From contig OY783204.1 of the NCBI GenBank assembly GCA_963678705.1, positions 806,001 to 870,000 of the forward strand: a stretch of DNA of 64,000 nucleotides. Direction: 5' to 3'. The notes beneath the pieces were generated by a model. The model did not search any database. It was given only the letters and a program-made list of their open reading frames with translations, and was not told the DNA's origin. Position 1 is the stretch's first letter. Every line of letters begins with the position of its first letter. The stretch comes from Panorpa germanica (Eukaryota; Arthropoda; Insecta; Mecoptera; Panorpidae). Below are positions 1 to 64,000 of this stretch, piece after piece. The position numbers were made by a program, and so were the translations under genes.

Positions 1-1
1 T

Positions 2-136
2 GAAATACAGGAAGAAGATTATGATGTGGAAATCATAGAAATATTAGACGATGATAATGAAGTTATTGAAATATTAGACTCTGACGATGAAATTGTAGAA
101 GTGTTAGACTCTGATGATGATATTGTAAAAGTATAA
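2..136 (+). CDS. C-terminus of an acidic repeat protein, partial
   Basis: An open frame entering from the left edge encodes 44 residues and ends at TAA 134-136. It consists of three near-repeats of hydrophobic quartets followed by Asp/Glu runs: EIIEILDDD, EVIEILDSDDE and EIVEVLDSDDD. This pattern resembles tandem SUMO-interaction motifs, although any acidic tail of low complexity could look the same. The polymerase gene begins 135 bases downstream on the same strand, so it is probably the upstream neighbour in the element. The rest of the protein is not visible and the family is not recognised. Confidence 0.5.
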   Translation, partial: EIQEEDYDVEIIEILDDDNEVIEILDSDDEIVEVLDSDDDIVKV

Positions 137-270
137 CATAGTGATTAATGCATATTTTTTTATGTAAAAATGTATGTTTTTTTATTTATGTAAAATTATA
201 TAAATAAATGAACTTTTAAACACAATTGTGATTTATATTTTGATTTTCAAACTGAAATATATAAGTTACA

Positions 271-3200
271 ATGGATAACGGTTGTAAGATTATTAAGCAT
301 ATGAGAACAATTATTGAACATTTGAATAGTTCAAATTATTTAAGTATTCAGTGGAAAAAGTGGTCTGATTATAATAAAATAAATATAAAGTTGTTAAATA
401 AGTTATTAAAAAATAATAAAAATACCTATTCAATTGGATATAAGCGAAGCATTGAAAGCAATATAAGTGTCTTAAAATATTTTCAAACATTGTTAGAAAA
501 TAAACAAAAAGTTGGAGGAGGAACTATAAATAGTTTAAAACGTAGTGATCGGATTAAATGGCAGGAAATAAATTCATCATTTAAAGGACGTGTTAGAACA
601 GGAGTGTTAAATAATTTAAGTCATATTGATCCATTACAATTTTTAAACGATGCATTTTATATGTTTGCATCTAGAATTAGAAATGCTTTAAAAAAATATT
701 GTGCTTTAAAAGTAAACGTAATATTTTGTGGTGAATTTGTTTTACCATCAGCTAAAGAAGAAGAACATATATTTGAATACAAATATTTTAATACTAAAAA
801 TAATGAAATTTTTGTATCAACAGACTTAAAACATTGGTATAAGGAAAATGTTATTGATGTTGTATTAAAAGATTTAGAAACTTTTTAAGAAAATCAAAGT
901 GGATGGGCTCTATATAAAATAGTGAATATGATAGTAAATATAAATCAATTTGTTCCATTTTATGGTTCATCATTTATTGACTTACCAGTTGAAATAAAAC
1001 GAAAAAAGGCTGTAATAAATGTTCAGAATGAAGATGATAAATGTTTTGTATGGGCAGTATTATCAGCGCTTTATCCAGCAAAATATAATGCTGAAAAAGT
1101 ATCGTCTTATAAGAGATATGTAAATTGTCTTAATTTAAATGGTGTAAAATTTCCAATGACATTATCCCAAATATCAAAATTTGAAAAACTTATTTAGTTT
1201 TATATCAATCAATGTGTATATTTTAAAAAAGAGCAAGAAAACATTTGTAACTATTCCTGTATATGTTAGTAAAATATATGAAAGTAAACATATTCACTTA
1301 TTAATGATTCAAAGTGATTATGAATTTGAAGAAGAAGAGCGAGACGAAGAGGATGAAGAAGATGTTGTTGAAAGTAATAATGAGGAATGCGACAATAAAA
1401 TAAAATTTCATTTTTGTTGGATAAAGAATTTATCAAGACTTGTTAGTAATCAACTTTCAAAAACAAATTGTAAGAAATTTATATGTGATCGATGTTTACA
1501 TTTCTTTAGAGATGAGTGCAAGTTTAAGGAACATTTACAAGACTGTGTTGGATTAGGACTGAGGCCAGTTAAACCAATAATGCCAGATAAGAATTCTAAT
1601 ATACTTGAGTTTAAAAACTTTAAGAGAAAAATTAGAAATGCATGTGTTATTTATGCAGACTTTGAAAGTATATTGGATAGTAATGTGACAAATATTGAAA
1701 CCAAGGGGGTATATCAAACACATATTGCACATAGCGTTGGATATTATGTAAAATATTCATATGATGACTCTAAATCTTATTATAATAGTTATCGTGGTGA
1801 AGATTGCGTTTGGTTTGTAAATGAATTAAAAGAGATTGCTTATAATGTTGAGGATATAATAAAAAATGTATTACCAATGAAAACATTGACGGCTCAACAA
1901 AAGATGGAATATTTAAATGCAATAAATTGTCATATATGTGAAAAACCGTTGCAACAAGACCGTGTTCGAGATCATTGTCATTTAACAGGAAATTATAGAG
2001 GACCAGCTCATAATGAATGTAATTTAAATTATAATGAAAGTTATGTGATTCCAATAATTTTTCACAATTTATCATCTTATGATTCACATTTTATAATAAT
2101 TGATTTAGCTACTGGAATAAGTGGAAGAACTTCTTTGCTACCAATTAATAAAGAGAAATATATTTCATTTACGAAATATGTGTATGGAACTAATATTTCA
2201 TTAAGATTTATTGATTCATATAGATTTATGGCTAGTTCTTTAAATAATTTGGCATCATATTTACCAAATAATAAACTTAAAATTTTAAAATCAGAATTTA
2301 ACATGTTAAGCAACGAAAAATTTAGTTTGTTAAGTAAAAAAGGTGTATTTCCTTATGATTATATAAATTCCTGGGAAAAGTTAAATGAGACAGCTTTACC
2401 ACCTCAGGATAATTTTTTTAATTTATTAAATGATAGTAACTTATCAGATACAGATTACAAACATGCACAAGATGTATGGAATACATTTCATATCAAAACA
2501 CTTGGTGAATATTCAGATTTGTACTTAAAAACCGATGTGTTATTACTTTGTGACATATTTGAAAATTTTCGAGATAATTGTTTAGACACGTATAAATTAG
2601 ATCCAGTGCATTATGTTTCTGCCCCAGGGTTATCTTGGGATTCTATGTTAAAAATTACAAAAATTAAACTTGAATTGTTTACTGATATAAATATGTGGCT
2701 ATTTATAGAGAAGGGTATCAGAGGTGGTATAAGTCAATGTTCAAACAGATATGCAGAGGCCAATAACAAATACATGAATGAAAAGTATAAACCTAAATTA
2801 CCTTCTAAATATCTAATGTATTTCGATGTTAATAACTTATACGGTCATGCAATGTCTCAATTCCTACCATATGGAAATTTTAAATGGTTAAACAACCAGG
2901 AAATATTGAAAATAAGTAATACTATATGCAATTTGTCAGAAACTAGCAATATTGGTTACATTTTAGAAGTAGATTTAACTTATCCTCAAAGTTTACATAA
3001 TCTCCATAAAGATTTACCGCTTTGTCCTGAGCATTGTATTGCACCAGGAAGTAAACATAAAAAACTTTTAACTACTTTATATGATAAGGAGAAATATATA
3101 ATTCATTATAGTAATTTAAAGCAATGTATACATTTAGGAATGCAAGTATCAAAAATACATCGAGTTTTAAAATTTAGTCAATCACCGTGGCTAAAAAACT

Positions 3201-4065
3201 ATATCGATTTAAATACAGAAAAATGGCTTCCAATGATTTTGAAAAAAACTTGTATAAATTAATGAATAATAGTGTATTTGGTAAGACAATGGAAAATGTT
3301 AGAAAACATCGTGATATAAAATTAAAAACAAAATGGGGTGGTCGATATGGAGTAAAAAGTTTAATAGCACGACCTAATTTTCATAGCCGAACAATTTTTA
3401 ATAAAAATGTTGTGGCTATTGAACTTTTAAAACCTAATATTACATTTAATAAACCTATATATGTTGGCTTTTCAATATTAGATTTATCTAAAACAGTAAT
3501 GTATGATTTTCATTACAATTATATGCAAAAAGAATTTTTTAATAATAATTTAAAGTTATTATATATTGATACTGACTCGTTAATATATGAAATTATCACA
3601 TCAGATATTTATGAAACTATAAAACGCGATATAAGTAAGTTTGATACAAGTGATTATAAAGAAAACAATCAATATTATAATATTCCCCGTGTAAATAAAA
3701 AGGTATTGGGTTTAATGAAGGATGAAAATAACGGTAAAATTATGACTCACTTTATAGGACTAAGATCGAAAATGTATACAATAAAAGTTAATAATAATGC
3801 CATTATAAAAAAAATAAAAGGAATAAAGACAAGTGTAGTGAAAAACCATATTTCTTTTGAAGATTATGAAAATTGTTTGAGAACTTTAAATGAAAAAAAT
3901 TGTACTCAGAGAGGAATAGTTTCAAAATTGCATAATGTGTACTCTATTAAGCAAACAAAAATTGCTTTAAGTCCTTTTGATGATAAACGGTGTATTATAA
4001 AAAACAGTACCGATACTTTGCCTTGGGGTTTTGATAGTTTTAGTGATAGCGATTTATTGTTATAA
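271..4065 (+). pseudogene. family B DNA polymerase of Maverick type, broken
   Basis: This is a protein-primed-type PolB gene in three frames. The N-terminal part runs 271-888, then continues in the same frame to 1197 after one stop (TAA 886-888). A frameshift at about 1190-1202 leads into the segment ending at 3262, and another at about 3215-3226 leads into 3187-4065. Visible motifs are a C2H2-like finger (about 1485-1550), exonuclease I with DFE (about 1652-1670), an HNH/treble-clef insert with CxxC and DHCH (about 1929-2030), exonuclease II with HNLSSYD (about 2060), exonuclease III with YLKTD (about 2525), polymerase A with DVNNLYG (about 2824), polymerase B with NNSVFGK (about 3265) and polymerase C with YIDTDS (about 3562). 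It would replicate the element. The breaks make a functional product unlikely. Confidence 0.9.
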
Positions 4066-4129
4066 GTATATTTTTAATGTAAAATAAATACATATTTATA
4101 ATAACCAGTAGTTTTATTTATTTAAAATG

Positions 4130-5059
4130 TTATACAATATTTTTAGCATCTATCCAACTGTTATGAGATTTATCTAAACCTAACCACTTTACAAAAACTT
4201 TATTTCCTTTTTTCTGTAAAACTTTCTCAACTAGATATATATCTGGATATTTTGTTTTTTGTAGTTCTTGTTCGTAAAACGCGCCTGCAATTGATTGGCC
4301 AAGAGAATCAGTAAGTAAATATGTGACTGGATTAGTTAGTTGCACTTTTGATATAGTAAATATTTCGGTACCCCAGTTAGGAGTATACCCTTTTGCAAAT
4401 AATGATTTGGTTTTGCTTAAGCGAACATAATCTCCAACTTTATAGCGACTTAAACCAACCCTTTTTATCCTATTGTATACATTTCCTAATAATTTTCTTT
4501 CATTTTTTATTGATACTTGAGATGGCTTCATATTAATTGTTGAATGATGAGTATTATTATATTTGTTAACAAGTGCATCAATGTTATTAATCCAATTATA
4601 GTTGCCTTTTATACTAAAATCTTTCCACATAGCATTTTTTAGAGTTCTATTAAATCTTTCAACAATGGATGCTTTTATATTACTAAATGTACTATAATGG
4701 TTTATGCCATAATAATTTGTTACTTTTTTAAATTCAGAGTTATAAAATTCCTTTCCGTTATCTGTTTGTAAGTTTTTCGGAACCTTATTTTTATTTTTTA
4801 TTAAAATATTTTCAAATGCAACAGTAACGTCTTTTGCAGATTTTGATTTTACTGGAACTGCCCATGCATATTTAGAAAATATATCAATTACTGTGAGTAA
4901 ATACTTGTAACCTTTGTTTTCTTTTGCATACGGAATCATTTCTACTAAATCAACTTGCCAACTATCATTTAGACCTTTTATGATTACATGTCTACGCTTA
5001 TAGTTTTTACGTGCAGGTTTATGTAACTCATTAATTATACCTATTTTTGTTTTGCTCAT
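4130..5059 (-). CDS. Maverick-type integrase with chromodomain-like tail
   Basis: A 309-residue rve-family integrase. The catalytic residues appear to be Asp37 (WQVDLVEM), Asp100 (LQTDNGKEF) and Glu134 (IVERFNRT), giving a D,D,E arrangement. The C-terminal 35-40 residues (YLVEKVLQKKGNKVFVKWLG) look like a chromodomain, as is usual for Maverick integrases, and could guide integration to marked chromatin. I see no clear N-terminal HHCC zinc finger, so the gene may be short at its 5' end. Its stop lies 64 bp from the convergent polymerase stop. The frame is fully open, unlike the polymerase. Confidence 0.88.
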   Translation of the reverse strand: MSKTKIGIINELHKPARKNYKRRHVIIKGLNDSWQVDLVEMIPYAKENKGYKYLLTVIDIFSKYAWAVPVKSKSAKDVTVAFENILIKNKNKVPKNLQTDNGKEFYNSEFKKVTNYYGINHYSTFSNIKASIVERFNRTLKNAMWKDFSIKGNYNWINNIDALVNKYNNTHHSTINMKPSQVSIKNERKLLGNVYNRIKRVGLSRYKVGDYVRLSKTKSLFAKGYTPNWGTEIFTISKVQLTNPVTYLLTDSLGQSIAGAFYEQELQKTKYPDIYLVEKVLQKKGNKVFVKWLGLDKSHNSWIDAKNIV

Positions 5060-5084
5060 ACTTATTATTATTACACAAAATTTA

Positions 5085-5312
5085 TCAAGAACTAATATCT
5101 AAACTATGTTTTGTTTTTAATTCTGTAATTAATGTTGCAATTTTTTTATTTACTTCAATAAAGTTTTGAAAGTTATTAATATAAGCATCATGAATATCTT
5201 TCTCTGCAGCTTTTAAACGTCTATCTATATTAATTAAATCATTTTTTGATACTGTTTCGTGCCGAGTAATTTTTTTCTTATGTATGTGTACTCCAAATTT
5301 GTTAATAGTCAT
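5085..5312 (-). CDS. small basic/helical protein of unknown function
   Basis: A 75-residue frame between the integrase and the 423-residue gene on the same strand, with 25- and 56-bp gaps. The N-terminal third is basic (KFGVHIHKKK); the rest is rich in Lys, Glu, Ile and Leu and could form a helix or short coiled coil. I do not recognise the family. Tight spacing in a same-strand block is the main argument that it is a real gene. Confidence 0.5.
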   Translation of the reverse strand: MTINKFGVHIHKKKITRHETVSKNDLINIDRRLKAAEKDIHDAYINNFQNFIEVNKKIATLITELKTKHSLDISS

Positions 5313-5368
5313 GTTACTTACATGAGTAGTTATAAATTAATGAAAAAGAAGGGAATGTGTTTAAGTAT

Positions 5369-6640
5369 TTATATAATAATATTAGCTTCTTTTAATTCTT
5401 CAACTATTGAAATAATTTCATTGTCATGTGATGTATTGCCAGCCGTTTTTGAACTAATTAGTAATCTTAGTCTATCAACTAATTCGTTTGGATTATCCCA
5501 ATAAATGTAATCTTTTGGATTTTTATTGAAAGTCATATAATTTGGAATTAGGTTATTGAAACCTTTGCCAAAACGTTTATCATTTGGCAAACCAACTGAG
5601 GACGTACGCTGTAAAAGTCTTGATCGAACGTTTTGCAATTTTTCTGAAGAATATGGTGTTGAAGACGCTGGGGCAATTAATTTTGTTTGAGGAGGAAATA
5701 ATAATGATATAATTTTTTTGTATTTTATACCTTTGCTAGATTTAATTTTACCATTAGGTAAATATAATGTTCTATGTGCATTAGTATCATTTAAAATTGT
5801 TTTGTAGTCCTCTAAATCTTCCTCACTATAAATATTTGCGCTTGGATCTATTTTAAAAAGCAATTCATATAATCCAGGAGATGATTTATATTTTTTATCT
5901 CCTATTATTATACCCTCTTTATCAAACGTAACCAGTGTTTTTCCTAATATTAAATTACCGTCTTCTAAATTTATACCAAATATGTGATCAAATATACTAG
6001 GATCACCTTCACGCCTATTAAAATCAATTAAATATTGAAAGGCGTATTTATCAACTTGCTTTTTAAGATTTTCTTCAATATCAGACAGTTCTTTAGATGC
6101 CTTAAATAAGTTTGGATCATGGACTCTACTATATTCTAAGGGTTCATTTGATTCAAAAACCTCATCATCTAACTGACTAAGTTCCATTGTTGGTTCTTTA
6201 GCTAATGTTAAATCATTTTGCTGTTCTGGTATAAATGTAGTACCTAGTGGTTCTTTTAACATGGTATTTAATTTAGATTTAATTGTTTTAACCTTGAAAT
6301 CATACGGTTTTGTATCAATATCTTGTTTGATTGGTTGCACTAATTTAATGTTGGAAGCACTTTTATTAGCTAGTATGTTTAGTGGTGTAGTTATTGGTTC
6401 AAGCTGTTTGTCAAGGTACCTTTGTGCCTCAGATTCCCCTAGTTTTAATGCAAGATACTTTTGTCTTATAGAATCGCTTGATTTAATAATATCGCGTGTT
6501 AATTTTTTATCTTCATCATTAGTCGTATTGCTTATTATTTTAGGTTTACTATTCTTTTTTTTAAATCTAGTAGGAGAAGTCTTTGTTTTAACTACAGTAT
6601 TTTTTGCACGCTTCTTTGATTTAAACATGGTAACATGCAA
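5369..6640 (-). CDS. 423-residue element protein of uncharacterised family
   Basis: A long open frame that starts at 6640, with a second possible Met at 6628. Residues 1-40 are strongly basic (KSKKRAK, TRFKKKN), suggesting nucleic-acid or nuclear binding. The middle is acidic and disordered-looking. About residues 200-330 form the conserved-looking core, including SSPGLYELLFKIDP, a TNAHRTLY segment and SKGIKYKKIISLLFP. I associate this core pattern with uncharacterised insect proteins found near Maverick-type genes, but cannot name a function. It may be a virion or DNA-packaging accessory protein; that is only inference from position. The phased repeat array lies directly upstream. Confidence 0.7.
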   Translation of the reverse strand: MHVTMFKSKKRAKNTVVKTKTSPTRFKKKNSKPKIISNTTNDEDKKLTRDIIKSSDSIRQKYLALKLGESEAQRYLDKQLEPITTPLNILANKSASNIKLVQPIKQDIDTKPYDFKVKTIKSKLNTMLKEPLGTTFIPEQQNDLTLAKEPTMELSQLDDEVFESNEPLEYSRVHDPNLFKASKELSDIEENLKKQVDKYAFQYLIDFNRREGDPSIFDHIFGINLEDGNLILGKTLVTFDKEGIIIGDKKYKSSPGLYELLFKIDPSANIYSEEDLEDYKTILNDTNAHRTLYLPNGKIKSSKGIKYKKIISLLFPPQTKLIAPASSTPYSSEKLQNVRSRLLQRTSSVGLPNDKRFGKGFNNLIPNYMTFNKNPKDYIYWDNPNELVDRLRLLISSKTAGNTSHDNEIISIVEELKEANIII

Positions 6641-6654
6641 ACTTTATGCAACTT

Positions 6655-6762
6655 AAACGTAAACCTAACGTAATTTAACGTAATTTGATCGTAATTAAAC
6701 GTAATTTAAACGTAACTTGAACGTAACCTGAACGTATCCTGAACGTTTATTAAGATTACGTT
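6655..6762 (-). promoter_or_regulatory. array of helically phased ACGTAA-type boxes
   Basis: CGT cores begin at 6658, 6669, 6679, 6690, 6700, 6711, 6722, 6733 and 6744, with a further one at 6759. Nine successive cores are spaced 11,10,11,10,11,11,11,11 bp, one turn of B-DNA; the last is 15 bp away. The flanks vary (AACGTAA, ATCGTAA, AACGTAT), so this is a maintained pattern rather than a pure microsatellite. It starts about 15 bp upstream of the minus-strand start codon at 6640. It could be a promoter or operator for that gene, or an iteron-like replication or packaging site. Confidence 0.6.
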
Positions 6763-6831
6763 GATATAAATATGTGGGTGCGTATGTTATTATTAAGATG
6801 GTTACCTCAACACTGATTATTATTGTAAAGG

Positions 6832-7260
6832 TTACTTGGTTATATCTAAAAACATATCAAATCCTTTTCTGTATCGCCCTTTATTTAAGTCACTATTTTT
6901 ATCTATTACCATAAAGGAATATTTATTTGAATCCCAACATAAATTACAGACTTGTTTAAACTCTAGAAAACTTGGAAAGTCAAAGTTAACATGATCATCA
7001 TATATATGCTTTAAATTTAAGTCATCTTGCTTGAATAATATAATAAAATTAGTATTATCCCGTATTAATTGCTTTGGAATTTTGCTGTAAGTCTGACATA
7101 AATAGAAAGAGTCTATCAAATTATGACGGCCCATGCTAAAAAAATTTCGAATATTATTTTGTTTATCGCAAGCAACATCATCAAATATGAATATAGAATT
7201 GGGGCTAGCATCTTCAGGTCTAATAATCTCTTCATTGTCAGTGTATGTATAGTATCCCAT
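6832..7260 (-). CDS. packaging-type (FtsK/HerA, A32-like) ATPase, C-terminal half
   Basis: A 142-residue protein with a clear Walker B segment (SIFIFDDVA, about residues 22-30). It is followed by RHNLIDSFYLCQTYSKIPKQ and a sensor-like NFIILFKQ segment, the arrangement of A32-like DNA-packaging ATPases of Mavericks and nucleocytoplasmic large DNA viruses. The Walker A loop, expected roughly 80-100 residues earlier, is missing. Only 77 bp separate this start from a divergent gene, so the N-terminal half is lost, displaced or on an unseen exon. As it stands it should not hydrolyse ATP. Confidence 0.72.
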   Translation of the reverse strand: MGYYTYTDNEEIIRPEDASPNSIFIFDDVACDKQNNIRNFFSMGRHNLIDSFYLCQTYSKIPKQLIRDNTNFIILFKQDDLNLKHIYDDHVNFDFPSFLEFKQVCNLCWDSNKYSFMVIDKNSDLNKGRYRKGFDMFLDITK

Positions 7261-7337
7261 ACCATTAATATTCTTTATAATTTGTACTAATTAGTATCAT
7301 TAAAATCATTAAAGAGTAACCATCTCATAATTAAATA
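7261..7337. promoter_or_regulatory. short divergent intergenic region
   Basis: Seventy-seven A+T-rich bases lie between the divergent starts at 7260 (minus) and 7338 (plus). If both frames are expressed they must share this space for promoters. No specific box is convincing. The break in the ATPase gene may also lie here. Confidence 0.25.
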
Positions 7338-7712
7338 ATGGATTATAAATTTTTAAATGATCATGAACAAGTTTCGAAAACGATTTCAAAAGTTGGAGCT
7401 ATTTTAAAAAAATATAAAGAAAATGAGTGTTTACTAGAAAATCTTACTGATGAGGAATTACATTATTTACCGACAGAGTTTTTCTTGCATTATATAATGT
7501 TCTCTACCGATATTGAACAAAACTGGAACCGGCTCCCAATGTATTTAAAAGAAAATCAAAATATACAAGGACGTCGATTATGTTACAAACATTATAACAA
7601 AGGAAACATACAAAGAGATGGTCCTCCATGTCAAATAAGAAACTGTTATGATTGTAATTATATGTTATATTATGATTCTAATGGATGTAGTTATACCCTA
7701 ATAAATAAATAA
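7338..7712 (+). CDS. 124-residue Cys-containing protein, unknown
   Basis: The only plus-strand frame among the minus-strand genes of this part of the element. The N-terminal two thirds look helical. The C-terminal third has a Cys/His-rich stretch (CYKHYNKGNIQRDGPPC, then CYDCN), which could be a small zinc-binding site. No family is recognised. The frame is open, ends in a double TAA and is followed by an A+T-rich spacer. Confidence 0.5.
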   Translation: MDYKFLNDHEQVSKTISKVGAILKKYKENECLLENLTDEELHYLPTEFFLHYIMFSTDIEQNWNRLPMYLKENQNIQGRRLCYKHYNKGNIQRDGPPCQIRNCYDCNYMLYYDSNGCSYTLINK

Positions 7713-7768
7713 ATAAAAGAATTATATACATTTTAAATTTATATATATATATATTATAAATTAAGTAA

Positions 7769-8095
7769 TTACAATAGTTTTGATATTTCTTCTAATATAT
7801 ACGACATGTTTGAAATTATTATCATTTTTAATAATATATCATTAGAATTTAACTCTTCACATTCGTAAAATAAAAATTGAGTTAAAATCTCTTTCGAAAC
7901 ACCAATATTTTTATTTTTTAAATACATTACAATACTATTTAAAAATATATTATATGTTTTAAACAAATTAATTTGCATTTTAGAAAAATGTTTACCAATA
8001 GCATTAATATAATCATTTAAGGATAAGAAATGTATTAAATCAAAAATATTTAAAAATACTGAAATATGAGTTTTAAATTTTGGAAATAATTGCAA
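7769..8095 (-). CDS. 108-residue frame, possible frameshifted tail of the next gene
   Basis: This frame overlaps the 3' end of the 8073-9368 gene by 23 bp in another frame. Its Met lies inside the overlap and is not a convincing start. Leu/Ile/Asn-rich helical sequence continues the composition of the larger protein. The simplest reading is one gene of about 540 residues split by a frameshift near 8080-8095. A separate overlapping gene, or ribosomal frameshifting, is possible. Confidence 0.45.
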   Translation of the reverse strand: MQLFPKFKTHISVFLNIFDLIHFLSLNDYINAIGKHFSKMQINLFKTYNIFLNSIVMYLKNKNIGVSKEILTQFLFYECEELNSNDILLKMIIISNMSYILEEISKLL

Positions 8096-9368
8096 TACTA
8101 TTTGGATTAAATATATTTATTTTATAGTTTGTTGCTATTAATATATTCGATGGTATTAACAATTGACCATTAAACATATTAATCAATTGCTTAATATGCT
8201 CTATAAGCTCAAAATAATCACATAAATTTAACTTTAGTCCAAAATTATATTTATTATAAATGTAAATTTCTGGTTCAAACTGATTAATACAATTTAAACC
8301 TATTTTGATTGAATACATATCTTTTTTTAATAATATAGGTGTTTCATTAAATAAAAATGGAACTGCAGTCAATTTAGAAGGAGTCAAATTTGTATTAATA
8401 CCCTCATTGTTTAAGCAAGTTGTAATTTCAGACATATTCTGTATCTCAATATCTGAATTTAATGATTCAGGTAATGAAAAATCTTCATCAAAAAACAAAG
8501 GATCAATATCTAAATTTACTAGCTCTGTATCGTCTTCCAAATTAAAAATCGTTTCCATTTTTTGATAAGTTATATATATATATTCTTGAGCCTTATTGTA
8601 TAATTTAATTTTGAAAAAGTCTATGCACAAAGTTTTTATTTCTTGTTCCAACAGCTCCAAATTTATTTTTGATGATATATGACTTAAATTATTAAATAAA
8701 TCAATATTGTTATTTATATTATTTTTAATAAAACACTCATAAAAATTAATGTTGTGATTTTTATAATTAATACTTTGAGTATCCTTTAAATCATTAAACA
8801 AATTATTTTGAACTTGATGTAAAGATTTATCCACTAACTTTGAACACAAATTATAATTTTTTAATGTTACTGTTATACAATTAGATATATTAAGCAAGTT
8901 GTCCCAAGATTCTTTCTGCAAATAAACAGAAGATGATTTAAGTTTTTGTTCGTTCAAATCTTGCTGTTGACATTGTATATTTTCTTCAAGAACCATAGTT
9001 GGCTTTTCATAAAAGGTTTGAAAATATATTGTGTAATTTGATAAGGTTATGTGAGGCTGTTCTAAATATTCACTTGCTTCAAAATAATTGGAAATAATAT
9101 TTTTGTTATTTAACAGAATATTCCAATCTTGCTCGAATATAATAATACCATTTCCATTAACCTTTTCTATTTTTAAAATTGCTTCACATAAATTAGTTAC
9201 TTTAATTCCAATTATCACTTGTTTTGATTTACTGTTATTTAAATAATATAATGATTTTAATAAATATACAGAATCATTATATGTTGGTTTAGAATCTGAT
9301 TCATTACTGCTAACACTTAACTTTTTATCGTGATTTAATTTTGGATATGGTTTGTAACGATAGGCCAT
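8073..9368 (-). CDS. 431-residue protein of unknown family
   Basis: A long open frame with start at 9368. Residues about 45-110 (QVIIGIKVTNLCEAILKI through FEQDWNILL) and about 345-415 (MYSIKIGLNCINQFEPEIYI through LCDYFELIEHIK) share a similar beta-rich then helical layout, so the protein may contain two diverged copies of one fold. The linker is Asn/Ser/Glu-rich with an acidic segment (DDTELVNLDIDPLFFDEDF). It could be a structural protein of the element, but I have no family evidence. Confidence 0.6.
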   Translation of the reverse strand: MAYRYKPYPKLNHDKKLSVSSNESDSKPTYNDSVYLLKSLYYLNNSKSKQVIIGIKVTNLCEAILKIEKVNGNGIIIFEQDWNILLNNKNIISNYFEASEYLEQPHITLSNYTIYFQTFYEKPTMVLEENIQCQQQDLNEQKLKSSSVYLQKESWDNLLNISNCITVTLKNYNLCSKLVDKSLHQVQNNLFNDLKDTQSINYKNHNINFYECFIKNNINNNIDLFNNLSHISSKINLELLEQEIKTLCIDFFKIKLYNKAQEYIYITYQKMETIFNLEDDTELVNLDIDPLFFDEDFSLPESLNSDIEIQNMSEITTCLNNEGINTNLTPSKLTAVPFLFNETPILLKKDMYSIKIGLNCINQFEPEIYIYNKYNFGLKLNLCDYFELIEHIKQLINMFNGQLLIPSNILIATNYKINIFNPNSIAIISKI

Positions 9369-9485
9369 TATTATAAAATGTTTAGTTAAACTTGTTAAAA
9401 TATTTATTTATAACTGAAGAAAATATAAAATATCTACAGCTTATATACTCTAATCCCCCCTCAAAAATTAATAAAATTTTCAGCC

Positions 9486-9920
9486 TTAGTCATTATCCCT
9501 AACTTCTAACTCTTCATCTGTCATTATCCATTCTAAAGAATCCATACTTCCAAAACCCTCATCTGATGAGCCTAATATAAACGCTAAACCATTTCTAAAA
9601 TCTCTGTAAAAAGTATTCTTGTGTGTAACATATCTATTATAAAATTGAAACTCATCAAACATATTAAAATCTAACATTAAATAACACTCTAACCCACAAT
9701 TTAATTTCAAATCTATACATAAATTAAATTCATTTGCTATATGTAATACATGTAAATAAACTACATCAATATTATCAATTAATACTGTTAGTACTAATTC
9801 CGAACATCCAATAAAAGGTCGACAATTTATATTAATATTCACTAACTTAGGTAAAATAAAAATATTATCTCCTTCATTCAACTCAAATAATAAGCGACTG
9901 CTAAAACTTTTCATATACAT
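9486..9920 (-). CDS. 144-residue protein, unknown
   Basis: An open frame 117 bp upstream of the 431-residue gene and on the same strand. It is rich in beta-type hydrophobic segments (NIFILPKLVNININC, LVLTVLIDNIDVVYLHVL) and has an acidic C-terminus. No signal peptide or known motif is seen. A lone AACGTAA-type box lies about 25-35 bp upstream (near 9947-9953), like those of the phased array, and may be a shared promoter element. Confidence 0.5.
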   Translation of the reverse strand: MYMKSFSSRLLFELNEGDNIFILPKLVNININCRPFIGCSELVLTVLIDNIDVVYLHVLHIANEFNLCIDLKLNCGLECYLMLDFNMFDEFQFYNRYVTHKNTFYRDFRNGLAFILGSSDEGFGSMDSLEWIMTDEELEVRDND

Positions 9921-10015
9921 TATAATATATTTATTATAACTAAAACGTAATATTGATTCAAACTTTAAAGCTAAAAATTATATGATGCACATAACATATA
10001 ACGCTAATTTAAAAA

Positions 10016-10758
10016 TCAATCCCAATTTTCTTCTTCTTCTTCTTCCTTTAATGAATTCAATGAAACAGAAAAACTTATTTCATTTTCATTTTTGAAATAA
10101 TCAAATTTATTAAGTTTGATTTTTACTTCTAAGTCATACTTTTCAATTGTTCTTAATTTTTCTAATTTTGAATAAAAAGTATGATTAAACTTATCAAGCA
10201 AATATACGTTTTTAACCAAATTCAAATCTATAACTTTATTAATAAAATATAATTGCAAATAGCGTAATTTATGTAATGTATTTGCACTATATATATCATC
10301 AAAATATCCTGTTTCTAATGCTTTCAATATATCTTTAAAATGTTCATGTTGTGCGTCTGATATTATATTATATTTTAGCTCATATTTTTCTCTTAAATTT
10401 AACTCTAATTTTGCTACTTTACTGATTGATACACCTAATATTTTAAATCTATAAGAATTATTAACAAGATGATATTCACTACATTCAATTGCCCGCTGCT
10501 TTCTATGGTAAAGGCATAACTAGACATAAAGACATAATTATATAAATAACTAAATTTTTTAATTGGTAAAACATATAATAAAAAACTAACCTGTAATCCA
10601 GATTCTGCTATTTTCGGACAGGTGTACTTATAAGTGTCATCTGAATACAGGTATACACAACACAAAAAGTTGTTGTTATCTAAAGACATTTTAAAACTTA
10701 TATTATTATTATTAATATAAACAGTTACAACAAAATTAAGTTGTTTCAATACATTCAA
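10016..10758 (-). CDS. spliced small gene, unknown product
   Basis: Two open frames join through a likely 92-bp intron. Exon 1 ends at 10591 with CAG then GTTAGT. The acceptor at 10499 (GAAAG then CAG) keeps phase 0, and exon 2 runs 10498-10016. The start could be 10758 or the internal Met at 10689. Exon 1 holds CCVYLYSDDTYKYTC. Exon 2 is helical, charged and ends in a run of Glu followed by NWD. Most element genes here lack introns. An upstream AG would create a stop, so the acceptor choice is an inference. Family unknown. Confidence 0.42.
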
Positions 10759-11596
10759 TAAAAAATTAACTTACAAAGTTATATCAATCTATAGGGTAGT
10801 GTACGTAATTAATGATGACAGAAAGGTCAATGGGTATCTGTATACATTTAAAAACTGCTATAACTAAATTACATTTAGATTAAATATATAAATTTATATA
10901 AAAAAAGTACTCACCAAAATGTATCCACTGAACAATTACTTTTAAACAGTATATTACAATTAAGAGATACTTAAAATATGTTAATATACGTAAACTGTTA
11001 ACATTATTAAACTGAATGCTCTAAGCATGAGTAACGATCTTTATACTATATTCTAAGTTATAAAAATTAAACCAGTGCCGCAATACATTAAAATATATTT
11101 GCCCTATTTTAAATGTTTCTATCACCTGCAACCCACATTTATAAAATATACATATATATATTTTTTAAATATTTTCAAATTTAAAAAAAAATTATTTAAA
11201 ATTTTTTTTATTTTTTTTATTTTTTTTTTTTTTTTTTTTTTTTTTTATTTTTTTATTTTTTTATTTTTTTTTTTATTTATTTATTTTTTTTTTTTTTTGC
11301 TTAAATTTATTTTACAGTATTGTTGCCTCTTGGTTAAGCTTTTAGTCAAAAATTGATTATCTCTTACGGTTCAAGAGATATAGCGTCTTTTTACTAAAAA
11401 CAACCATTTAAAAAAAAAAAATCAACCACCTCCACTATCAAAATACAACTCACAAACTCATTTCAAAAAATTTGTTATATTTCAATATTCCGGATATAAC
11501 AATATATAATTATTAAATAAACGCTTAAACAAAATAATATTAAATCCAGCCCAGTATTTCTCATAACATTTTGCTAGTTAGCACTATTATTATGCA
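10759..11596. other. noncoding spacer with T-rich tract
   Basis: No supported gene. Positions about 11160-11300 form a long T-rich, A-interrupted tract. ACGTAA-like sequences occur at 10803 and 10986. The right border of the Maverick-like element may lie here, but no terminal repeat identifies it. Confidence 0.6.
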
Positions 11597-12055
11597 ATTA
11601 TTGCATTTTTCCTTGACATTTAATAAAATTCCTTATACGGATATGCAACTATTAGAAATTGATTAGATAGATTAGATCAGAATAACAATTCTTAATAATT
11701 AGATGAAATTATTTATGGTAATTATACTTTAATTACATAGCTCAGTAATATACATTGTACATACATTGTATCTTATAAATACACTATTATAAATAATTAA
11801 ACATTTTGCAAATTAATTTATTATGCTGTTATTGCTTACATTTCCTTGACATTTAATAAAATTCTAATGCGGATATGCAACTATTAGGAATTGATTAGAT
11901 AGATTAGATTGATAAATTATTTATGGTAATTTCTTCGTGCATTGTTACTTTAATGACATTAAACGTTATGCATTTAATTGAGATCACGAAAATACATTGT
12001 ATCTTATAAATACACTGTTATAAATAATTAAACACTGTTATTGTAATAGTTATTG
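11597..12055. repeat. imperfect tandem duplication, unit about 231 bp
   Basis: Two adjacent copies share several blocks at a constant offset of 231-233 bp. One is CCTTGACATTTAATAAAATT at 11611 and 11844; another is ATGCAACTATTAG followed by AATTGATTAGATAG; a third is TCTTATAAATACACT at 11771 and 12002. Small indels separate the copies. It could be a satellite remnant or duplicated terminal sequence of a transposon. Confidence 0.7.
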
Positions 12056-12500
12056 TTATAATCTATGTTTAACAATCCTTAAGAATATATATCACAAATT
12101 ATACTATAACCTTTCATATTATACCCCACCATGTGTAATATAACGTCATTATAACATATAACTAACACTTTTGCACCTATAACGTCATAATCTAATAACC
12201 AATAACAAATCGAACATAAGAATTAATATCGGTATCTCACTCTTTATTACTACTGCTTTCTCACTCATAACCTTGGGTATTGTAGAGAATGTATCAACAG
12301 ATAAATGCTGTAATGACGTCATCATCTTCTAAACCAATAGCAATACATCCTATACATGGCATTTGATCATATGACCTTATTGCATCCCCACCCTTACCAC
12401 CCTTTCACATTCTTCCAAGTCTAGCCACGCCCCCTCTTCATATCGTGACCTATATGCATCCCCACCCTAATAACTTTCAACTCAACTTCAAATTTAAGCC

Positions 12501-13081
12501 AGAACCCGCTTAGTAACACTACTGATTGCATTAATTATAAGTGTTTTCGGTCAGTCGAACGATAAGAAACTGATACAGTTCTTAGGTTGGATGATAATAA
12601 CGAACCAAAATCGATTCCAGAAGATTGGGACATCAAAAACCCATCACACCCGTGTAATACGGATTGATATGAATGATATAAATGTAGAAACAATGAAAAG
12701 CAAAACTTTTGAGGGATTTAACAATCTCGAAGGACTAGAGCTAAGTGGTAGAATAAACGCAATTGAAGACGACGCTTTCAATGGATTGACCAACATAGGA
12801 GGCATAACACTGAATGTTAATGGTATTCAGGATATTGGTTTAAATGTATTCAATAGTTCAAATTTTTGGCTTTTAAGTGGCTACACATGGATAGAAATAA
12901 ATTGCAGCAATTCCGACTGAACAATTTACCAATGATAGAAACATTGCTGTTATCTCACAATGACATTAAAGAACTAAGTGACAACAATTTTAAAAGTTTA
13001 CAAAAAGTAGACTTTATTGCGTTAAGGGATAATAAAACCCATAGAAAAAGTCCGGGACATTTGTTGGTTGTCCAAAGCTAA
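12501..13081 (+). pseudogene. secreted leucine-rich-repeat protein, broken
   Basis: The frame begins with a signal-peptide-like stretch (LVTLLIALIISVFGQS, about 12510-12557). It has no Met between it and an upstream stop at 12495, so it is either an internal exon (an AG precedes the segment) or has lost its start. Then come LRR units: about 12700-12760 (FEGFNNLEGLELSG), 12764-12830 (IEDDAFNGLTNIGGITL) and, after a frameshift at about 12870-12890, 12930-13040 (LPMIETLLLSHNDIKELSDN). LRR proteins of this kind are usually secreted or receptor proteins. The frame ends abruptly at 13081. Confidence 0.65.
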
Positions 13082-16000
13082 CTAGTTTAAATTTGAATAA
13101 GAATCAATTTTCTTTTGTTAGAAATCACTGTTAATATATTCATGGTAGTTTCGTAGGTTATATAAATGTGGGAAATAAGTTAAGAAACAAATATAATTAA
13201 TTTAAGAAATAATTATTATTAAGAACCATGTATAAATAGGTTAAGAATATTGTAAATTACTATTACAAGTTCAAGAAGGGAATCATGTTAACGTACGCAA
13301 GGACAGACCGAAAGACTCAAACGTGATGTTTTAACTGTAATAAAACCAAACAAAAAACAATTCTAATGGTATGAGTTGGGGATAACTGTCCTAGGTGAAG
13401 TACAAACAGCCTGTGTAAAGGGAGATTTTAATTTACTTAAATATTACAAAGCCTTCAAGAGTATGATAAATTGTACGGTAAATAATAGTTAAAAATATTG
13501 GAAATGCTTTCTAAATGATAATGAAATAGAAGGCATGATGTTCGTCATTTACACAAACGCTAGCTGCGAGTTGGGAGACACACTGAGAGATTCACTGTGC
13601 CTTAAACTCCTGCACACCACAAACAATTATTTGCAGAATAACAACTAGTGCTAGAAGAAAACAATATTTTCAGTTGTAACTATACAACATAAAAATTTAT
13701 ATGAACCCCTAGAGAAGAACGGCATCTTAGGCACACAATTAGAGAATATTTATTGAACTATACCGAGTATTTGGATCAAGCCGAGAGAGCGACATTTTTA
13801 CTCAAAAAGCGTTTGAGATAAAGAAGTCAAACCCAGTAAGTAAGTGAATAGAGAATATTTATTTAACCACACAACTATCTGGGGATTGAGCCGCTGAGCC
13901 ATTAAATGACTGCGGCAAGAAATAACTTGTGTAAAGCCAAGTACGGCTCCACTGAGAGGAGTACATCAATTTCTATAGATTCCACAAAAATCACAAAGGA
14001 AGGGTGAAGTGTAAACATTTTGAAGTGTATTCCCTTCAACCTTCCTTGCGGTATTTAGATATATGAGTTGATTATGTTCTAACTCCTGATTGCTGAAAAT
14101 TTCTGACTGGCTTACGCACCCCGTCGGCTTTGAGGCCAGCCTATCACTGGTAACCGTAGTCTGCCGAATTGGAGAAAATATTTCGTTTTCTCTCATATAT
14201 GAGATGTTATCCATACTTATAATTATATTTAATAAAACAAACTTTATCGAAGTAATGTGGATTAATTTCGTCCATGCCATTTATTGCCTTCAAGACAGCA
14301 CTTAATCACGTCATAATCCACGGTACTTGGCTTAGTTTTTGGTTTTTTTTATGGAAACTCCTTTGATGAGTTTTGATTACCTAAATGTAATTACAACATC
14401 GGGCACGGGTATGTTAAGGCCGATGGATTTTTAGTTATACATTGAATAATGATGTTAAAAAATCTTTTGCATCGATGATATTCCAGCTAGTGGATGAGTA
14501 GTGTTTTTTTTTGAGTTTTTTCTTTGGAATACTGTTTGGTGCGGATGTCATTGGACATCAATTTTTTTTTTGGGTATGGACTTATCTTTTTTGCCCTATG
14601 GTATTCATATATTTCGTTTTGCTAGCTCATTCCACTGTTTTATTTTTTATAGTTTGTCATCGATGCAAAGTGATCTATTTTTGGATTATTTAAGCAGTTT
14701 GGATTGCATAAAAAATATTAGATCGAGTTGCCCGAGTATGATTGTACATTTGTTTTACTATTTTCATTAAATATTTTATCTTTAAATAGATTTATTGTGT
14801 TCATTTTATCTATAGTATTTTTTATTATTATTCAAATGTAATGAAGGATTGCATCCCCATAATTTCTTCGTTACAATATGTAGTATCAAATAAAAAATAT
14901 CAACATTAATAATTATCGTATTATAAGCAGTAATAGTAATATAGTTATTATCAATAATTTGATTAAGTTAATGTACTCGTAAATTGTATAAAAGACAGCT
15001 GATACTTTGTTATCCTGAATTTCAGTTTATATGGTAGCTACTCAGGTGTTAAAGTGTTGTGGATGTAGATGATAGAATCTAGAAAATAAGTACATACTTA
15101 AAATGTAATTTGTAATGTTTTTCTAGTAACAATATAGTACTCTAATATTCCAGATTCTATCACATTTGTCAATTTCCAACAAAACTACAGTAAAAATTTA
15201 TTTCAATTGTTGTCAATTGCAATCAAATTGTTTATTGCGAAATACTTTTGTACCATATATCTATCTACATATACAATATTCCATTCTTATAGTTTAAATA
15301 ATTACTGAGTACATAATATAAAATACTCGTTTGTTTATTGAAAGATTCGCTTAAACACAAGCGATTTTTAAATTTTAGTTTTACAAATATTTTAATCATT
15401 CAATCTATACAAATCAATGCTAGTTAATTTTATGTTCATTTTATTTTTCTTATATTTATGTACTTAATTTTCTAAGTCTATAATCTTGTGTTTCTTACAG
15501 TATAATATTTTCTTATTTTTGATTCTCTTTTTTTTTTTCTTTAATTTTAAATTACGTTTAAAAAACTCTATTTTTTCATTTCTTTTAATTTTTTTTTATC
15601 TTTTAATTTTTTTTTATATTTTAATTTTTTTTTTTTCTTCTTTTTACCTTTTATTTTCTATTTACATAAATTTCTTATATTATTTATTAGTGGCCCAATG
15701 TTTAAAATTCTCCGCAGCAAGTTGAGGTCTATGTAACGTCGGTATTCTTTACTAAAATCTTCTCCTTGCCATAATTTGAAGTTTGTGTTATCTTCCCAGT
15801 TATTATTTATTAAAATTACTATTAGGTCTTCATGCTGGGAAATTTCCACATCTGTACTAATTAAACATTCTGAGGAACTAGTCAACCCAGTATCAGATAT
15901 GCCCATTTAGCAAGGTGATAATATCAATAACAATAAATAGAAGCAAAATTATTTGTTTCAATTCCTGTAGTTCTGTGTGTGCATGATGAAATATTGATAA

Positions 16001-18480
16001 TATATTTCCCAATATATTTGCTTCATTATCAAAGTTCAATTATAAGATGTTCTTCACAGCACGATGCTTGATGAGCGCATATATATAATAAAAAAAACAT
16101 ATAGACAAAGATGAATGGTGAAAGATGATTGGTGAAATTCCATTAATTTAAATCTTTGAACATGGTAGATTATTTTCTTTAGCAGACATTTCTCGCTTAG
16201 ACTAGCAGATTCTCATTGATGTAGGAGTATATTTATGTCTTATGTTCAAATGAAGTCATGCTGTGTTGTTCCAAATAGTGTTCTTCATATAGGTAAAGTA
16301 ACTCATAGTTCTCCTCTTTTCAAAGGATCACTCCAAAAAGTCACTAGCACATGCGACGCCTTACTGCTTTTAACCACAACGCAGGCTCTAGGAACAGCGC
16401 TATGTGTCTGGAAGGATTCCACCTTACATCGATTTTCTACGAAACTTTTTACGATGGTGTTTCAGAATCCCTTTGCACATCTGCATGAAGCAGACTATAG
16501 TGTCTAGCTACTTCCTTCTCAATGGGGAATCCCTATTATTTGGCGACATATGCTGAGATGCGCTACACTTACTAGTTCTGGAAGTATTATACATAAATAG
16601 GCCCAATTTCTCTGTGTCAGTAGTAATACATCTCTGAATCATCAGAATATAATCTTCATATTGATTGTTAGCAGAGAAGGTAAAGATGATTCACTTCAAA
16701 ATAATATTGGTCAAACATTATCAAGACTTTATGTGTTGCGCTATTGCGATTAATTAATTCTAGTATTGATTGATTGATGTTGAGCATTTCAGTGGCATTT
16801 CAAGCAGAGAGAGGAGTGTACACGTTATAAGTAGTTGCTCGGTTGATGCAGATGCAATCAACAATTTTCCCAGAATACATCCGGACTAGTCGTAAGATCA
16901 CTTCTACCCAATCGATATTGATTTTGTAACTATTTATAAGTCTCAGGCACGTCATAAGCAGTCAACAAAAAATCCTATTAATGGGCCTTTGTAGGAGGCA
17001 CAAATAATTCTTCATACATTCTTGAGACAAAGTTGAAGAAATTTTGAAACTTTTAAGCACTTCTATTTTTGCGTGTCCTATTTTTAATAATTACTTTTAA
17101 GTTTACAACAATACTACATAGAAGAAAAATGCATTTACGACAAACATTTCATAATTGCCGTTTTGAACTGGCATAACATTTTACACAAATGGTCCACAGT
17201 AGCAATTACTAAGCTTATGACAAAAACTTCAATTCGTAGTTACAGCCTTTTTACCCCATTTTACTTTATGAACAATGCATAACTGAATATTTTTGTAACA
17301 ATTTACACGGTAATGCAGAACTAGAATTCTAACGTACGGTGGTAGATGGCTCTTCATTTCGATTTAAAGTGTGACATAAGCGTAGTAAGTGACCTACCTA
17401 TTTTATCCAAACTAAACTTTAACCAAACTTATTAACTAATGGAAAATAACTGATGCATCAAACTACTTACAAATTATCTCTGTAATTTAAATTACATATC
17501 ATTATAATACGAGTTAACTCTTTAAATTAAGTTTTTACATTTCTGCAAAGTAAGGATATATAATTTTAACAATCATTTAACAATTTCCAAATATCTCATT
17601 GGCTGCATCAATAGTTGATTTCCAACTCAAAAGTTAGGAATTTTGGTAGTGCTATCAGTATCATTATTTTAACAAAGTTATAGCAACATAATTGTTGACT
17701 ACCTAATTACACTTACAAACACTTTTACAATGAATTACACAACAAAACGTAAATTTGAATGACCAAAATATTGAAATTTGCGAGAACTTCAATTGTAATT
17801 CTCATTTTGTTGTGTAAACCATTCGAATGTACAATCAAAAATGCTATTACCAAAATAATAAAACATCAGCTGTCTTCATAAGAACCTTATCATTTATTTA
17901 AGTTAAATTTACTATACTTTATTGATATTTATTGTATTTAATATACTTATTACTTAGTGAAAATTCAATAACAATCTCTCAGAATCATAATCATGACAAA
18001 ACTCGAGTTACAAAATGTAACGCAATATTTGCAACTAGCATTAGCTGCCAAAAAGCTCCCGGAATGCTTTGCTGTTGCGATGCAAACTGCTATAAAAGTA
18101 GTTAACTTAATTAGAAAAAGTGCACTTAATACTCATCTCTTTAAACAATCGTGCTCTGATATGAACTCGTAGCACGAAAATCTGCTTTTCCACACGGAAG
18201 TACTAATAATAAGAAAATTCGTTCTGTGAGTCTAAATTTCAAATACATTTTGTTTATTTGGAACGATTTTTTCGCACAACTAAATAAATTGAACCTTCAC
18301 CTGCAATAGTGTCACGAAATTTGAAAACGGACAAACAATTAGTGCTGGATGAGGTGGGCACTGGCACAATAAGGAAAAGTTAATAGGCCCATAATAATAA
18401 TTACAACAGAAATTGAACAAAATAGTGAAGATTATGCTCCCGACTTCATCGGACATAATAGGGGAGTAATACTTGATGGT
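13082..18480. other. long region without a supported gene
   Basis: Frames here are short and lack recognised domains. A minus-strand frame at 13966-14280 has no recognisable family. There is a T-rich tract at 15520-15660 and a possible small hairpin at 17733-17817, with 13-bp arms (TTACACAACAAAA and its complement). The rest is unremarkable A+T-rich DNA, possibly decayed transposon sequence. Confidence 0.5.
17733..17817. repeat. short inverted repeat, MITE-like
   Basis: Arms TTACACAACAAAA and TTTTGTTGTGTAA are perfect complements separated by about 57 bp. The spacer itself has partial self-complementarity around AATTTGCGAGAAC and TTCTC. It could be a tiny MITE or chance in A+T-rich DNA. Confidence 0.3.
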
Positions 18481-18894
18481 ACCATGATCCTGTCTATTTA
18501 CAACAAGTGGAGTTTACAAACTCACATTCAAGAAACAACATGGCGTGGTGTGCCATTTTCCAAAATGTCACAAAGTTCCTACATAACTTTACATGACTTT
18601 AGTGTGAAGAACATGACTTTAAGTGTGTTGCTGTCGGATGCTGTCCCAAAGGGAATTAGGTCAGCATGAGAGACATGCTCCTCTTGTTTTGAGAAACGAG
18701 CATCGCATAGAGCAAGTGTTGCAAGGAGGTAGTAAGCGTGGACGAGTCAGTGAGCAGGAGACAGAGGTTAACTCTGTAACCCTGTCACTAATAAGTCAGA
18801 GTCCAAGTGACTCAAGCAATGTTGAACAAGCAACTTGTCAGGAGGTACTTGCAAACACCTCGGCCGATAGAATCGACTGCGACTAGACAATAGT

Positions 18895-19470
18895 TTGAAT
18901 GAATTGAAAGACACGCAAAGTACCAGTTATGATAATGACCTTGACCATGAAAGTAGCGGAACTCCACCCGAAATACTTTCAGGGACTCCAGAAAAAGACG
19001 CTGCAGAGAAAGGGGAGCATTCATTTACTGTTCCCAACCCGATTACCAAAAAATCAAAACGAACTGCTACCAACATACGACAAGAGGCTTTTGAAATGAT
19101 GAAGTCTGTTTATAATAGTAGGAAAAAAAGAGAACAATCAACGCGTGATGATTTGGACGTTTTTGGAGAACTGATTACTCGAAAAATACGTAGCTTAACA
19201 ATCGTATATGCTAAAGCAAAGGTCCAAAATCTAATTAATAATATTCTATATGAAGCAGAGGTAGGGGTATACGATAAGCCTGCGGAAGCATACATAACAA
19301 CCCTTTCGACTTCAAGCGGAACGACATCACCGAATGAATTGATGAGTTCTAAAACCAACTCCATTGATGCCTACAACGAAGTACTGCCAAGAGAAATTGA
19401 AAACGAGGCTTTGACTTGGGATGCACTCAACGCTTTTGGCGTTTACCCTGAAAAAGATTATATAGCTTAG
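18895..19470 (+). pseudogene. MADF/BESS-type protein, C-terminal fragment
   Basis: A 191-residue frame. Residues about 75-120 (RDDLDVFGELITRKIRSL through NILYEAEVGVY) match the BESS motif layout: an acidic residue pair, an aromatic, a helix, then a second helix ending LYEAE. The upstream part is Ser/Thr/Glu-rich and disordered, with a basic KKSKR cluster. MADF-BESS proteins are the DNA-binding partner of PIF/Harbinger transposases and also occur as host regulators. A Harbinger transposase fragment lies 350 bp downstream on the other strand, favouring the transposon reading. The N-terminal MADF domain is not found. Confidence 0.55.
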
Positions 19471-19817
19471 CTTGTCTATATTATTATTCTTTTATATGTA
19501 TTATTATATGTATTATTATATTCCATTATAATATTTTCTTATATACAATATTCATGTTAAATAAACCCTTGTTTTATCTACTTTACCATATCCTCCTATA
19601 TTATAATATCCCAGGTGTATGTTTATGTTTGTTTCTTGCTGAAATTCGTATGGTACAATAAAAAGGGCCTCATCAATGTTTTTGAAATTTACTTATTTCG
19701 TAAAGAAAATAATTATAAGATTTTGCATGTGTATTTTGCATCAAATTTTGAGAAAAAGTTGGTCAAATAATAAATAATAAATTGAAAATATTTTATATTT
19801 GATATATAATTTATATA

Positions 19818-20075
19818 TCAAATATATTTTATTGATATATAATTTATTAATATTTCAAAATCAGAACTTGATATTCTGGTGAAGTTTTGAAATGAGGATC
19901 GTAATTCTCCATCTAATCCAACATCGTCATTATTTAAATCAAGTAATAACTTTTCAGCGTCATAATCAAATCTCCTTTTTAGTAAAGAGCTCACCCAATA
20001 TCTGCGTTTTTTTCTTGATATATCGTTTATTAAAAAAAATCCACTTTCAATTATAAAATTTTCGTCGTCGGACAT
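19818..20075 (-). pseudogene. PIF/Harbinger transposase, N-terminal fragment
   Basis: From the Met at 20075 the frame has KKRRYWVSSLLKRR, then LLLDLNNDD and SSFQNFTRISSSDFEILINYI. This is the N-terminal helical signature that precedes the DDE nuclease in HARBI1-like transposases. The frame stops at 19818, before any catalytic residue, and the DDE_Tnp_4 domain is absent. It converges on the BESS-type fragment, as expected for the two genes of one Harbinger element. Confidence 0.62.
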
Positions 20076-20251
20076 TGTGCCTGCTAGCCAAATGATAAAC
20101 AACAACTGACAAGCGAAAATATTCACAAATACCAAACTGCGTGTTCAACCCAAGAAGAATAAAGCAACACAACCATGTTTCTTTTGATCTTTACCGACTC
20201 GAGATGGGACTCTGTTGTGTTGCAAACAACTGCAATAAATGACAAAAAAGT

Positions 20252-20493
20252 TGCAAAAACTGTCTAGTTGGTGTAAACAGTGATGCAACTTTAAAAAAAA
20301 ACATCTTTTTGTTGCAGTTTAATGCAACTGTCTATCTGGTGTGAAACCGGTATTATGGGTCTGTTCAATACGAATAGTCTGTTGCCGAAAAACACAATTG
20401 TTGCAAAAAAAAGTTGCATATTTGTTGCATAAAACAAATGCATGCAACGTTGCATAAAACTGCAACTGTCTATTTGGTGTGAAACCGGCATTA
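20252..20493. repeat. 33-bp direct repeats around a 105-bp spacer
   Basis: The 33-bp segment at 20323-20355 recurs at 20461-20493 with two mismatches; its core is GGTGTGAAACCGG. A third diverged copy lies at 20252-20285 (CTGTCTAGTTGGTGT). The spacer holds several TTGCA words. It may be subterminal sequence of a DNA transposon. Confidence 0.6.
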
Positions 20494-20624
20494 GGATACA
20501 AACTCAATTAAGATTGGTTTTCCAAGAAGATAAAATCGACAAAGTGGAAAGAGTAAACTTTTTTGCATTTGAGACGCAGAATCGAATTATTGACGGACAG
20601 TGTACTGAGATTAAAAGATAAATA

Positions 20625-22023
20625 TAAAAGTACATTACACTCCATTTTAAAAACTTAAAAAGTCGTTTTTTCCTGACTGCGAAGACAAAGGTACCCGTAA
20701 GTAAACGGATAGCTGACATGAAAGCTGATTTAAAAAATAGTCCATACCATGTATTTGGAGACCACTCGAATTGCGAAGATTATTTCTGCACCAAGAAAAA
20801 TGCAGCGGTGGAATTGGAAACAAATATTGTGCCTGATTTGCAAACGTGTGGTCTATGGACCGATATAAATTATATATTGAATTTTGTTATTAATCTGGCA
20901 AACAGTCTAATTCATAATGTAAACAATAACGCTGCCGAATGTTTCAATTCTATTGATGCAAAATACGTAGGAGGAAAAGGAATAAATTATACACTTCGTG
21001 GATCTTATGAAGCAATATGTAACATAGCTGTTTCATCTTACAACAGAGGGAAGGAGGTGCACAGGTCATTGCATAAGGCAGTACTTGATGGAAAAAGTGC
21101 AGGAAAATATACGAATGAATATTCAAATAGAAAATTTAGAGAAAATAAAAATATAAAACTGAGCCGTTTAATATTCCTCAAAAATAAAAGACCGCAGAAA
21201 AACGTTAGTCATGCTGATGAAGATTATGGCTTGCAGGAACAGCCTGATATGGAGCCCGCTTATTATCAAAACAAACGAGAACAATTTAAAAAATCAGTTT
21301 GTAAAACCTCAGCGGCGATAATTGAACTTGAAAAGAATACAAAAGAGCAAAGTCGCAATACCTTGTAGAAACAAGAAAGATACAAGCGACTAATATCATC
21401 TTCATTTAGTAAAGTTTGCAAAATGAGAAAGAAGACAGAAGATCTTGTACAAATTTAGTCAAAAACCTTCTTTGTTACACATTTTCTGAAAATAAAGCAA
21501 CAAGATATGGTATAGAAAAAGAACCTGTGGCTAAAAGTTATTTATCGAAGTGATGTATCGACTAAATGTAGAAATAGCAGATGCAGGTTTATTTATTGAC
21601 GAAAACTATCCATTTCTAGCAGCTAGTCCTGATGGACTAATAGGAGAAGATGGTTTAATAGAAACTAAATGTCCAGCTTCCGCAAGTATGTTAACACTAA
21701 TTGCGGCAATTGAATCAAAGAAATTAACATTTGGAACAATTGCAAACGGTTTGTTTAGATTAAAAAGAAATCATGATTTTTATTAACAAATACAAGGGCA
21801 GCTACAAGTTACACAACGCAAATATTGTTTGTTTGTGTTTTGGACTCCTGTTGAAAAACCAAACAATATTCTCTATGAGAAAATTGAAAGAAATGAGAGG
21901 TTTTGGGAAGAAGAAATGAAATCAAAATTATTATTTTTTTATAACGAATGCTTACTTCCCGAGAGAGTAAACTCTCTATACCTTCGAAATATTCCAATTC
22001 GAAATCCAGATCGTAATGCATAA
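20625..22023 (+). pseudogene. Mutator-like protein with YqaJ-type exonuclease domain, broken
   Basis: The upstream part, open to 21368, has a His/Cys segment (FGDHSNCEDYFC) and a block with NNAAECFNSIDAKYVGGKG and SYNRGKEVHRSL, which I associate with Mutator-like transposase proteins of animals. The downstream part (about 21440-22023) has the lambda-exonuclease/YqaJ signature: FLAASPDGLIG followed by IETKCP, with the Asp and Glu-x-Lys catalytic pattern kept. Stops at 21366, 21456 and 21552 and several frameshifts break it. A Mutator-like plus YqaJ fusion may pair strand cleavage with 5' end resection. No terminal repeats were found. Confidence 0.6.
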
Positions 22024-22774
22024 TTTATAATCAAGAAAACACAGTTTTATCTTGAAAATGCAATGACTTTTGTTAATAAATGCATGCAATAATTATATTT
22101 GTATATCAATATCTTGCTTTTATTTTTAATTAATGTTAGAATTAAGATTTCTTTGTTTCAATTCATTTATATTTTATGCCTATTTGTTTCTATATACACT
22201 GTGCTCGCTTTGGGCAAACCATAATATTGCTTATGTAAACATCCTTTGTTTTACGATTCATTTCTACTAGGCATCGACACTGCGTTTTTGTTCCTAATTC
22301 CTTCTTATTGCTTCAACACTCAAACGTACAGCACACATAACCTTTGGTGCATAAACATAAAATAAAAAATACACATATTTTTGTTTATAACTTAAACCGC
22401 AAGTTACATTTACTAAGTGTCGTAACTAGTATTCTCATCAATTAAAATATTTAATCAATTTATATGTAATTCAATAGTGTAGTTTTAAAATAAATGTAAT
22501 CTAAAAAAGTTCTGATGTTTTGTTGTGTCTTTTGATATAAATAAAAAATAACTATTAATTACTTAATGGTCCTTCATAATCAAATTATGCGCCCACTAAG
22601 CTATTGAAAGGAACTGAGCGACATTTGCCGTTCGAGAACTTGGATACCGCCGACAGATCGCAAATACGCCCTAGTCAGCCTATAGATCTCTATAAGGTCC
22701 AAACTCCTCAAACAACTTTTAAAATCTAACAATACCGAACTTTTAAAATCTAACAATGCGCCATATCATCCGTA
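22024..22774. other. A+T-rich gap without a supported gene
   Basis: No domain or repeat is recognised. The sequence turns more G+C-rich after about 22600, where retroelement-derived sequence starts. Confidence 0.5.
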
Positions 22775-22885
22775 TGTTTACGATGTTTATTGCCAGGTCA
22801 TAAAAATCGTCTATGTAATTCCTCTGCTTGTGAGATTTGTCAGAAGGGACATCACTCGCTCGTACATTTAACAGACGAACATTGG
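22775..22885 (+). pseudogene. BEL/Pao gag zinc knuckles, fragment
   Basis: The frame encodes CLRCLLPGHKNRLC, a CCHC knuckle (CX2CX4HX4C), then CEICQKGHHSLVH, the second knuckle with a double His. This paired arrangement is typical of BEL/Pao gag-pol proteins just before the protease. The upstream in-frame stop at 22751 and loss of everything around it show a relic. Confidence 0.6.
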
Positions 22886-23003
22886 AACATAATGAGGGAC
22901 TATTCATGATTAGAGAATGTAAACGATACACAGGTATCGCCGGCTGAGATCATGACTACTCCGGACTTGTTACTGGCGGACCTAGAGTAGATCTTCCGCA
23001 GTA

Positions 23004-23115
23004 GTGGAAATAATACCCGCGTCTGCTGAAAATATTGCCTCTGAGGAACACTTTTCCCGCACCTTTACTCGAGACAAAGATGGTCGCTACGTATTACCGT
23101 TACCTTGTACAGTCT
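23004..23115 (+). pseudogene. BEL/Pao pol fragment fused to gypsy RNase H
   Basis: About 37 residues containing [21 protein letters not shown]. This is the segment that precedes reverse transcriptase in BEL/Pao pol; the BEL element at 36.6-42.3 kb has an equivalent (TTTRNSDGRFVITLPLK). At about 23112 the same frame becomes a Ty3/gypsy RNase H. The join is seamless in frame, indicating recombination or template switching between two element types. Confidence 0.55.
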
Positions 23116-23400
23116 CATACGCATCTAGAACATTAAACGGCGCGGAAATAAATTATTCTACTATTGAAAAAGAATTGTTAGCAATAGTTTGGTCCATTAA
23201 AATGTATAGACATTATGTATATGGCAGGAAATTTAAAATTATTACAGACCATCAACCCCTAACGTGGTTATTCTCTATAAAAGATCCTGGCTCCAGGTTA
23301 ATGAGATGGTGTTTAAAACTTAGTGAATACGATCAATACGAATACCGACGATTTAAGCAGATTACCGGTCAACACTCTAGACGAAGTAATTAACCCTAAT
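23113..23400 (+). pseudogene. Ty3/gypsy RNase H domain
   Basis: The frame has [20 protein letters not shown] followed by LLAIVW, then [13 protein letters not shown] and [13 protein letters not shown]. These include the Glu (YSTIEKE) and Asp (TDHQPL) that define the gypsy RNase H. The DDLSRLP end motif appears in another frame near 23350-23375, so a frameshift lies between. No reverse transcriptase precedes it. Confidence 0.85.
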
Positions 23401-23905
23401 AAACAAATTGAAGTAATCACTATTATTAATAGCAACGACGACACATCTTACACGGAGTTTGACAAAATAAAGAATTCCATAAAAATAATTAATAAAAACA
23501 TAAGCATTGTACAGGATGATTTATTCAACCAACCTGACAATATTGCACACTGTGTTTCCGCTGACCTCAGGAATGACTATAGGAATAGCCTTAACCATTG
23601 ATGGACAACTACAACAACTTAAAGAAGTTTGATTTAGAATCCACATACGTAATCGCGTCAAATAACATTCAAAATAATAAAATCATTTATCATTTAGCTA
23701 CTAAAAGCAGGTATTTTAATAAACCAAAGTATGAAAATATGTACGTAACATTAATTAAACTCAAAGAGTTACTTGAGATAGATAACATATCAAGCCTTAG
23801 AATCCCTAAATGGGTTGCGGGTTAGATAAATTAAATCGGGAAATAGTTTATACTATGATTTAATATCTATTTAGAAACACCGAAATAAAAATAACTGTTT
23901 GCGAT
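23401..23905 (+). pseudogene. TARG1/OARD1-like macro domain between RNase H and integrase
   Basis: Motifs occur in family order. DDLFNQPDNIAHCVSAD (about 23515-23565) corresponds to the N-terminal strand and the AHC loop. TIGIA (23576-23590, shifted frame) fits the ADP-ribose-binding GAGIA loop. IIYHLATKSRYFNKPKYEN (about 23683-23740) is the TK..KP segment. GCGLD (23813-23827, third frame) is followed by KLNREIVYTMI and, after a stop at 23863, by KITV near 23890. TARG1/OARD1 macro domains remove ADP-ribose from protein carboxylates using a Lys in the TK segment and the Asp of GLD; both positions look conserved. At least two frameshifts and a stop break the copy. Its place in pol implies a polyprotein domain. 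Confidence 0.72.
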
Positions 23906-24219
23906 AAAGTAGCAGCCCCTCAAGCGGAAGATATAATATCTTTAACCGATAGTGAATCGAAACCTATCATTATTTCGGATAATTCAGCTGAGGAAGACAA
24001 TGATATAAACGACAAATTATTAATGAAACTTCAAAAGGGTAAAATAAATTACGATATTTTTAAGGAGTCTAATGATTATGTTAATTTCCATAAGCATGAA
24101 AATCTTATCATAATAGATTATTTCGAAGATAAGAACGAAATAACTAATGAATTTCTAAAAGAGCTGGAATTAAATCAGCAGAATAAAAATTATGATAAAC
24201 ACATAATGGTGAGAATGAC

Positions 24220-24567
24220 ATGAATGAGTTAGAATTGTATAATTTACTATCTGACTATACTGGCATTAAAAATCCCACTGAAGTTCAATATATATCAAAA
24301 ATTAGACATTTATCTCTCCCTAGACTACTAACAAATAAATATAACAATAAGTTAAACTTCGTCATCTGTAATAATTGTATCATAGAACCCCTAATTGAGG
24401 ATAGATCACAAATCATATTGAACTATCACACTAGCAAACTAAACAACCATAGAGGTATCACAGAAACTTATAATAAACTCCGCAATCAATATTATTGGTT
24501 GGGCATGAAAAAAGATATCGAAACCACAATATCCAAATGCGATGTGTCAACGACACAAAACCAGTAG
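24220..24567 (+). pseudogene. gypsy integrase zinc-binding domain
   Basis: The frame has LPRLLTNKYNNKLNFVICNN, then NYHTSKLNNHRGITETYNKL and YYWLGMKKDIETTISKCDV. It is the H-H-C-C zinc finger of gypsy integrase, except that the final Cys of the expected CxxC pair is replaced (CDVSTT). Between it and the macro domain lies an acidic linker (about 23906-24219) rich in Asp and Glu. Confidence 0.8.
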
Positions 24568-25176
24568 ATAAAATCAGTCTGTCCCTATGACCATTACGGA
24601 AACTTTAAACAGACCCTTCGCCCTATATGTTAACTATAATGTTAACCATAATAGATGAGTTTAGTAAATTAGCTCAGGCATATATATTACCAAACAAAAC
24701 CGCTTTAGAAGTCTGTAAGAAATTGATGATATGTTTCCAGCATTACGGTATCCCGCAACGTATCCATTGCGCTCAGGGTAATGAGTTCAAAAATGAACAT
24801 TTTTACGATTTAGCCGCTATGTATAACTTTACAATTACAAATAGTTCGTTCTGTGACACACCCACAATCAAACGGAACGTTGAAAAGATTTCATTCCACA
24901 CTAGCCGACATAATAAGAATAGGTGTCAACGAATTACGGGTTAATCGTCTAACTAATTATCTTAGACAGGCAATAATTACTTGTAATAATTTTATTAGTA
25001 CAGCCACTGGCTATACCCCAATAGATTTACTATTAGGGCACACTAACCTCAAAAGTGCAAATGAATTAGATTTTCAGAAAACTTTATATACAACTTTTAT
25101 GAATGATCATAGAGATAAGATACATCATATTTGCAATCAAAGTAAACTAAAACAGGAGACGAGCAAAGAAAAGTGA
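24568..25176 (+). pseudogene. gypsy integrase catalytic core, inactive
   Basis: Core motifs are present: IIDEFSKLAQAY with the first Asp (about 24645), a GIPQRIHCAQGNEF segment, then in another frame HPQSNGTLKRFHSTLADI. The second catalytic Asp is replaced by Ala (codon 24771-24773) and the Glu of the third motif by Lys (24883-24885). A frameshift lies at about 24860. The C-terminal part (YTPIDLLLGHTN) follows. The copy cannot catalyse integration. No LTR could be identified on either side. Confidence 0.8.
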
Positions 25177-25266
25177 ATATTTTGACAAAACTAAAGAATA
25201 TTTTGACAAAATTATGTTTTTTTTAAAGACACAATGACTTCAAGAGATTTAAAAGGTAGCGTTCCA

Positions 25267-25584
25267 TCTAAAGTTGAAGGAGGTGACCGGATGCAGATGT
25301 GTCAGAGATTGTACTAGTAAACGATTATACCACATAAATTGATAATTAAACCGTGTCACCACAAACTCCACAACCATCTTCCTGTCGGCGTGTTTTCAAG
25401 TCACCACGAAAGAATAGACAATAAACTCCTTCAAATTGAGGAAGAAAAGCTCAAATTTTTCAAAGGAAATACAGATGATAGCGAAACGCAGTTTTTTATG
25501 AGTTTACGCTCTTTTCTTATAAAAAGTAACTCCTTCTCGTCAAATGGTAGTACGATCGAAGATAATGGAAATTTTGATATGTGA
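25267..25584 (+). pseudogene. possible BESS-motif fragment
   Basis: The frame contains NKLLQIEEEKLKFF, then DDSETQFFMSLRSFL, which resembles the acidic-then-helical start of a BESS motif. It is short and no MADF domain is seen. It may be another Harbinger-associated relic. Confidence 0.3.
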
Positions 25585-26160
25585 GGGAGGAGGCCACCTC
25601 ACAATATTTACTAGCCTACCACTGGTGATGGGTGATGAATATGCATTATCCACACTACGTGATCAGCAAGGATCAAGTCATACGTTTTTCACAAATGATG
25701 AACCTATCTCCTACACCTGATCTATGAACTCTATTTAGACCTGTTGAAAATTTATGTCAAGTTGTAAAATTTAACAACTAAACTAAATGACTAACACGAG
25801 AACAACGTACTGGAAACAGAGAACCGTTGTATAACGCATGTCATAAGCTTATGTTTTTACAGAAACCATAGTTTTAGTCATATGTCTTAACAAAACCACT
25901 TGATAAAAATTCCCAAGGAACGCTCAAAAGAAACGCTCGAATATAGGTTTAATAGAGGTTTTACAGCTAAAGTTTAGGTACTAAAATCGAAGTCAAATTG
26001 CAAGCATCTAGGCCAAGGCTGATGTCATACAATTGATGACAGCAGCGCGGTAATAAATCCTTAGAACGTTTCCAACGAGTCAGAAATCGTGAAACAAACA
26101 CAGTCCACATCAATAAATGTATTGTCAGTGAAAAAAATAGAAATAATATAAGCATTGAAA
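25585..26160. other. gap, probably decayed ISL2EU-like sequence
   Basis: No supported gene. The last part (about 26090-26190) reads into the ISL2EU-like frame that resumes at 29103 after the hAT insertion. Nothing else is recognised. Confidence 0.4.
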
Positions 26161-26190
26161 ATACGATGGATACAGTAATGGAGCCAGGTG
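26161..26190 (+). pseudogene. ISL2EU-like transposase, 5' fragment left of hAT
   Basis: Codons ATGGATACAGTAATGGAGCC lead into GCCAGGTG, the target duplication. The reading frame matches that resuming at 29103, so the hAT element landed inside coding sequence. A start at 26166 is possible but not certain; the frame extends further upstream. Confidence 0.5.
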
Positions 26191-29094
26191 TAGGGATGTT
26201 AAAAAATAATCGATTTTTATTTTAATCGATTATTATTTTCGTATAATCGATTTTTTATAATTAAAGTTTTAAAGTTTTGTTTACAGACCTATAAGTGCTT
26301 TTTATGGATTGTTTGATAACTATGTAACACAAATCTTTAGCAGGTTGTTGTGTGGTTAGAACTGTTATGATTAAAGAATTTACGTTTTCCCCGCCGATGA
26401 ACACTTAATCATACTAAATCCTTCATAATAGTTGATATTAATCGCTTTTAAACACGAATTTATATATAAAACACTATAGAAATAACACTCAAACTGAAAT
26501 GTAAACAAACAATTATTATCTAAGTTGACATTTTAGCAATAGATATTTTTTTTTATTTTCTCCAATTGAGACGAGCAAAAGAATCTAAGCTTATACAGCC
26601 ATAGTTTATATTATTTATAAGTTTTTTTTTTTGTTATGGCTTGTAGCGTGGCGCTAACTCTGCCAATGTCAAGTGATTAAAGAGACACGAACTGAGTATT
26701 GAAATTGACCGGTGTTTTGAGTTTAAAAGAATTACGAAAAAGTTTGTTTGTCTTGTTGACGTTTGTTTTAGTGTTGCCAGAAAATCCAGAAATACAAAAT
26801 AGGTTTGCGGAAATCAATTTTAATTTTTGTGAAATTACCTGTTTTTTTTATTGTCTTAGAACTTATGTGAAGATAATATTCAAGATATCAGCATATCTGG
26901 GAATAAAGATGCACCGATGCAATCTCCAGCAACAGAAATGGAAGGTGGACCTTCAACTCCAAAGCGTACCAGAACAAGTATTAGATCTTCTTTTGCGAAA
27001 ATTTTGGAATATGGCTCAGATGGAAAAAAATATAAGGAAATAACTGAAAACATAGCGGAAATGATATGCCGGGACAGTCTACCCTTCAGTATAGTAGAAG
27101 GATCAGGTTTCAAGAAATTAATGAAGACCGTAGCTCCATTGTACAAGGTTCCGTGCCGTAAAACTATCACAGATCTCATAGATACTAAATATGAAGAAAA
27201 AAAAACCCTTGTCATACAAAAATTACGATTAGTTAAAAACGTTTCCCTTACAATTGATGAATGGAAAGATTTGCAATTAAGGAGTTTTTTGGGTGTAACT
27301 TTGCAATTCACTTCATAGAAAATTTTGAAATGAAGTCAATTAACATTGCATGTGAACCACTTCACGATAATCATACAGGAGAGTATTTGTCAGAGATGAT
27401 TATTAAGATTTGTGATGTCTGGGGTTTGTCCCACGATAATATTGTAAATATTACTACTGACAATGGCAGTAACATCGTTAAAGCCGTTGAGATTACTTTT
27501 GGTCGAGCTAAGCATTTTCGGTGTTTAGCTCATACCCTTAATTTAGTGGTAGGCAATTCAGTAAATATACCAGAAATTAAAATTTTCTTGGATAAGGTCC
27601 GAAAAATAGTAACTTGGTTCCACCAAAGCGGTGTTGGTGCTGAGGAATTGAGACAATCGCAAACCATTCAAAATGTTTCCGAGGGAAAATTAAAACATCT
27701 CGTAGGGGACGTCTCAACAAGGTGGAACTCGCAACTATACATGATTGAACGTTTTATTTTATTGAGCAGCAATATAGGATCTGTTTTGATAAATCACCCA
27801 AATGCGCCCCCAATGCTTAAAGCAAATGAAATTGTGGTGCTCAAAGAAATTGAAAAAATTTTAAAGCCTTTTCATAGCGTCACTGAACAAATGAGTGCGG
27901 AAAAATACGTGACTTCCAGCAAAGCTATACCGATAAGCAAATGTTTGAGAGCTGTGTTAGATACAGTTACAGTGTTTTGGCAAAACAACTGAAACAGTCC
28001 TTACAATCAGAATTTAATAAATGATTCGAAAACATCCAAAAAGTGCACCTTCTTTCAGTTGCAACGTTTTTGGATCCTAGATTTTAAAAAATTCATTTAG
28101 ATGATGACCCTTTATCCTTATCGAAAACAATACATTATATCAAGACATATTTAAACTGTCATACTAAAAATGATGATAATTCGGGAGCAGCTAGTTCTGA
28201 AACATTAGTTCCATCGAAAGCAACGGTCAACGGACAAGATATCTGGCAGGCACATTATGAAAAAATAAAGGCATTGGCATGTAACTCGTCAATGGTTAAC
28301 AATACCGAATTGGACTTATACTTTGCGGTACCGCTATCGGATCTTATGGTAGATCCTCTCAATGTCTGGCAGAGCTCCGAAGGGACTACTCCTAAGTTAA
28401 CCGAATTGGCGCTGAAGCATCTCTCTGTGATGGCCACTTCTACTCCATCCGAAAGATTATTTTCCAAAGCGGGAAATATGGTCAGGAAAACACGAAACCG
28501 TATTTTAGGAAAGAGATTATCAAAATTATTGTTTTGAAACTGCTTACTGGAAAAATTATGGGAATAATATTATTCTAATTAAATGTATCATTTTTTAGCA
28601 TCATGTGACAACATGTTAACGTTGTCATTTAGCTTTTTTTACTTATCGTTTAATTTTATTTTAATACTACTCTTACATAAAACGAGAGTGAAAATTAGTG
28701 CCAATAATTATTTATCATTTTGTTGAGGTGCTCATTTAATTTATATTATAATAAAACGTTTAATGATACTGAGAATTTGTATCAATAATGATTTTTGGTT
28801 TTATTATTCCTTACCTTGAAAGTTTAAAAGAACATTAATTGCTATGATTTTTAGTTTTGAATTGTTTATTTTTTTATTCATATTATTTTATTTCATTTTT
28901 AATCTGATTAATTGTTAAAATGAATCTCTTAGGTTTATTATTGGAATATGAAAAGCATGGAGGATTTTAAATAATAGAAAAAAAATCGATTATTTATTTT
29001 CATTAAAATCGATTATTGACAAATCGATTAATATTTAATAAAATGAAATCGATTTTTATTAAATCGATTCTTTTCCATTCATCTCACATCCCTA
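26191..29094 (+). mobile_element. hAT element 1 with perfect 8-bp target duplication
   Basis: The 2904-bp element starts TAGGGATGT and ends ACATCCCTA. It is flanked by GCCAGGTG at 26183-26190 and 29095-29102, a perfect 8-bp duplication as hAT makes. Both subterminal regions carry several ATCGATT words (26208-26260 and 28985-29070), likely transposase binding sites. It encodes a broken hAT transposase on the plus strand. The intact duplication suggests an undisturbed insertion. Confidence 0.93.
26917..28537 (+). pseudogene. hAT transposase of element 1, broken
   Basis: Frames 26917-27318 and 27261-27992 overlap across a frameshift. Coding sequence continues with stops near 28021 and 28087 into 28274-28537. 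Motifs are NVSLTIDEWKD (first Asp), NITTDNGSNIVKA (second Asp), HFRCLAHTLNLV (the CxxH segment), DVSTRWNSQ, and MATSTPSERLFSKAGNMV, the hATC dimerisation segment with its Glu. This is the ZBED-like group. No BED zinc finger was found upstream of 26917, so the DNA-binding exon is lost or too diverged. Confidence 0.88.
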
Positions 29095-29102
29095 GCCAGG
29101 TG

Positions 29103-29749
29103 ATGAAGAACATGCAAGTAGTGTTAAAGAACATCAGATTGAAATTCATGTTGAAACTGTTACGATGAAGCCTGTGCAACGGAGCATCAGTTGTCAAACA
29201 GAGATAGTCACAGACGAAGTTTATGAAGATTTGACATATTTTTTTTGTAATCTCAACTATAATAACGATTTAAGCACGGCATCAGTACAGGTAAATATTC
29301 CAATAAAAAAAACACAAAATAAAATGTGTGAAGAAATGATTTTGCTGCAAAGTTTTATTGTTTGGCCATCAAAATCAACAATACGTGCATCTCTACCAGA
29401 ATCTTTCAAGCGGCATTACCCAGACACGCGTGTGATAATTGATTGTACTGAAGTTTACACTGAAGTAGCACCAGAAGTTAGACAAAAAGTATTAATGTAT
29501 TCTGAATATAAACATCATCATACTGTCTAGTTTATGGTGGGTTGTGCGCCAGATGGATTTATAAGTTATGTCTCCAAATGTTATGGTGGCCGTGCTGGTG
29601 ATTGCTTCATTACAAACGATTGTGGTTTGATTGATTTAATTGAGCCCGGTGACGTTGTTCTTGCCGACAAAGGATTAGCCCAGATTAAAACTCAAATCGA
29701 AAATAAAAATGCTAACAAACTCTTAACTAGGCATGTCGATTTGAAATAG
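29103..29749 (+). pseudogene. ISL2EU-like (PIF/Harbinger-related) transposase, truncated
   Basis: The DDE_Tnp_4 type core is clear. WPSKSTIRASLPESFKRHYP precedes VIIDCTEVYTE (first Asp), then YSEYKHHHTV, then after a stop at 29528, GCAPDGFISYVSKCYGGRAG, and GDVVLADKGLA (second Asp). The third acidic residue is absent because the second hAT starts at 29728. The upstream part of the same gene lies left of hAT 1. It is the oldest of three nested elements. Confidence 0.75.
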
Positions 29750-30256
29750 ATTATTTAGAGTAATATAATCGATTTTTCAGATCGATTTTGAACCCTACAT
29801 CGATTCAATGAATCGATTCATAAACCTCCCGAATCGGACCGATCCATTCAAAGAACTAGCGATAATATTCCTCAATTGGCTGCGGTATTTAGTTTTTTTA
29901 ATTTTTTGCTGTTGTCGGACGCAAAAGCAACTGGTAGTACTTGGTCAATAATTTGAACGCATCATAGAGTAAATATTTATGAACGCTTCCGAAGGTGGCG
30001 TTACTTGCGTTAAAAAAACATTTTATTTTTCTATCCGGCTGTCAAACCTAACCTATCTATTCTTGTGAGTGAGTTTATTTATCAAAAATATACTGTGGAT
30101 AAATATTATTTTTACTGCAATCGTGTTCATATAGCATTTATTTTAATTTGAAAAATAGTAAGTGATTAGATTGATTGTAATCGATTTATCGAGAAATGTG
30201 CGTTTGCGTTGCAGTTTGCATTTTTGTTAAAGTATTGTTATTCTTTTTAGCCTAAA

Positions 30257-32525
30257 ATGTCAACTAAAAGTGATACATGGTATCACTTTGTAAAAATGGG
30301 ATCAAGTGGCGTATGCAAGTATTGTCATATCGAAGTTAAAACATGCGGGAATACAACAAACTTACGCAACCATTTACTACGAAGACATCCATCTATTAAG
30401 TCCGTAAGTCAACGAAAACTGGTGGTGGCAAATGATGGTATTGGTGTTGGTGACGACAAAAAAAAAACTGGAGTGTGTAGTGTACCCGTACCTTTTCCTT
30501 ACAATACAACATATGCCTTTTTTATTAATGCATGCTTGTTTGAAAATTGTATATTCTTGCATTTTTTATCCTTTTATTGTATTTATTTTGTAATTTGAAA
30601 TAATAATAGAATACAAAAACATAATCCGTTTCAGACAAATGACGATATTGCTACTACGTCGACATCAAAGGAAAAATTTGGCATAAATGATGCTTTGAGT
30701 TTGACCAGTTCAAAAGAGTACTATGATTCTGACTTAGAAAGTATAGCTTCATCATCAGTATCACTGAAAAAATCAAAACTTAATCAGCTAACTATGGATT
30801 CATGTGTTGATAATATTAAAGCATTTAGTGGTGAGAATTTTTGTTATCTACGTAATGAATTACTTACTTTGTTGATTATGGTCATGGTATATTTATGAGC
30901 GGTGATAATGTATAGCTTTGATTTTTTTTTTCAGTAAACGGAAAGAAGTATGGACAACTAAATAATGCTATCATGTTAATGATTTGCAAGGATACCATAA
31001 GGTTGCCATTAAATACAGTGGAAAAAGAAGGTTTCACATACTTAATGAAAACAGCAGTGCCTTTATATAAGTTTCCTTCACGGCAGACAATTACACAAAT
31101 GATAGATGACAAATATGATGTTCTTTCTTTGCAATTTAGAGAAAAGCTCTTAGAAGTAGAGTCAATATGTTTAACTACGGATATATGGACAGATACACAT
31201 AATACTAGAAGCTACATGGGTTTAACTGGACATTTTATACATGAAAGTGAACTGATTAGTATAAATTTTGGTGTGTCCCATTTAACTGAGCCCCATAATT
31301 CTGATTATTTATATCAAATATTAATAACAATGACTGAAAAATGGGGTATAACCCCAGAAAAAGTTGCAGCAGTTGTTACTGATAATGGTGCGAATATCGT
31401 CAAGGCCGTAACAATTGCATTTGGCAAACAAAAACACTTATGGTGTTTCGCCCACACTTTGAATTTAGTAGCTCAAAAACCTTTTGAAGAAAAAGCTGGT
31501 ATTGAAAGTGCCAAACAGTTACTAAATACTGTAAAGGATATAACTAGATACTGTAAACAAAATGTAAATGTAGCTGATGCTCTTCGTAAAGCGCAAAATG
31601 ATATAGCAGTATCACTCAAATTGATTCAGTCAGTTTGCACACGATGGAATTCAATTTACTATCAGGTAGTTCGGTTTGTAAAGTTATCTGAGCTACTTGC
31701 CCCGATATTACTCAATTACCCGAAAGCTCCACCTATGTTAACAGCCAGTCAACTAGATGGTATTAAAGATCTTATAAATATTTTAAAACCTATGGAAGCT
31801 GTGACGAAAGAAGTATCCGTAGAGAAATTTGTAACGTCAAGCAAAATTATACCAATAGTTTCCTGTCTTTTGAAAACATATAGTACAATGAAGACGGTAA
31901 ACAGATGTCTGTGCTGCAACCAAAAATTTTATATTGGAAGAATTAAAAAAGAGATTTGGTACAGTGGAACAAGTACATGTGTTAGCTATCACCACACTAC
32001 TGGATCCAAGATTCAAGAAAATTCATTTTTCTGACAGAATAGCATGCTCCAGAGCTATTGATAAAATTAATAGTATGATTGTAGCTTCAAAAAAAACAAT
32101 TGGAGAATAAATTAAGTAATGAAGATTCAGAGAATAATTTGGAATGCCAGCTGAAGGAAGCAGAAGAATCTAACATTTGGGAATTCCATAACATATTAGT
32201 AAAAAATCAGCTACAATTATTTCAAGCAGAAACTGAAGGACAAGGTCTACAAGACGAATTGAAACATTATTTAACACAGCCTGTCGTCGACTTTATAACG
32301 ACGGCTCCTATTACATATTGGTATCACCAAAGAATTTCGTTGTACAGCTCAATAACGCCGATTGCCAACAAATACTTTTGCATAGTTGGAACATCTGTTC
32401 CATGTGAAAGGCTTTTTTCTGTTGCGGGAAATATTGCAACTGACGAAAGGAGTCGTTTAGATCCTGAGCGATTAGATAAGATAATTTTTTTAAAGTCACT
32501 CCACTTAAAATACTGGGAAATATAA
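30257..32525 (+). pseudogene. BED-finger hAT transposase of element 2
   Basis: The exon from 30257 holds a BED zinc finger (CKYCHIEVKTCGNTTNLRNH, then LRRH). A likely intron runs 30473-30634 (GTGTGT..TTTCAG), and a second 30832-30934 (donor GTGAGA, acceptor TTTTTTTCAG). The main exon then has ICLTTDIWTDT (Asp), VVTDNGANIVKA (Asp), LWCFAHTLNLVAQ and VCTRWNSIYY. A frameshift at about 31890-31930 and a gap before 32100 break it. The hATC segment (CERLFSVAGNIA) is near 32405. Introns appear intact, so the frameshift is the main lesion. It is similar to element 1 but clearly a different family. Confidence 0.85.
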
Positions 32526-32609
32526 TTTCTTGTTAAATTTGTATTTAACTTTAATAAAATTGTATAAACTTAAAATTTGATTAATTTATTAACCGACTTA
32601 CGAGTACTT

Positions 32610-32720
32610 AGGCCAGACTAGAAATTTAAACTGCCACATTAGTTTAGTGGTCGCAAGCACTACTGCTGAGCAAAAGATCCTGGGTTCGATTCCCACCTCT
32701 ACCTATTCTTTCGAAGGAAT
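32610..32720 (+). repeat. tRNA-derived SINE-like fragment
   Basis: TAGTTTAGTGGTCGC resembles an RNA polymerase III box A. About 45 bp later GGGTTCGATTCCC is a strong box B, followed by a tail starting CTACC. The anticodon arm does not fold well, so this is a SINE head or degenerate tRNA rather than a working tRNA gene. It lies in the 3' noncoding part of hAT 2. Confidence 0.45.
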
Positions 32721-32961
32721 ATAGGCGTGATATTATGTTTATTAATTTAATAATACTTCTGTCCAATTACTTGTATTTGCAGTAAATAGTCATCAATAAT
32801 GTCCTGTATCTTTATTAGGCAATTAGTCATGTTTGAAATTGGCTCGATTAATCGAAAATCGATCTTTTAATGTTCGATTTAAACAAGAATCGATTCTAGT
32901 ATGTCCGATTTGAATCGAATCGGAGATCGATATTTTTTAAAATGAATCGACATGCCTAGTT

Positions 32962-34783
32962 CTCTGTAAAAAATTGTCTTCAAATATTGTAATCCTATGG
33001 TTTAAGAAAATATAAATTTAAAAGCACTTACCCCACTAACAGCACTAGTCTAATTTTATTAAAATAATGCATTATACAAACCACCATATCAGCACAACCA
33101 AAGTGTTCTGAAATTAAAAAATATATATTAGTGTTGTGGTGTAATCCACCGCTGTCACCAAATGTAATGCTCAGCCTGTCACTAAATATAACCAGCGATC
33201 GACTATTGTCAATTAATTAGTTGGAAAGACCATTTTAGCACTTAAAACAATCAGATCTTCAACGGGTAGCGGTTTAAGTCCAAGGGCATTCCACGGAAAA
33301 TTTAAATCAACCGGTCAAAAGATATCAGAAAAAACACACACTTGTTTAATAACATAAATATATATATTTAAAGCGATATAAACATGAAAGCGTATTTACA
33401 CTACACACAACAGAATCAGTACTCAATTTACTTAATTACACATATAAAACTATCAAATTTATAAAGGATTAAAAATTACAGGTTGCTGGCACACAGCAAT
33501 CTGGCACTAACTATGTAAAAGTCGCAAACCGGATGTAATGGTTTAACGAAAAATCGCGGTATTTGATAAACGTGTTGTGAAACCGCGTGAGAATCGACAA
33601 GCTTCTATATTGGTTGAAGAACAAAACAAGACTTATAGTATAACTGTCGCGAATTAATATTATTGGTATAATTATCGCAATATTGTATAAAAACATGTTG
33701 GTAAGCAGCGCGACACCCAGGAGTTCGGTACCTGAGAATCGACAAGCTTCCAGATGTAGATCGGTTGATGAGCAAAATCAGACTCCCTCTAAAATTTAAA
33801 TTAACAACATATTTCGTTCTTAATTAGTCTGAGCAAGTCAGCAAGAGACGCTATGTAGCCATCTCATGTGTGTTCAAATGCTCAAGAATTCCATATGTTG
33901 ATTCTCAGAATGTATAGGGTGCAATATGCCTCTCACTCTGTCTTATGAAATTAGTCGTGCCATCTCATTAACGCATGTGTTTCTTAAGATTAGGGCGAGT
34001 TCATTATGCAAGTTGTTAGGGGTGTCCACTTGCTAACTTGAATAATGGATCTCGCTTACTTTAATATGTCTACTATTAAATAAATTTGATGAACCACTTT
34101 GAACCAGAAATTGGAATAAATCCGCGTAATGAAGTCCCGCGGATTACAGTGGAGAATTATAACGAAAACTATTTGTAATAAACAAAAAAAACACTTTGTA
34201 ACGAGGACATGTCTAGTTCGATGATACCTCTCTATTGAAAGGAAGATCAAATTTTCATGTTTCACAGAATCTGAACTTAAACAGTGCGAAACAATTGTAG
34301 GTTTCAATGCTTAAAAATCTCGTTGTGCAACTAAATAAATTCTCATAAAAAGTTTTCAAATTTTAAATTTACTTTGTCCAAATAGAGCCTTCATTATTCC
34401 CAAAATGTTTCATTTAAGCCTATTCAGTAGACTACCCAATGCAACGATAAAAACCATAATACCATAAGAGTTATTAATTAAACAACAAAACTTCACCAGA
34501 TTGAGTTAAAGGTTCAGCTATTTCTATAGAATAAAAATTGTCGAATCCATAGAAACAGAATATTTGCTAAAGCTTTTCATATAAAACTATATATTTACCT
34601 TGACAGTAGTTAAATAACGAAACCTCATTTTGTAGTGTTAGTTCTGGTTTTACTGAGATAATATTACGCCTTCATACAATTAGCACTTTGTTCTCACTAC
34701 AGCACGGTCGTAATTTCAAACGAGCTGGCACCTGAAAATAACTTAAAATTAGTTAATATGAAATGTTAACATTACACTAGTTA
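32962..34783. other. gap without a supported gene
   Basis: No coding domain is recognised. The words GAGAATCGACAAGCTTC occur twice (about 33590 and 33735), marking a short local duplication. The rest is A+T-rich. Confidence 0.5.
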
Positions 34784-35838
34784 TATCCTGGATATATTTA
34801 AAGCTAGAAGAGTATGATTTTCATATGAGTATACTAATAAATCTGCAATGTTATGAGTATTTTAATAAGCCTGCAAAGTATTACGTACTGCAAAGTATTA
34901 TCTACTGATAAGTTAAGGTAGTTGTATCGTGATAGTCATGCTCAAAAGTATAACTCAGCAACCTAAAATTATAATGTAGCTGAAACGTTAGTGTCAAATA
35001 GTCTCGTTAAAAACTTTTGTGAAAGTACAGTCTCACTGTTCTCACTACATGTAAATAGTATCTACACGTACATACACGTACATACACATACACAGTCATT
35101 TCTTGATTTTATAAAAATTTTCAATGTTTACAAAATTTTATTTCTGTAATGGCGTGGACAATAATTTCCATTTTTTTTTTATGTGATTAATACTACTGTT
35201 TCTATAATATATTAAATTTTTATTGAATTCCTTTGAATCGTTTTTATTTTATTCGATAAAAATAACATTGAAATTACTATTTCCCATAAGAGCCTGTGTT
35301 AAAATAACAAAACTTTAATATCGTTTTTCTCAATAATGGAGTGGTAAATTTTAATCGACCTGAGGTCAATATGTCTTATAATTAATTAAAGAGCAATTAA
35401 ATGAAGTTTTATTAAAATCCTTTGAAAAGTCATTCCACGATACAACTACCTTAAGTGTTCAAGTCAGTCTATTAATTTCAAATATGAGAGCTGACTTATG
35501 TAAACATACCCAGCTAGTTGTGTGGATCTTTTAAATCAACCCTTGGAACTTTAGATAACAAAAGCTAGAGTAACAAGTCAGGATATGTTTTGTCTCACGC
35601 ACTAAAGTTACCTATAAGAAAATCTTCTAACGAAGATCATTCACAGTAGACTAATAGACTAATTATTGGTTAAATTACTTTTTATAACTTAATGTGAATC
35701 ACTAATTCTAGTAGAACTTTTATATATCAATAAAGTTAAAGTATATTAATAATATTTGTTTTATTATCCTGCAATAGAAAAACTAAACTAACTTACAAGC
35801 TCTAAACGATATACCAAACTTTAAGAAAATTCAATAAG
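34784..35838. repeat. unclassified repeat, copy 1
   Basis: Two blocks (about 34784-34900 and 35455-35838) match 51731-51840 and 51880-52277 in the same orientation, with scattered mismatches. The second copy lacks the roughly 550 bp between the blocks. There is no coding capacity or clear terminal repeat. It is probably a nonautonomous transposon. Confidence 0.7.
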
Positions 35839-36606
35839 TCTGTTCGGCAAAACCTAACACACTTCTTCACGAAATGTTTTCAAGAAAATGTAAAACAATT
35901 ATAAATCGGTAAAGAGAATATGATACATACTTAACACCAAGTCACTGAATTAGTTTTACATAAACTAATATCAATATGTAAATAAAATAAATTCTAGAAT
36001 AAAAAACATAAATTTGAAATTGTTATGAAAAATTCCATAAAATCCTATCACTCATGTTTGTTTGAAATTATGTACTAATACACAAGTTTCTAAAAAAAAA
36101 ATTATAATATTTCATAAGCAAAATTATGAGATTTTGAAAACATTACAGCCAAATTATTACAAATGTATGTTTTTGGCACACAACGGTACTCTACATATTA
36201 ATAGTTCCGATTGATTGATATCACTATATGTTAAAGAAAAGACATTTGAGAATATCAAACAGCTTTGATTGTCACCACAAACCACATATTAAATAGACGA
36301 TTCTCTGTGAACAAATAAATTTTTCCATTTTGAGGGGTATGAATCCATTACCAGACGTAAGGGGAAAGCAATCTATCTCATTCTATTAGTTGTCAAGCAT
36401 TGCCAATGACCTCTCTGTTTGAAAACTTGTATTTTTGACAATAGATTTGTTGACATTAACCTAAAAATATTTTTATTTATTTGTTTACTATTGTATTGGT
36501 AAAAGTGATATAGTTCGGCATCAATTTATTGTAAAAACATTTGGTGACATTGGTAATTAATATTAAATAGTGAGATATTCTTCATTGGTGAGTGTTGTTT
36601 TATATT

Positions 36607-36611
36607 ATATC
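36607..36611. repeat. 5-bp target duplication ATATC, left
   Basis: ATATC here and at 42312-42316 flank the BEL/Pao element. Copy B of the P element has the site only once (TATTATATCTTTATAAT), which confirms the empty site. Confidence 0.85.
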
Positions 36612-37347
36612 TGGTTGAGTTTGGACCTATGGATCTATATAAGCTTGAGGTTTGCTTATCTGCGATGTTGACGGTTTCCAATTCTCGGATTGCTTGATTG
36701 CATCCAACTCCTTTGATAGCTATAGATTGCGCCAAAACTTCTCGAAGGACCTTTTTGTTATTAAATAATTAATAACAATTTTTTATTTTGCTTTAAATCA
36801 AATAGCAGCGAAACACTAGTATTTTACATAAAACATTTATTATACAAATACACTTGACGAATTACAATAATTGAAACTTAAATGAATAACTATATGTATC
36901 AATGTTACTGTGATACAATTCACTATTAAAATGTTTTATTATAATTATTAAACTGTTGAAAGTTGGAGTTGATAATTTAGATGTTTACTGTTCGAGATGA
37001 TAGTTAATAATTTAAAGATATTTAGTGATGTTTACTGTATGAAGTTTGTGTTAATAATGAATATTTTAATAGTGATTTAACAGTACATTGGTACAAAAAG
37101 GCATTTGGCAGGCCAGCTGGTGTCCTTGGTACGGGCTGGTACGGTCGAATACACAATGCCAGAGTAACAATGACAATAACTTTGTTAGTTAATTCAATAA
37201 CAAAGAAAGATAAAATATTTGATTAAACAATAGAATTATTACAGAACTTAAGAACTAAAAATATACAAAATTAGATTCTAAATAAAATATATTAAAGAAT
37301 GCGAAATATCTATATAAAAATATAGGTTGTGTATGCGTTCTTTACCA
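36612..37347 (-). repeat. BEL/Pao 3' LTR
   Basis: This is the terminal 736 bp of the element. The part 36851-37347 (497 bp) is identical, as far as I can read, to 41815-42311. The outer 240 bp differ from the other LTR except for the final TGGTTGA. Confidence 0.75.
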
Positions 37348-37832
37348 TACTCCCGCGCGTTGAAAATTGGAAGAGTCATCTTGGTTTTCAACTGATGTTC
37401 TGTAAGTAGCGGAACGAGATATTGCACTAGACGCTTTGTTTTTCCCTTAGCTGTCTTGATAGTGGCTGCTCGAGTCGCTGAAACTTCACTAACACTTAAT
37501 TTCACTGGGCTATCCAACATCCATTGCGATGGAGGAAGATTTGGCTTCTTGATTAAGACCAAAGTTCCTTGCTGCGGTACAGCATCCTTTGACATTTTCC
37601 AGTTCACGAGCTGATTGCAGCGTCCTAGGTATTCGCTTGACCATCGTTTCCAACAACTTTGAATAAAGTCTTGAAATTGTGAGTAGCGCTGCGTTCGGCT
37701 TAATTTAATTGGAGCGTCCTCTGCAGGAGCGATTCTAATGTTCTGCCGTCCTAATAAGAGGTGTCCAGGTGTGAAGGGAATAAGGTCATTGGGATTATTG
37801 GAAACGGGATAAAAGGGGTGGAAATTGAGCAT
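37278..37832 (-). pseudogene. BEL/Pao pol C-terminus (DUF5641-type)
   Basis: The frame has LIPFTPGHLLLGRQN, then FIQSCWKRWSSEYLGRCNQL and VPQQGTLVLIKKPNLPPSQW. This is the conserved segment after the BEL/Pao integrase core. The core itself is missing upstream. The start at 37832 is a fragment boundary, not a true start, and the frame runs into the LTR. Confidence 0.85.
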
Positions 37833-37859
37833 TGCCTCAATTTGAGTTTGCAGTGTATA

Positions 37860-38509
37860 AGTGTGTTTGAAGTTGGTATGATAATTTAATTTCGTTAGTT
37901 TGGCAAGTGGATAAAAATGTAAAATACTGTATTTAAAACAGTTAGGTTTAGAGTGCCATTTAACGATTAAATTTTGAAATATTCTATACCTCCTGGATCG
38001 ATATAGAAGAGTTTGTCAATTATGATTTTGCGGTTGATAGATTTAAAATAAATACAAGAACCATGTGCACTTACTAATGCATCACAAAAACCATGAATTT
38101 CAAATGCTTTGGAATTCTTGATTAATGATTTTCGTGATATGGATGCATTGCTTAAGGTCGGTAATTGCTTTATTAAAGGAGTCCATGTTTTTACTAAATA
38201 TTCTGGAATTTCAACATTCCAGTGTAGATTTGTTAGCCATAATTGTTGTCTCAATAGCATAAACGGTATGACGCAGAGTGATAATAATCCAAGCGGATCA
38301 AAGATTTTGGCAATGAAAGATAGAACATTTCTATTGGGTAATTTTATAGGTGGATCAAAATGGGCGATATTGTATTTGAAACAGTATGTTTTTGAGCACC
38401 ATTTGACAATTAAAATTTTGAAATGCTCTAAGTCTGCGTGATCTATATAAAAGAGTTGGTCTTGAATAGTGTTGTCTAAATCGAATAAAATAATGGGATC
38501 ATTCGACAT
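37860..38509 (-). pseudogene. BEL/Pao A17-type region with terminal duplication
   Basis: Contains VLSFIAKIFDPLGLLSLCVI, then QQLWLTNLHWNVEIP and FEIHGFCDALVSAHGSCIY, the region after RT in BEL/Pao pol. It follows the upstream frame in phase after one stop at 38510-38512. Its first segment (LFYIDHADLEHFKILIVKW) recurs at the end as LFYIDPGGIEYFKI and continues in a shifted frame to about 37880. So a block of roughly 40 residues is duplicated. Confidence 0.75.
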
Positions 38510-40075
38510 CTATTTTCGTAAATAAAATCCTGCACTGCTTAATGTTTCTATTGTTTTAATACAGCGTAGCTTGAATTCTGATAGATCATTTGATCCAGTC
38601 AGTAGCTTATCAACATATGAATCATTAAGGGTGGTGTTTGTGGCATATGGATGTGAATTTAAAAATAATAATTTAGACCTTGTATGTAAGCTAATTAACC
38701 ATAGTTGTTGTATCATTAATTTGCATGGTATGTCACAAGGCAATAGTAATGCGAGTGGATCCAAAGTTCTAGCTATTAATGATAAAACATTTGCTTTGGT
38801 TAATTTCATAAGTAATTGAATTGAATTATGCAATTCCTTGACCGTAAAGATGCCGTTTGTCTTGTTTCTAGAATTTTGAATGAAACGTAAATAGTATGTG
38901 GTGACGCTATTGATCGATTTAAAATTTGAAAATTTGTCAAATATAAAATTTGACTTGGCTATGGAGTAGTTTGACAATATGAATGATTTATGATGTTTAC
39001 TAGTAACACGCTTTCTTTGTGGTAAAAGAAAGGGTTTAGTAATTGCTGATTTGGAATCTCCTATACCGTGAAGCGGTAAAATATATGTAGGTTCGGATGA
39101 ATTTTGAATAGTGTTAGTGGTCATGTGACCTAATCGTATATATTCATTAATGAATGCAGAATACATAGATTTATGTTGTGTATTTCTATCAAATTTTCTT
39201 TCCAATGAAAGAAATTGTTTGGTAGCTGTGGTTTTGGAATTTCCTAGAGCTGATGTGGGCAATTTTAATGGTAATGTAATTACGAATCTACCATCTGAGT
39301 TGCGAGTAGTAGTTTTGTTACAATGATCATGGCATGCTTGTTCTTCTGAAGTTAAAGTCCTACATTTTTTAACAGACTCGCTTTCACAAACCTTGGGAAT
39401 TTGAGTTTGTTCTTTTATAATTAAAGTGCTACATTCCTTTACATACTCGCTTTCACAAAACTTGGGAATTTGAGTTTGCAAGGATGTGTGATAATGATGC
39501 GCATGATTGTTGTTGGTAACAGATTTGTATTTAGTTACTATCCAACCCAGCGAAGTGTTTTGCAAATGCAATCGATCATTGGATAGTGTTGATTTGCCTA
39601 CGCGTAATAGTTTCCAAAAAATATCAGCTCCTAACAATAAATCCACAGATTGTGGTTCGTTAAAACTAGGATCTGCTAGTTTTATGCTATGCGGTATTGA
39701 TAGATTGACAATATCCAATGTGATGTGTGGAATTTTGTCGGTTATTGTGTCTGTAAGCAGACAATTTACAAAAGTTTTGTAATTGTTGTTTGATGAATGC
39801 AAAGTGATTTTTGCTTGTTTATGAGTTTTAGTTTCGGAGTTATCAATTCCGGTAGTAACTACATTTGAATTTGTAGTATGAATGTTTAATTTTTGTAATA
39901 AACTCTTGGTAATAAAACTTGATGGACTACCGTTATCCAGAAGAGCGCGTGCAGTAATTGTTTTACCGTTCTTGCCAGGAATGTTCACCAAAGCGGTTGA
40001 TACCATAACTTGACTTGTGCGCTGTGAGTGTGCTGGAAGTGGCAGCTTTAGGAATTGAAGTGCTTGATGCTTCAA
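38510..40075 (-). pseudogene. BEL/Pao protease region and scrambled pol fragments
   Basis: About residues 25-170 are a DUF1758-type aspartic protease domain. They have ALLDNGSPSSFITKSLL, where the usual Asp-Ser/Thr-Gly reads Asp-Asn-Gly, and LLLGADIFWKLL. A tandem repeat of about 23 residues (QIPKFCESEYVKEC, then QIPKVCESESVKKC) follows. LPLKLPTSALGNSKTTATKQ and a second diverged LPLHGIGDSKSAITKP come next. An A17-like block (LIARTLDPLALLLP) precedes an RT remnant YVDKLLTGSND, whose active site would normally read YVDD. The block order is not that of an intact BEL/Pao pol. Confidence 0.8.
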
Positions 40076-40379
40076 TTAATTTAGACACTGAGATAATTTT
40101 ATTGATTTTGGTGCCTATTTTAACGTATTGCATAAGAAAATCAGTATTTTCTTCATCAATGCGGTCTATTTCAGCTTGATCCTCAGTTTGTTCATGCATT
40201 TGTTCATGAACTTTATTAATCGAAGCCATTAGTGGTTCCCATTGTTTATGAAGAAACTTTATGTTTTCCACATCGTAAGTGGATGGATCTTTTATATCAA
40301 CATTTTCAATGGCTTTACTGCATTGCTTTAATGATGATTTAATACAATGTATTTTTGTAATTAAGATTTTTAAAGACAT
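39963..40379 (-). pseudogene. BEL/Pao gag N-terminus
   Basis: A 138-residue helical frame (KILITKIHCIKSSLKQCSKA, then NIKFLHKQWEPLMASINKV), as in the N-terminal part of BEL/Pao gag. It overlaps the protease-bearing frame by 113 bp in another phase, so the central gag and zinc knuckles are deleted. Confidence 0.65.
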
Positions 40380-40419
40380 TGTGAATGGACCTTTAAAATC
40401 TCTATTGATATTTTAAATA

Positions 40420-41030
40420 TGATATTTAAAACTAATTGTAAAAGTATATTATTGCTGATGCAAATAATATGAATGGTACTCTATTACGTACAATACGTAA
40501 AAGACTTCTGTGCAAAATACACAGACGGTAATTTCGGTTTGAAAAAAGAATTCAAACGCTAAAAATGGAATAATAATATTCGCTATGTAAATGCGATTGG
40601 CGTATGTACTCTAAATGTCGTAGTCCATTGAGAGGACGTTAGATGACCTATGTGAGACTATACTTATGGAATCGAATGTTCGCAACCAATGCAATTAATG
40701 TATGTGTGCTGAATGACACAAATATAATATTTAAAAATGATTGAAAAAGATATATTATTGTAGATGCAATAATATAAACGGTGATCTATTACGTAGCACG
40801 TAGAAAGATTTCTGTGCAAAATACACAGATGAGTATTTTGGTTTGAACAAATGTATTCAAACGCTTAAGACGGAATAATAATATTCGCTAAATAATGCGA
40901 TTGGCGTATGCTCTAAGTGTCGTATTCCATTGAGAGGACTTTAAATGACGTAATGTAAGAGGCTATACTTGTGGAATCTAATATTCGCAATTAATGTATG
41001 TATGTATGTGTGCTGAAAGACACGAATACG
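40420..41030. repeat. tandem duplication of about 304 bp in BEL leader
   Basis: TCTGTGCAAAATACACAGA at 40507 recurs at 40811, and ATTCGCTA..AATGCGATTGGCGTATG and CCATTGAGAGGAC recur at the same offset. The copies are imperfect. The unit lies between the gag start and the 5' LTR. Confidence 0.75.
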
Positions 41031-41439
41031 AGCCCTTATAGATGGTCATTAGCTTGGTAACGCTAAATGACTTGACTAAAGTGGCAAGGATTTATTAACT
41101 ACAAACAGAAAACTAAATATCGTTGAATGATTGATTAAAAATATAATACAACAATGATACGAACTTATGATGGAAGTGAATCATTGATGTCTAAACACCT
41201 TGGTAAAATGAAATAACGATTGAAACAGTAGTAAATGTAAAAAATTTGTAAAATATGAGATGTAAGTGCAAAAACCCAAAATAGAGGTAATAAAAGGATA
41301 GAATGGGAATTATATAAATGTTTTAGGATTACCTTGACACCACTGTCGTGTAGTAGCTCTCGTTTCAAGACTGAATCCAGATGCTGCTGCGATTGACTCG
41401 TGTGTGCTGTTGTACTTGGCGCTAAAAAGTGAGATTCTT

Positions 41440-41712
41440 CTTGATTGTTCACCTTGCTTGATGAATCCTTTTCAAAGATGACCAATGCGGTGTGAATCTT
41501 CTTTGAAGATGCTCAATTGCTTGATCCGTTGATGAGAATCTTGCTTGAAGATGATCAAATGGATGTGAATCTTCTTTGAACGATCAAAATACTGAATATC
41601 CGTTCTTCAAGATGATCAATTCTTGTGAATCCACTCTTGAAGATGGTTTAATGGTGTAAATCCGGTCTTGAAGATGGTTTAATGGTGTAAATCCGGCTCG
41701 AAGCTGACCAAA
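41440..41712. repeat. degenerate minisatellite after BEL 5' LTR
   Basis: Roughly seven units of 30-45 bp built on GAAGATG(A/G)T..AATGG.GT.AATCC. Two adjacent units, TCTTGAAGATGGTTTAATGG and following bases, are exact. The unit nearest the LTR contains ATCCGGCTCGAAG, the leader segment adjoining the expected primer-binding site. Confidence 0.6.
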
Positions 41713-42311
41713 TGGTTGATCCGTGTCGAAGGATCAAATGACTACACAAGCCAACGTTTGTAAGAAAAGGCAGCGAAATGCAAGAATTTTGCAAAAAACA
41801 TTTATAACGAAGTGCACTTGACGAATTACAATAATTGAAACTTAAATGAATAACTATATGTATCAATGTTACTGTGATACAATTCACTATTAAAATGTTT
41901 TATTATAATTATTAAACTGTTGAAAGTTGGAGTTGATAATTTAGATGTTTACTGTTCGAGATGATAGTTAATAATTTAAAGATATTTAGTGATGTTTACT
42001 GTATGAAGTTTGTGTTAATAATGAATATTTTAATAGTGATTTAACAGTACATTGGTACAAAAAGGCATTTGGCAGGCCAGCTGGTGTCCTTGGTACGGGC
42101 TGGTACGGTCGAATACACAATGCCAGAGTAACAATGACAATAACTTTGTTAGTTAATTCAATAACAAAGAAAGATAAAATATTTGATTAAACAATAGAAT
42201 TATTACAGAACTTAAGAACTAAAAATATACAAAATTAGATTCTAAATAAAATATATTAAAGAATGCGAAATATCTATATAAAAATATAGGTTGTGTATGC
42301 GTTCTTTACCA
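41713..42311 (-). repeat. BEL/Pao 5' LTR
   Basis: The last 497 bp (41815-42311) are identical to the other LTR. The left edge is put at TGGTTGA (41713), which matches the outer end of the other LTR. The intervening 100 bp align only weakly, so this LTR is about 137 bp shorter. Confidence 0.7.
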
Positions 42312-42316
42312 ATATC
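42312..42316. repeat. 5-bp target duplication ATATC, right
   Basis: The partner of 36607-36611. P-element sequence resumes here. Confidence 0.85.
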
Positions 42317-42375
42317 TTTATAATATATTTCATTATTAAAGATTTTTGCTTTCACTTTTTTGTCAGAATAGCAAA

Positions 42376-45055
42376 ATGCCGGCGTTATGTTCTATTTGTG
42401 AATCAGGGAAGGGGGTATCAAAATTTCGCTTGCCTAATCCAACTAAAATGGATAACCATAACATCTTTGATGCATGGATTAAATTTATCAACAAACCAAT
42501 ATATGCCAACAAAAGTAAGGAAGAATTATACCGGAAACAAATTGTAGTTTGTAGAAGACATTTTCGGGACGAAGACCTTATCTTAGATTTTAATAGAATT
42601 GTTCCCAAACTAAATAGCATTCCCTCTTTATTTCCGCCAGAAGGTAAGCAGTTGTAAATATTTTCTTACTATAAATAATGGACAGCCTTTTTAATAAAGT
42701 ACTTTTTGTAGATAATGAAATCAAGCGTGAAACTACTTTTACTAATGACAATAGCGCATCACCACCACAAATATCAAAACCACGGTCAACGCGTGTCATA
42801 GCGAAAGAAAAGGTTTCAAAAAAGAAAAAAATATTTGAAAATATTAACGAATGGCGCATTTTTAAAAAACTGAAAAATGAACAAAAATTATCTTTAAGAA
42901 AAAATGTAGGACTAAAAACAGAGATTAAAAGCGGCTAAGAATTTAGCGAAGAATCGCATTTTTTTAAATAAACTTAACAATTTGACTACTTCGGGTTCAC
43001 AATTTATAGAAATGCAGTTAAGATTATCTGGAAAAATTAAACAGGGCCGACGTTATACGTTAGAAGATAAAATTCTTGCTCTTTCTTTGTATAAACAAGG
43101 ACCTATAACTTTAATGAAAGTACTTAGAAAGCTGCCATTTATAACAGGTATACTGCTTAATTATGTATAAATAATTAATATTATTAATAAAAATCATATT
43201 GTATAAATTCATTGCAGGTATTAACGATTTTTTTATAAAATTTATCTCGGACATGTCTAGCGGTTTAAGCTCGCAGGATAGAGCTTGTGCAATTATGTTT
43301 GATGAGATTTTTCTAATGCCGGGTAACTACTAATGCTTTATTATTGTATAGTACAATGTTTGATTTTATGGGTCGCTCTAACATAATATCTGTTTCAGGT
43401 TTAAAGTATCAATCCAACAAAGGTGTTGTATCTGGGTTTCAGGATTTAGCAGATGGCAATGTTTCATCAAAGTTTGCGGATCATGCTTTAGTTTTTATGC
43501 TAACAGGTTTAAGAAAGAAATGGAAGATGCCATTAGCGTATTACTTTTGTGAAAGTAATACAAAATCAATAAACCTAGTGAAAATACTAGTGAAGAAGTA
43601 GTGAACAGCGTTATTTCAACAGGACTGGAACCAGAAGCCCTTATTTGTGACCAGGCCTCGACCAATGTGTCTGCAATTAAAATCATAAAAGCAGAAAGCA
43701 ATAATGTTGATAATAACCACATTTTAATTAGTGGACGTGCCGATTACCACGTGTTAAAGAGCAAAATAAGGAAAATGAAAGTGAAATACTGTACACAGGT
43801 GTTTAGCCAACGAGTGGCATCTTGTTTGCGGGTCTACAGTGATACAGGTAATAATTTGTTATGACTTTAATTTTTTTGATTTTATAATTATAAATACACT
43901 ATAGTAATTTTTATCTTGATTTTAGCTCCAGAACAAGTTGGTAAATATGCGTATGGTACTGCAGAATTGCTAGATTTCTTCAACAAACTTTTCGACTCTC
44001 TTAACACCAACATTAGAAAAACTGCAGGGAATAAATATAAATGTGCCGTTAAAAGAGGATCGTATCATATAGAATTTTGGAATAACGCTATTGAGGTGTT
44101 CAAGTCAATGCATTTTAAAAACAAGGCAGGAAAAAAGATTACAACACCATCAATTAAAAACTTTATAAGCACATTACAAAACTTTAAGAACCTTTGGCTT
44201 ACTCTAAAAGAGAAAAAATTCAAATATTTTTTAACAAGGCGAGTTAATCAAGATCCTCTTGAGAACTTTTTTGCCGCCATCAGATCATATGGGAGGTTGC
44301 ACACAAGACCAACGTCAACTGATTTCGTTAATGCTTTCAAGACTTTAATTATAAATAACATTTCTTCAAAGCATTCCATAAATGCAAATTGCGAAGAAGA
44401 TGACTGCGTAGGTTTTGTAACTAGTATTAAAAACCTAATTAAGTATGGCAAAGAATATCGTATAGTAGAAGGACAATGCCCTTTAGAAAGAAATTTCGTT
44501 TATTCTGCCTTAAATTTGCAACATTCTGCCAACGAATTAAATCAAGCTTGTACATATCAAATGGCATATTTTGTGGGCTATGTTGGACGAAAATGTCTTG
44601 GTGTTGTTGGGGATTGTTACCAGTGCCTAAACTCTCTTAGAGCAAATTGTCCATATAGAATCCATAAACTTATTGTAGAAAGAGAATATAATGGGCAACA
44701 AAACTTGCAATATCTTAGTAGTAAATTAATTAATATTATATCCAACATACAAGATGTTGTAATAGAAATGCTACCAAAGCATCATCATCAGGTTGCAGAT
44801 ATTTTTGAGACAGTCCGACAAAATGTTGATTTTTCTATTTCTGAATGTACAGTTCATAGTAGCGATTTAAAAGAAAAGATAATAAACGTTGCCGTAAATC
44901 TGTACATATACAAATGGGTAAAGGACATAAACTATGTGCTATCAGGAAGAATGTCATTATCACCATCAGTGCAGGATTCCGTGAAACTTGCTGCCACATT
45001 AAAACGGAAAAAAATATGCAGACATCCAAAACTCGCCGATAGAAGAGATGAGTAA
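42376..45055 (+). pseudogene. P-element THAP transposase, copy A
   Basis: The THAP zinc finger exon (42376-42643) has CSICESGKGVSKFRLP, then CRRHF and a GTAAGC donor. Exon 2 (42712-43147) has a frameshift from an extra A at about 42911-42916, and lacks 15 codons kept in copy B. Exon 3 starts at 43218 after TTGCAG. A 29-bp unreadable break at about 43323-43351 is shared with copy B. The core (43352-43847) lacks about 58 codons at 43738. After an intron (43848-43925) the last exon (43926-45055) is open, with RRVNQDPLENFFAAIRSYG and YVGRKCLG. This is the P/THAP9 family. Confidence 0.88.
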
Positions 45056-45756
45056 TTTACGATTAACACTTATATGTATATTTATACATAAATATAAACA
45101 AATATAATTTATAAACCATCTATCTTTTTTTTAATGAACTAATTAAAATTATTCTTCTTCTTTTTATAATTAAATAGTGCTTAGTGTATTGCATACCTAC
45201 TAGGTGCAAGCTGTAATCCCCTGCAACTCTCAATGGAATTCCCCTCACCTACACAATACTAGGGAGTGAACTTTGTTCTAAGTTATGCAACTATTTTTGT
45301 GTGATTTGTGATTGTCACCAACTGATAATGTCACTATTTCAAATTATGACTGAAACAGTTCAAGAGAGAGCTGACTTGCAAATAGTTGAAGTCAACTTTA
45401 AACGTTGCAGTTGATCTGTTCTGATCTTGTAAGGTCTGTACCACAACTGCAGACAATTAGACATTAAATGTACAGGGACACACCGCACCTCTAATCAATT
45501 AGGTTATACAAGGTGTAGGCGTAATATTACAATAAAATGAAAATATTACACATGTAAAAGGATGAATTATAATTTTGTTGAATCGGAACTGAAATCGTAT
45601 AATATTTGAAAGTTTTGCTATCAAAAAATGTATAATTATTCGCTTACACTTAACAAGAATTTACTCATTTATATTAAATAATTTCTCAATAAACCAATTT
45701 ATTTTAAATATGTAGGTAGGTATTAGTCGATTCAAAATAAACTACATAAAAAATAC
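45056..45756. other. gap between P copy A and MITE
   Basis: No gene. It may contain the 3' noncoding end of P copy A, but copy B is truncated before this point, so no comparison is possible. Confidence 0.5.
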
Positions 45757-46138
45757 GGTAATTATTAGATGCGACTATCCTCTTTTGTTTTCACTTTGTA
45801 AAAAAACTACTGCATTTTTGTATGTTTTATTATGCTTATTGTATTCTCAAAACATGTCAAAATCACTACGTAGTATTTATTTTACCACTTTTAATTAAGA
45901 AATAAGAGATATTGAGGGTTAAAGTTGACCAAAAAATGTGACATTTGACATTATTTTACGCATAATTTCGTTACTATTGGCCAGTGTAATACTTACTAAA
46001 AGTGGTAAAATAAATATTACGTAGTGATTTTGACATGTTTTGAGAATACAATAAGCATAATAAAACATACAAAAATGCAGTAGTTTTTTTACAAAGTGAA
46101 AAACAAAAGAGGGTAGTCAGTCGTATCTAATAATTACC
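45757..46138. mobile_element. long-TIR MITE with 8-bp target duplication
   Basis: This 382-bp element starts GGTAATTATTAGAT and ends ATCTAATAATTACC. The arms are complementary over about 130 bp with few mismatches and one 4-bp indel. It is flanked by AAAAATAC at 45749-45756 and 46139-46146. The 8-bp duplication points to hAT or P-type mobilisation. The transcript would form a long hairpin. A truncated copy lies at 61149-61392. Confidence 0.9.
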
Positions 46139-46146
46139 AAAAATAC

Positions 46147-47164
46147 ATAATGCTCAAAATATAATTTAGTATTTGTATAATCTTTTTTTATGTAAATGTA
46201 GATATTTATTTATACATATTTACCTTCATTATCAATTCGAAATTCATCAGTAGATTAAGTTTAGATCGCATCCATCTAGACAACATCAAATAATCTCCCT
46301 ACATTTTTCTGTAACAGTATTATTCAAGTAATCAGCTCCAAGGTTAGACATGGTATATTTAACACATCACAAATGCTAACCTACAGTTAACCTGATAGCT
46401 CTTCTGTCGTGCCATTGAAGATTCCTTCCATTAATCAGCATCAATAGATCTTTCTGAAAATAAAACATAAATATTTTTAATTAAATCAACAACAGCATAC
46501 CATTAAACACATTTCAAGTCTATTGCGCACCAAACATTTGTTGCAATATATATAAATTTATATATAAAGGATATATACCAGTATATGTACATAACAACTA
46601 ATGTAATCTTTGATTAAAAAAATAATAATTAAGTACTCTATAACAAAACTATTTTAATATGAGATTATTATAGGAATAGGTAATGGACATTTTTAGGTTA
46701 GAATTTGTATAACAAATTTTTTCGAGCCCAATTAAAATTCAAATTATAAAACTGAACTTTAAGGAATGCACCTTCTTAAAACAATAAAAATTGGCTAATT
46801 TACAACTTACTTCCATAAATTTCTAAGTATAGCAGTCTTATGTGTTTCAGCCAAACAGCAAAAAGTATAGAAAAACGCTGCCATAAGAATTACGCGCAAT
46901 AAAATGCAATATAATAAATATATTGAATGCCGCCTAGTACAGGTGGCTCCACTCCCAAACATTGTTATCGTTAAAGTGGTTGACGCACAGACTATATGAC
47001 ACACGATGGAAGTATGTTAAGCAGCTAAATGTAGTGCACGTTTAATAATAGGTTTGCTTCTTTCGTAATTATTCTATTTCCGAACCATTTCAATTTTTAA
47101 CTTCATAATGTGTTTCAAAGCTAATCCTTAGTAGCACAACGAAGAAGGTATGGAGTTTTTTCTA
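46147..47164. other. gap; one weak minus-strand frame
   Basis: A 65-residue frame at 46807-47004 has a hydrophobic segment (IYLLYCILLRVILMAAFFYT) and ends at a GTAAGT donor-like site. It could be an exon of a membrane protein, but nothing supports it further. Otherwise there is nothing recognisable. Confidence 0.3.
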
Positions 47165-47953
47165 TAATGGCTTGTATCCTCATTTTTTAGTGGTTGATTT
47201 TTCAATTGTTGATTGAAATTGATGTTAATAAATGTGTATTGGTGTGTCTATTTTATTAAATATCTAAATATTGACGGAGATATAGCAATTAAAAGTTTGT
47301 ATTGTAGTTTTAGCGCTAGAAATGGTCGCCCCTATTTGTATGACGTGAAATGCATTTTAACGTCAGTTATTTGTTGAGTAGGTCAGTGCTGTGGTAATGT
47401 TCTGTAGCTGTTGGTATTCAAATAATCAAGTTAAGTCAAAGAATAATAAGTTTTTATTTTATTTAACTCTGCTAAGGCAGACATAATATTTAAATTTTAT
47501 TATTCCTTGACATAGCTGTAAATAATATTTGATATTTTAATATATAAATACATGTAGCAGAGATTTATGAGCTGTAAGGTTGGTAACCTTACACAAGGAT
47601 TGTGATGTCACATGCACTTGGAATATGTACCACATTGAATCCTTTTAATAATTAAAGAGACAAAATGTCTTTTTTAATTGTTAATATCTCTTAACATATA
47701 AGGAGTTATTAAAAAATAATTGAACATTTGAGGTTCTAGTAACTCACTTTATCAATATATAGTACACTTTTATAGAAATTAAGACATAGGACACAAGCCC
47801 ATTGAAATGTACGAGTGACTTCACCTAGCAATCTATACCACTAAAATGTTTACTCTCTCATTTTCCGTGAAATCATTCTACTAATATTAGTATGTTCTTC
47901 TATTTTAATTTGTAATTTTGTTTTATCTTTGAATTCAATTTTAATTTTTGGGA
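47165..47953 (-). repeat. 789-bp repeat, inverted partner at 62549-63337
   Basis: The reverse complement matches 62549-63337 over its whole length with few differences. No coding frame. A motif GGACACAAGCCCATT occurs inside (about 47788) and a diverged complement lies at the left edge, suggesting a terminal-repeat unit. Its right end abuts the gypsy LTR fragment. Confidence 0.8.
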
Positions 47954-47967
47954 GTAAAATTGTGTCG

Positions 47968-48438
47968 TATTGTCGTTCTGGAGGAGATTACTCAGCTTAC
48001 TAGTACATTCTGCAGGGATGCTAGCTTCTGGTAGTAGATTCTTCAGTTGACGACTTCCAACACCAATTACAGTAGTAATCGAATATCTTTCTTAAGATGA
48101 TTAATAAGGATTCTTGTTCAGACGGTGTATTGTTGCAATTAGAGAATACTTGAGCGGTCTAAAGTAACCTCGTTGCGACATGCGACGGTTGAACAATTAG
48201 TATCTTTTTATTACTATTAATACAAACACTTTTATTAAAATATATCATTTATTCGTTGTAATATTATATCTGCTTACTTAATTACAATAGTATTTTATTA
48301 GATTAACGAAGATGACAGATATAAAACAAAATGTAATTCTATAGTGTTATAATTTAATTAATAGTTGAAATGTGCTCACTATTCAATACGTACGAAGTTG
48401 CGAATAGTAATGCTTGCTTTGAGACTCAGGAGAAGACT
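47968..48438 (-). repeat. gypsy LTR fragment truncating P copy B
   Basis: Matches the LTRs at 54419-55352 (same orientation) and 60068-61003 (reverse). It stops within GAGACTCAGGAGAAGACT, where P sequence begins at about 48443. The LTR start and end are both missing. Confidence 0.8.
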
Positions 48439-48442
48439 CGTA

Positions 48443-50939
48443 TTGCTCTAAGAGAGTTTAGGCACTGGTAACAATCCCCAACAACACCAAGACATTTTCG
48501 TCCAACATAGCCCACAAAATATGCCATTTGATATGTACAAGCTTGATTTAATTCGTTGGCAGAGTCTTGCAAATTTAAGACAGAATAAACGAAATTTCTT
48601 TCTAAAGGGCATTGTCCTTCTGATGTACGATATTCTTCGCCATACTTAATTAGGTTTTTAATACTAGTTACAAAACATACGCAGTCATCTTCTTCGCAAT
48701 TTGCATTTATGGAATGCTTTGAAGAAATGTTATTTATAATTAAAGTCTTGAAAGCATTAACGAAATCAGTTGACGTTGGTCTTTTATGCAACCTCCCATA
48801 TGATCTGATGGCGGCAAAAAAGTTCTCAAGGGGATCTTGGTTAACTCGTCTTGTTAAAAAATATTTGAATTTTTTCCAAGAGTAAGCCAAAGGCACTTAA
48901 AGTTTTGTAATGTGCTTATAAAGTTTTTAATTGATGGTGTTGTAATCTTTTTTCCTGCCTTGTTTTCAAAATGCATTGACTTGAACACCTCAATAGCGTT
49001 ATTCTAAAATTCTATATGATACGATCCTCTTTCAACGGCACATTTATATTTATTCCCTGCAGTTTTTCTAATGTTGATATAAAGAGAGTCGAAAAGTTTG
49101 TTGAAGAAATCTAGCAATTCTGCAGTACCATACGCATATTTACCAACTTGTTCTGGAGCTAAAATCAAGATAAAAATTACTATAGTGTATTTATAATTAT
49201 AAAATCAAAAAATTTAAAGTCATAACAAATTGTTACCTGTCTCACTGTAGACCCGCAAACAAGATGCCACTCGTTGGCTAAACACCTGTGAACAGTATTT
49301 CACTCTCATTATCCTTATCTTGCTCTTTAAAACGTGGTAATCGGTCAATTTTGGTACAGCTTGAATTATGTGGCATTTGTCTATTTCATACAATTTCGAT
49401 ATGCTGTTCCAAGATGCACGTACCTTATTACCATTCTTATGGAATATAATATCTGCATTAATGAAGGTATTTCGAATTAGTTTCAACATGTGGGGGACAT
49501 CATAAAAATGTAGCATTTTACGCCCACTAATTAAAATGTGGTTATTATCAACATTATTGCTTTCTGCTTTTATGATTTTAATTGCAGATACATTGGTCGA
49601 GGCCTGGTCACAAATAAGGACTTCTGGTTCCAGTCCTGTTGAAATAACGCTGTTCACTCTTCTTTTAGTATTTTCACTAGGTTTATTGATTTTGTATTAC
49701 ATTCACAAAAGTAATACACTAATGGCATTTCCCATTTCTTTCTTAAACCTGTTAGCATAAAAACTAAAGCATGCTCCGCAAACTTTGATGAAACATTAAA
49801 ACAGCTAAATTCTGATAGCCAGATACTACACCTTTGTTGGATTGATTCTTTAAACCTGAAACAGATATTATGTTAGAGCGACCCATAAAAACAAACATTG
49901 TACTATAAAATAATAAAGCATTAGTAGTTACCCGGCATTAGAAAAATCTCATCAAACATAATTGCACACGCTCTATCCTGTGAGCTTAAACCGCTAGACA
50001 TGTCCGAGATAAATTTTATAAAAAAATCGTTAATACCTGCAATGAATTTATCCAATATGAGTTTTATTAATAATATTAATTATTTATACATAATTATGCA
50101 GTATACCTGTTTTAAATGGCAGCTTTCTAAGTACTTTCATTAAAGTTATCCTGGAAGGTAGTGAAAATAAATGCGAAAAATATCTATATGCTTTAGGTCC
50201 TTGTTTATACAAAGAAAGAGCAAGAATTTTATCTTCTAATGTATAACGTCGGCCCTGTTTAATTTTTCCAGATAATCTTAACTGCATTTCTATAAATTGT
50301 GAACCCGAAGTAGTCAAATTGTTAAGTTTATTTAAAAAAATGCGATTATTCGCTAAATTCTTAGCCGCTTTTAATCTCTGTTTTAGTCCTACATTTTTTC
50401 TTAAAGATAATTTTTGTTCATTTTTCAGTTTTTTAAAAATGCGCCATTCGTTAATATTTTCAAATATTTTTTTCTTTTTTGAAACCTTTTCTTTCGCTAT
50501 GACACGCGTTGACCGTGGTCTTGATATTTGTGGTGTTGATGTGCTATTGTCATTAGTAAAAGAAGTTTCAAGCTTGATTTCAATATCTACAAAAAGTACA
50601 TTATTAAAAAGGTTGTCCACTATTTATAGTAAGTTTTATGTAAGAAAACTTTTACAACTGCAGCAGCTTACCTTCTGGCGGAAATAAAGAGGGAATGCTA
50701 TTTAGTTTTGGAACAATTCTATTAAAATCTAAGATAAGGTCTTCGTCCCGAAAATGTCTTCTACAAACTACAATTTGTTTCCGGTATAATTCATCCCTAC
50801 TTTTGTTGGCATATATTGGTTTGTTGATAAATTTAATCCATGCATCAAAGATGTTATGGTTATCCATTTTAGTTGGATTAGGCAAGCGAAATTATGATAT
50901 CCTCTTCGCTGATTTACATACAGAACATAACGCCGGCAT
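48443..50939 (-). pseudogene. P-element THAP transposase, copy B
   Basis: The THAP exon starts at 50939 and ends at 50672, with a stop (50892-50894) where copy A has a Lys codon. Exon 2 (about 50590-50100) is open and keeps the segment KAYRYFSHLFSLPSR missing from copy A. The core frame 49220-49657 keeps the segment starting KMLHFYDVPHML. The last exon is read as 48426-48896 plus upstream sequence with a stop near 48898, and its end is truncated. The frames of both copies fail near the same 29-bp break. Confidence 0.85.
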
Positions 50940-51340
50940 TTTGCTATTCTGACAAAAAACTGAAAGCAAAAATTTTTAATAATGAAATATATTATAAAGA
51001 TATAATATAAAACAACACTCACCAATGAAGAATATCTCACTATACGAGTATAATATTAATTACCAAATGTCACCAAATGTTTTTACAATAAATTGATGCC
51101 AAACAATACCAAATGTCACTTTTAAAATAAAAATATTTTTAGGTTAATGTCAACAAATCTATTGTCAAAAATACAAGTTTTCAAACAGAGAGGTCATTGG
51201 CAATGCTTGACAACTAATAGAATGAGATAGATTGCTTTCGCCTTACGCCTGGTAATGAATTCATACCCCTCAAAATTGAAAAATTTATTTGTTCACAGTG
51301 AATCGTCTATTCGCGTCTATTTAATATGTGGTTTGTGGTT
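48443..51340 (-). mobile_element. P element copy B, 3'-truncated
   Basis: Inverted relative to copy A. The right end (…GGTTTGTGGT at 51340) corresponds to the left end of copy A. The left end is cut by the LTR fragment after the segment equivalent to copy A 44647. It carries the ATATC site uninterrupted, which shows the pre-insertion state of copy A. Confidence 0.85.
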
Positions 51341-51730
51341 AGTAACCCAGTTAAATAATGATTTAATCTCGGAATGAAAGGAATAAGCAAAAAACTTGTA
51401 TAAATCTTTATTTTGATACTTTATAAATTCTCTCTCATACATATATGCCTTATATCACGCTAATACGAATTCTTATTTACATTAGTTATCAGTATTATAG
51501 GAACTTTGATATATAGAAATATCTAAAAAAGTATTTTAAATTTCTGAAATTATTATTTGGATTTCCTTTTAGAGGCGCATCTGAAGCCAGAACCTAGTGC
51601 TGCAAAGTCTTTAGCACTTCGGACTATCGTTACATTTAAGAGCTAAAGTAATAGTTCAATAAAACAAATTAATGTTTGAATAATAGTATTAATGTTTGAA
51701 TAATAGTATTTTTTGATTTTATATGTAAAG
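51341..51730. other. short gap
   Basis: No gene or recognised repeat. A+T-rich sequence between P copy B and the next repeat. Confidence 0.5.
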
Positions 51731-52277
51731 GTGTTATATCCTGGATATATTTAAAGCTAGAAGAGTATGATTTTCATATGGGTATACTAATAAATCTGCA
51801 ATATTATGAGTATCCCAATAAACCTGCAAAGTATTACGTCTAGGTTTAAGTTCCCAAGGCACTTATCTACTGATAAGTTAGTGTTCAAGTCAGTCTATTA
51901 ATTTCAAATATGAGAGCTGACTTATGTAAACATACCCAGCTAGTTGTGTGGGCCTTTGTGTGGATCTTTTAAATCAACCCTAGGAACTTTAGATAACAAA
52001 AGCTAGAGTAACAAGTCAGAATATGTTTTGTCTCTCGCACTAAAGTTACCTATAAGAATATCTTCTAACGAAGATCATTCACAGTAGACTAATAGACTAA
52101 TTATTGGTTAAATTACTCATTATAACTTAATGTGAATCAGTAATTCTAGTAGAACTTTTATATATCAATAAAGTTAAAGTATATTAATAATATTTGTTTT
52201 ATTATTCTGCAATAGAAAAACTAAACTAACTTACAAGCTCTAAACGATATACCAAACTTTAAGAAAATTCAATAAGG
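51731..52277. repeat. unclassified repeat, copy 2
   Basis: Matches 34784-34900 and 35455-35838. It has an internal deletion of about 550 bp relative to copy 1, with a short unrelated join at 51840-51880. Confidence 0.7.
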
Positions 52278-54418
52278 TTTAAACGATGTTCAATGTTCTT
52301 ACTACGAATTATAACATAGAAGTGCGCCTGAGCCTAAGCAACCTAAGTTACACACAACGAGAACGTACGCTGTACAAGTCGAGGTGATATATAATATTTT
52401 TGTTTAATTATTATAATTGCAAATTGCTATTGGGTTTACAAGAAGTTTGTCTTTTACATTTTCCGTGATACAACTCATGAAATAGTTACTCGTAAGTCTT
52501 TCAAAGTAATAGGGTTCAAACCGCGGGAAATTTGAAATTTAAACTTCATGTGAACTGAGGAATAGTAATTTGTAGATTATAGAAAAGACCCAGATTCAGT
52601 TTAATTTTTATTAATTTATTAAAGTAAACTATAAAAACTATAGAATTATTAAAACACAAACACATTACAACAAAAAACAGCTTACCCGTCTGAAGTACTA
52701 ACGGGTTGTAACAAAAAGTAATCGATTTTTTGTACGCACTAGCTACAGTTATCGATTATGGATATGGAACGAACGCGATAATTAATAATAGAGTAAAAAT
52801 TAAAGTAAAACTAACTGTAAGTAAAACGGTTGTGGCTTGAATTGAGGCAAAAGTTATAAAACTGAATAATCTAGAGTATTGATTTTTTTCCAAAATCATT
52901 TCCTGTAATTAAAGTAATTTATCAAGCGGTTTGAACCGACTGAATCTCTTCAGTTGCTATAATTACAGTATTTAAAAATAAAAACAAAACAACTGTCAAC
53001 AAGACAAAATGTTTACTTTATATATTGTTATTTTTAAACAAAGCAACAAAGTAACAAAGCTAACAAAGACTTTTGAAAGTTATTAGCACTTAAAAAAAAT
53101 ATTAATTTACATCTTATTCAACCTTATTACTATTTTAGTAAAAGAGTTTAATTTTAGTTATAATATATTCTTTATTATTCATACACAATAACTATTATTC
53201 GGGTAAGAATACAAATTCATTAGAAAAGTTGTATTACAATCCCAAAAATATGTAAATACTTAAAACGTCGACGAAGAATTAAAGGTATATGTTTTGTATA
53301 CCATAAATTTCTGTACATAAACAATAATTTAAGTTTTCTGACGTTAATAAACCTTTTAAAGATTATATAATGTTACATATCAAATTACGATAGTAGCAAA
53401 AGATATTTTATTAAAGTCTTTTGCATTTATTTAATGATAATGTAGCAGAATTATGTTAAATTTCGGTAAATAATAAAACGTTAACTAATTAATAAATCAG
53501 TTAACATTTTGAGTTTAAAGGAATAGAAAAAGAAATACTAAACAGAAAATAATAATGTAAACGTTAATGTACTAAGTTATGCACGTATACCTTTAATTCT
53601 AGCTTTATAAAAATCTGTAGCCCCTCATTTGCATTTAATCTAAATCAAAGCGTAGATCATTTCCTTTCAGCAAGGTGTTCATGTTCATACTGCTACATGA
53701 TTTATTTGACAGAGTTCTAATAGCTGCATAATAATATTTTTCACCAGCATAGTTTAGTATTCTGCTTTGTTCTGCAAATAGAGTAGCATCGTTAGACTGG
53801 ATCACTTGTTGTAGCAAACATTCGGTATCAAGTTCTTTGTAAGGTTTCTGGCAGCGTCAACATTTGTACTAATATTATTTTCAAGACTATCCTCAAACAT
53901 TCGTCTAAAATAAATATAACATGAAGCACCTTAAAAAAGATAAGGTCTATTGAATTATATTAATCAAACGCTTACCAGATTTATAGTCTTCAATACATTT
54001 GTGAAACCATCATGTAGGTTTCAGTTCTTTCATAATTTTCATAGTAAGAGCATCGTACACCGAGTGCTCCTGAGGGGCACAGTATACTGGGTCTAACGAA
54101 TTTTCAATGGCAATACAGTTACGGTGTCGTTCCATAATGAATTTGCTTGTGTTAGGAAAGTATCAACTTTATCAAGACAATTGCCATAATCATATACACA
54201 ATTTGTACTAAATACCTTAGGTACCTAAATATGTTATTAAAATAAAATGTAGGACAAACAAAACTGATAAGTACTCGGCATAACATTCCTACCATTAAGG
54301 GACCTTATCTGTCCAAAGAAATGTTCAAGTCAGCGTCTTGGTTTACATGTTTCAATGAAAGTTTATAAAAACCAAAAGTTCTTTGTAGCCTATTGCAAAA
54401 AAAATACGAAAGTAAATT
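52278..54418. other. gap with a doubtful exon remnant
   Basis: Mostly noncoding. The only coding-like part is 53638-54135 on the minus strand. No repeat family is recognised in the rest. Confidence 0.4.
53638..54135 (-). pseudogene. possible host gene exon remnants, unrecognised
   Basis: One frame from 54135 reads ERHRNCIAIENSLDPVYCAP and on to a stop, near a GTAAGC donor at about 53975. Another, after a TTTTAG acceptor at about 53905, reads EDSLENNISTNVDAARNL. After a frameshift come LLQQVIQSNDATLFAEQSRI and ILNYAGEKYYYAAIRTL. The composition is protein-like, but the splice phases do not agree. No family is recognised. Confidence 0.3.
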
Positions 54419-55352
54419 TGTTGTGAGTAAGATTCGAAGGCGGATGTTACACCTGACATCAATGTTGTAAAAAGAGGTCGGATTGTCGTTCTAGAAGGAG
54501 ATTACTCAGCTTGCCAATACATCACGTTGTGTTGCTAGTTTCTGGAAGTAGACTCTTCAGTTGACGATCATCCACCTTCTTGAATTACTCACGTTGATAA
54601 GAATTAACTCTTTTAAGATGATTAATAGGATTCTTGTTAAGACGGTGTATTGTTGCAATTAGAGAATACTTGAGCGGCCTAAAGTATAACCTCGTTGCAA
54701 CATACGACGGTTGAACAATTAGTATCTTTTTATTACTATTAATACAAACACTTTTATTAAAATATATCATTTATTCGTTGTAATATTATATCTGCTTACT
54801 TAATTACAATAGTATTTTATTAGATTAATGAAGATGTCAGATATAAAACAAAATGTAATTCTAGTGTTATAATTTGATTAATAGTTAAAATGTGCTCACT
54901 ATTGAATACTTAGATGTTACAATTGGAGTATTGTACGAACGAAGTACAATTAGTAAACACTTGGTTGAGACTCAGGAGAAGACTGGCTTTTTGACTCCAG
55001 TACAAAACGGTATATTAACAATTTATTTGTTAACTTTACATCATACAATACTAGTTCAGTGTTGCCAAAAATTAAATAACAATATAAAATATCCACAGAC
55101 CAGAGTCAATGTTTACAAGCGCTAACTTTAAACAATTATTTGTTACAATATTAATACTAAAATTAAAGATAACATAATATAATTCTTATAAAATAAATAA
55201 CATTTATATTAAAAATAGGAAGGATAAGTACGACTTATGCGTACTTACAACACCCTTCAACCCTAGAAAAGGAACGCATATTAAACAAACATATGCGTTT
55301 CTTTCCAAGAAAAAGAAAAAGGAAGATAGGACGATGTCGTACTATCGCAACA
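54419..55352 (-). repeat. inverted gypsy LTR
   Basis: A 934-bp LTR in minus orientation. It starts TGTTGCG at 55352 and ends ACAACA at 54419. It matches the LTRs of the plus-strand element except for a diverged central part (about 54985-55130). Its 3' neighbour at 55353-55405 is the purine-rich tract and last internal bases of the minus-strand element. Confidence 0.85.
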
Positions 55353-55405
55353 CCCCCTTCCAAAAAAAAAGGGACACGTATAAAAACAGAATATACGAGT
55401 ACTCC
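55353..55405 (-). other. polypurine tract and internal end of inverted gypsy copy
   Basis: The reverse complement reads through a GTATATTCTG..ACGTGTCCC stretch, a T-run and GGAAGGGGG. The same order precedes the 3' LTR of the plus-strand copy (60020-60067). Only this stub of the internal region remains. Confidence 0.7.
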
Positions 55406-55407
55406 TG

Positions 55408-56337
55408 AGTATGTACGACATCTCCCCTATCACAATTTTTCCTTTTTCTTTTCCTTAGAGCAGAAACGCATATGTTTTGTTTTATATGCGTTCCTTTTCT
55501 TTGGTTGAGGAGTGTTGTAAGTACGCATATGTCGCACTTACCTTTTATTTTTAATGATATTAAATGTTAATTATGTAATAGAATTATATTATGTAAACAG
55601 TTTTTGTATTAGTATTAAGATTGTAAAGAATAATTATTTAAGTTTAGCGCTTATAAATATTGTCTCTGGTTTGTGGAGATTAATATTGATTTAATGCTGG
55701 TAATTCAGTATTGGCGTTCTGTGATGTGAAATAAATTATTATATATTAAATTGCACAAGACGCTGAAAGCCAGTCTTCTCCTGAGTCTCAACCAAGTGTT
55801 TACTAATTGTACTTCGTTCGTACAATACTCCAATTGTAACATCTAAGTATTCAATAGTGAGCACATTTTAACTATTAATCAAATTATAACACTAGAATTA
55901 CATTTTGTTTTATATCTGGCATCTTTATTAATCCAATAAAATACTATTGTAATTAAGTACGTAGATATAATATTACAACGAATAAATGATATATTTTAAT
56001 AAAAGTGTTTGTATTAATAGTAATTAAAAGATACTAATTGTTCAACCGTCGTATGTGCAACGAGGTTATACTTTAGACCGCTCAAGTATTCTCTAATTGC
56101 AACAATACACCGTCTTAACAAGAATCCTATTAATCATCTGAAGAGACTTAATTCTTATCAACGTGAGTAATTCAAGAAGGTGGATGATCGTCAAACTGAA
56201 GAATCTACTTCCAGAAACTAGCAACACTGCGTGATGTATTAGCAAGCTGAGTAATCTCCTTTTAGAACGACAATCCGACCTCTTTTTACAACATTGATGT
56301 CAGGTGTAACATCCGCCCTTCGAATCAACTCACAACA
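55408..56337 (+). repeat. gypsy 5' LTR
   Basis: Begins in phase with position 8 of the 3' LTR, so about 7-9 bp of its start are missing at the junction with the inverted copy. It ends ACAACA at 56337. TGGTGTCAGGTGGGGTCT follows, a plausible primer-binding site. It is nearly identical to the 3' LTR, with several substitutions concentrated after 56120. Confidence 0.87.
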
Positions 56338-56789
56338 AATGGTGTCAGGTGGGGTCTCGAAGAGATATTCCTACACATAAATATCCAAGAGGTACGCCCA
56401 AAAAATTTTTTTTTCTATATATTCTACACCTGGATGCGAATCAATTAAATCTGGATACCACTACGCCGATCGATTATTTCCAAAATTGCTGAAAAGTACG
56501 AGCTAGAACGTCATTTCATCTGTATTTCACATAATTTTCTACAAGTCCGGCGGATGCAAAATTACAGCCCGCTGAACCTGGAAAAAGAAATCTTTTGCCG
56601 CCACGGGAATGGATGGATGCTTCTAGAACACTTGGAATAATCTAAATCGATGTTGGTCGCGTGCAGAATTTCGCACACAGCTGTTTATAGATCATAATCA
56701 CTGATAAGAAAATCTTTAAGTATAATAAGACAGTATCTTTCTTTTTGTATATAATTATTATTATAAATTGATAATTGTATTTTTTTTAT

Positions 56790-57060
56790 TAATAGCATTA
56801 TTTTTAACGAGGCTATCATTTTTTTTAGTATTATATTCAGTACTTTTGAATATTTACTATAATCCAAGCATTTTTTTAGTAGCAACGTTGTTAATGAGGC
56901 TATTGATATTTTTTTTAGTATTATATTCAATACTTTTGAATATTTGCTATAATCCAAGTATTTTTTTGTAGCATCCTTGTCCATCATTGAAGCTATTAAT
57001 TTTTTTATAGTATTATATCCAATACTTTTGCATATTTACTATAATATTTTTCTATAATTG
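56790..57060. repeat. three tandem units of about 90 bp in gypsy leader
   Basis: TAGTATTATATTCAGTACTT at 56826 recurs with changes at 56916 and 57008, each followed by TTGAATATTTACTATAAT-type sequence. The unit carries a GAGGCTAT word upstream. It lies between primer-binding site and gag. Confidence 0.75.
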
Positions 57061-57356
57061 TTTCCGCAATTATACTAATTTATGTTAATATTTTTTTAGA
57101 ACAACATCTTTTTTTGAACGAGAGGGAATTTTGAAAAGGAGAAGTAAAGAGCTGAAGCAGTTTGATAGCAGTCTGTTCAATCAGAGAGACTACCTTCCTG
57201 TTACAACTGCGGTGTCTGAGCCCCATCGGAAATTTCCTGTGAGTTACTGTTTTCGCTAACAATTTTTCCTTGTCAGAATCCTATTTTTCGGAGAGTCGTT
57301 TATTGGTACAAAATAATCTTTAGTCTGTATATTATATATAACTTTAATTAAGTACA

Positions 57357-59852
57357 ATGGCACCGAACGTTCATTCCCTCACATTAGTTGAGAATACAAT
57401 CAATCTAATTAATGAGTTTTCAAAAAATTTAGAAGTCCAATCAACATCCTTAACAATAGTTGAATTAAAAATCAAAAACTTAGATAAAGCTTGGGTTAAA
57501 TATAGTAGTATCGTAGAAGCACTGCTTCCAATTCTAAAAAATGAAGAAGCTACGGCTATCGTTAGTAAGTCTATGGAAGTTGAAAGTATTTATGACGACA
57601 CTCTTATTTACTTGTTGAATTATAAGCAAACATTTGAGAATGATACACATATTGTAGACGACTCAAAAAGCATAGATTCAATAAAAAATCTGAACTTAAG
57701 TCCAATGCAACTAACCGTTTTTGATGGAGAATATACTAATTGGCAAAGTTTCATGGAATTATTTACAAATTTAATTCGTAATAATAGCAAACTATCAAAC
57801 ATTGAAAAAATGCATTATTTAAAATTAAATTTGACAGGAGAACCACTCAAACTCATAAAGAATTATCCTTTAACAAACGATAATTATGAAATTGTTTGGA
57901 ACATCCTTTGTAAACGTTATGATAACAAGGTAGCACTTATTGAAACCTATTTAAACAATTTGATAAACTACAATGTTATACGTTTAGAATCAGAAACTAA
58001 TATCAAAAATTTTTTAGACGAAATTAATGAATCGATTAGAGCATTAACCGAGTTGGGAATATATTCTAATCATTCAGATTTTATTTTTATACATTTTTTA
58101 AAGACCAAGTTAGATTTTAACACATTAAAGGAATGGGAAAACAGAAATACTTCTGAATTACCAACCCTAAATGATTTTACGAATTTTCTTGAAACACGGT
58201 GGCGCACTCTAGAAAGAAGAAGGCATGTTGAATTTAAAACAGATTCAAGTCATTCTATTTCTAGTAGTGAACCAGTTTCAAGTGAACAATTTGCTAACGA
58301 AGTCGAAACAAAATTTAAAACTTTTTTTTGTAACTATTGTAAAAAAAATGGTCATTTAGAGAAATATTGTTTTATCAAGAAGGAAAATGCGGATACGGTA
58401 TATCCTGTCGCGCAAATTAATATTTGTAGGAGAGATACGGTATTTTCAAAACCTTCTGTTTATTGTAAAAGATCAAGACATCTTGAATCTGATGGTCCTC
58501 AAGTATCTTTTACTAAAAATACAAAACAAAATTCACGTTCTTTTTATAATCACCATTTACGTAAATTTAATAGTTTAAATAAAAATATTGAGATTAAAGA
58601 AATACAAAATACCAATGATATAACAAATTTTAACTGTAACAATAAAAATATTAATGTCAAGCAAACAGCTGACACTGTTCAATTCAGAATAGTCGCAGCC
58701 AAAGCAAAGACTGTATCATTTTTATTGGACACTGGTTCTCAAATTTCTTTAATTAAACAAAATATTTTAAAAAATAATATCAAAATAGATAGTACATCTA
58801 AAGTGTTATTAAAGGGAATCTCTGAAGGCACGCCTTATACTTTAGGTTCACTAAAAACTTCTATAATTTTAGATAGTTCTAGGTCGAAACATACTTTTCA
58901 GGTTGTGTCAGAGGATTTCCCCATTAAGCATGATGGAATCATAGGATTAGATATTTTACGTACATTTAAAGCAGTAATTAATTTGGAAACAAACAGCGTA
59001 CAATTCTCACAACATGGCAAAATATTTGAATTACCATTAATAAACATAAACAGTATTATCGTACCAGCACGTACTAGGAAATTAATTCCTATGTCGGGTT
59101 CTACGGTAGGAGTTTGTGTAGCCAAGGAATTGCTACCTGAAGTTTTTTTAGCCAACGCATTAATTAATCCTGTTAATAATACTTTTTATATATCAATAAC
59201 TAATTCCTCAGCAAAAGATGTAATACTTGACAATTTTAAACCAGATATTATTCCAATAAATAAATTTAATTTTTACCATTTTTTGAAAAGAAATCCTAAC
59301 GATCCTAAAAGATCCTTACGACATCTTTTATTTAATAATATAGATTTTTCAAATGTTAATTCAAAATACTTAACAGATTTAATGGAAATCTGTAATAATT
59401 TTAATAACATATTTTTTTTCCCGGTAGATAAGTTATCTTGTGCGAGTGCACTGAGTAACTCACCTAACCCTGTAAACATTAAGCCGCATAGATTATCTCA
59501 TGCGCATAAAGAAATTGTTGAGAAGCATATTCAAGAACTGTTGGCTAACAACATTATTGAAAAATGCGACTCACAGTTTAACGCACCTCTGTTAATGGTA
59601 CCTAAAAAAGCAGATGTGTCGGGGAACAAACAATTTTGCGTTGTAATCGACTATCGTAAACTTAATGAACAGACGACAAGTGATGTTTATACTTTGCCTC
59701 TCGTACATGACATACTAGACCAATTTAGTGGTGCAGAATATTCTTCTACGATTGATTTAGTTACAAATAAATTTACTAGTAATAAACCAAAATTTAAATT
59801 AAATTTTGATAGAAGGGTCAATCCTTTTTTTCACCTAGAAAGTATACGGTAG
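57357..59852 (+). CDS. gypsy gag-protease-truncated RT polyprotein
   Basis: An 831-residue open frame. About residues 120-290 are a DUF1759-type gag core (FDGEYTNWQSFMELFTNLI, then WNILCKRYDNK). A CCHC knuckle (CNYCKKNGHLEKYC) is near residue 325. A gypsy-type protease has FLLDTGSQISLI near 460 and DGIIGLDIL near 525. RT starts at about 715 (HIQELLANNIIEKCDSQFNA, then VVIDYRKLNEQ and ILDQFSGAEYSSTIDL). It breaks off before the YxDD motif and joins a 27-residue tail. A BEL-like gag on a gypsy pol is unusual. Confidence 0.88.
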   Translation: MAPNVHSLTLVENTINLINEFSKNLEVQSTSLTIVELKIKNLDKAWVKYSSIVEALLPILKNEEATAIVSKSMEVESIYDDTLIYLLNYKQTFENDTHIVDDSKSIDSIKNLNLSPMQLTVFDGEYTNWQSFMELFTNLIRNNSKLSNIEKMHYLKLNLTGEPLKLIKNYPLTNDNYEIVWNILCKRYDNKVALIETYLNNLINYNVIRLESETNIKNFLDEINESIRALTELGIYSNHSDFIFIHFLKTKLDFNTLKEWENRNTSELPTLNDFTNFLETRWRTLERRRHVEFKTDSSHSISSSEPVSSEQFANEVETKFKTFFCNYCKKNGHLEKYCFIKKENADTVYPVAQINICRRDTVFSKPSVYCKRSRHLESDGPQVSFTKNTKQNSRSFYNHHLRKFNSLNKNIEIKEIQNTNDITNFNCNNKNINVKQTADTVQFRIVAAKAKTVSFLLDTGSQISLIKQNILKNNIKIDSTSKVLLKGISEGTPYTLGSLKTSIILDSSRSKHTFQVVSEDFPIKHDGIIGLDILRTFKAVINLETNSVQFSQHGKIFELPLININSIIVPARTRKLIPMSGSTVGVCVAKELLPEVFLANALINPVNNTFYISITNSSAKDVILDNFKPDIIPINKFNFYHFLKRNPNDPKRSLRHLLFNNIDFSNVNSKYLTDLMEICNNFNNIFFFPVDKLSCASALSNSPNPVNIKPHRLSHAHKEIVEKHIQELLANNIIEKCDSQFNAPLLMVPKKADVSGNKQFCVVIDYRKLNEQTTSDVYTLPLVHDILDQFSGAEYSSTIDLVTNKFTSNKPKFKLNFDRRVNPFFHLESIR

Positions 59853-60067
59853 TTAATAGGAATAGATTGAAGAGATTTTGTACCAATGAATAAAACCTTG
59901 ACGAATGAAATGGATTTTGTCAGGGATGATTGTTTTGTGGAGCAGTGTTAACTCTATACGATGGGATCAGAATCGTTGTCGACACTTTGCTTCTCTTTTT
60001 GTTTTTTTCTAGAATTGTAACTCGTATATTTTGTTTTTATACGTGTCCCTTTTTTTTTGAAAGGGGG
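59853..60067 (+). other. gypsy 3' leader and polypurine tract
   Basis: Noncoding. A T-run is followed by GAAAGGGGG directly before TGTTGTG, giving the usual plus-strand priming site. Confidence 0.65.
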
Positions 60068-61003
60068 TGTTGTGATATGTACGACATCTCCCCTATCACA
60101 ATTTTTCCTTTTTCTTTTCCTTAGAGCAGAAACGCATATGTTTTGTTTTATATGCGTTCCTTTTCTTTGGTTGAGGAGTGTTGTAAGTACGCATATGTCG
60201 CACTTACCTTTTATTTTTAATGATATTAAATGTTAATTATGTAATAGAATTATATTATGTAAACAGTTTTTGTATTAGTATTAAGATTGTAAAGAATAAT
60301 TATTTAAGTTTAGCGCTTATAAATATTGTCTCTGGTTTGTGGAGATTAATATTGATTTAATGCTGGTAATTCAGTATTGGCGTTCTGTGATGTGAAATAA
60401 ATTATTATATATTAAATTGCACAAGACGCTGAAAGCCAGTCTTCTCCTGAGTCTCAACCAAGTGTTTACTAATTGTACTTCGTTCGTACAATACTCCAAT
60501 TGTAACATCTAAGTATTCAATAGTGAGCACATTTTAACTATTAATCAAATTATAACACTAGAATTACATTTTGTTTTATATCTGGCATCTTTATTAATCC
60601 AATAAAATACTATTGTAATTAAGTACGTAGATATAATATTACAACGAATAAATGATATATTTTAATAAAAGTGTTTGTATTAATAGTAATTAAAAGATAC
60701 TAATTGTTCAACCGTCGTATGTGCAACGAGGTTATACTTTAGACCGCTCAAGTATTCTCTAATTGCAACAATACACCGTCTTAACAAGAATCTTATTAAT
60801 CATCTTAAAAGAGTTAATTCTTATCAACGTGAGTAATTCAAGAAGGTGGATGATCGTCAAACTGAAGAATCTACTTCCAGTAACTAGCAACACTGCGTGA
60901 TGTATTAGCAAGCTGAGTAATCTCCTTCTAGAACGAGCATCAGACCTCTTTTTACAACATTGATGTCAGGTGTAACATCCGCCTTCGAATCATACTTACA
61001 ACA
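60068..61003 (+). repeat. gypsy 3' LTR
   Basis: 936 bp, TGTTGTG..ACAACA, preceded by the purine tract. It is the best-preserved LTR of the family in the window. Confidence 0.88.
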
Positions 61004-61148
61004 ATGTAATTTCTGGCCATGACAGTGAATGACAAATGACAGGTGAATGACAGATTGTGATTGAGTTAAATAATACAATATTTGCATTATATTTTATAAA
61101 AACTACATATGTATAACAACTTTACAGTAGTTTTTATATTTAAAACAA

Positions 61149-61392
61149 TGGTAATTATTAAAAACACCTATACACACTTGTTTTTCACTTTGTAAAAAAA
61201 CTACTGCATTTTTATATGTTTTATTATGCTTATTGTATTCTCAAAACATGTCAAGTTCACTACGTAATAATTATTTTACCACTTTTAATTAATAAATAGG
61301 AGATAATGAGTGTTAAAGTTGACCAAAAAATGTGACATTTGACATTATTTTATGCATAATTTCGTTACTATTGGCCAGTGTAATACTTACTT
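61149..61392. mobile_element. truncated copy of the long-TIR MITE
   Basis: Matches 45757-46000 from GGTAATTATTA through the loop segment to GTAATACTTACT, with a diverged stretch after the first 12 bp. The right arm is absent, replaced by unrelated sequence from TCCCAAGG. Confidence 0.8.
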
Positions 61393-61689
61393 CCCAAGGT
61401 TCCAACCAATTATAAATATATGTGATGGGTTTGAGAATATGTTAAAAGAAATTAACAAAAGGTTTAAATATATGATAAAATTAATTAAGAAAAGGTTTAT
61501 AATATATGATTTCAAATATTCAAAAAAGCGCGGCTCTTTTAAATAATTAATTCAACATGTTTTTAATTTAGTAATTATATAGATGTAGGGTTTACACTAG
61601 TTCGATAAAAATGTATAATATAATTATATACTGTATTATATGGCTGTATATTTTATGAAAGAAGACAGTTTTAAATATAAAAAAATATG

Positions 61690-62115
61690 ATATTTTGGTG
61701 TATGTATGTTTTTATTTATTTCATTTTCTCGTGCAAACCATGTGAATTAACATGTAAGGCACTGCAACTAGCAACAATGTTTCATAGAACATTTAATAGA
61801 ATTTCATTTAACATAATAAAAAATAATTTCATAAAAATATAAGGTAAATGTATTTAAAGAGATTTAGAATGAGAAAAATTTCGGCGCAGGCGCAGCGCTT
61901 TTTTTTTATACCAAAACCGCCTTTTCTTATAACAAAAAAAATTTTCTCATTCTAAATACTAAATACTCATATCACATTTAATTGAATTTCTTAATTAACT
62001 TAAATACTTAATTTAACGTTTACTTAATTTTGCGTATGTATGTTTTTTTTATTTCATTTTCTCCTGCAAACAATGTGAATTAACATGTGAGACACTGCAA
62101 CTAGCAACAAAAAAA
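61690..62115. repeat. direct repeats of about 80 bp flanking a palindromic segment
   Basis: GTATGTATGTTTTT..CATTTTCTC..GCAAAC..GTGAATTAACATGT..CACTGCAACTAGCAACAA occurs at 61699 and again at 62033. Between them, AATGAGAAAAATTT (about 61869) and its approximate complement AATTTTCTCATTCT (about 61945) bracket a GC-rich core. This may be nested small elements linked to the Merlin fragment. Confidence 0.6.
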
Positions 62116-62136
62116 AATTTCATAGAACCATAAGAA

Positions 62137-62350
62137 TTATTTGGGAGGATATAATTTTGCTGCTGTCTCAAAGAATACGTGCATTCTTTCTACTTCATTG
62201 GGTGTACTGTGTTTGAAGAGATATTCGTTCAAATACCCGGCCATATGATACTCTCGAGTACCATATCTGGGAATAGTTGACCGAATATCTCTCCACTGAC
62301 GTTCAATTGTATTTGTGTGGGCCCCTGAATTGGGATCCACAAAATTGAGT
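62137..62350 (-). pseudogene. Merlin (IS1016/ISXO2-like) transposase, C-terminal fragment
   Basis: The frame reads DPNSGAHTNTIERQWRDIRS, then PRYGTREYHMAGYLNEYLF. This is the end of the DDE domain of Merlin/IS1595-type transposases, with the Glu (TIERQW) as third catalytic residue. Everything upstream is lost. Confidence 0.8.
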
Positions 62351-62548
62351 GAATGTTAAATTTAGGTTATTAAAGGTGTTTTTAATAATTACCAAAACAA
62401 TATATGACAAGCATAATGATATTGTTGTAGATCGCTCCTGTTGTCGGAATATAAAGTTAAAAAAAAGTTAAAGCGAAAAAATGGTGCTTGCCTTGAAATC
62501 CCAAGAAACTATAAAAAAAATGATATATTGAAAGCGACGATGTGTTTG

Positions 62549-63337
62549 CCCAAAAATTAAAATTGAATTCAAAGATAAAACAAAATTACAAATTAAAATA
62601 GAAGAACATACTAATATTAGTAGAATGATTTCACGGAAAATGAGAGAGTAAACATTTTAGTGGTATAGATTGCTAGGTGAAGTCACTCGTACATTTCAAT
62701 GGGCTTGTGTCCTATGTCTTAATTTCTATAAAAGTGTACTATATATTGATAAAGTGAGTTACTAGAACCTCAAATGTTCAATTATTTTTTAATAACTCCT
62801 TATATGTTAAGAGATATTAACAATTAAAAAAGACATTTTGTCTCTTTAATTATTAAAAGGATTCAATGTGGTACATATTCCAAGTGCATGTGACATCACA
62901 ATCCTTGTGTAAGGTTACCAACCTTACAGCTCATAAATCTCTGCTACATGTATTTATATATTAAAATATCAAATATTATTTACAGCTATGTCAAGGAATA
63001 ATAAAATTTAAATATTATGTCTGCCTTAGCAGAGTTAAATAAAATAAAAACTTATTATTCTTTGACTTAACTTGATTATTTGAATACCAACAGCTACAGA
63101 ACATTACCATAGCACTGACCTACTCAACAAATAACTGAAGTTAAAATGCATTTCACGTCATACAAATATGGTCGACCATTTCTAGCGCTAAAACTACAAT
63201 TCAAACTTTTAATTGCTATATCTCCGTCAATATTTAGATATTTAATAAAATAGACACACCAATACACATTTATTAACATCAATTTCAATCAACAATTGAA
63301 AAATCGACCACTAAAAAATGAGGACACAAGCCCATTC
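62549..63337 (+). repeat. 789-bp repeat, inverted partner at 47165-47953
   Basis: Describes the second arm of the pair. AATGGGCTTGTGTCC at 62698 and GGACACAAGCCCATT ending at 63336 are exact complements, so this sub-segment has its own terminal repeats. No reading frame. Confidence 0.8.
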
Positions 63338-64000
63338 TGACGTTTTACAAGTTAGACAACAAATCAAAAAATAATCATTTGTTGTTCGTATCAACTTTTT
63401 CGAAGTGAAATAAAATCGCATATCTGTAGTATGAGCAAGCTTGTTGTTATCAGTTCAAAATTGGTATACAAAGTTGCTTTTAGTTTCAATTGAGTCATAG
63501 ATTTTGTGTAGTTTTTTCATAATACTATTCTTTCGTTTTCAAACATCATTCATTTAAATGGTGATGTAGCAGCTGTTCTGACACAAACTTAGATAGTACC
63601 CAAAAATTGTTATAAGGAGAAATAGGAAGACCTTGATTACAAATCAAGATTCCAAATAAAATATTATCCTTGCAAGATATTATTTATAAAAGTTATTACT
63701 AGGTAGTGCATAAATATGTAAAGTACATGTATTTTAATTTAATCAGAAACCGTTTTGTAGATAAGACTAAAGCTAAAGTTCAAGTATATAGTGTATATTC
63801 AAGTGTATAGAATAATTAGTGTTTGTTTATTTAATGTTTACCAATGTAAACTAATGTTATATTAACAATTTATCATAAATAATGTCATAAATATATTAAT
63901 TTTAATAAAATATTGTATTGCAAAATATAAATAAAATACTTGCATAAAGTTATTGTTTTTTTTCATTATAAATTTGTGTCCTAATTAAAATCGATTTTAT
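63338..64000. other. right-end gap
   Basis: Nothing recognisable; A+T-rich noncoding sequence. Confidence 0.5.

What the first reader, a model, noticed from the sequence alone, without database searches (positions are those of the whole stretch)
23401..23905. TARG1/OARD1-like macro domain embedded in a Ty3/gypsy pol
Between gypsy RNase H and integrase, three frames carry macro-domain motifs in the correct order (AHC loop, GxA-type loop as TIGIA, TK..KP segment, GCGLD, then KITV). The Lys and Asp used by TARG1-type hydrolases look conserved. A retroelement polyprotein carrying an ADP-ribosyl hydrolase suggests a counter-defence against host PARP-type responses or a role in handling ADP-ribosylated integration complexes. 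I do not know of a description of this layout.
Basis: partly seen in the sequence, partly recalled or inferred. Interest (0 to 1): 0.88.

Follow-up and report, generated by a model that had tools for sequence, protein, structure and literature searches.

The report
Jumping gene carrying an ADP-ribose-removing domain
The stretch is a decayed copy of a retrovirus-like jumping gene whose enzyme polyprotein once held a domain of the ADP-ribose-removing (TARG1-type macro) family, and the same genome holds many related domains, a number of them in unbroken jumping genes built the same way, which hints at a fight with host ADP-ribosylation.

Summary
A TARG1/OARD1 profile run over 2,599 six-frame window pieces ranks three pieces first, all in or overlapping the named interval and in profile order (23317-23598, 23595-23822, 23810-23860; E 1.3e-4, 7.7e-11, 0.0095); the best E in 50 shuffled sets was 0.029. 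TARG1's catalytic Lys (codon 23703) and Asp (23825) are kept. This copy is dead: frameshifts, an in-frame stop, no 5' part.

It is not a chance insertion. The same 464-Mb genome has at least 150 TARG1-like places, 57 in open frames of 1,000 aa or more. Of the frames I scanned, five read RT-RNase H-macro-integrase unbroken (L172, L180, L184, L234, L236) and one reads protease-macro-RT (L235): two positions. Catalytic Lys and Asp are both kept in 20 of 22 full domains; dN/dS was 0.16-0.29 in 8 of 14 pairs.

Against a strict need: 18 close relatives lack the domain, apparently through one frame-keeping deletion, and one carrier lineage has lost the motifs.

Hydrolase activity and counter-defence are inferred. 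Ten paper searches found no description of this layout.

The parts
22986..23390 (+). Open frame holding the 3' two thirds of a gypsy RNase H; element similarity starts at about 23110, upstream letters seem to belong to another element
   Evidence: Pfam RT_RNaseH 1.4e-29, profile 31-105; macro-less relatives match from 23110
23317..23598 (+). Open frame: gypsy RNase H tether (DDLSRLP at 23347), linker, macro strand 1 and AHCVSAD loop (23545)
   Evidence: TARG1 profile 12-42, E 1.3e-4; coordinates
23504..23629 (+). Shifted frame with the MTIGIA loop remnant
   Evidence: read from the sequence; no profile hit alone
23595..23822 (+). Open frame: macro middle, catalytic Lys84 equivalent at codon 23703
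   Evidence: TARG1 profile 60-123, E 7.7e-11; codon; OARD1 chains E 0.014
23810..23860 (+). Shifted frame: MGCGLDK, catalytic Asp125 equivalent at codon 23825; ended by a TAA at 23861
   Evidence: TARG1 profile 123-139, E 0.0095; codon
23864..24220 (+). Open frame: last macro strand (EIKITV) and long acidic linker
   Evidence: tblastn of OARD1 reaches 23899; linker kept in the 18 macro-less copies from 23950
23410..23949 (+). Segment absent from the macro-less sister subfamily (macro domain plus linker edges)
   Evidence: 18 copies, two blocks abutting within 1-2 bases
24199..24564 (+). Integrase zinc-binding domain
   Evidence: Integrase_H2C2 1.3e-14
24609..24941 (+). Integrase core, first piece
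   Evidence: rve 2.1e-7, 31.5 bits, just under the 32.6-bit cut-off
24814..25173 (+). Later part of the integrase in a shifted frame; similarity to relatives ends at about 25190
   Evidence: open frame, no Pfam hit of its own; extent of match

Best explanation
The interval is the relic of a TARG1/OARD1-class macro domain that was a built-in part of a Ty3/gypsy pol polyprotein, between RNase H and integrase. Shown: the domain, its position, open-frame carriers in the same genome in two pol positions, kept catalytic residues in most, and one clean loss. Inferred mechanism: protease releases the domain, or it stays joined to RT or integrase. Inside the particle or pre-integration complex it then removes ADP-ribose that host PARP or TRPT1 enzymes place on element proteins (Asp/Glu) or on phosphate ends of element RNA and cDNA. 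This would protect reverse transcription and integration. The window copy itself is dead.
For: Profile hits and controls. Domain orders, macro placed by the TARG1 profile and the rest by Pfam: L172, L180, L184, L234 and L236 RT-RNase H-macro-H2C2-rve in one frame; L169 and L175 RT-RNase H-macro; L195 RT-RNase H frame, overlapping macro frame, then integrase after one stop; L235 protease-macro-RT-RNase H; L226 macro-RT, RNase H after one stop. At least 150 TARG1-like places (150 of 564 candidates scored), 57 of the 150 in open frames of 1,000 aa or more by my count of the listing. Lys84 and Asp125 both kept in 20 of 22 full domains; their role in TARG1 is stated in PMC9411070 (passages; passages of PMC7050489, call the partner Glu125). 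dN/dS 0.16-0.29 in 8 of 14 pairs. LTR pairs 99.3% (L228) and 97.9% (L227) identical. TARG1 removes ADP-ribose from proteins, RNA ends and DNA breaks (PMC6582358 and PMC7050489, passages).
Against: A macro-less sister subfamily amplified to at least 18 copies, one with 100% identical LTRs, so the domain can be dispensed with there. Lineage F (L236) has lost the Asp and the loops while keeping an open frame, lineage C has changed GCGLD to EFDLD or VFDMD, and L174 has Asn for the Lys. The 22 domains were chosen for being full in one frame: 10 of the 32 loci given dropped out. dN/dS was about 0.7 in 3 of 14 pairs and uninformative in 3; pairs overlap and no test was made. Pfam's Macro model passed its cut-off in only one scanned frame, L169. 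No activity, expression or substrate was measured.
Confidence: 0.55

Rival explanations
1. The domain is mainly a reader: like the macro domain of the remodeller ALC1, it binds ADP-ribose at DNA breaks or PARylated chromatin and steers integration there, hydrolysis being secondary.
For: It lies before integrase in the A, B, C, E and F lineages sampled. Lineages C and F alter the GCGLD motif. The ALC1-like class holds readers and erasers (PMC7050489, passages).
Against: The Lys/Asp dyad, needed for hydrolysis in TARG1, is kept in 20 of 22 domains. Lineage D carries the domain before RT, far from integrase.
Confidence: 0.25
2. The domain is a passenger: captured sequence tolerated as a pol linker, without a lasting function.
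For: The macro-less subfamily amplified well. Lineage F has decayed motifs in an open frame. dN/dS was about 0.7 in 3 of 14 pairs.
Against: dN/dS of 0.16-0.29 in 8 of 14 pairs. Catalytic residues kept between domains only 44% (L169, L172) and 47% (L169, L180) identical. Two insertion points.
Confidence: 0.15
3. A processed host OARD1 pseudogene, or chance similarity, in one gypsy copy.
For: In the window alone the copy is broken and no Pfam Macro hit is reached.
Against: One open frame joins tether and macro start. A second locus (C15), whose held flanks do not match the window's, has the same layout, and relatives carry the domain in place in open frames. Shuffle controls.
Confidence: 0.01

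Closest known systems
TARG1/OARD1/C6orf130, ALC1-like macrodomain class
   Same: Sequence: L234 domain to human OARD1 3.7e-44, L228 domain 1.1e-17; Lys84 and Asp125 kept in both (L228 is the L184 copy).
   Different: Known as a small stand-alone cell enzyme; here inside a retroelement polyprotein.
Macro-domain reading frames in fish epsilon-like endogenous retroviruses (Basta et al. 2009, as cited in PMC4977317, passages; the original was not held)
   Same: A retroelement carrying a macro domain.
   Different: Described there as additional open reading frames in ray-finned fish ERVs; here inside pol of gypsy elements, in two positions. Class of the fish domain not seen.
Accessory-domain gypsy elements: chromoviruses, orchid elements with an AlkB RNA demethylase (PMC9289625, introduction and passages)
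   Same: A cellular enzyme or reader domain fixed in an LTR retrotransposon; the orchid case is also an eraser of a nucleic-acid mark.
   Different: Another domain and chemistry; the orchid domain is an additional ORF.
Viral macrodomains of coronaviruses, alphaviruses, iridoviruses (PMC7729036, passages)
   Same: Virus-coded macrodomain thought to counter host ADP-ribosylation.
   Different: Those fall in the MacroD-type class; these fall with TARG1.
Errantivirus-like gypsy elements
   Same: Lineage B (L229) has an env frame matching Baculo_F, 6.8e-61.
   Different: No description with a macro domain found in the paper searches listed (errantivirus and Metaviridae were terms).

Membership tests
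TARG1/OARD1-type macrodomain | Sequence similarity over the whole domain | tested here: met
   Window: profile 12-42, 60-123, 123-139 of 155 in order, the 43-59 loop region not hit; open relatives up to 1.9e-58
TARG1/OARD1-type macrodomain | Catalytic Lys84 and Asp125 | tested here: met
   Codons 23703 AAA and 23825 GAT; both kept in 20 of 22 relatives
TARG1/OARD1-type macrodomain | AHC loop and GxA-type phosphate loop | tested here: inconclusive
   Window keeps AHCVSAD but reads MTIGIA in a shifted frame; 21 of 22 relatives keep a recognisable loop starting with Met and ending in Ala, lineage F does not
TARG1/OARD1-type macrodomain | ADP-ribosyl hydrolase activity | not testable with these tools
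   needs an assay
TARG1/OARD1-type macrodomain | Open reading frame in the window copy | tested here: not met
   frame changes 1 to 2 to 3 to 2 and a TAA at 23861
Ty3/gypsy (Metaviridae) element | RNase H followed by integrase (H2C2, rve) in pol | tested here: met
   relatives with RT, RNase H, integrase
Ty3/gypsy (Metaviridae) element | Long terminal repeats | tested here: inconclusive
   None found within 21000-27500; LTR pairs in carriers L227 and L228 (2 of 7 carrier stretches) and in macro-less L231
Errantivirus | env gene | tested here: inconclusive
   Found in L229, lineage B; no candidate frame noticed after the window copy, not searched with an env profile
MacroD-type viral macrodomain | Closest to MacroD class | tested here: not met
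   PDB hits of two open-frame domains: L234 5 of 7 OARD1, 2 weak others; L228 5 of 5 OARD1

The most novel reading that the evidence does not exclude
In this genome (insect-like by its mobile elements, my guess) gypsy elements took in a TARG1-class hydrolase, now found at two pol positions, and use it to strip host-made ADP-ribose from their own RNA ends, cDNA ends or integrase. Nucleic-acid or protein ADP-ribosylation would then be an unrecognised anti-retroelement defence in the germ line, with the macro-less subfamily as a natural escape or loss.
Probability: 0.35. Interest if true: 0.87.

Novelty: new variant of a known kind. Interest (0 to 1): 0.74.

Why it matters
An eraser of ADP-ribose fixed in pol of several gypsy lineages would point to ADP-ribosylation as a pressure on retroelements, as is argued for RNA viruses. 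The genome offers a natural contrast: closely related elements with and without the domain, lineages with kept and with lost catalytic motifs, and two insertion points. That makes the function of an accessory retroelement domain testable.

Tried and rejected
Chance similarity: rejected by shuffles. Pseudogene or one-copy insertion: rejected by relatives. Pfam on the window pieces: no Macro hit. Pfam's Macro model is weak on this class even for unbroken phage and retroelement domains, and over the own genome it listed only two places, whose frames look to me like MacroD-like host genes (impression). Viral contigs: searches gave no locus and one phage; prokaryote contigs: none. The 80 viral (of 98) and 80 prokaryote (of 95) TARG1-like loci kept, with L001-L003, hold no match to this RNase H or integrase (163 loci). 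C7:272220 is not an independent carrier but a duplicate of most of window 18001-27713. Whether the host has its own OARD1 gene was not settled. A count of RNase H relatives with and without the domain failed because the tool stayed busy. Ten paper searches (not all aimed at the layout) listed no paper that I could see describes a macro domain in a gypsy pol; I saw listings, 25 of 748 and 40 of 422, and the library lacks most subscription journals.

Full report
What is in the interval. Window 23110-25190 is the 3' part of a Ty3/gypsy pol: RNase H from its profile position 31, then a long insert, then the integrase zinc-binding and core domains. The insert 23509-23899 is a TARG1/OARD1-type macro domain. 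A profile from 14 cellular and phage-like TARG1 relatives (found by an alignment that included the window pieces as rows) was run on all 2,599 six-frame pieces of at least 15 aa. It ranked three window pieces first and in order: profile 12-42 (23317-23598), 60-123 (23595-23822) and 123-139 (23810-23860); the next piece scored E 0.68. In 50 sets with every piece shuffled, the best E was 0.029. OARD1 by tblastn, a test that uses no window letters, gave a joint E of 3.1e-11 for three collinear blocks, against a best of 0.007 in 200 dinucleotide shuffles. The Lys and Asp that PMC9411070 names as TARG1's catalytic residues (Lys84, Asp125; passages) are codons 23703 and 23825. One open frame contains both the gypsy tether DDLSRLP and AHCVSAD of the macro domain, so the two were one protein.

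The copy is dead. The frame changes three times within the macro domain and an in-frame TAA stands at 23861. No long terminal repeats were found within 21000-27500, and similarity to relatives starts abruptly at about 23110. A 99% copy at C7:272220 is no independent insertion: similarity runs over most of window 18001-27713, within the stretch compared, so it is a duplicated locus. A third copy at C15:1707 (84-88%), whose held flanks do not match the window, has the macro segment interrupted by about 540 bases.

The genome. The own genome (464 Mb, 249 contigs, unnamed) gave 33 places for the middle macro piece (E up to 0.01; 150 of 443 candidates scored) and 150 for an OARD1-like protein (150 of 564 candidates scored, so a lower bound). 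By my count 57 of those 150 lie in open frames of at least 1,000 aa. I scanned a sample, with the macro domain placed by the TARG1 profile and the rest by Pfam. Order RT-RNase H-macro-integrase in one frame: L172, L180, L184, L234, L236. RT-RNase H-macro with the frame ending before integrase: L169 (an integrase zinc-binding frame follows in L233, the same copy) and L175. L195/L227: an RT-RNase H frame, an overlapping macro frame, and integrase after one stop. L235: protease-macro-RT-RNase H. L226: macro-RT, RNase H after one stop. So there are two positions within pol. Pfam's own Macro model passed its cut-off only in L169. LTR pairs were found in 2 of 7 carrier stretches: L227 97.9% and L228 99.3% identical, so these two moved recently. 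Lineage B (L229) has an env frame like baculovirus F (6.8e-61). The domain of L234 matches human OARD1 at 3.7e-44 and that of L228 at 1.1e-17.

Residues and constraint. Of 32 loci given, 22 had a full domain in one frame (some near-identical). Of these, 21 keep the Lys (L174 has Asn), 21 keep the Asp (L236 has Ser) and 20 keep both. The eight lineage C domains have EFDLD or VFDMD instead of GCGLD, and L236 has lost the motifs except the Lys column. Of 14 pairs, not independent, dN/dS was 0.16-0.29 in eight (one with dS near saturation), about 0.7 in three and uninformative in three; counts are small and no test was made.

A clean loss. The DNA search found 18 copies (90-93% over the linker block) in which window positions up to 23409 and from 23950 abut within one or two bases; 16 junctions that I printed share the break to within a base. 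Four of eight checked have a long open pol frame across it (L201, L202, L204, L212), and one copy has identical LTRs (L231, the L204 copy). Is the absence ancestral or derived? A diverged relative, L221 (75%), also lacks the domain, with other break points and no profile hit; yet its letters agree with the macro-bearing copies, not with the 18, just past the 5' break (GAAGTAAT). An RT-RNase H tree (18 of the 29 sequences at hand) puts the macro-less copies with lineages B, C and F, the sampled members of which carry the domain between RNase H and integrase, on one side of a branch (98/96) from D and E; branching inside that group is unresolved. The window's macro pieces score best with lineage B's (46% for the middle piece). 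In the macro tree B and C form a clade (100/99), apart from D and E (90/82); the tool warned that long branches meet there and that F cannot be placed. The simplest account is an ancestral domain lost in the 18, and separately in L221. Loss followed by regain in the window's line is not excluded.

Mechanism. Shown: domain, position, spread, residues, one loss. Inferred: hydrolysis of ADP-ribose placed by host PARPs or TRPT1 on element proteins or on RNA and DNA ends. TARG1 acts on such substrates (PMC6582358 and PMC7050489, passages), and TARG1, DarG and SCO6735 also act on ADP-ribosylated thymidine (PMC9411070, passages). Decayed lineage F and the macro-less subfamily show that the domain is not needed everywhere. 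A reader role is the main rival.

What is known. PMC4977317 (passages) cites macro-domain proteins as extra reading frames in fish endogenous retroviruses (Basta et al. 2009, not held). PMC4245714 (section 3.3 and passages) reports TARG1 only occasionally in invertebrates; a text search of it found neither 'transpos' nor 'integrase'. Viral macrodomains reviewed in PMC7729036 (passages) are MacroD-type. I found no account of a TARG1-type domain inside a gypsy pol in the ten searches named under Tried and rejected, nor could I search full-length proteins of other species. I call it a new variant of a known kind: domain capture by LTR retroelements.

Noticed in passing
22986-23393: The open frame runs from letters that resemble a BEL/Pao pol (recalled motif, GRYVLPLP) straight into the gypsy RNase H at about 23110: a chimeric junction, apparently shared by the C7 duplicate.
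   Followed up: partly
23930-24000: The linker after the macro domain has two hydrophobic-acidic stretches (IISLTDSES, PIIISDNSAEED) that resemble SUMO-interaction motifs (recalled); the second recurs, slightly changed, in the macro-less copy printed.
   Followed up: no
57348-59852: An 834-aa open frame with DUF1759 (a domain I recall from BEL/Pao gag) and retroviral protease, ending in letters that look to me like a gypsy RT: an unusual mix.
   Followed up: no
265-10519: Polinton/Maverick-like set (impression): integrase with chromodomain, Pox_A32-type ATPase, a 700-aa frame with Endonuclease_7.
   Followed up: partly
37278-40075: BEL/Pao remains on the minus strand (Peptidase_A17, weak aspartyl protease).
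   Followed up: no
20628-21783: A weak Mutator-like transposase piece followed by a YqaJ-type nuclease piece.
   Followed up: no
43880-45055 and 48426-48896: A TNP-type transposase frame and a second, inverted piece that looks near-identical by eye.
   Followed up: no
18001-27713: Most of this stretch recurs at C7:267600-277500 (L230) at 87-98% identity with gaps: a duplicated TE nest.
   Followed up: partly
L001 409-855, L002 436-891: Lactobacillus phages LP65 orf36 and LpeD orf101, without an annotated function, encode TARG1-like macro domains (LP65 to OARD1 2.6e-27; LpeD 73% identical to LP65).
   Followed up: partly
L236 2-3100: Lineage F (other places lie in frames of about 1,650 aa) keeps a macro-like segment between RNase H and integrase that has lost the catalytic Asp and the loops: a possible pseudo-enzyme.
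   Followed up: partly
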